From a virus: 26,329 nucleotides of DNA. Positions 1 to 26,329 of the stretch are shown piece after piece (position 1 is the first letter of the stretch; each line of letters begins with the position of its first letter). A program made the translations under genes and the position numbers. The stretch lies in IMG/VR virus record IMGVR_UViG_3300009052_000022, positions 1-26,329 of that record; one strand, 5' to 3'. Below the pieces are notes generated by a model. That model was not told the origin of the DNA. It was given only the letters and a program-made list of their open reading frames with translations, and made no database searches.

Positions 1-1
1 G

Positions 2-592
2 AACATGGATCTATCGGGTCAGATTGTTTCACCTTTCTTAGAATATCTTATAGATGAACAAGTAATGTTTCAAGATGTAGCCGGCAAAGGTTCGTTTGGG
101 CATTATATAATGAGAGGGTACACGCAGATAGGTACAACTAACTTTTACACATTAACATTAGAATATTTAGGAGGAAATGGTTCCATAACAATGGATAGCT
201 ATTACACTCTTGTAAACTTCTATCTAGAACTCGGTGCAACAGGTGTTGACAGCGTTGATGCTTCTGATACTACGTTTATAGATATGACACCTACGACACC
301 TCAAACAGGTAACGTAGAAATTACAGCATCATTGTCAGCTACTGGTACGCCTGATAATACTAAATTCCTAAGAGGAGATAATGTTTGGGCTAGAGCGAAC
401 GAAACATACACATTTGTACAAGCAGGAGCTAGTGCAACGTGGACAGTTCAGCATAACCTAAATAAGTTTCCTTCTGTAACTATGACTTTGTCCACCGGGC
501 AGAAAGGTTACGGAGATATAGTATACATCGATGAAAACAATTTAACAATAACCTTCGCTTCTGCTGAATCAGGCAAAGCATATATGAACTAA
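2..592 (+). CDS. Phage tail fibre protein, probably 5'-truncated by the window edge
   Basis: I read this as the C-terminal part of a tail fibre. The first ATG is at base 5, but the preceding codon is open, there is no room for a leader, and the N-terminal residues look like the inside of a beta-rich fibre domain, so the true start is probably outside the window. Around residues 110-130 there is a module of the form SATGTPDNTKFLRGDNVW, seen again in the next gene. The last 60 residues (W-V-x-HNLNKFPSV ... GYGDIVYIDENNLTITFASAESGKAYMN-type) resemble a C-terminal domain common in phage fibres. It ends two bases before the next start. The fibre assignment rests on module similarity only; its exact place in the virion is unknown. 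Confidence 0.65.
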   Translation, partial: NMDLSGQIVSPFLEYLIDEQVMFQDVAGKGSFGHYIMRGYTQIGTTNFYTLTLEYLGGNGSITMDSYYTLVNFYLELGATGVDSVDASDTTFIDMTPTTPQTGNVEITASLSATGTPDNTKFLRGDNVWARANETYTFVQAGASATWTVQHNLNKFPSVTMTLSTGQKGYGDIVYIDENNLTITFASAESGKAYMN

Positions 593-594
593 TT

Positions 595-1839
595 ATGGCA
601 ATACCTTTTTTAAATAACATTAATCTTAGCGATAATCAATTACAAAACGCTAAGCTACATATCACCGGTACGGCACCAACTGCTGCAGCGGCGCAGATAT
701 ACTTTGACAGTAGCGATACGACAGCTAAGTACTATTCAAATGCAACAGATACTTGGGTTAGTTTAGTTCAAACTGATTTTGCAAATGGTACCTATGTAAG
801 TTTAACAAATAGTGGGACATCGATAAAAAGAGTGTACACTGTAGATTTATCTGCCACTGGGACTAAAGATGCAACAACATATTTAAGAGGAGACAACACA
901 TGGGCTGCTTTAGCTGATATATACAGCTGGAACCTATCTGCCAACGGCGGAACCGCTGAATCAGTAGAAGATAATGAAACGGTTGATTTCATACAAGGAG
1001 GTACTACAACAATAACTAGATCAGGTAAGGATATAACCATATCTTCAGCAGATCAATTCGTAGGTACACTAACTGGTATTGGAGCGGGTACTTATGTAAC
1101 AATTGATAATACAACCCCTGCTGTTCCAATTGTAAACGTCGAAGGAACTGAAGCTGCTACTGTAAGTAAGTTAGTAGCTAGAGATTCTAGCGGTTATGGT
1201 TATGTGGCAACACCGGCATCCGGCGATAGTTCAACTAAAATAGCAACGACTGCTTACGTACAGGAAACTTTAACAGGTTTATTAGAATTCAAAGGTGGTT
1301 TCAATGCTAACACCGGTGCAATTGTTGGTGGAGGTAATCTAACAAGTGGTGCAACTAGGGTTGCAGTTGAAGTTGGTGATTACTATGTTGTAACTGTTGC
1401 AGGTGATTTCTTTGGAAACGCAGCAACACCATTAACGCCAGGTGATTCAGTTATAGTTCAAACAGCCGCAGCAGCCGGCGCTTCTACGGAAGCAGATTTT
1501 ATAGTAGTGCAATCAGACACAGACCTTGCTACATTGACAACAGTAGGTATTGGTAATGTAAATGCAGGTACTGGAATAAGTGTTGCTTATGCATCGGGTA
1601 CGGCAACTGTGACAAACACAGATACAAATTCTTCAAACACATACGCTGTAACAATAACAGATACGGCGACTATAACTCATAGCTTAGGAACTAAAGATGT
1701 TATTATACAGCTTTACGATGTAACGACCGATGAAACCGTTTACGCAGATGTTGAAAGAGGATCTACTTCTCAAGTAACAATTACATTTGCTGCAACGCCA
1801 ACTAATAGCGTTAGGGTTTTGGTGCAGAAGATAGGTTAA
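595..1839 (+). CDS. Phage tail fibre / receptor-binding protein
   Basis: A 414-aa Gly/Thr/Ala-rich, beta-rich protein with no membrane segment. The N-terminus (about residues 1-65) has a sequence of the kind AQIYFDSSDTTAKYYSNATD, a short fibre-head motif often found in marine phage fibres. Residues about 85-105 repeat the SATGTKDATTYLRGDNTW module of the preceding gene. The middle contains a stretch of the type GYGYVATPASGDSSTKIATTAYV, which in other phage fibres lies beside collar domains. The C-terminal 65 residues contain a HSLGTKDVIIQLYDV segment homologous in pattern to the end of the previous protein. Start chosen at 595 because it sits directly after the previous stop. It probably contributes to host recognition; the receptor cannot be told from sequence. 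Confidence 0.7.
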   Translation: MAIPFLNNINLSDNQLQNAKLHITGTAPTAAAAQIYFDSSDTTAKYYSNATDTWVSLVQTDFANGTYVSLTNSGTSIKRVYTVDLSATGTKDATTYLRGDNTWAALADIYSWNLSANGGTAESVEDNETVDFIQGGTTTITRSGKDITISSADQFVGTLTGIGAGTYVTIDNTTPAVPIVNVEGTEAATVSKLVARDSSGYGYVATPASGDSSTKIATTAYVQETLTGLLEFKGGFNANTGAIVGGGNLTSGATRVAVEVGDYYVVTVAGDFFGNAATPLTPGDSVIVQTAAAAGASTEADFIVVQSDTDLATLTTVGIGNVNAGTGISVAYASGTATVTNTDTNSSNTYAVTITDTATITHSLGTKDVIIQLYDVTTDETVYADVERGSTSQVTITFAATPTNSVRVLVQKIG

Positions 1840-1858
1840 TAATAATAAAATTTAATAC

Positions 1859-4800
1859 ATGAAGTTTAAAAGTAATATAGAGGTACAGGCTGGTATAGAA
1901 GACAAAGACGGTCAGGTAGGAAGCAGCGGTCAAATACTAGCTTCAACTGGTAGTCAAGTTGATTGGATAGATCCAGCCAGTATAGTTACATCGGCCACAG
2001 ATGTAATTATAGAGTGTAAAAACACTTCAGGTGTTACTATAACAAAAGGCACGCCAGTTTACCAAACAGGTAATGTTGGTGCTACGGCTGTTATAGAGAT
2101 AGCAGTAGCTGATGCTTCAGATGAAGATAAGATGGCTGCTATTGGACTTTTACAGTCTGACCTTATAAATAATGCTTTTGGATATGTAGTTGTAACAGGA
2201 GGGCTTTTAAACATCACCACATCACCTATAGACGGATCGACTCCTACTGTTGGAGATACAATATATGTAAAACCAGGAGGTGGACTTACACTTACAAAAC
2301 CAACCGGGGTTAATTTTATACAAAACGTAGGTTTAATAGGTAAAGTATCTGGCGGTAACGCTGGATCAATTACTGTATCTTCTATAATGAGGAGCAATGA
2401 CGTACCAACACCTTTATATATAGATCATGATAATCAACGCTTAGGGATCGGAACGACTAGTCCTAACACCTTACTTGATGTGTCTAGCGGAAATTTTGGG
2501 GCAACTGCGCCTACGGTAAGAATAACAAACACCATAAACGTTGGTGATTGGTCTCCAGTTACAAGCGATTTAGGTAGATTTGAATTTTTCACAGATGACA
2601 CTTCTGGAAATGCACCATATACTTTAGGGTACATTGGAATAAAAAATGATTATACAACAGGTGCTCCAACTTTGCCCAGTGGAGCAATGGTGTTTGCAAC
2701 AACCACGTATAATGCTTTAGGCGGAGCCGTGGAAAGAATGCGTATTGATAGTTCAGGCAACGTAGGTATCGGAACGACTAGTCCTGGCACTCTTCTTGAG
2801 ATATCTGGAAACTCACAAGCGTCAACACCTGCTTTACGTGTAAATTGCACTGATTCTAGTGTTCAGCTAAATCAAGTTGCTGGAGCTGTTCAGTTTTCAG
2901 TTAACGACGCTTCAACCCCAGGAGCTGGTGTAAAAACTTCTATAAATAGTATAGCTTTAAATAGTATAGGTAGTAGTTATGGATTAGGGTTTAACACTAC
3001 TAGTGGTGTTAATAACGTTGAGCGTATGCGTATAGACTCAGACGGTAACGTAGGTATAGGAACGACTAGTCCTCCAAAAAAGCTTAGTATATCTGGAACT
3101 AAAAATACCTCTATAATTCGCTTAGGAAGTACAACTAATGGTTCATCTTGGTCAATTGGTGATAAAATTGGAGCAATTGAATTTAGTTCAGCAGATGGGT
3201 CAGGAGCAGGATCAGGAGTTAAAGCGTCTATATCATACGAAGTAGAAGCAGGAACAACGGGCTCAACTAATTCAATGGTATTTAGCACAGCAGGTACAAG
3301 TGCTGGTACTAACAATACAGAAAGAATGCGTATTACCGCAGCAGGAAACGTAGGCATCGGGACGACTAGTCCTGCTTATCAACTTACGCTAGGGGGTAAT
3401 GCTGTTGGCAGCACTGAAGGTTTAAGAATAAACGACCCTTCAAATGCAGCGTATGGTGCTCATTTTAGTTTTTCTGATACGCCTAGTGAGGTTTGGATTG
3501 GTGGAGTAACAAATAACACTTATAATTCAGCAATAAGTATACATAGGGATACTACTAGAGCCATAACAATAGATATCAACAGCAACGTAGGTATAGGGAC
3601 GACTAACCCAGGGTCTAAGTTAGATGTAAAAAGTTTAGCAACAACTGCTGAAACTATTGCACAATTCGGTAATGGTAATATACAAGGCGGATTAAAAATT
3701 AAAACTAACGGAAACTTAGAATGGGGTCTTGAAACTTTAAACGCACGTAGCTTAACATTGGGTACTAACAATACAGAAAGAATGCGTATTGACACAGTAG
3801 GAGCAGTGATTATAGGTGATCAACCAAAAATCGACACAGCTACGAAATTGCAAGTTAGTGGCAGTAGTTCAGGAGTAACTTCAATTTGGAGCAATGCAGA
3901 CGATATAGTATTTCAAAACAATAATAACGTAGGAATTACACTTGCCTCTCCAAACACGGGTATAGCTACTATAGCTTTTGCGGACCCAGAAAGTGTACAA
4001 GCAGGTTTTATACAATATAAACATACTGATAATTCAATGAGTTTTGCTACAAATGGCAATAACACAAGGATCTTTATTAACTCAAGCGGCAACGTCGGCA
4101 TTGGAACGACTAGTCCTGACGCTCGATTAGATGTAGATAAAAGCGTTATAATAGGAAGTGAATCAACAGCCACTTCAGCAACAAATATTGAAAACGTATT
4201 AAAAGTTAAAGGTAAGAATAATTATTCTGACGGCACAACTTGGTATGGAGATTACGGGCAAATATTATTAAGTGCTACTAACAACATGACATCAAGTGCT
4301 AGGCAGTTTTTAATAACAAATGCTTTAGATAATAATAAATTTGCCATTATTAGATCAACTGATTGGTCAACGCCTCCATTAACAAACTCAACAGCAGCTG
4401 GTGTAAATAGCGGTACAGCTGATTTCGTTATAGACAATGGGGGAAGCATCGGTATAGGAACGACTAGTCCTGATGCTAAGTTAGATGTTAATGGAGCTGT
4501 TATAACAAGAGGAAACTTAGGCTTCATTAACTACGCTACGCAATCCGAAGCTTACTACACAAAAATAGGTACACAATACAATTACAATGAGTCCTTTGTA
4601 ATAGAGCATAAGCAACAAAAAATAATGACATATTCCGATAGTGACGGGTTGGGATTAGCTTTAAACGGTGCTGGGCTTATAAGATTTATGAACGGCTCAA
4701 ACGAAAGAATGAGAATTTCAGGTAATGGAAACGTAGGTATCGGAACGACTAATCCTAGAACTAAGTTAAATGTAAAAGGTGCTAGCTCAGAAGGCGGTGG

Positions 4801-5608
4801 GGTTTTAACTTTAGAAAACTCAACAACATCTACAGGTATTGCTGACTATGTTGGTAAAATTCAGTTTTATGGAAATGACAGCGGAACTGGAGCAAGTGGC
4901 ATAAGAGCTTCTATTGATGCAAATATACAAGGCTACAATGGAGAAACTGATTTAGTTTTTAGCACAGCTCCCGCTAGTGGAGCCAACACAGAAGCAATGC
5001 GTATTGACCAAAACGGCAACGTCGGCATCGGGACGACTAGTCCTCAAGCTAAACTTCACGTATCAGGAGGTTCTTCTATTGAAACAACTTTAATAGTTGG
5101 CGCTGAAGGAACTGGTTCTGATAAATCGGCAAGAGTGTTTTTAAATGAAGGAGAGGGAGGAGTTTCCAATTCAAAAGACTATGGATTTTCACTAGCTTAT
5201 GATGGACAAGGTGCTCAATATGGGGGATTATCCGCAAACCAATTCGGAATACTTAGACATAACAACAGTGCTGTTGGAGGGGCTGTAATGGTTATGAATA
5301 GAACTAATAACAACACAACGTTTACAGGGACAGTTACAGGAACTAACTTTATACTATCTTCTGATGAAAGGCTTAAGAAAAATATTGAAGAGGTTGACAA
5401 TAAATCTATTAAAGCAGATTGGAAAACTTTTGAATTAAAAACCGAAAAAGGACAAAAAAGATACGGAGTTATAGCTCAAGAGTTAGAAAAGACCAACCCA
5501 GAGTTTGTAAGAGAAGACGCACAAGGGTTTAAGTCAGTTGCTTATATAGATTTACTAATCGCTAAAATTGCTGAGTTAGAAGCAAGATTAGAAAAAGCAG
5601 GAATATAA
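1859..5608 (+). CDS. Repeat-built tail fibre/spike with C-terminal S74 intramolecular chaperone
   Basis: A 1,249-aa fibre. The N-terminal 180 residues form a virion-attachment-like region. About residues 195-1070 are occupied by some ten modules, each with (E)RMRI-x-x-x-GNVGIGTTSP followed by a KLDV-like strand. The last 83 residues are an S74 (endosialidase-type) chaperone domain: it begins SSDERLKKNI at residue 1167 and has the hallmark YGVIAQELE at about 1202-1210, then a terminal helix with heptads. In characterised members this domain assembles the trimer and then cleaves itself off just before a Ser in the SSDERLK motif, using a Ser-Lys pair; both residues are present here. The last base of its stop is the first base of the next ATG (TAATG), suggesting coupling. 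The fibre role is strongly supported; cleavage is inferred from the family. Confidence 0.88.
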   Translation: MKFKSNIEVQAGIEDKDGQVGSSGQILASTGSQVDWIDPASIVTSATDVIIECKNTSGVTITKGTPVYQTGNVGATAVIEIAVADASDEDKMAAIGLLQSDLINNAFGYVVVTGGLLNITTSPIDGSTPTVGDTIYVKPGGGLTLTKPTGVNFIQNVGLIGKVSGGNAGSITVSSIMRSNDVPTPLYIDHDNQRLGIGTTSPNTLLDVSSGNFGATAPTVRITNTINVGDWSPVTSDLGRFEFFTDDTSGNAPYTLGYIGIKNDYTTGAPTLPSGAMVFATTTYNALGGAVERMRIDSSGNVGIGTTSPGTLLEISGNSQASTPALRVNCTDSSVQLNQVAGAVQFSVNDASTPGAGVKTSINSIALNSIGSSYGLGFNTTSGVNNVERMRIDSDGNVGIGTTSPPKKLSISGTKNTSIIRLGSTTNGSSWSIGDKIGAIEFSSADGSGAGSGVKASISYEVEAGTTGSTNSMVFSTAGTSAGTNNTERMRITAAGNVGIGTTSPAYQLTLGGNAVGSTEGLRINDPSNAAYGAHFSFSDTPSEVWIGGVTNNTYNSAISIHRDTTRAITIDINSNVGIGTTNPGSKLDVKSLATTAETIAQFGNGNIQGGLKIKTNGNLEWGLETLNARSLTLGTNNTERMRIDTVGAVIIGDQPKIDTATKLQVSGSSSGVTSIWSNADDIVFQNNNNVGITLASPNTGIATIAFADPESVQAGFIQYKHTDNSMSFATNGNNTRIFINSSGNVGIGTTSPDARLDVDKSVIIGSESTATSATNIENVLKVKGKNNYSDGTTWYGDYGQILLSATNNMTSSARQFLITNALDNNKFAIIRSTDWSTPPLTNSTAAGVNSGTADFVIDNGGSIGIGTTSPDAKLDVNGAVITRGNLGFINYATQSEAYYTKIGTQYNYNESFVIEHKQQKIMTYSDSDGLGLALNGAGLIRFMNGSNERMRISGNGNVGIGTTNPRTKLNVKGASSEGGGVLTLENSTTSTGIADYVGKIQFYGNDSGTGASGIRASIDANIQGYNGETDLVFSTAPASGANTEAMRIDQNGNVGIGTTSPQAKLHVSGGSSIETTLIVGAEGTGSDKSARVFLNEGEGGVSNSKDYGFSLAYDGQGAQYGGLSANQFGILRHNNSAVGGAVMVMNRTNNNTTFTGTVTGTNFILSSDERLKKNIEEVDNKSIKADWKTFELKTEKGQKRYGVIAQELEKTNPEFVREDAQGFKSVAYIDLLIAKIAELEARLEKAGI
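2450..5044 (+). repeat. Nine near-identical 15-bp fibre-module junctions
   Basis: The 15-mer GGAACGACTAGTCCT, or a version differing at one to three bases, starts at 2450, 2771, 3059, 3359, 3596, 4103, 4457, 4742 and 5030, always in the same frame and encoding GTTSP or GTTNP. Spacing is 237-507 bases. A tenth, degenerate module lies near 3800-3830. The intervening sequence is much more diverged than the junctions. Confidence 0.9.
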
Positions 5609-6354
5609 TGCCAGGTGTACCAAATACAACAGATTTCTCACTAGCAGATGTTATAGCAGCGGTGCTACCCTCGTCTAATGATTTAGATGAATGTTTTACA
5701 GACGCGATTCAAGGAGCTTTTAATTATACTTACAATCCAGGTGGTAATCAAAACACCAACCTTTTAAATTTTAGAGATTACGGTAATGACACAGCTGCTC
5801 AAAATCAAGTGTATATTACACCTGATGAATTTAATCCTACAGGAGCCTGCTCGACCAGTAGAACTGTACTTGCTTGGAAAAACAATAATCCAAATTCAGT
5901 TCAGAATGGAGATAAATTTTGGGAAGATGATAATGGGTCACCAGGTGATCCCTACCCAGGAGGTGGAGCATTTCAGTTTTTTGGTGCTTTTACAGGGCTA
6001 AACTCTGCAAGTTTTAAATTATCTAGTTTAGGTATTGCTTCAAACGTAACTTTTTGTAGTTTACCTTCATTAGTATTATCTGATGTATATTATTTCCCTT
6101 CAGGAAGTTCTACACCGACAACCCCAGTAGATTATTATTATAGTAGTACTATTGGAAATGCAAGTAATTTATCGGTTGGAGATATTATTTATACAGATGC
6201 TGCATTAACAACTCCTCTAAATTATGTGTCATCTTACTATCTTCAAAACGGAAGTTCAGCCACAACAACTCACTGTACTACATCTTTTGTTGCTGTTATG
6301 TCAATTTCTGGAGTGTCAGGAGTTATTAAAGAAATTGGTTGTGATAGCCCATAA
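5608..6354 (+). CDS. Tail-associated protein of unknown function (LLNFRDYG motif)
   Basis: A 248-aa acidic, Ser/Thr/Asn/Pro-rich protein with no signal peptide or membrane segment. The N-terminal part contains LDECFTDAIQGAFNYTY followed by a LLNFRDYGND segment (about residues 25-62). I associate this pattern with tail or fibre-tip proteins in phages of Bacteroidota, where a D/E-C-F-x-x-A helix precedes a stereotyped NFRNYG strand. The rest is probably beta-rich and contains several isolated cysteines. It is coupled to the S74 fibre gene by a TAATG overlap, so it may be made in proportion to the fibre and act as a fibre partner or tip. That role is inferred from position and composition only. 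Confidence 0.5.
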   Translation: MPGVPNTTDFSLADVIAAVLPSSNDLDECFTDAIQGAFNYTYNPGGNQNTNLLNFRDYGNDTAAQNQVYITPDEFNPTGACSTSRTVLAWKNNNPNSVQNGDKFWEDDNGSPGDPYPGGGAFQFFGAFTGLNSASFKLSSLGIASNVTFCSLPSLVLSDVYYFPSGSSTPTTPVDYYYSSTIGNASNLSVGDIIYTDAALTTPLNYVSSYYLQNGSSATTTHCTTSFVAVMSISGVSGVIKEIGCDSP

Positions 6355-6356
6355 TA

Positions 6357-6376
6357 TAAATAAATAAATAAATAAA
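6357..6376 (+). promoter_or_regulatory. (TAAA)5 leader directly upstream of a start codon
   Basis: Five perfect tandem TAAA units lie one base before the ATG at 6378, with no Shine-Dalgarno sequence. A/T-rich leaders of this kind fit the SD-independent initiation typical of Bacteroidota. As a short tandem repeat it could change length by slippage. Confidence 0.5.
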
Positions 6377-6377
6377 T

Positions 6378-6743
6378 ATGATTACTTACAAATGGGATAT
6401 CCCAACAATGAATGCTCACATTCAAGCTGAAGGTGAAGACAACGTAATTTACACAGTACATTACAGATACACAGGTTCAGAAGAATCTGGAGGAGTTACT
6501 TATTTATCAACTAACATTGGAACACAAAGTTACACATATGTAGCAGGTGAACCTTTTACACCTTATGAAAATACAGAGGCTTTTGAAGCTGTAGTTATTG
6601 GGTGGCTTGAAGGATCTTTAGACGTAACATCAATGCAAGCTAGCATAGCTGCAAATATACAATCTCAAATTACACCAGTAAATGAAGATTTATATTTTAC
6701 GTGGCAAAATCCAACGCCTCCAGTTCCTCCTGTTGAAGAATAA
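6378..6743 (+). CDS. Small conserved phage protein, MITYKWDIP type
   Basis: A 121-aa acidic protein. It opens with MITYKWDIPTMNAHIQAEGE, then VIYTVHYRYTG and a GTQSYTYVAGEPFTPYE strand, and ends in a Pro-rich tail (PTPPVPPVEE). I recognise the general layout (short beta domain, a helix containing EAVVIGWLEG, Pro-rich end) from small proteins near fibre genes in marine phages, but I cannot attach a function. It is the last gene of the fibre block and is followed by the structured groEL leader. Helper, decoration or assembly roles are all possible. Confidence 0.6.
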   Translation: MITYKWDIPTMNAHIQAEGEDNVIYTVHYRYTGSEESGGVTYLSTNIGTQSYTYVAGEPFTPYENTEAFEAVVIGWLEGSLDVTSMQASIAANIQSQITPVNEDLYFTWQNPTPPVPPVEE

Positions 6744-6744
6744 A

Positions 6745-6798
6745 TAGGTAAAAAAAACCTAAAACGGGTAATAATACTCGTATACCTGAAAAGGTATA
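6745..6798 (+). promoter_or_regulatory. Three consecutive small hairpins in the groEL leader
   Basis: Three adjoining stem-loops can be drawn between the previous stop and groEL: TAGGT/ACCTA (6745-6749 with 6757-6761, A7 loop); CGGGT/ACTCG, extendable to 6 bp with one G-T wobble (6764-6769 with 6776-6781); and TATACCT/AGGTATA (6781-6787 with 6792-6798), closed by a GAAA tetraloop. The second and third compete for base 6781. A 27-base A/T-only leader then runs to the ATG. This could be a transcript end, an RNA-processing site or a translational control element; there is no U-tract to favour termination. Confidence 0.4.
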
Positions 6799-6825
6799 AT
6801 CAAATCAAATTAAATTTAATTAAAT

Positions 6826-8379
6826 ATGAATGGAATTGTCAAGAACTTGAACTTTGGTGATGACGCCAGGGATCAAGTATTTAAAGGTATAGAGAAACTA
6901 GCAAAAGCCGTTAGCTCTACACTAGGGGCTGGCGGTAAATGCGTAATGCTAGAAGACAGTGCAGGTAACCCTATTATAACAAAAGACGGTGTAACTGTAG
7001 CAAATTCAATAATACTTTTAGACCCTGTAGAAAACATGGGATCTACTTTATTAAAAGAAGCTGCTAGAAAAACTGTACAAGAAGCCGGCGACGGAACAAC
7101 AACAGCTACTGTATTAGCTCACGCTATATTAGAAGAAGCTTATGCTGTTTCTGGAAAGAAAAACTCTAGAGAAATTAAAGACGGTATAAATTCAGCTGTA
7201 GAGAAAGTTATAGATTACTTAGATACTATAGCTACTGATGTTAAAGGTAACATGTTAGATCACATAGCTTCTATATCGGTAAATAATGACAATGAATTAG
7301 GATCTATTATAGCAGATGCTTTTAGATCTGTAGATAATACAGGTATTGTAATGATGGAAACTGCCGGTGACGGTAAAACTGTTTCTGAATTAATTGAAGG
7401 AGTTCCTTATGACAAAGGTTTAACAAATTCTCATTTCATTACAAACCCTCAAACAAAAACAGCGGAATTAGAAAACCCGTTAGTGTTAATAATGGAATCA
7501 CCAGTTAACACTATAAGAGATATACAAAAAGTGCTGGAGTACGTAATAAAAAACAACAAACCTTTGCTTATAATAGGCGACTTAGAAGAAGGTGTTTTAT
7601 CAACTCTAGCTACAAATAAGAAGAAAGGGAACTTGAAAGTTAATGTAATTAACGCTCCAACTTACGGTATAAGTAAGAGAGAAGTTCTTGAAGACCTTTC
7701 TTTACTAACAGGTGCCACAATATTTAATGAAGATTTAGGAGATGATGCAGATTCTATTGATTTAGATTATTTAGGTTCTTGTTTAAAGAGTGTTACGTCT
7801 CACGAGGACACTGTTATAACAGTCTCTGAGGCATCCGAAAAGATAAAGGATGTAATACGTAATATAAAAGAAAAGCTTACAAATAACACGCTTAAAAGTT
7901 GGGAAGTTATAAAGCTTGAAAAAAGATTGTCAATGCTAACTGCTAAAATTGCGGTGGTTAAAGTTGGTGCAAACTCTGAAGTAGAGTTAAAAGAAAAAAC
8001 AGACAGGGTAGAAGATGCTATCTGCGCCACGAAAGCGGCTGTTAAAGAAGGTATTGTTGCAGGTGGTGGTGTTGCGTTACTAAACGCAGGTCAAAAGCTA
8101 ATAGCTAAAAATATAGGAGAAAAAGTTTTGTTAAAAGCAATACAAGCTCCTTACTTTACAATATTAGAAAACGCTGGAATAGAAATGTCTGGTATACAAG
8201 ACGAAGGAATTGGATTAAATGCTTTAACAGGTAAACCTGTAAATATGGTGGATCAAGGAATAATAGATCCGCTTATGGTAACCAAAAGTGCATTAAGAAA
8301 CGCTGCGTCTGTAGCTACTACAATATTATCAACTGATTGTGTAATTAATAATTTAAGAGCAAATGAAGGCGATAGGTAG
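6826..8379 (+). CDS. groEL: Phage-encoded chaperonin GroEL (Cpn60)
   Basis: A 517-aa group I chaperonin, recognisable over its full length. Key ATPase residues are present: TKDG with D54 (E. coli D52), GDGTTTAT at 88-95 with D89 (D87), and VEDAICATK with D397 (the hydrolysis residue D398). VAGGGVALL and the C-terminal AASVATTILSTDC region are also intact. It differs from the bacterial type in three ways. The nucleotide loop reads TLGAGG instead of TLGPKG. Several apical substrate-binding positions are changed to smaller or polar residues. The C-terminus stops at ANEGDR without the GGM-rich tail, giving 517 rather than about 548 residues. groES follows with a 17-base overlap. It probably folds phage proteins in the host cytoplasm with that partner. 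Identification is firm; the substrate is unknown. Confidence 0.95.
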   Translation: MNGIVKNLNFGDDARDQVFKGIEKLAKAVSSTLGAGGKCVMLEDSAGNPIITKDGVTVANSIILLDPVENMGSTLLKEAARKTVQEAGDGTTTATVLAHAILEEAYAVSGKKNSREIKDGINSAVEKVIDYLDTIATDVKGNMLDHIASISVNNDNELGSIIADAFRSVDNTGIVMMETAGDGKTVSELIEGVPYDKGLTNSHFITNPQTKTAELENPLVLIMESPVNTIRDIQKVLEYVIKNNKPLLIIGDLEEGVLSTLATNKKKGNLKVNVINAPTYGISKREVLEDLSLLTGATIFNEDLGDDADSIDLDYLGSCLKSVTSHEDTVITVSEASEKIKDVIRNIKEKLTNNTLKSWEVIKLEKRLSMLTAKIAVVKVGANSEVELKEKTDRVEDAICATKAAVKEGIVAGGGVALLNAGQKLIAKNIGEKVLLKAIQAPYFTILENAGIEMSGIQDEGIGLNALTGKPVNMVDQGIIDPLMVTKSALRNAASVATTILSTDCVINNLRANEGDR

Positions 8380-8629
8380 AAACTTAATAATAAAGAAAGA
8401 AAAAGAAGGTATAACTCCTACAAAGGGAGGATTACTTTTAGCTGAAAAACAAAGAGAAGATATCAGATACATTAAAGCATCTGTAGTATCTCCAGGAGAA
8501 GAAGCTATTAATGCTGGTATGAAAGAAGGTGATTTAATATATTACGACAGACATGCTGGCCATATTATAGAAATAAACGGTGATCCGTATCAAGTTATAA
8601 AAATGCAAGATATAGTTGTAGTTTTATGA
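8363..8629 (+). CDS. groES: Phage-encoded co-chaperonin GroES (Cpn10)
   Basis: An 88-aa Cpn10 protein. It contains the mobile-loop signature TKGGLLLAE at about residues 20-28, with LLL in place of the IVL tripeptide that docks onto GroEL, then the MKEGDLIYY core strand and the closing QVIKMQDIVVVL strand. Compared with E. coli GroES (97 aa), the segment between the VVSPG strand and the MKEGD strand is about eight residues shorter, which removes most of the roof hairpin. T4 gp31 is known to lack this roof and to enlarge the folding cage, so a similar effect is a reasonable inference. Its ATG lies inside the end of groEL, and the following gene starts at its stop (ATGA), so the three are probably translated together. 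Confidence 0.9.
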   Translation: MKAIGRNLIIKKEKEGITPTKGGLLLAEKQREDIRYIKASVVSPGEEAINAGMKEGDLIYYDRHAGHIIEINGDPYQVIKMQDIVVVL

Positions 8630-9066
8630 GAATAGAAGCCAGTGACGTTAAAAAATTAGGATTATTAAAGCACTACAGAATAATACGTAAGTGGGCATGC
8701 AGAAATAATGATTTAAACGACGCTGATTTGGAATTGTTAATATACCTTGATTGTTTGGACATGTTTACTAAACAAGATTTTAAAACAGGTTGTTTTTCAT
8801 ATAGTTGGGATAATAGAAGATGGAATAGATTATTGAAAGAAGGTTGGATAGTTGTTTGGAGAAAAAGAAATCATACTACACAGAAATATCATATATATAA
8901 AGTATCCTTTAAAGGTAAGCAACTTATAAGTAGGTTGTACAGAATGATGCTCGGTACAGAAGATATACCAACTGGTAGAAGAAATAAAATAATGAAAGGG
9001 GATACTTATACTGATAAAGTACTAAGCGTTTCTATAAAAAATGTAAACAATGATACCACAAGATGA
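8626..9066 (+). CDS. Winged-helix-like small protein, possible DNA-binding regulator
   Basis: A 146-aa basic protein. The order is a helical N-terminus (LGLLKHYRIIRKWACRNNDLNDADLELL), a helix with LDMFTKQDF, then WDNRRWNRLLKEGWIVVWRKR followed by a strand-rich HKYHIYKVSF-like wing and KGKQLISRLYRMM. This resembles MarR-like winged helices, in which a recognition helix precedes 'LxxxGWI' and a beta wing. The C-terminal 40 residues are Lys/Asn-rich and probably flexible. It is coupled to groES by an ATGA overlap and to the next gene by 17 bases. It might regulate late transcription, but no operator could be identified and the fold call is by pattern only. Confidence 0.5.
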   Translation: MRIEASDVKKLGLLKHYRIIRKWACRNNDLNDADLELLIYLDCLDMFTKQDFKTGCFSYSWDNRRWNRLLKEGWIVVWRKRNHTTQKYHIYKVSFKGKQLISRLYRMMLGTEDIPTGRRNKIMKGDTYTDKVLSVSIKNVNNDTTR

Positions 9067-9304
9067 ATCTATATTGGGTCAACCAATATTCCAAAACCCA
9101 GGGGTTGCAACACCATCTAATGAATTAGGTGCTGCTAAACCAGTATTTAATCCTAATCAAGCAGGTAATGCCGAGTATGTATTTGATACAGTTGATCAAA
9201 GACAAGCAAGCATGCCTCAAAGGCAAATAACACCTTTTGCTAAGTTAGATCCTATGCATAATGGAGAGCCTGGTGTACAAAAAGAAGATTTCGAACAATT
9301 TTAA
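9050..9304 (+). CDS. Small hypothetical protein, Pro/Gln-rich
   Basis: An 84-aa acidic, largely disordered-looking protein rich in Pro, Gln and Asn, without Cys, membrane segment or recognisable motif. It overlaps the end of the winged-helix gene by 17 bases, and no downstream Met would preserve most of the protein, so the 9050 start is favoured. It lies in a tightly packed run of small late genes. Its role is unknown; a minor virion or assembly protein is possible. Confidence 0.55.
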   Translation: MIPQDESILGQPIFQNPGVATPSNELGAAKPVFNPNQAGNAEYVFDTVDQRQASMPQRQITPFAKLDPMHNGEPGVQKEDFEQF

Positions 9305-9314
9305 ATATAAAAAC

Positions 9315-9503
9315 ATGAAAGACTACAAAAACAAAGCATCAGTAGGGCAGAACGCTATATGGGATGGACCGTTAGATTTAGACGCGTTGCCAAAAGGTAA
9401 AGGATCTAGTTCTGGGAAATACGGCATGGAATTATCTAAAGCACATTGCGGATGTAGCTCTATAAAAGGGCCTATTACTCAGGTTGCTAAAGGTTCTATG
9501 TAA
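9315..9503 (+). CDS. Small hypothetical protein with a CGC motif
   Basis: A 62-aa basic protein: lysine-rich start, a WDGPLDLDALPKGKGSSSGKYG stretch, an AHCGCSSIKGP segment and a SM end. I chose the ATG at 9315 because it follows an A/T-rich leader (TAAATATAAAAAC) and begins after the previous stop. An upstream ATG at 9261 would bury 18 extra residues in the preceding gene. The two close cysteines could bind metal or be accidental. It is followed by a TAATG overlap with the next gene. No function can be assigned. Confidence 0.5.
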   Translation: MKDYKNKASVGQNAIWDGPLDLDALPKGKGSSSGKYGMELSKAHCGCSSIKGPITQVAKGSM

Positions 9504-9667
9504 TGAATATAGGAGACATAAGACTATACACTTTAAACATAACCGCATTATCTGTTAGTATGACTAACATTGAGAACTATTTAAAAGTACTGCTATTATT
9601 AGTCAGTATAGGTTATACTTTGTCCAAATGGGTTGGATTAAAAGATGAAGAAAAAAAAGATAAATAA
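9503..9667 (+). CDS. 54-aa single-TM microprotein
   Basis: A short gene starting at the ATG that shares one base with the previous stop (TAATG). It encodes 54 residues. The N-terminus is polar, residues about 26-46 (YLKVLLLLVSIGYTLSKWVGL) form one membrane-spanning segment, and the C-terminus is highly charged (KDEEKKDK). There is no signal-peptidase or lipobox motif. Its stop lies two bases before the next start, in a region that also encodes a holin-like protein. It could be an accessory lysis protein such as a small holin, antiholin or spanin-like factor, but that is position-based inference. Confidence 0.55.
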   Translation: MNIGDIRLYTLNITALSVSMTNIENYLKVLLLLVSIGYTLSKWVGLKDEEKKDK

Positions 9668-9669
9668 TT
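9661..9669 (+). promoter_or_regulatory. TAAATAATT translation leader, copy 1
   Basis: The nine bases TAAATAATT directly precede the ATG at 9670. The same nine bases directly precede the ATG at 9970. There is no Shine-Dalgarno sequence; the A/T-rich leader fits initiation in Bacteroidota. Confidence 0.45.
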
Positions 9670-9951
9670 ATGCAACGTACAAACTCAAACTCACCGTTTC
9701 AAATAAAAGAAGCAGCTTACGAAAAGCAGAATAGAAAAATGCGAAAAGAAAATCCAGGTATGGGTAAAAGACTTACAAGTGGCACAAGCCCCCGTAGAGT
9801 TTCTTTTGCTTGTAGATTTGCTGGTATGAAGGGGGCTATGAAAGATCCAAAAGGAGAACCTACTAAAAAAGCAATGGCTTTAAAAAAATGGGGTTTTGGT
9901 AGCGTTGGTGCTGCAAGTAAATTTTGTCAAAAAAACAAATCTAAAAAGTAA
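9670..9951 (+). CDS. Small basic phage protein, SFACRFAGMKG motif
   Basis: A 93-aa strongly basic protein (Lys/Arg-rich from end to end). The core is a GMGKRLTSGTSPRRVSFACR-type segment followed by FAGMKGAMKDPKGEPTKKAMALKKWGFGS. It resembles a family of short basic proteins in T7-like and marine phages containing RRxSFCARxxGMKG followed by a Lys-rich helix and a KKWxC/G end. Function in that family is not established to my knowledge; nucleic-acid binding or packaging is plausible from charge. It follows the TAAATAATT leader and precedes another small basic gene with the same leader. Confidence 0.6.
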   Translation: MQRTNSNSPFQIKEAAYEKQNRKMRKENPGMGKRLTSGTSPRRVSFACRFAGMKGAMKDPKGEPTKKAMALKKWGFGSVGAASKFCQKNKSKK

Positions 9952-9960
9952 ATATAAAAA

Positions 9961-9969
9961 TAAATAATT
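9961..9969 (+). promoter_or_regulatory. TAAATAATT translation leader, copy 2
   Basis: Identical to the nine bases before the 9670 start and placed directly before the ATG at 9970, in an A/T-only stretch. It probably sets translation level without a Shine-Dalgarno sequence. Confidence 0.45.
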
Positions 9970-10167
9970 ATGAAATCACCTTTTTACAAATCAAAAGAAA
10001 AAGTAGAACAAGACTACGCTAGAAATGCTATTGCTGATTATAAAAGCGGAGACAAGAAAGCAGCTAAGTACGAAAAGAAAAAAGAATTAGAAGTAGCGGC
10101 TGGAGAGTCAGGTAAATCGCCTCTTAACATGGGAGGTTCATGGATGTCTAAGTACGCTAAGAAATAA
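9970..10167 (+). CDS. Small basic hypothetical protein
   Basis: A 65-aa Lys-rich protein: MKSPFYKSKEKVEQDYARNA, a helical KSGDKKAAKYEKKKELEVAAGE region and a Gly/Ser-rich MGGSWMSKYAKK end. No membrane segment or catalytic motif is visible. With the preceding gene it forms a pair of small basic proteins sharing the same start leader, so they may be produced at similar levels. The role is unknown; a minor virion or nucleic-acid-associated protein would fit its charge. Confidence 0.55.
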   Translation: MKSPFYKSKEKVEQDYARNAIADYKSGDKKAAKYEKKKELEVAAGESGKSPLNMGGSWMSKYAKK

Positions 10168-10171
10168 GTTA

Positions 10172-10480
10172 ATGTCTTTTAAATTACAAAATCCTCCATA
10201 CGCTATAGATAACACACCTATTTATAGCGTAGATATGGAAGACGGAGTTTTAGGAAAAGCTAATAATAACGGTACTATTATAGTAAACAAAAATCTTTCG
10301 CCTGCTATGTTAGAAGGTGTTGTAAAACACGAAAAGATACACATAGATCAAATGAAACGTGGTGATTTAGATTACGATGATAATAATGTGTATTGGAAAG
10401 GTAAAAAGTATTCAAGAGCTCAGATGAAAGAAGGGGCTAAAAACTTGCCCTGGGAAGCTGAGGCATATAGAAAAGCATAA
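10172..10480 (+). CDS. Small HExxH metallopeptidase-like protein
   Basis: A 102-aa protein with a zinc-peptidase core: VVKHEKIHIDQM gives HEKIH at residues 53-57, and a downstream PWEAEAY (about 93-99) supplies a candidate third, glutamate, ligand, as in compact gluzincin-like peptidases. The region before the motif is two or three short strands (GTIIVNKNL). There is no signal peptide, so any secretion would need the nearby holin. It is directly followed (TAATG) by the holin-like gene. It could be a lysis enzyme cutting peptidoglycan cross-bridges, or a prohead or tail maturation protease. The sequence supports a metallopeptidase, not its substrate. Confidence 0.6.
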   Translation: MSFKLQNPPYAIDNTPIYSVDMEDGVLGKANNNGTIIVNKNLSPAMLEGVVKHEKIHIDQMKRGDLDYDDNNVYWKGKKYSRAQMKEGAKNLPWEAEAYRKA

Positions 10481-10881
10481 TGAAAAAAATACTAGAATTT
10501 TTTAGCACTAAAGTTTTTAAACAAGTAGGTGATGTAGTTGATAAACTATTCACTAGCGAAGAGGAAAGATTAAATGCTAGAAATCAAATATTTAAAGTAT
10601 TGCAAGACGCTCAGTTAGAACTGCAGAGAATGCAAACAGAAATTATTGTAGCTGAAGCTAAAGGTAATTGGCTGCAAAGAAGCTGGAGACCAATACTAAT
10701 GCTTTCATTTGGTTTCATAATTATATATACAAAATTTATATCACAGTTATCAGCACACTTAATAACACCTGTTTTAGAACCAGAATTCTGGAGGTTATTA
10801 GAGATAGGTATTGGAGGTTATGTTATTGGTAGAAGTGCAGAAAAAATAGCAGACAAAGTAGGACCGCTATTTAAAAAGTAA
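10480..10881 (+). CDS. Holin-like membrane protein (gene-transfer-agent holin family type)
   Basis: A 133-aa protein matching the pattern of the GTA-type 3TM holin family. It has an N-terminal amphipathic region, a helix with EEERLNARNQIFKVLQDAQ, then the stereotyped AEAKGNWLQRSWRP (about residues 58-71) leading into a hydrophobic segment (72-88), and a second one at about 103-118 ending GIGGYVIGRSAEKIADK. The QRSWRP and GGYVIGRSxEK motifs are the family's hallmarks. Two strong TM segments are visible and a third is uncertain. In lysis it would form membrane lesions that release or activate the endolysin. It is coupled to the metallopeptidase-like gene upstream. No classical endolysin is visible in the window. 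Confidence 0.75.
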   Translation: MKKILEFFSTKVFKQVGDVVDKLFTSEEERLNARNQIFKVLQDAQLELQRMQTEIIVAEAKGNWLQRSWRPILMLSFGFIIIYTKFISQLSAHLITPVLEPEFWRLLEIGIGGYVIGRSAEKIADKVGPLFKK

Positions 10882-10936
10882 AAAGATTAAAAACAAGTAA
10901 TAATAGTAATAACAGTAACCAATTAAATTAAATAAA

Positions 10937-11200
10937 ATGGGTAAATTAACAGATGAACAATTAAAGTCAGTAAAAGAAGGCCAAGGGAAAATCAATTCTA
11001 TATTAGTAGAGATTGGTTTTTTAGAAGCTAAAAAGGCAGAATTTTTAGGAGCTCACTTTGAAGCAGTAAAAGCTTTAGAAGAAGTTAAATCAGAATTAAA
11101 AGAAGAGTATGGAGACATAACTGTAAACTTAGCTGATGGTAGTTTTGAAAAAATAGAAGCTGAAAATGAAGTGAAAGAAGTACTTGAGGTAGTAAAGTAA
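10937..11200 (+). CDS. Small helical-hairpin (coiled-coil) protein
   Basis: An 87-aa acidic protein. Two long helices (about residues 5-35 and 38-60) with a hydrophobic heptad pattern are separated by a short turn near GAHFEA, followed by a YGDITVNLADGSFEKI beta-like segment and a final helix. I recall similar short proteins with a 'VEIGFLEAKKAEFL' helix and 'YGxxxxNLxDGS' strand from many marine phages, without assigned function. Its stop is shared with the next start (TAATG). The helical-hairpin layout is superficially prefoldin-like, which is notable next to GroES-like genes, but this is only a shape argument. Confidence 0.55.
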   Translation: MGKLTDEQLKSVKEGQGKINSILVEIGFLEAKKAEFLGAHFEAVKALEEVKSELKEEYGDITVNLADGSFEKIEAENEVKEVLEVVK

Positions 11201-11427
11201 TGGGCTCTGTTGTAAGGAAAATAAGTATAGGCTCCGACTATAAGAACGACGCAATGCACTACTCTGTAGGTCAAAGCGTTTATGGTGGACATACTATAGA
11301 TTGCATCTTACATGATGAACAATCTAATTCTTACAGTATTTATATAAGAAAAGGAGATGAGGTAATGCCATGGAAAAAGTTTAATCCTAACATGGCAATA
11401 TCCGTTGAATATGATTTAGAATATTAA
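11200..11427 (+). CDS. Small hypothetical protein
   Basis: A 75-aa protein predicted to be beta-rich: VRKISIGSDYKNDAMHYSVGQ, then GHTIDCILHDEQSNSYSIYIRKGDEVMPWKKF and a SVEYDLEY end. It has no membrane segment or recognisable motif. It begins inside the previous stop (TAATG) and ends immediately before the ATG of the tandem GroES-like gene with no intervening bases. This places it in one translational unit running from 10937 to the terminase. Function unknown. Confidence 0.5.
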   Translation: MGSVVRKISIGSDYKNDAMHYSVGQSVYGGHTIDCILHDEQSNSYSIYIRKGDEVMPWKKFNPNMAISVEYDLEY

Positions 11428-12033
11428 ATGAGAAGTCTATATGATTTTATCGTCAAGCCGCTTGGTGATAAATATGACAACGAAATAAAGCTAGGAGACG
11501 TTACACTAATACTAAACACTAAAATTGAAAACTTTAAAGCAGTTAATAATTTAGCTATAGTAGTTGAAACTCCAAAAGCTTTTAAAACAGATATTAAAAA
11601 AGGAGACATAATAATAATACATCATAATGTATTTAGAGTTTTTTATGATATCCGAGGTAATAAGAAAAAAAGTAGATCATACTTTAATGATGATTTATAT
11701 TTTTGTTCAGCAGATCAAATATATTTGTATAAGAATACCGGGGATTGGAAATCATTTGGCGACAGATGCTTTGTAATGCCTTTGAAAAACAAAGACACTT
11801 TAAGGTCACAAAAAGAGCAAGAACTTATTGGTATACTAAAAATCGGTAATAGTTCATTAAAAGCACTTAATATCAACCCAGGAGACACGATTGGATTTAC
11901 TCCAGGTAGCGAATGGGATTTTATTATAGATGATCAAAGAGTTTATTGTATGAAATCTAATGATATTGTAATTAAGTATGAACACAAAGGAAACGAAGAA
12001 GAATATAATCCAAGCTGGGCATGTAGCAGTTGA
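11428..12033 (+). CDS. Tandem GroES-like (double Cpn10-fold) protein
   Basis: A 201-aa protein that reads as two GroES folds in series. The first half (about residues 5-103) has LYDFIVKPLGDKY, a possible mobile loop LGDVTLIL, a LAIVVETP strand, IKKGDIIIIHHN and a final DDLYFCSADQIYLYK. The second half (about 112-184) has DRCFVMPL, IGILKIG, NPGDTIGFTPGS and IDDQRVYCMKSNDIVIKYE. The latter lines up with GroES 'VGDIVIF ... IDNEEVLIMSESDILAIVE'. Tandem Cpn10 proteins are known as chloroplast Cpn20. Only the first half has a plausible hydrophobic mobile loop. It starts immediately after the previous stop and overlaps the next gene by 56 bases. Fold similarity is my reading; co-chaperonin activity is inference. 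Confidence 0.6.
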   Translation: MRSLYDFIVKPLGDKYDNEIKLGDVTLILNTKIENFKAVNNLAIVVETPKAFKTDIKKGDIIIIHHNVFRVFYDIRGNKKKSRSYFNDDLYFCSADQIYLYKNTGDWKSFGDRCFVMPLKNKDTLRSQKEQELIGILKIGNSSLKALNINPGDTIGFTPGSEWDFIIDDQRVYCMKSNDIVIKYEHKGNEEEYNPSWACSS

Positions 12034-12253
12034 AGAATTAATTAAGGTAGCTAAGGAGGCTATTATTGATTCTGAAGATGATATATCTGCTGACAGATTA
12101 AAAAACGCTGCAGCTACAAAAAAACTAGCTATATTCGATGCCTTTGAAATACTTACTAGAATAGAGGAAGAAGAAGAAAAACTAAATGACAAACCAAAAG
12201 AAGCTACAGGAGAAAAAGCTTTTAGGGGTTTTGCAGAAGGGAGATCTAGGTAA
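11978..12253 (+). CDS. Small-terminase candidate (helical protein upstream of terL)
   Basis: A 91-aa, almost wholly helical protein: KKNIIQAGHVAVEELIKVAKEAI, then an acidic turn, DRLKNAAATKKLAIFDAFEILTRIEEEEEKL (a strong coiled-coil candidate), and a basic FRGFAEGRSR tail. The position directly before the large terminase, sharing TAATG, and the helical oligomerisation-like segment suggest a minimal small terminase subunit or terminase accessory protein. It lacks a clear DNA-binding HTH, and small terminases are typically longer, so this is tentative. The only in-frame Met is the first residue, which forces a 56-base overlap with the tandem GroES-like gene unless a non-ATG start is used. Confidence 0.45.
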   Translation: MNTKETKKNIIQAGHVAVEELIKVAKEAIIDSEDDISADRLKNAAATKKLAIFDAFEILTRIEEEEEKLNDKPKEATGEKAFRGFAEGRSR

Positions 12254-14463
12254 TGTACGAGCAAACTTTAGTAAAAATATTAAAAGACCATATAAAGCCT
12301 ACTATATTTAAAAGATTAAATAGGTATAAAAAATGGGAGTATGGCTACAACAAAGAACATGACGTAGTTGTTATTAGTAAAACAGGTCAAATAGGACAGG
12401 TTTACGAAATACAGGGAATTAAGATAGCTCTACCTAAAGAAGATGACGTGGTTACTTTTGATGGAAATAGATGGAAATATTCTGAATATCCAAAAGAACT
12501 AAATAGAATTAAATCAGTATTTGATTGGGATGAATACCCGGTTGAGTTTAAAGAAAAATGGTATGACTATATTGATACAGAGTTTAAAAGGCGTGAAGAA
12601 GGTTTTTGGTTTTATAACAAAGACAAGCCTTCTTATATTACTGGTACTCACTACATGTACTTGCAGTGGTCCAAGATTGATGTTGGGCAACCAGATTTTA
12701 GAGAATCAAACAGATTATTCTTTATATTCTGGGAAGCTTGTAAAGCAGATGTACGGTGTTACGGACTGTGTTATCTTAAAAACAGGAGATCGGGTTTCTC
12801 TTTCATGGCTTCAGGCGAGACAGTCAACCAGGCAACCATTTCCACAGACTCACGATTTGGTATTCTTTCAAAGTCCGGGCCAGATGCCAAAAAGATGTTT
12901 ACTGATAAGGTCGTCCCCATCTCAGTCAACTATCCTTTTTTCTTCAAACCAGTCCAAGACGGAATGGATAGGCCGAAGACGGAACTTGCGTACAGGGTAC
13001 CAGCGTCCAAATTCACCCGTAAAAAACTTGACTCCAATGAAAAGCTACAAGAGATCACGGGTCTCGACACAACGATCGACTGGAAAAACACGGGAGACAA
13101 CTCCTACGATGGTGAAAAATTAAAACTACTAGTACATGATGAAAGTGGAAAGTGGGAAAGACCAACAAATATATTAAACAATTGGAGGGTAACTAAAACT
13201 TGTTTAAGATTAGGTTCAAGAATTATAGGTAAGTGCATGATGGGATCAACATCAAACGCTTTAGATAAAGGTGGTGAGAATTTTAAAAAATTATATTATG
13301 ATTCCGACGCAACAAAAAGAAACGCCAACGGACAGACTCGTTCAGGACTCTATAGTTTGTTCATACCTATGGAATGGAACTACGAAGGATACATTGATTC
13401 TTATGGATTTCCTGTATTTGAAAAACCAACAAAACAAACCGAAGGCCCCGATGGGTCGCTAATAACTCAAGGCGTAATTGATTATTGGAATAATGAAGTA
13501 GAAGGATTAAAGGGAGATCAGGATGGTTTAAACGAATACTATCGTCAGTTTCCAAGAACAGAACAACATGCCTTTAGAGACGAGGCAAAACAATCTCTGT
13601 TTAATTTAACAAAGATATACGAACAAATAGATTATAACGAAGACTTAAGAAATACAGCTATAATAACCACAGGAAGTTTTATGTGGGAAAACGGTATCAA
13701 AGATACTAAGGTTGTTTTTGTACCAAATAAAAATGGTAGGTTTAATGTTAGCTGGGTTCCTCATGTAGGACTTCAAAATAGAGTTATTGTAAAAGGCGGT
13801 GTAAAATATCCTGGTAACGATCACTGTGGCGCTTTCGGGTGTGACAGTTATGATATATCTGGAACCGTTGATAAGAGAGGATCTAATGGTGCTTTGCACG
13901 GTTTAACTAAGTTTAGTATGGAAGATGTTCCACCTAATAGATTCTTTTTAGAATATATAGCTAGACCGCAAACCGCTGAGATATTTTTTGAAGACGTATT
14001 AATGGCTTGTGTATTTTACGGAATGCCAATACTTGCTGAAAATAACAAACCTAGGTTATTGTATCATTTTAAAAGAAGAGGCTATAGAGGCTTTTCAATG
14101 AACAGGCCTGATAGAAGATTAAACAAATTATCTGTAACTGAAAGAGAAATAGGTGGAATACCTAATTCAAGTGAGGATATAAAACAAGCACACGCTGCAG
14201 CTATAGAATCTTATATAGAAACTTGTGTTGGGCAAACAGAAGCTGGTTATGGAGATATGTATTTCCAAAGAACATTAGAAGATTGGGGTAAATTTAATAT
14301 AAACAATAGAACAAAGCATGATGCTTCTATAAGTTCAGGACTTGCCATAATGGCTTGTAATAAAAATTTATATTCACCAGTTAGTCCAGTGCAAAAGAAA
14401 GTTTACGATTTAGGAATTAAAAGATATGACAATAGAGGTTCTTCGTCTAAAATATTAAGATAA
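12253..14463 (+). CDS. terL: Terminase large subunit (DNA-packaging ATPase/nuclease)
   Basis: A 736-aa packaging motor. The ATPase domain shows a degenerate Walker A (YLKNRRSGFSFMASGE, about residues 174-189), a Walker B LLVHDESGKW with D296/E297, and a coupling motif MMGSTSN at about 329-335. The RNase H-like nuclease domain begins with CGAFGCDSYDISG (D531), continues past FFLEYI and a helix with FFEDVLMACVFYG, and ends with TKHDASISSGLAIMACNK, giving the expected acidic residues. It would translocate DNA through the portal encoded next (one base after its stop codon). Oddity: codons for about residues 165-286 are far GC-richer than the rest of the gene (see findings), yet the protein motifs are intact. 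Confidence 0.92.
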   Translation: MYEQTLVKILKDHIKPTIFKRLNRYKKWEYGYNKEHDVVVISKTGQIGQVYEIQGIKIALPKEDDVVTFDGNRWKYSEYPKELNRIKSVFDWDEYPVEFKEKWYDYIDTEFKRREEGFWFYNKDKPSYITGTHYMYLQWSKIDVGQPDFRESNRLFFIFWEACKADVRCYGLCYLKNRRSGFSFMASGETVNQATISTDSRFGILSKSGPDAKKMFTDKVVPISVNYPFFFKPVQDGMDRPKTELAYRVPASKFTRKKLDSNEKLQEITGLDTTIDWKNTGDNSYDGEKLKLLVHDESGKWERPTNILNNWRVTKTCLRLGSRIIGKCMMGSTSNALDKGGENFKKLYYDSDATKRNANGQTRSGLYSLFIPMEWNYEGYIDSYGFPVFEKPTKQTEGPDGSLITQGVIDYWNNEVEGLKGDQDGLNEYYRQFPRTEQHAFRDEAKQSLFNLTKIYEQIDYNEDLRNTAIITTGSFMWENGIKDTKVVFVPNKNGRFNVSWVPHVGLQNRVIVKGGVKYPGNDHCGAFGCDSYDISGTVDKRGSNGALHGLTKFSMEDVPPNRFFLEYIARPQTAEIFFEDVLMACVFYGMPILAENNKPRLLYHFKRRGYRGFSMNRPDRRLNKLSVTEREIGGIPNSSEDIKQAHAAAIESYIETCVGQTEAGYGDMYFQRTLEDWGKFNINNRTKHDASISSGLAIMACNKNLYSPVSPVQKKVYDLGIKRYDNRGSSSKILR
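12740..13110 (+). other. GC-rich compositional patch inside terL
   Basis: A hand count gives about 47% G+C over 12781-13080, against roughly 30-35% in the neighbouring 60-base lines on either side. Third positions switch from A/T to C/G (GTC, TCC, CTC, ACG, AAG) and return abruptly near 13120. The patch covers the Walker A region up to just before Walker B, and it also opens a long reading frame in another frame (12521-13123). Confidence 0.75.
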
Positions 14464-16872
14464 ATGAAAATACAAACAAATACCGATAGTTCTTTCCCTA
14501 ACCAAGTTGTTAGCGACGAAGTAAAAGCTAGTTACGATTATGGCTTACAAGTCTCTAGGGCTATTGAACAAGAGTGGTTCAATCAAGGAAGAGGTAATGG
14601 TAATAGATATTTAAACAACTGGAATAGTTTTCACACACTACGGTTATACGCCAGAGGTGAACAATCAATACAAAAATACAAAGATGAATTATCTATAAAT
14701 GGTGACTTGTCTTATCTTAATTTAGATTGGAAGCCTATACCAGTAATATCAAAGTTTGTAGATATTGTTGTAAACGGTATGTCTAATAAGTCTTATGACA
14801 TAAGTGCTTTTGCACAAGATCCTTTTTCTGTAAAACAAAGAACGGATTATGCGGCTGCGGTTGAAAGAGACATGAACACTAAAGAAGCTCTTGTTAATAT
14901 TAAAGAAAACCTAGGTATGGATTTTTCTTTAACAGGAAGCTTAGAAAGTTTACCCGAAAATCAAGAAGAGTTAGATGTTCATTTACAAATGACCACTAAA
15001 CAAAATGTTGAAATAGCGGAAGAAGAAGTTATAAATAATGTATTAGCTTTTAATAAGTACGATCAAACAAAGAAACGTTTAGCTCAAGATTTAACTACTA
15101 TTGGTATTGGAGCTGTTAAAACATCTTTTAATAAGTCAGAAGGAATAGTAACTGACTATGTTGATCCAGCTAATATGATTTATTCATATACAGAAGATCC
15201 AAACTTCGAGGATATATATTATGTAGGAGAAGTGAAGTCTATATCATTAGCGGAACTTAAAAAACAATTCCCATCATTATCAGCATCAGAGTTAGAAAAA
15301 ATACAAGATATGCCTGGTAATTCTCAATATGTAACTAATTGGGGAAATTATGATGCTAACACAATACAAGTTTTGTACTTTGAATATAAAACATATTCAG
15401 ATCAAGTATTTAAAATAAAGAAAACAGAACAAGGCTTAGAAAAAACATTAGAAAAGTCAGATACATTTAACCCACCTGAAAACGATAACTTTGAAAGAGT
15501 ATCAAGAACAATAGAAGTTTTATATTCAGGAGCTAAGGTTTTAGGTACAAATACAATGTTAAAGTGGGAGATGGCTGAAAATATGACCAGACCTACAGCG
15601 GATACTACAAAAGTAATGATGAATTACTGTATATCAGCTCCTAGAATGTATAAAGGACGTATAGAATCTATAGTTAGTAAAATTACTAGCTTTGCTGATA
15701 TGATCCAAATAACACACCTTAAACTACAACAAGTAATGTCTAGAATAGTACCAGATGGTGTATTTTTAGATATGGATGGGTTAGCTGAAGTTGATTTAGG
15801 TAACGGTACTACATACAATCCAGCAGAGGCATTGAATATGTATTTTCAAACAGGTTCTGTTGTAGGTAGATCATTAACACAAGACGGAGAATTAAATAGA
15901 GGTAAAATACCAGTACAAGAATTATCATCTTCAAGCGGGCAAGCTAAAATACAAAGCTTAATAGGTACGTATCAATATTATCTACAAATGATAAGAGACG
16001 TAACCGGATTAAACGAAGCAAGAGATGGAAGTGCTCCGAGTAAAGATGCATTAGTAGGTTTACAAAAAATAGCAGCTAATGCTTCTAATATTGCAACCAA
16101 GCATGTATTAGACTCTTTATTATACTTAACCGTTAGAACTTGTGAAAACATTAGTTTAAAAGTTGCTGATGTTATTGAAAATCCTTTAACTGAAAACGCT
16201 TTAACAAATGCTATAAGTACATTTAATACAAAAACTCTTGAAGAGTTAATGAATTTACAGCTACATGACTTCGGTATTTATTTAGAATTAGAACCAGAAG
16301 AAGAAGAAAAAGCTTTATTAGAACAAAATATACAAGTTGCTTTACAAACACAAGCTATTCAATTATCTGACGCTATTGATATTAGGCAAATTAAAAATAT
16401 AAAATTAGCTAATCAATTCTTAAAGCTTAGACAAACTCAAAAGATTAAGAGAGAACAAGAGCAACAACAAAGAAATATACAAGCTCAAGCTCAAGCAAAT
16501 GCAGAGTCTGCTGAGAAAGCTGCTATGTATGAAGTTCAAAAACAACAAGCATTAACTGCTGAAAAAGTTAGCATTGAACAAGCTAAGTCTCAGTTTGAAA
16601 TAGAAAGAATGCAAACAGAAGCTCAAATAAAAAGAGAGTTGATGGCTGAAGAATTTCAATACAACATACAGTTAGCTCAAGCTCAAATAGGTGCAGCTCA
16701 AGCAAAAGAGCAAGAAATAGAAGATAGAAAAGATAAAAGAATTAAAATGCAAGGTACCCAACAATCTGAATTAATAAATCAAAGACAGACAGATGGTTTA
16801 CCTAAGGACTTTGAATCATCAGGAAATGATGTATTAGGCGGGTTTGGATTAGAACAGTTTGGGCCTAGGTAA
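14464..16872 (+). CDS. Portal protein
   Basis: An 802-aa protein directly after terL. It forms the dodecameric ring through which DNA enters and leaves the head and to which the tail attaches. Supporting features are the gene order terminase-portal-scaffold-capsid, the size, an N-terminal region with LDWKPIPVISKFVDIVVNGMSNKSYD, a 'DYVDPANMIYSYTEDPNFED' wing segment, and a 'TGLNEARDGSAPSKDALVGLQKIAANASN' stretch (about residues 515-545) typical of marine phage portals. From about residue 617 to 775 it is a long Gln/Ala/Glu-rich coiled coil, like portal barrels that extend into the head. Start at 14464 follows the terL stop with no gap. No frameshift is seen. Confidence 0.85.
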   Translation: MKIQTNTDSSFPNQVVSDEVKASYDYGLQVSRAIEQEWFNQGRGNGNRYLNNWNSFHTLRLYARGEQSIQKYKDELSINGDLSYLNLDWKPIPVISKFVDIVVNGMSNKSYDISAFAQDPFSVKQRTDYAAAVERDMNTKEALVNIKENLGMDFSLTGSLESLPENQEELDVHLQMTTKQNVEIAEEEVINNVLAFNKYDQTKKRLAQDLTTIGIGAVKTSFNKSEGIVTDYVDPANMIYSYTEDPNFEDIYYVGEVKSISLAELKKQFPSLSASELEKIQDMPGNSQYVTNWGNYDANTIQVLYFEYKTYSDQVFKIKKTEQGLEKTLEKSDTFNPPENDNFERVSRTIEVLYSGAKVLGTNTMLKWEMAENMTRPTADTTKVMMNYCISAPRMYKGRIESIVSKITSFADMIQITHLKLQQVMSRIVPDGVFLDMDGLAEVDLGNGTTYNPAEALNMYFQTGSVVGRSLTQDGELNRGKIPVQELSSSSGQAKIQSLIGTYQYYLQMIRDVTGLNEARDGSAPSKDALVGLQKIAANASNIATKHVLDSLLYLTVRTCENISLKVADVIENPLTENALTNAISTFNTKTLEELMNLQLHDFGIYLELEPEEEEKALLEQNIQVALQTQAIQLSDAIDIRQIKNIKLANQFLKLRQTQKIKREQEQQQRNIQAQAQANAESAEKAAMYEVQKQQALTAEKVSIEQAKSQFEIERMQTEAQIKRELMAEEFQYNIQLAQAQIGAAQAKEQEIEDRKDKRIKMQGTQQSELINQRQTDGLPKDFESSGNDVLGGFGLEQFGPR

Positions 16873-16891
16873 GATTACAAACAATTATTTA

Positions 16892-16904
16892 ATTATATTA
16901 TATT
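16892..16904 (+). promoter_or_regulatory. ATTATATTATATT leader before the scaffold gene
   Basis: Thirteen bases, ATTATATTATATT, directly precede the ATG at 16905; the identical 13 bases directly precede the ATG at 19597. No Shine-Dalgarno sequence is present at either. This is probably a shared strong leader for A/T-dependent initiation. Confidence 0.45.
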
Positions 16905-18017
16905 ATGTCAGAAGTAAAACAAGAAGGGGATTTTAAAATTAAATCCAAGAAAAAAAGCCCTAAAAAATTAGGCAACCAATCTAATGAGCCTATAAAGGTT
17001 AATATAGATGAGGTTAAAGAAAATACAACCGAAGATACTGCTAAGGTAATAATACCTGAAGTAAAAGAAGAAGTTGTTATAGTTAGTGAAACTAAAACAG
17101 AAGAACAAGCTCAAGATGGTTTGATTGAGGTTATTGAAGAAGATGAAGATGATACTGAAGAAGTTATCGAACAGCAAGCTCAACCAGTAGTTGATCAAAG
17201 AGTATTACCGGAAAACATTGAAAAGCTTGTTAGCTTTATGGAAGATACTGGCGGTACCGTAGAAGATTATGTTAGATTAAACGCTGACTATTCTAGCATC
17301 GATGATAAAGCATTGTTAAAAGAATATTATAAAAAAACAAAACCATATTTAGAATCTGATGACGTAAGTCTTCTTTTAGAAGATTATGATTACGACGAAG
17401 ATATAGATGAGGAAAGAGATATACGCAAAAAGAAAATTGCGTTTAAAGAAGAAGTTGCAAAAGCAAAAGGCTTTTTGGAGAACACTAAGAGTAAATATTA
17501 CGACGAGATCAAGTTGAGACCCGGCGCTACTCAAGAACAACAAAAAGCAACAGAGTTTTTCAACCGATACCAAGAGGATCAAAGAGTAGCTGATCAACAG
17601 CACGCGGATTTTAAATCAAAAACAAACGATTATTTTACAAAGGAGTTCAAAGGTTTTGAATTCAATGTAGGTGAAAAGAAGTTTAGATATGGTTTACAAG
17701 ATCCGTCGAAAGTTGCAGAAAACCAATCCAGTATTAATAACTTCGTAGGAAAGTTTCTTGACGATAGTGGTAATATAAAGGATACTAAAGGTTATCACAA
17801 AGCTATTTATTTAGCTTCTAATGCTGACAAGATTATTAATCATTTTTATGAACAAGGTAAAACAGATGCTACTAAAGAAATAATTAGTAAATCTAAAAAC
17901 CCAAGCACAGAACCTAGACAAACTGGGACAGGTGAGTTTGTAAATGGAATAAAAGTCAAATCGATTAGTGGCTACGATAACTCTAAACTTAGAATTAAAA
18001 CAAAAAAATTTAACTAA
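16905..18017 (+). CDS. Probable capsid scaffolding protein
   Basis: A 370-aa, highly charged, mostly helical protein between portal and capsid genes, the usual place for a scaffold. The N-terminus is Lys-rich (KIKSKKKSPKK), followed by a very acidic, probably disordered region (about residues 30-95, including EEDEDDTEE). Then come helices with LPENIEKLVSFMEDTGGTVEDYVRLNADYSS, and a coiled-coil region around residues 170-215. The C-terminus is short and basic (KLRIKTKKFN), a common capsid-docking feature of scaffolds. It would template prohead assembly and then leave. No protease is fused to it. Similarity is by position and composition rather than a specific domain. Confidence 0.65.
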   Translation: MSEVKQEGDFKIKSKKKSPKKLGNQSNEPIKVNIDEVKENTTEDTAKVIIPEVKEEVVIVSETKTEEQAQDGLIEVIEEDEDDTEEVIEQQAQPVVDQRVLPENIEKLVSFMEDTGGTVEDYVRLNADYSSIDDKALLKEYYKKTKPYLESDDVSLLLEDYDYDEDIDEERDIRKKKIAFKEEVAKAKGFLENTKSKYYDEIKLRPGATQEQQKATEFFNRYQEDQRVADQQHADFKSKTNDYFTKEFKGFEFNVGEKKFRYGLQDPSKVAENQSSINNFVGKFLDDSGNIKDTKGYHKAIYLASNADKIINHFYEQGKTDATKEIISKSKNPSTEPRQTGTGEFVNGIKVKSISGYDNSKLRIKTKKFN

Positions 18018-18031
18018 AAAAATTAAAAATT

Positions 18032-19510
18032 ATGGCAAATGTAAGTCCAGCGTTCGGGAGTTTAATCCCAACGCAAAAAAAGCAAGCCTTAGAGGGCAAT
18101 TATTTAAACTTTACTGATGGGACGAATGATTTCGCACAACAGTACTTACCAGAAATCTATGAAGCTGAAGTAGAGCGTTATGGAAATAGAACCTTAAGTG
18201 GTTTCTTAAGAATGGTAGGAGCTGAAATGCCAATGACTTCTGATCAAGTAGTATGGTCTGAGCAAAATAGATTACACATCTCTTATGAGAATGTAATAGC
18301 AACTAATGCAGGTGCTGTAGGAGCAAAAGTTTCTACTTTAACTATACCTGTTGGCGGTGCTGGTGCAACTCTTATTCAAAATGTTGTATCCCCTGGTTCT
18401 ACTATTGTAGTGATGAATCCAGCAACTGGAGCAGAATTAAACTGTTACGTTGTTGCTTCTGGAGCTACTCCTGGAAGTGCTTTAGGTGCTGGTGTATTAA
18501 CTGTTGCTCCTTATTCTCAAGAAGCATTAGATGGAACTGGAGCTGGAGCTGCTGAAATAGATTTAGTGACTGGTGGACCAGCGCTTAAGATCTTTGTATA
18601 TGGATCTGAATACGGAAAAGGAACTGGAGACGCTAACAGAATTTCTGTAACGCCTTCTTTCACTCAGTATTCTAACTCTCCTATTATCATCAAAGACAAG
18701 TATGCAATCAACGGATCTGACACTGCTCAGATTGGATGGGTTGAAGTAGCTACTGAGTCTGGTCAAGGAGGTTTCTTATGGTACTTAAAAGCTGAATCTG
18801 AAACAAGATTACGTTTTGAAGACTACTTAGAAATGTCTATGGTAGAAGGTGAATTAAAATCTGGAACCTCAACTACAACTGCTAAAGGTACTGAAGGTCT
18901 TTTTGCTGCTGTTAAAAGCCGTGGAAATGTATTAGTAGACTTTACTGCAGCAACTGGTTTAGCTCAGTTTGATTCAATTCTTAAAAACTTAGATACTCAA
19001 GGAGCTATCGAAGAAAACATGTTATTCTTAAATAGAGAAACTTCTCTAGATTTTGATGATATGTTAGCTACTGTTGGTCAACAAGGTGGGACTGGTATAT
19101 ACCAAGGAGGTAGTTCTTATGGTGTATTTGAAAATTCTGAAGAAATGGCATTGAACTTAGGTTTCTCTGGTTTCAGAAGAGGTTCTTATGACTTCTACAA
19201 AACTGACTGGAAATACTTAAACGACGCTTCTACTCGTGGTGGTGTTGCTGATGCTGGTATCGAAGGAGTATTAGTACCTGCTGGAACTTCTACAGTTTAC
19301 GATCAAATATTAGGAACTAACATCAGAAGACCTTTCTTACACGTAAGATATAGAGCTTCTCAAGCTGATGATAGAAGAATGAAAAACTGGATCACTGGAT
19401 CTGTAGGTGGCGCTGCTACTTCTGATTTAGATGCTATGGAAGTTCACTTCTTATCTGAAAGATGTTTAGTAACTCAAGCGGCTAACAACTTTGTGTTATT
19501 CACAGACTAG
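18032..19510 (+). CDS. Major capsid protein
   Basis: A 492-aa protein, the shell subunit, expected to adopt the HK97 fold. Evidence: position after portal and scaffold; an N-terminal arm (FTDGTNDFAQQYLPEIYEAEVERYGNRTLSGFLRMVGAEM); an 'ISYENV' strand; a Gly/Ala-rich inserted region at about residues 90-190, rich in GxGA and probably an insertion domain; a spine-helix candidate with FLWYLKAESETRLRFEDYLEMSMVEGEL; and a C-terminal IRRPFLHVRYRASQADDRRMKNW segment followed by LDAMEVHFLSERCLVTQAANNFVLF. Codon use is distinct from neighbours (preference for TCT, GGT, GCT, AAC, TTC, TAC), as expected for the most strongly translated gene. A long hairpin follows its stop. Confidence 0.85.
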   Translation: MANVSPAFGSLIPTQKKQALEGNYLNFTDGTNDFAQQYLPEIYEAEVERYGNRTLSGFLRMVGAEMPMTSDQVVWSEQNRLHISYENVIATNAGAVGAKVSTLTIPVGGAGATLIQNVVSPGSTIVVMNPATGAELNCYVVASGATPGSALGAGVLTVAPYSQEALDGTGAGAAEIDLVTGGPALKIFVYGSEYGKGTGDANRISVTPSFTQYSNSPIIIKDKYAINGSDTAQIGWVEVATESGQGGFLWYLKAESETRLRFEDYLEMSMVEGELKSGTSTTTAKGTEGLFAAVKSRGNVLVDFTAATGLAQFDSILKNLDTQGAIEENMLFLNRETSLDFDDMLATVGQQGGTGIYQGGSSYGVFENSEEMALNLGFSGFRRGSYDFYKTDWKYLNDASTRGGVADAGIEGVLVPAGTSTVYDQILGTNIRRPFLHVRYRASQADDRRMKNWITGSVGGAATSDLDAMEVHFLSERCLVTQAANNFVLFTD

Positions 19511-19526
19511 TACCGATTAAATTAAT

Positions 19527-19567
19527 GTAGTAGTTACCCTCGTTGAACTGACGGGGGTGATTATTAC
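19527..19567 (+). terminator. 16-bp hairpin after the major capsid gene
   Basis: GTAGTAGTTACCCTCG (19527-19542) pairs along its full length with CGGGGGTGATTATTAC (19552-19567), using four G-T wobbles, around a 9-base loop. T-rich sequence follows from 19568 but there is no immediate U-run. It may be a weak terminator, or a 3'-end stabiliser that raises capsid mRNA over downstream genes. Confidence 0.5.
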
Positions 19568-19583
19568 TCTTATTCACATTTTT

Positions 19584-19596
19584 ATTATATTATATT
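19584..19596 (+). promoter_or_regulatory. ATTATATTATATT leader, second copy
   Basis: Identical to the 13 bases before the scaffold start at 16905 and directly adjacent to the ATG at 19597. It lies 16 bases beyond the capsid hairpin, so the 277-aa gene has its own initiation region. Confidence 0.45.
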
Positions 19597-20430
19597 ATGG
19601 CTGCAAAAAAAGCACCAGCAAAGACAGTTGAGGTTGCTCCTCAGCAAGAAGTAGTAGCAAAAGTAGCTACACCAAAAAAACAAGAACCAGTAAAACCAAC
19701 CTGGGAAATTAAAGATAGAATGTATATAGTTGTAGGTCAAGCACCTTTAACGTTAACTATTTCATCTAAACATACATCAAGGCACCCACTTCTTTGGTTT
19801 GATAAGGAAAAAGGTATCCAAAGAGAAATCAGATACGCAACCAATCAAAACTCACCTTTAATAGATGAGCAAAAAGGAGAAGCAACACTAGGACATATAA
19901 TGTTCAAAGACGGAGTGCTTTATGTTAAAAAAGAAAAACAAAACTTACAAAAACTATTATCTTTATATCATCCACTATTAGGCAATAAATACTACGAACA
20001 CAATCCAGTAGCTATTGCAGAAGATGAATTAGAAGATTTAGAGATTGAAGTAGATGCAATGATTGCTGCAAGAACAATGGAAGTAGATCAAGCCGAAGCA
20101 ATACTTCGTGTTGAGATAGGTTCTAAAGTTTCAAGCATGACATCTAAAGAATTAAAAAGAGATCTTATGTTGTTTGCTAAAAGAAATCCACATTTATTTA
20201 TGGAATTAGCAAATGATGATAATGTACACTTAAGGAACATAGCTATAAAAGCTTCTGAAATGAATATCATTAAATTATCACAAGATCAAAGAACCTTTAC
20301 TTGGGGATCAAACGGTAGAAAATTAATGACTGTACCTTTTGATGAAAACCCTTACTCTGCAATGGCAGCTTACTTTAAAACCGATGAAGGTGTAGAAGTT
20401 TTTAGGTCAGTAGAGAAAAACTTAGAATAA
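19597..20430 (+). CDS. Conserved phage structural-region protein of unknown function
   Basis: A 277-aa protein. The first 35 residues are Lys/Ala/Pro/Val-rich and probably disordered. A beta-rich part follows (WEIKDRMYIVVGQAPLTLTISSKHTSRHPLLWFDKEKG, then GHIMFKDGVLYVKKEKQNLQKLL). The last half is helical: ELEDLEIEVDAMIAARTMEVDQAEAIL, SKELKRDLMLFAKRNPHLFMELAND, then LSQDQRTFTWGSNGRKLMTVPFDENPYSAMAAYFKTDEG. I recall proteins of this layout next to capsid genes in uncultured marine phages but know no function. It is isolated between two long hairpins, unlike most genes here. A minor capsid or head-completion role is possible. Confidence 0.6.
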   Translation: MAAKKAPAKTVEVAPQQEVVAKVATPKKQEPVKPTWEIKDRMYIVVGQAPLTLTISSKHTSRHPLLWFDKEKGIQREIRYATNQNSPLIDEQKGEATLGHIMFKDGVLYVKKEKQNLQKLLSLYHPLLGNKYYEHNPVAIAEDELEDLEIEVDAMIAARTMEVDQAEAILRVEIGSKVSSMTSKELKRDLMLFAKRNPHLFMELANDDNVHLRNIAIKASEMNIIKLSQDQRTFTWGSNGRKLMTVPFDENPYSAMAAYFKTDEGVEVFRSVEKNLE

Positions 20431-20440
20431 CATGTAATAT

Positions 20441-20479
20441 TAATATTAGCTGGTCACTTCTCGTGACTGGCTGGTATTA
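20441..20479 (+). terminator. 17-bp hairpin after the 277-aa gene
   Basis: TAATATTAGCTGGTCAC (20441-20457) pairs along its full length with GTGACTGGCTGGTATTA (20463-20479), with four G-T wobbles, around a 5-base loop (TTCTC). An A-rich leader, not a U-run, follows and leads to the ATG at 20497. It is more likely an RNA processing, stability or attenuation element than a textbook intrinsic terminator. Confidence 0.45.
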
Positions 20480-20496
20480 TAATAAAAAAATAAATA

Positions 20497-21192
20497 ATGG
20501 CTATAAATGTAGATTTAGTTTATAAAACTGTCTTATTAATACTTAACCAACAACAAAGAGGTTATATAACTCCAGACGAGTTTAATAAAGTAGGTAATCA
20601 AGTTCAGCAAGGTATATTTGAAAAATATATGAGCGACTTGAATCAACAATTACGTATACCTGAAAATGATAACGAGTATGCTAATAGAGTTAAAAACCTA
20701 GAAGAAAAACTAGATATATTTAAAAGAATAGCCGCACCTACTTTTTCAACAGATCACTTCACAACTGCTTCACTGCCAAACTTTTATAGACTAGGTACCG
20801 TTATATACAACGATACTATTGAAGCCCAAATGGTAGAAAGAAACGAATGGTACAAAATTAAAAAAGCACCATTAGTTGCACCTACAAAAAAACAACCTGT
20901 ATTTTTATACGAAGAAAATAAAATATACTTATACCCTACAACTATAACTACAGATGTTCAAGTATCTTATTTGAAACAACCAGCTATGATAAACTGGGCA
21001 TATACAGTTGGAGGATTAGGACAATACACATATGATGCTAGTAATTCAGTAAACTTCGATTTACACCCTTCAGAACAAGTAGATGTAGTAACTGGTATAT
21101 TATTATACTCTGGAGTTATTATTCAAGACCCTACTATAATACAAGTAGCATCTCAAAAAATACAACAAGAAGACATAAACGAAAAATCTTAA
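20497..21192 (+). CDS. Probable head-tail connection protein
   Basis: A 231-aa protein. The N-terminus VDLVYKTVLLILNQQQRGYITPDEFNKVGNQVQQGIFEKYMSDLNQ (about residues 5-50) is a motif I recognise as widespread in structural modules of marine and crAss-like phages, typically 'Q-R-G-Y-I-T-P-x-E-F-N'. Next come a helix, then beta-rich residues with APTKKQPVFLYEENKIYLYPTT and a C-terminal SEQVDVVTGILLYSGVIIQDP segment ending in a short polar tail. The position between capsid and tail genes suggests a neck, adaptor or ring protein. The next gene starts seven bases after its stop. Structural identity is likely; the exact ring position is inference. Confidence 0.55.
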   Translation: MAINVDLVYKTVLLILNQQQRGYITPDEFNKVGNQVQQGIFEKYMSDLNQQLRIPENDNEYANRVKNLEEKLDIFKRIAAPTFSTDHFTTASLPNFYRLGTVIYNDTIEAQMVERNEWYKIKKAPLVAPTKKQPVFLYEENKIYLYPTTITTDVQVSYLKQPAMINWAYTVGGLGQYTYDASNSVNFDLHPSEQVDVVTGILLYSGVIIQDPTIIQVASQKIQQEDINEKS

Positions 21193-21198
21193 TAATAC

Positions 21199-22401
21199 AT
21201 GGGCTTAATTACAGAAAATAATCAGCAATATTACGCAGGAGTTCAAAAATATCTATCTGCAGCTGGTGCTGGCCAAGCCTTCACTACTACATTTGATACT
21301 GAATTAGTATTTGGTAGTTATGATCCTCTTCAGCAAAACTACGCTTTAAACAACTTCAAGCTTTACACCGCAAACGCCGGTGTTTTGACATATACAGAGT
21401 ATACGTCAGCTTACACTGTTAGCGGAAATACAATTACTTTTACTGGTAACTTAGCGGCAAACACAAGTGTTGTTGTTCAATTAAAAATACTAAGCGGTGG
21501 TGAATATGGAAACAGAGATGCTTACGGTAATACTGTTGAAGAAAACTATGGTAGCTACGGCTACATATCTTTAGAAGACATAATAAACAACTTTCAAGTA
21601 GCTTATGTTGGAACTGGTAAACTAATACCGAGTTGTAACAGAACCGATATAATATTTCACGCTAAACGTGGACTACAAGAGTTTAGTTACGATACACTCA
21701 AAAGTATTAAATCCCAAGAATTAAATATACCCCCTGAACTAAGTGTTGTGATACCACAAGACTATGTAAACTACACGGCGGTATCCTGGATAGATCAACT
21801 AGGTGTTAAAAGACCTATATATCCTGCAAACAACCTAACTACAAACCCGTTTGAAAACCCTATACAAGATTCTAAAGGTGTACCAACTCAAGATAATTTT
21901 GGTAACAACGTTGAAGGAACATCGATAACAGAAGAACGTTGGAGAACAGCTAATGATTCTTTAATAAATCAAGATGTAACAGATGCGCTTTATAACCAAG
22001 GTTATGATAGCTGGGGATGGAACGAACAGATATTAGGTCAAAATTACGGATTAGATCCTCAATATGCTCAAGTAAATGGATGGTTTACTATAAATCACAG
22101 AGAAGGTAAAATGTCTTTCTCAAGTAATTTAGCGGGATCATTAATAGTTTTAGAGTATATTTCTGATGGTTTAGCTTCCGATATGGATACTAAAGTTCCT
22201 AAGATGGCAGAAGAGGCTCTGTATGCCCATATAAGCCACGCTGTGATAGCTTCTAGGATTAACCAACCTGAATATGTAGTTAGAAGATTAAAGCAAGAGA
22301 GAAGTGCTAAATTAAGAAATGCTAAAATAAGATTATCTAACATTAAACTTGATGAAATTGTTCAAGTAATGAGAGGTAAATCTAAATGGATAAAATCATA
22401 A
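21199..22401 (+). CDS. Head-to-tail adaptor / tail tube-like protein
   Basis: A 400-aa protein in two parts. Residues about 10-100 are beta-rich, with a YTVSGNTITFTGNLAANTSVVVQL pattern like the small beta domains of phage tail proteins. From about 120 onward there is a helical core: YISLEDIINNFQVAYVGTG, then IIFHAKRGLQEFSYDTLKSIKSQEL, then PQDYVNYTAVSWIDQLGVKRPIYPA. Helical adaptors at podovirus necks use the same order of an 'A-x-R-G-x-x-E-x-S-x-D' helix followed by 'P-x-D-Y-V-N-Y'. The C-terminus is a basic helix (VRRLKQERSAKLRNAKIRL). It would sit below the portal and connect to the nozzle. It is followed after five bases by the long nozzle-like gene. The assignment is by pattern. Confidence 0.6.
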   Translation: MGLITENNQQYYAGVQKYLSAAGAGQAFTTTFDTELVFGSYDPLQQNYALNNFKLYTANAGVLTYTEYTSAYTVSGNTITFTGNLAANTSVVVQLKILSGGEYGNRDAYGNTVEENYGSYGYISLEDIINNFQVAYVGTGKLIPSCNRTDIIFHAKRGLQEFSYDTLKSIKSQELNIPPELSVVIPQDYVNYTAVSWIDQLGVKRPIYPANNLTTNPFENPIQDSKGVPTQDNFGNNVEGTSITEERWRTANDSLINQDVTDALYNQGYDSWGWNEQILGQNYGLDPQYAQVNGWFTINHREGKMSFSSNLAGSLIVLEYISDGLASDMDTKVPKMAEEALYAHISHAVIASRINQPEYVVRRLKQERSAKLRNAKIRLSNIKLDEIVQVMRGKSKWIKS

Positions 22402-22406
22402 ATTAA

Positions 22407-25400
22407 ATGGCTGAGATTAAAAATACCTTTCTTAAAGGGAAAATGAATCAAGATCTTGACTCTCGTATATTACCAAATGGTGAATATAGAGAAGCTAGAA
22501 ACTTATCTATAAGTAGATCAGAAAGTTCTACAGTAGGTGAGTTTGAAAATGTTTTAGGTAATACAGCTATATCTAGTTTAACAGCCATTGGGGCATCCGC
22601 TACAACTGAAATAATTGGACAGCTAATTGATGAAAATAGCAATGTAGCATACTTTTTAGCAACAGACTATGATTCTCCAACCGAGGTTAGAGCTACTGCG
22701 GCAGATAATTGTTACATAGTTAAAGTAGATTTATCTGTAACCGTAAACACTAATCCTATAATTTTAGTTCAAGGATTCTTTTTAAATTTTAACAAAAGCT
22801 TTCCGGTAACAGGTATAAACTTAGTTGAAGATTTATTATTTTGGACTGATAATCTTAATCAACCTAGAAAAATAAATATTGCAAGAGCTCTTGCTGATGC
22901 AACTCATTACACAAATGAAGATCAAATATCTGTGGCTAAATATGCTCCTTATGAGCCAATATTAGTAATGGATAGAGTCAATGCTGTAATTACTTCACCT
23001 GACCCAGCTGTTAGCACTACTACTATAATTATAGATGATGATGCTGATTATGCTTTAATAAAAGTAGGTGATATAGTTACTGACAAAAACAAAATAACAA
23101 ACCAACAAATAACTGGATTAGTTACTGTTATAGGAAAACCGGATCCTGCCGCAACTCGTGCATTAACATTGTCTAGTGCTATTACTGTAACAAACGGCAC
23201 TGCAATTGACTTCAGTAGACCGAGTATGACTAATAAAAGGGATTTTGAAATGGCTAACCATTCGTCTGGAGCCGTTACAATTGATCCTATACCAGCAGTA
23301 GGCGCGACTAATCCGATAACGGCTACATACACTATAGGTCAAGGCTTAGGTGATAATGACACTAGTAATTTTATATATGGAGGAGACAACGGTATACCTA
23401 GAATAGGAGACTTAGTTAGCGGTGATGGTATTAGCCCAGACACAAGGGTAGCAAGTGTTAGCGTAGTTAATCAATATTCAAACCCCCCAAATTCATCAGC
23501 CCCTGAAAGATTTCGTACTTGGCAAGATATAACTTTTACTCTAAACAAGACAACTACATTAGCAAGTGCCGGTGTTATATCTATAAGTGATAATCCAAAT
23601 TATGACGCTGCCTGGCAAGGTGATGAGAAACTACTAGAAGATAAGTTTATAAGATTTAGCTATAGATTTAAGTTTGAAGATAACGAGTATTCATTAATGG
23701 CACCATTTAGCCAAGTAATGTTTATACCTAAGCAATATAGTCAGTTTGGTGGAGGTGCTTTTTCAGACGAGCAAGATATGGACAATACTTATAAATCAAC
23801 TATTGTTAATTGGTTTGAAAATAATATAAATAATATATTATTAAAAATACCAATACCTAGTACAAGTGTTGCTAATACGATTTCTGAATTAAAAATAACT
23901 GATGTTGATATACTTTATAAGGAGTCTGATGCGCTGGCTGTTAAAGTTTTAGAAACTGTTAATTTATTAACTCCCACACCTATTGAATCCTCAATAGACT
24001 TTTACGATGCTGTTAACGGAAATAATACAAAGCATTTCATAGATTATGACTACAGCTCAACAAAACCATATAAAACATTACCTAACAACCAAATAACTAG
24101 AGTGTCTGATAAAGTGCCTATTAGAGCATTAGCTCAAGAAATAATAGGTAACCGCATTGTTTATGGTAATTATTTAGATAGACACACCGGTCCTAATTCG
24201 ATAGCTTTTAGTGCTTTTGCCTCTAACAAGTCTACAAATTTTGACAACTATACTCAATTTCCGAAACATCAATTAAAACAGGATAGAACTTATCAAGTTG
24301 GTTTTGTGCTGTCAGATAAATACGGAAGACAATCAGACGTTATATTATCATCCTATGATGGAGTGGCTAATATACCTGGATCTACTGTCTTTAATCCTTA
24401 TAATGACATAACAACACAGCAGCAGTCGCCAATACTTGATTGGCTTGGTAATGCTTTAAACGTAACTTTATACGAAGCAATAAATCCAGCCTACGATCCT
24501 ATCACGGGTTCACCTGGAGTTTACAATGCAACAACTAATCCTTTAGGATGGTATTCCTATAAAATAGTTGTAAAACAAACACAACAAGAGTATTATAATG
24601 TTTATTTACCAGGTTTTGTAAATGGCTATCCTGTTATACAAAACTTAAGTGCTGAAAGAGACACTAGCTTTTTCACAACATTATTAGGTGATAATATAAA
24701 TAAAATACCTAGAGATTTATCAGAAGTAGGGCCTAATGATATAGACTTTACTAGTAGTGAGAACATAATGATAAGGGTTAATAACCCTAGAATAAATAAC
24801 AAAACAGAGGCTAATCCTCCGTATCTTCAAGACAGAGCGTGGAATGCTCAATACTATCCTGGTAATATAGAACAAGAAATAATACAAATAGGTACAGTTA
24901 GAGATTTAGAAATACAAGCAATTCCTTTTAAAGCAAACGCTATAGAGGGAGAGTATGGTGAGTCTAGCATATTACAAGCGTATAATTACTTTACTGCAGG
25001 AGACCCCAGTACTGGAATAGAAAGTGTTAACGAAATTCCAGAACCTACAGGCGCAATACCATGGGGTACAACAGGACCAGACGCTACTTTTTACAATGGA
25101 GACTCAAACCCATTTATTATTAAAGGTAGTCAATCGCAAAATAAAAATAATCCAATAGGAGCCTATGTAACAACTCTTTCTGTAAATGAAGACAATCCTG
25201 CTCAATCAGTGTTATCAATGGTACCGTTTTTATCCGTAGCGGAAACGAAACCCGTAGAATCATTGTTAGATATATATTGGGAAACATCGTTATCAGGTAA
25301 TTTAGCAACGCTTAATTCACTGGTAAGTTCACAAGATAGCGGTTTGATAGGTTCTAATTTTCAAGCAACAACTTTTCCAGAAAGCATAACTAGCAATGAT

Positions 25401-26329
25401 ATTATAGGCTTTGGTTTTAACTTTTTAAAAGGAGATGGGCAAATTGCTCCAGCTTCTGCGGTTACATTGAACTCTATAACTATAACCGATGGAGCGGGTA
25501 CTGCTTTATCTTCTACACTTTTTACAATAACGAAAAACGCAAGCCAGACTTCTTTTCAAATAAAACCAACAAATACCGATTTCTTTTATAGTGATAGTAT
25601 TTTACAATCACCTCTAACAGGTGTTTATAATATAACAGCAAATGTTACCTATGCTTCTAATCCAGCGGATAATATTGTTTTACCAAGCATAACATTAACG
25701 AATGTTGCTCCGGTAATAGACAACTTTCAACAGCCAACAGTTAGCGCAGCTGTAGGAACTATAATAACATTAGCTGGTAAAAACGGTAGTGCCGACGCAA
25801 CAGTTAATACAACAGAGCTTAATTGGTCAATAGTTTCAATTAGTCCTGTAGAAACTCCTGCTAAAATTCAAATAAATGCAACAACAGGTGAATTATCTAA
25901 TGATGCTATTTTAACAGACGCTACTGCTTACGACGTGACTGTTAAGACTACTGATGCTGATGGAAACGGGCTAGATAGCTTGTCCGCTTCTGTGCAATTT
26001 CAAATTGGATCAGCAGCAGGTAATCGCGTAAATAAAGCCTTGTGTCAAGGATGGCAAGGATCAGCGTTTACAGGCTGTAATGAAAGTTTAGGTGTTGTTT
26101 TTGCAGGGAATAATACACCTACATCAGTTCCTACAAGCTCAGTTACTGTTTTTAATAGCGGTACTAGCGGCACAAGTGTTACATACCCTGCTAATAATGC
26201 ATTCAATAGCTATAATGTTCTTGCAAAAAATCCTAGTTCACCTGGGGATTTTGGCCAACCTACAGTAACACATACTACAGGGGCTTTAGAACAAGGTACG
26301 TTATATATAACACCAACATTGACAAATAA
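22407..26329 (+). CDS. Long tail nozzle-like protein with Ig/cadherin-like C-terminal region, cut by the window end
   Basis: Begins at the ATG at 22407, after A/T-rich sequence five bases past the previous stop, and stays open to the last base: 1,307 codons without a stop. The TAA at the very end is out of frame. The N-terminus has MNQDLDSRILPNGEYREARNLSISRSE and VGEFENVLGN, a signature I associate with the propeller-shaped nozzle or tail-stabilisation proteins of podovirus-like and crAss-like phages. Further support comes from LVEDLLFWTDNLNQPRKINI, EDKFIRFSYRFKFEDNEYSLMAPFS and YQVGFVLSDKYGRQSDV. The last 450 residues are Ig- or cadherin-like repeats, for example ATAYDVTVKTTDADGNGLDSL. Nozzle core is likely; the long C-terminal extension is unusual and could bind the cell surface. 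Confidence 0.7.
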   Translation, partial: MAEIKNTFLKGKMNQDLDSRILPNGEYREARNLSISRSESSTVGEFENVLGNTAISSLTAIGASATTEIIGQLIDENSNVAYFLATDYDSPTEVRATAADNCYIVKVDLSVTVNTNPIILVQGFFLNFNKSFPVTGINLVEDLLFWTDNLNQPRKINIARALADATHYTNEDQISVAKYAPYEPILVMDRVNAVITSPDPAVSTTTIIIDDDADYALIKVGDIVTDKNKITNQQITGLVTVIGKPDPAATRALTLSSAITVTNGTAIDFSRPSMTNKRDFEMANHSSGAVTIDPIPAVGATNPITATYTIGQGLGDNDTSNFIYGGDNGIPRIGDLVSGDGISPDTRVASVSVVNQYSNPPNSSAPERFRTWQDITFTLNKTTTLASAGVISISDNPNYDAAWQGDEKLLEDKFIRFSYRFKFEDNEYSLMAPFSQVMFIPKQYSQFGGGAFSDEQDMDNTYKSTIVNWFENNINNILLKIPIPSTSVANTISELKITDVDILYKESDALAVKVLETVNLLTPTPIESSIDFYDAVNGNNTKHFIDYDYSSTKPYKTLPNNQITRVSDKVPIRALAQEIIGNRIVYGNYLDRHTGPNSIAFSAFASNKSTNFDNYTQFPKHQLKQDRTYQVGFVLSDKYGRQSDVILSSYDGVANIPGSTVFNPYNDITTQQQSPILDWLGNALNVTLYEAINPAYDPITGSPGVYNATTNPLGWYSYKIVVKQTQQEYYNVYLPGFVNGYPVIQNLSAERDTSFFTTLLGDNINKIPRDLSEVGPNDIDFTSSENIMIRVNNPRINNKTEANPPYLQDRAWNAQYYPGNIEQEIIQIGTVRDLEIQAIPFKANAIEGEYGESSILQAYNYFTAGDPSTGIESVNEIPEPTGAIPWGTTGPDATFYNGDSNPFIIKGSQSQNKNNPIGAYVTTLSVNEDNPAQSVLSMVPFLSVAETKPVESLLDIYWETSLSGNLATLNSLVSSQDSGLIGSNFQATTFPESITSNDIIGFGFNFLKGDGQIAPASAVTLNSITITDGAGTALSSTLFTITKNASQTSFQIKPTNTDFFYSDSILQSPLTGVYNITANVTYASNPADNIVLPSITLTNVAPVIDNFQQPTVSAAVGTIITLAGKNGSADATVNTTELNWSIVSISPVETPAKIQINATTGELSNDAILTDATAYDVTVKTTDADGNGLDSLSASVQFQIGSAAGNRVNKALCQGWQGSAFTGCNESLGVVFAGNNTPTSVPTSSVTVFNSGTSGTSVTYPANNAFNSYNVLAKNPSSPGDFGQPTVTHTTGALEQGTLYITPTLTN

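Follow-up and report, generated by a model that had tools for sequence, protein, structure and literature searches.

A phage-encoded GroEL-GroES pair with a predicted tandem GroES-like protein: a probable three-part chaperonin kit

Phages encode chaperonin components in different combinations. T4 gp31 is a phage co-chaperonin that acts on host GroEL, and a missing roof and a longer mobile loop are named as its features in PMC6318259. Pseudomonas phage EL (gp146) and phage OBP encode a chaperonin, for which, according to PMC5934643, a co-chaperonin is not needed. Both groEL and groES have already been annotated in MW202828.1, Elemovirus, phi40:1, immuto, and Calle_1, and in a 2024 paper homologs of GroEL and GroES are named for phage Panino; in the Panino record, the GroES label sits on a tandem gene, and the single groES is marked hypothetical. 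In phi38:1, a distant relative of the phage studied here, mass spectrometry detected the phage GroEL both in infected cells and in samples of free virions; in the latter, GroEL and the putative capsid protein were the two phi38:1 proteins reported as methylated (PMC13288928). A study of Baltic Sea Flavobacterium phages (PMC7077304) does not mention GroEL, GroES, chaperon, or cpn10. Outside phages, chloroplast Cpn20 has two GroES-like domains per chain and works alongside a single-domain partner, Cpn10. The Arabidopsis Cpn10(1) is active only when mixed with Cpn20 (PMC4242682), and seven-fold hetero-oligomers are held to be most likely in Arabidopsis and Chlamydomonas (PMC5780408). No description of a tandem form in phages was found in PMC searches.

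The window analysed here is a genome fragment of 26,329 bases from a phage related to podophages of Flavobacteriia. The features of the window are collected in Table 1. An earlier note, made from the sequence alone, had described a complete groEL-groES pair lying between the fibre block and the lysis/packaging genes, and this position, in a phage setting, was borne out. Both genes are intact, as that description implied, but it overlooked a third gene, which encodes a tandem GroES-like protein (tES). The virion structural protein encoded downstream of the portal gene is, judging from its position, probably the major capsid protein and a candidate client of the chaperonin. The 91-aa ORF could be guessed, from position only, to encode the small terminase subunit. 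Promoter- and terminator-like sites were no commoner in the window than in shuffled sequence.

Table 1. Coordinates of the chaperonin genes and neighbouring features in the window.
Feature	Coordinates	Strand	Description
Tail fibre, C-terminal S74 endosialidase-type chaperone domain	1859..5608	+	PF13884 2.9e-9; 129.4 kDa
groEL	6826..8379	+	ATG start, 517 aa, 55.1 kDa; group I chaperonin, phage-type clade, without GGM tail
groEL/groES overlap	8363..8379	+	17 bases
groES	8363..8629	+	ATG start, 88 aa, 9.8 kDa; single-domain co-chaperonin, GGLLL mobile loop, without roof hairpin
Holin-like protein	10480..10881	+	PF11351 8.5e-12
tES, tandem GroES-like protein (predicted)	11428..12033	+	201 aa, 23.2 kDa; near terminase
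91-aa ORF between tES and terminase	11978..12253	+	no family match found
Terminase large subunit	12253..14463	+	736 aa; phrog_6681 3.8e-165; 63.9% to MW202828.1
Portal protein	14464..16872	+	802 aa; phrog_6547 5.2e-140, PF16510 3.6e-8
Virion structural protein	18032..19510	+	phrog_13704 1.6e-90; 52.5 kDa

The groEL open reading frame contains no internal stop codons from its ATG to its stop. Its product is a full-length chaperonin that matched PF00118 over profile positions 1-487 of 490 (1.7e-55, 189.1 bits; cut-off 34.3) and exceeded the cut-offs of the NCBIfam subfamily models NF009487 (464.2 vs. 352) and NF000592 (460.3 vs. 397). It scored below the cut-off of the GroEL equivalog model TIGR02348 (455.1 vs. 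582.1 bits), which marks it as a diverged GroEL and not the standard bacterial type. The residues D54, D89, and D397, which had been proposed as catalytic in a near-full-length GroEL, align with the E. coli ATPase aspartates D52, D87, and D398; these are invariant in 86/86 GroEL rows of the phage-type clade and in 34/34 bacterial rows.

Other functional regions of the protein are altered. The hydrophobic groove in which GroES docks, which we take to include L234, L237, and V264 of E. coli GroEL, retains L237 in all 86 clade rows, whereas L234 is replaced by Q in 86/86 (L in 34/34 bacterial rows) and V264 by M in 62 and T in 24. Such an altered groove makes a dedicated co-chaperonin partner plausible. 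The C-terminal GGM tail is absent from the window GroEL, and every one of the 86 clade rows has at most one Gly among its last 20 residues; the tail is not universal, since 0-1 Gly were also counted at the C-terminal end of 6/34 bacterial rows. Among the positions that presumably form the inter-ring contacts (K105, A109, E434, R452, E461, S463, and V464), E461 and S463 are retained and the other five of the seven are changed or missing, so that a double ring is not assured for the window GroEL.

The window GroES matched PF00166 (Cpn10; 1e-10, 41.9 bits; cut-off 21.1) and fell below the cut-offs of all 14 listed NCBIfam GroES models, the top model giving 35.6 vs. 120 bits. The matches of GroES to polyubiquitin returned by phmmer were discarded as low-score repeats. 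The GGLLL mobile loop that had been read from the sequence is present, and GG followed by a hydrophobic triplet occurs in 71/71 non-identical phage rows (LLL in 66, LFL in 3, and LIL in 2). Counted on the alignment, the mobile loop is 3 residues longer than that of E. coli GroES, and residues 20-31 have a pLDDT below 50 in the AlphaFold model. The roof beta-hairpin is missing, with 7 (window) to 9 residues fewer than in E. coli among the aligned phage rows; partial loss of the roof was also seen in 2/6 aligned Bacteroidota rows. The absent roof and longer mobile loop are shared with the phage co-chaperonin gp31 of T4. In overall fold, the comparison does not single out gp31: it gave Z 8.2-8.4, against Z values of up to 10.0 for bacterial Cpn10.

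With regard to the arrangement of the pair, groES lies immediately 3′ of groEL in each of the 80 top-ranking groEL loci out of 420 viral ones, whereas in bacteria groES was upstream of groEL in all 22 loci where it was found, out of 30 loci examined. The reversal of the bacterial order that had been pointed out in the window is thus general among these best viral loci. The 17-base overlap described earlier was recovered at the same place (Table 1); its length is 17 bases in 69 and 20 bases in 11 of the same 80 loci, and it is 1 base in some divergent relatives. Several of the 20-base overlaps start at a TTG that was taken as the start codon by the script. The groEL-groES arrangement is far beyond chance. 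In 15 comparisons with the window, dN/dS was 0.06-0.16 (with dS approaching or exceeding 1 in five comparisons), and all three genes, groEL, groES, and tES, are under purifying selection; frameshifted or chance ORFs were rejected on these values. A chaperonin of the EL/OBP type that dispenses with a co-chaperonin was also considered and rejected, given its low similarity (EL chaperonin vs. window GroEL: 26% over 77%) and the groES downstream in each of the best 80 viral loci.

The phylogeny that had been suggested as a check was built for GroEL alone, the GroES sequences being too short and too divergent for a tree. The input comprised 12 of the 86 clade rows, three MAG rows taken as phage, and 35 bacterial GroELs, namely the 30 best-scoring loci from 61 Bacteroidota genomes (60/61 matched), four further loci, and E. 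coli; since best-scoring loci were chosen, these bacterial rows are not a random draw. The window GroEL falls within a phage-type clade (support 100/99), and all 35 sampled bacterial GroELs lie beyond a 99/98 branch from it, which places the window protein outside the sampled bacterial GroELs. In addition, a search of genome contigs returned eight loci, seven of which (63-73% identity) resemble phage contigs binned into MAGs.

The third gene encodes a protein that is predicted, from its structural model, to consist of two GroES-like domains in one chain. tES matched phrog_13932, "co-chaperonin GroES", at 1.4e-23 over 1-182. Its C half matched a phage GroES profile (E 1.4e-5) and, less strongly, a bacterial one (0.0013). 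Among six tandem proteins, no N half matched the bacterial GroES profile significantly (best 0.024), and the N half of the tES alignment likewise lacked a significant match to the tES C half and to phage GroES. Pfam Cpn10 weakly matched 24/39 tES members (best E 0.0012), the window protein being under the cut-off at 0.066. No co-chaperonin was retrieved from the PDB, either by the tES profile up to E 1 or by the single window sequence. The AlphaFold model of tES (pLDDT 85.4) has as its top PDB match the chloroplast Cpn20 chain 7ekq_R (Foldseek E 3.9e-5, TM 0.52), and in a fold comparison the two gave Z 9.3 and rmsd 4.6 over 158 aligned residues within residues 1-185, on a scale where best Z values of 7-8 are common without kinship. 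Residues 1-107 alone retrieved GroES-like domains of dehydrogenases (Z up to 5.0). Although tES resembles Cpn20 in carrying two GroES-like domains beside a single-domain partner, no sequence match was found between the two proteins, and there is no evidence of common descent as tandem proteins. Mobile loops are found in both domains of Cpn20, whereas, by eye, the N half of the window tES has a long loop that carries a hydrophobic patch and the C half a short loop, and this short C-half loop recurs in the aligned tES rows from viral contigs.

tES lies upstream of the terminase gene on the same strand in 76/76 groEL loci with both genes (among the best 80 of 420), at a distance of 219 bases in 61 of them, and groEL, groES, and tES occur together in all 16 searched viral records longer than 42 kb. 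Eleven of these large records had been found via groEL or groES, and all carry tES; the other five had been found via terminase or tES, and all carry groEL and groES. The groEL-groES pair is not always in the same place. Where 5.5 kb or more was available upstream of terminase (26 loci, from the best 80 of at least 600 terminase matches), groEL was missing from that stretch in seven: two of these had groEL about 12 kb off in the same record, and five were short contigs without groEL. The tandem lid-like gene seems at least as constant as groEL in this terminase lineage. For tES, the viral scan covered the best 80 of 280 matches; alignment A1 held 38/44 of the picked tES rows and alignment A2 28/29 rows, and rows L001-L004 were excluded from viral-only counts.

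Such phage sets have been annotated already, and one of them is named in print; the earlier note's view of the pair as unusual among phages is therefore not supported, and the finding as originally titled is not new. The known relatives differ in how the three genes are arranged. MW202828.1 (Podoviridae sp. ctfjg026, Manatee Spring) shares with the window a similar terminase (63.9%), a groEL followed by an overlapping groES, and a tandem gene one gene before terminase, labelled hypothetical, while its groEL is only 34.6% identical. Elemovirus (Flavobacterium phages; elemoF_6-3D) also has groEL and then groES, a terminase at 44.7%, and a tandem gp30, labelled co-chaperonin GroES, directly before terminase. 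However, its groEL and groES are 39% and 30% identical to those of the window, and its pair lies on the strand opposite the structural genes. Since the 68 records of Elemovirus nearly duplicate one another, counts of phage records overstate the number of independent cases. The Callevirus phages phi38:1, phi40:1, and Calle (Pervagoviridae) carry both GroEL and Cpn10, with a tandem co-chaperonin immediately ahead of terminase; unlike in the window, the order is cpn10, one gene, and groEL, with GroEL 35.8% identical, and the pair is located among replication genes. The opposite-strand pair of Elemovirus and the replication-gene setting in Callevirus argue against a fixed late-gene role. Cellulophaga phage phi18:3 (Baltivirus, Pachyviridae) has a single cpn10 and a 200-aa tandem cpn10 (gp096) one gene before terminase, and no match to the GroEL profile was found over its whole genome; the idea that tES is confined to phages with their own GroEL was therefore dropped. 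Gundel_1 gave no match to the viral GroES profile; since this profile also missed phi18:3 gp080, a protein that Pfam detected, the negative result for Gundel_1 is weak.

Taken together, the phage probably has its own modified group I chaperonin kit, comprising a GroEL ring, a roofless GroES lid, and a tandem lid-like protein. During virion production, the phage GroEL would capture fresh virion proteins, the best candidate being the 52.5-kDa capsid protein; ATP would drive the ring open, and a phage co-chaperonin would cap it to form a cage slightly larger or more open than that of the host pair, as is believed for T4 gp31 with host GroEL. We infer that all three proteins work as a single machine, that it acts on virion proteins and at this stage, and that the phage GroEL and GroES are a private pair. 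A self-sufficient folding machine for late virion proteins, as first proposed, is the likeliest role, and it rests on inference.

How tES fits into this kit can be read in other ways. GroES and tES subunits may share a single lid made up of seven GroES domains, as has been proposed for chloroplast Cpn10 and Cpn20. The co-occurrence of single and tandem genes in the 16 large records searched, and also in phi18:3, is consistent with such mixing, as are the Cpn20 match of the tES model, the dependence of Arabidopsis Cpn10(1) on Cpn20 (PMC4242682), and the seven-fold hetero-oligomers favoured for Arabidopsis and Chlamydomonas (PMC5780408). On the other hand, the long loop is confined to the N half of the window tES, and several genes separate tES from groEL-groES; in phi18:3 gp096, longer loop-like stretches are visible by eye in both halves. 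We regard mixing as a tentative and on balance unlikely reading, and its fuller version, in which a chloroplast-style lid of seven domains would cap phage GroEL in the window lineage or host GroEL in Baltivirus, as doubtful.

An equally tentative proposal is that tES is a GroES-fold assembly or packaging factor for terminase or portal and not a GroEL lid. This would fit its place upstream of terminase in all 76 loci with both genes, mostly at the same distance, the tandem genes lying directly or one gene before terminase in MW202828.1, elemoF, Panino, phi40:1, and phi18:3, and the weak sequence similarity between tES and GroES. However, a single GroES accompanies tES in the 16 large records and in the five named relatives, the C halves of phi40:1 gp089 and phi18:3 gp096 score above the Pfam Cpn10 cut-off, and the records of gp089 and gp096 lack the virion mass-spectrometry note that their neighbours carry.

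It is unlikely that GroES, tES, or both act mainly on host GroEL, with the phage GroEL as an accessory. Host action would fit T4 gp31, which works in this manner (PMC6318259), and phi18:3, where both a single and a tandem co-chaperonin are present and a search for GroEL gave no match. In the window clade, however, groEL is present in all five large records found via terminase or tES, and the groove of the phage GroEL differs from bacterial rows at a fixed position. The weakest alternative, a recently captured host groESL cargo with no special role, is very improbable: the tree does group Vibrio phage GroELs with that of E. coli, but the window GroEL is 40% identical to E. coli GroEL and 38-42% to the 30 sampled Bacteroidota GroELs, it belongs to the phage-type clade, the gene order is reversed, and dN/dS is low; recent host capture of groEL was rejected on the tree with this sampling.

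What remains useful is a probable three-part chaperonin kit, under strong purifying selection, in phages of a group that is represented by hundreds of contigs in the viral collection. The fixed change in the GroES-docking groove offers a direct test of private partner choice, and the cultured relatives phi38:1, phi18:3, and Elemovirus make the role of two co-chaperonins testable. If the mixed lid is true, phages and plastids would each have brought single and double lid subunits together on their own, and the tandem gene would be linked to head assembly.

Both reading frames of the groEL-groES pair are intact, and the complete pair with its 17-base overlap is as the earlier note had read it. 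The underlying virus record is 26,329 bases long and represents a fragment. The catalytic aspartates of GroEL occupy the alignment columns of E. coli D52, D87, and D398, and none of the 86 related phage rows departs from them. The flanking genes also agree with the earlier description, with an S74-domain tail fibre upstream and holin-like, terminase, portal, and capsid-type genes downstream. A short ORF adjoining the holin-like gene carries an HEKIH (HExxH) motif, seen by eye, and is possibly a small zinc peptidase. The long ORF open at the fragment end lies at a place corresponding to that of an annotated structural gene of ~4.5 kb in MW202828.1 and elemoF.

Positions of the genes discussed (in the window, except for the two phi18:3 loci)
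Feature	Position	Strand	Description
groEL	6826-8379	+	517 aa, intact; named by Pfam and PHROGs
groES	8363-8629	+	88 aa, intact; named by Pfam and PHROGs
tES	11428-12033	+	201-aa ORF, predicted tandem GroES-like
ORF next to holin-like gene	10172-10480		102 aa
ORF at fragment end	22407-26327		1307 aa
phi18:3 single co-chaperonin gene (locus L438)	31108-31362		Pfam
phi18:3 tandem co-chaperonin gene (locus L439)	6459-7061		Pfam

Among the best 80 of 420 IMG/VR stretches with GroEL relatives, groES lies directly 3′ of groEL on the same strand in 80/80 loci, sharing 17 bases in 69 and 20 bases in 11 (several of the 20-base overlaps start at a TTG taken as start codon by the script); some divergent relatives show a 1-base overlap. 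The bacterial order is the opposite, groES being upstream in all 22 loci in which it was found (30 loci examined). Purifying selection is indicated by dN/dS values of 0.06-0.16 in 15 comparisons with the window over groEL, groES, and the tandem GroES-like gene (tES), dS being near or above 1 in five of them. The distance between the pair and the terminase varies: groEL falls within the stretch in 19 of the 26 terminase loci having at least 5.5 kb upstream and is missing from seven, of which two (L112 and L142) carry it ~12 kb from tES in the whole record and five are short contigs.

With regard to origin, the window GroEL falls outside the bacterial GroELs in a 61-row tree, within a clade of 15 rows (support 100/99), 12 of them viral and three from phage-like MAG contigs; a separate 39-row group (99/98) holds all 35 bacterial GroELs. 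In contrast, three Vibrio phage GroELs group with E. coli in the same tree. Elemovirus and Panino GroELs stand beside the window clade, a placement that is unsupported (44/92) and carries long-branch warnings. MAG contigs of 3-42 kb (L373-L379, L385-L387), labelled Aliivibrio, Sphingobacteriales, Flavobacteriaceae, Woesearchaeota, and Desulfobacteraceae, carry groEL 63-73% identical to the window's; these contigs probably belong to phages and were placed in host genomes during binning. The window terminase, matched by 87 of 50,697 phage records, is 63.9% identical to that of MW202828.1 and 35-45% identical to those of Elemovirus, Panino, Callevirus, and Baltivirus phages; the hosts of the latter phages are Flavobacterium, Maribacter, and Cellulophaga.

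The window GroEL is devoid of the C-terminal GGM tail, and five of the seven positions that we take to be inter-ring contacts are altered or absent. In the GroES-docking groove, position 234 is Gln in 86/86 clade rows versus Leu in 34/34 bacterial rows, L237 is kept in 86/86 clade rows, and V264 becomes Met or Thr. Position 234 is Leu in Elemovirus, Glu in Panino and MW202828.1, and Ala in phi40:1, so Gln234 marks the window's clade only. The GG-hydrophobic mobile loop is retained in 71/71 phage GroES rows. In the window GroES, the roof hairpin is absent and the mobile loop is three residues longer than in E. coli GroES, as counted on the alignment. T4 gp31 is alike in both respects, and in one report its missing roof loops and longer mobile loop are credited with folding the 56-kDa capsid protein gp23 (PMC6318259), compared with 52.5 kDa for the window's capsid candidate. 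Part of the roof is also missing in two of six Bacteroidota GroES aligned; thus, roof loss on its own does not set phage proteins apart.

For the third gene, tES, the match to phrog_13932 (co-chaperonin GroES) spans 182 residues (1.4e-23). Against the phage GroES profile, an alignment was obtained for the C half of tES (E 1.4e-5) but not for the N half. The best solved full-length match of its AlphaFold model (pLDDT 85.4) is 7ekq_R, named in the search output as a Cpn20 co-chaperonin subunit (Foldseek E 3.9e-5, TM 0.52; VIA Z 9.3, 158 aligned), followed by single GroES chains on residues 103-187. These results suggest two GroES-like domains, the N half on predicted structure and the C half on predicted structure plus some sequence.

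tES occurs in 76 of the best 80 of 420 groEL loci and in 74 of the best 80 of at least 600 terminase loci. Of the four groEL loci that lack it, two (L043 and L070) carry it at another place in the complete record, and the six terminase loci lacking it each have <700 bases upstream. Whole viral records contain tES in 19/19 cases and groEL plus groES in 16/19 (11 found through groEL or groES, five through terminase or tES), the other three being 12.7-17.0 kb long. One record, G068 (IMGVR_UViG_3300047157_000162, 129,537 bases), has two tES, two groES, and an additional groEL interrupted by stop codons, and is possibly concatenated or mis-assembled.

In named phages, the tandem gene precedes the terminase, either directly or with one gene between (elemoF gp30, Panino CDS0088, MW202828.1, phi40:1 gp089), and so does phi18:3 gp096, whose likeness is weaker (3e-8). 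By organism counts, the phi40:1 protein is matched by 77 of the 87 terminase-related records and gp096 by eight Baltivirus records, giving 85/87; since Elemovirus records, nearly identical to one another, account for 68 of the 85, this equals about five lineages. Two Tenacibaculum records among the 87 match neither protein. Tenacibaculum phage Gundel_1 (NC_062747.1; loci L440 and L441) has a related terminase and a gene labelled ClpX; profile search found no groEL or tandem gene in it.

In phi18:3, the one Baltivirus genome examined whole, a single cpn10 (gp080) and a tandem cpn10 (gp096) both exceed the Pfam cut-off, and profile search over the whole genome gave no GroEL match. Two co-chaperonins can therefore go together without a phage GroEL, and here they presumably serve host GroEL.

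The pair is less unusual for a phage than the earlier note held: groEL with groES is already present in deposited annotations and in the Panino paper. Nor is phage GroEL rare, being common alone or with others; the window GroEL is matched by 272 of 50,697 phage records, some of which look bacterial. Many records label the tandem gene cpn10 or co-chaperonin GroES, and searches of PMC found no description of its two-domain form. In Panino (PP540027.1, L004; 23129-23395 and 6828-7376), the label 'co-chaperonin GroES' sits on the tandem gene, and the single groES adjoining groEL is labelled hypothetical.

The GroEL, GroES, and tandem proteins of phi38:1 are 100% identical to those of phi40:1. According to one study, infected cells contain phi38:1 GroEL, and the methylated phi38:1 proteins in virion samples are two, GroEL and a putative capsid protein (PMC13288928). 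These data demonstrate expression of GroEL, not the identity of its clients. The folding machine for virion proteins proposed earlier is still the most likely reading, in which the phage GroEL and its roofless GroES would form a private folding cage. Within the same reading, tES would act as a second lid, or as part of a mixed lid, on the phage cage, the idea of a mixed lid having a precedent in plants (PMC4242682; PMC5780408).
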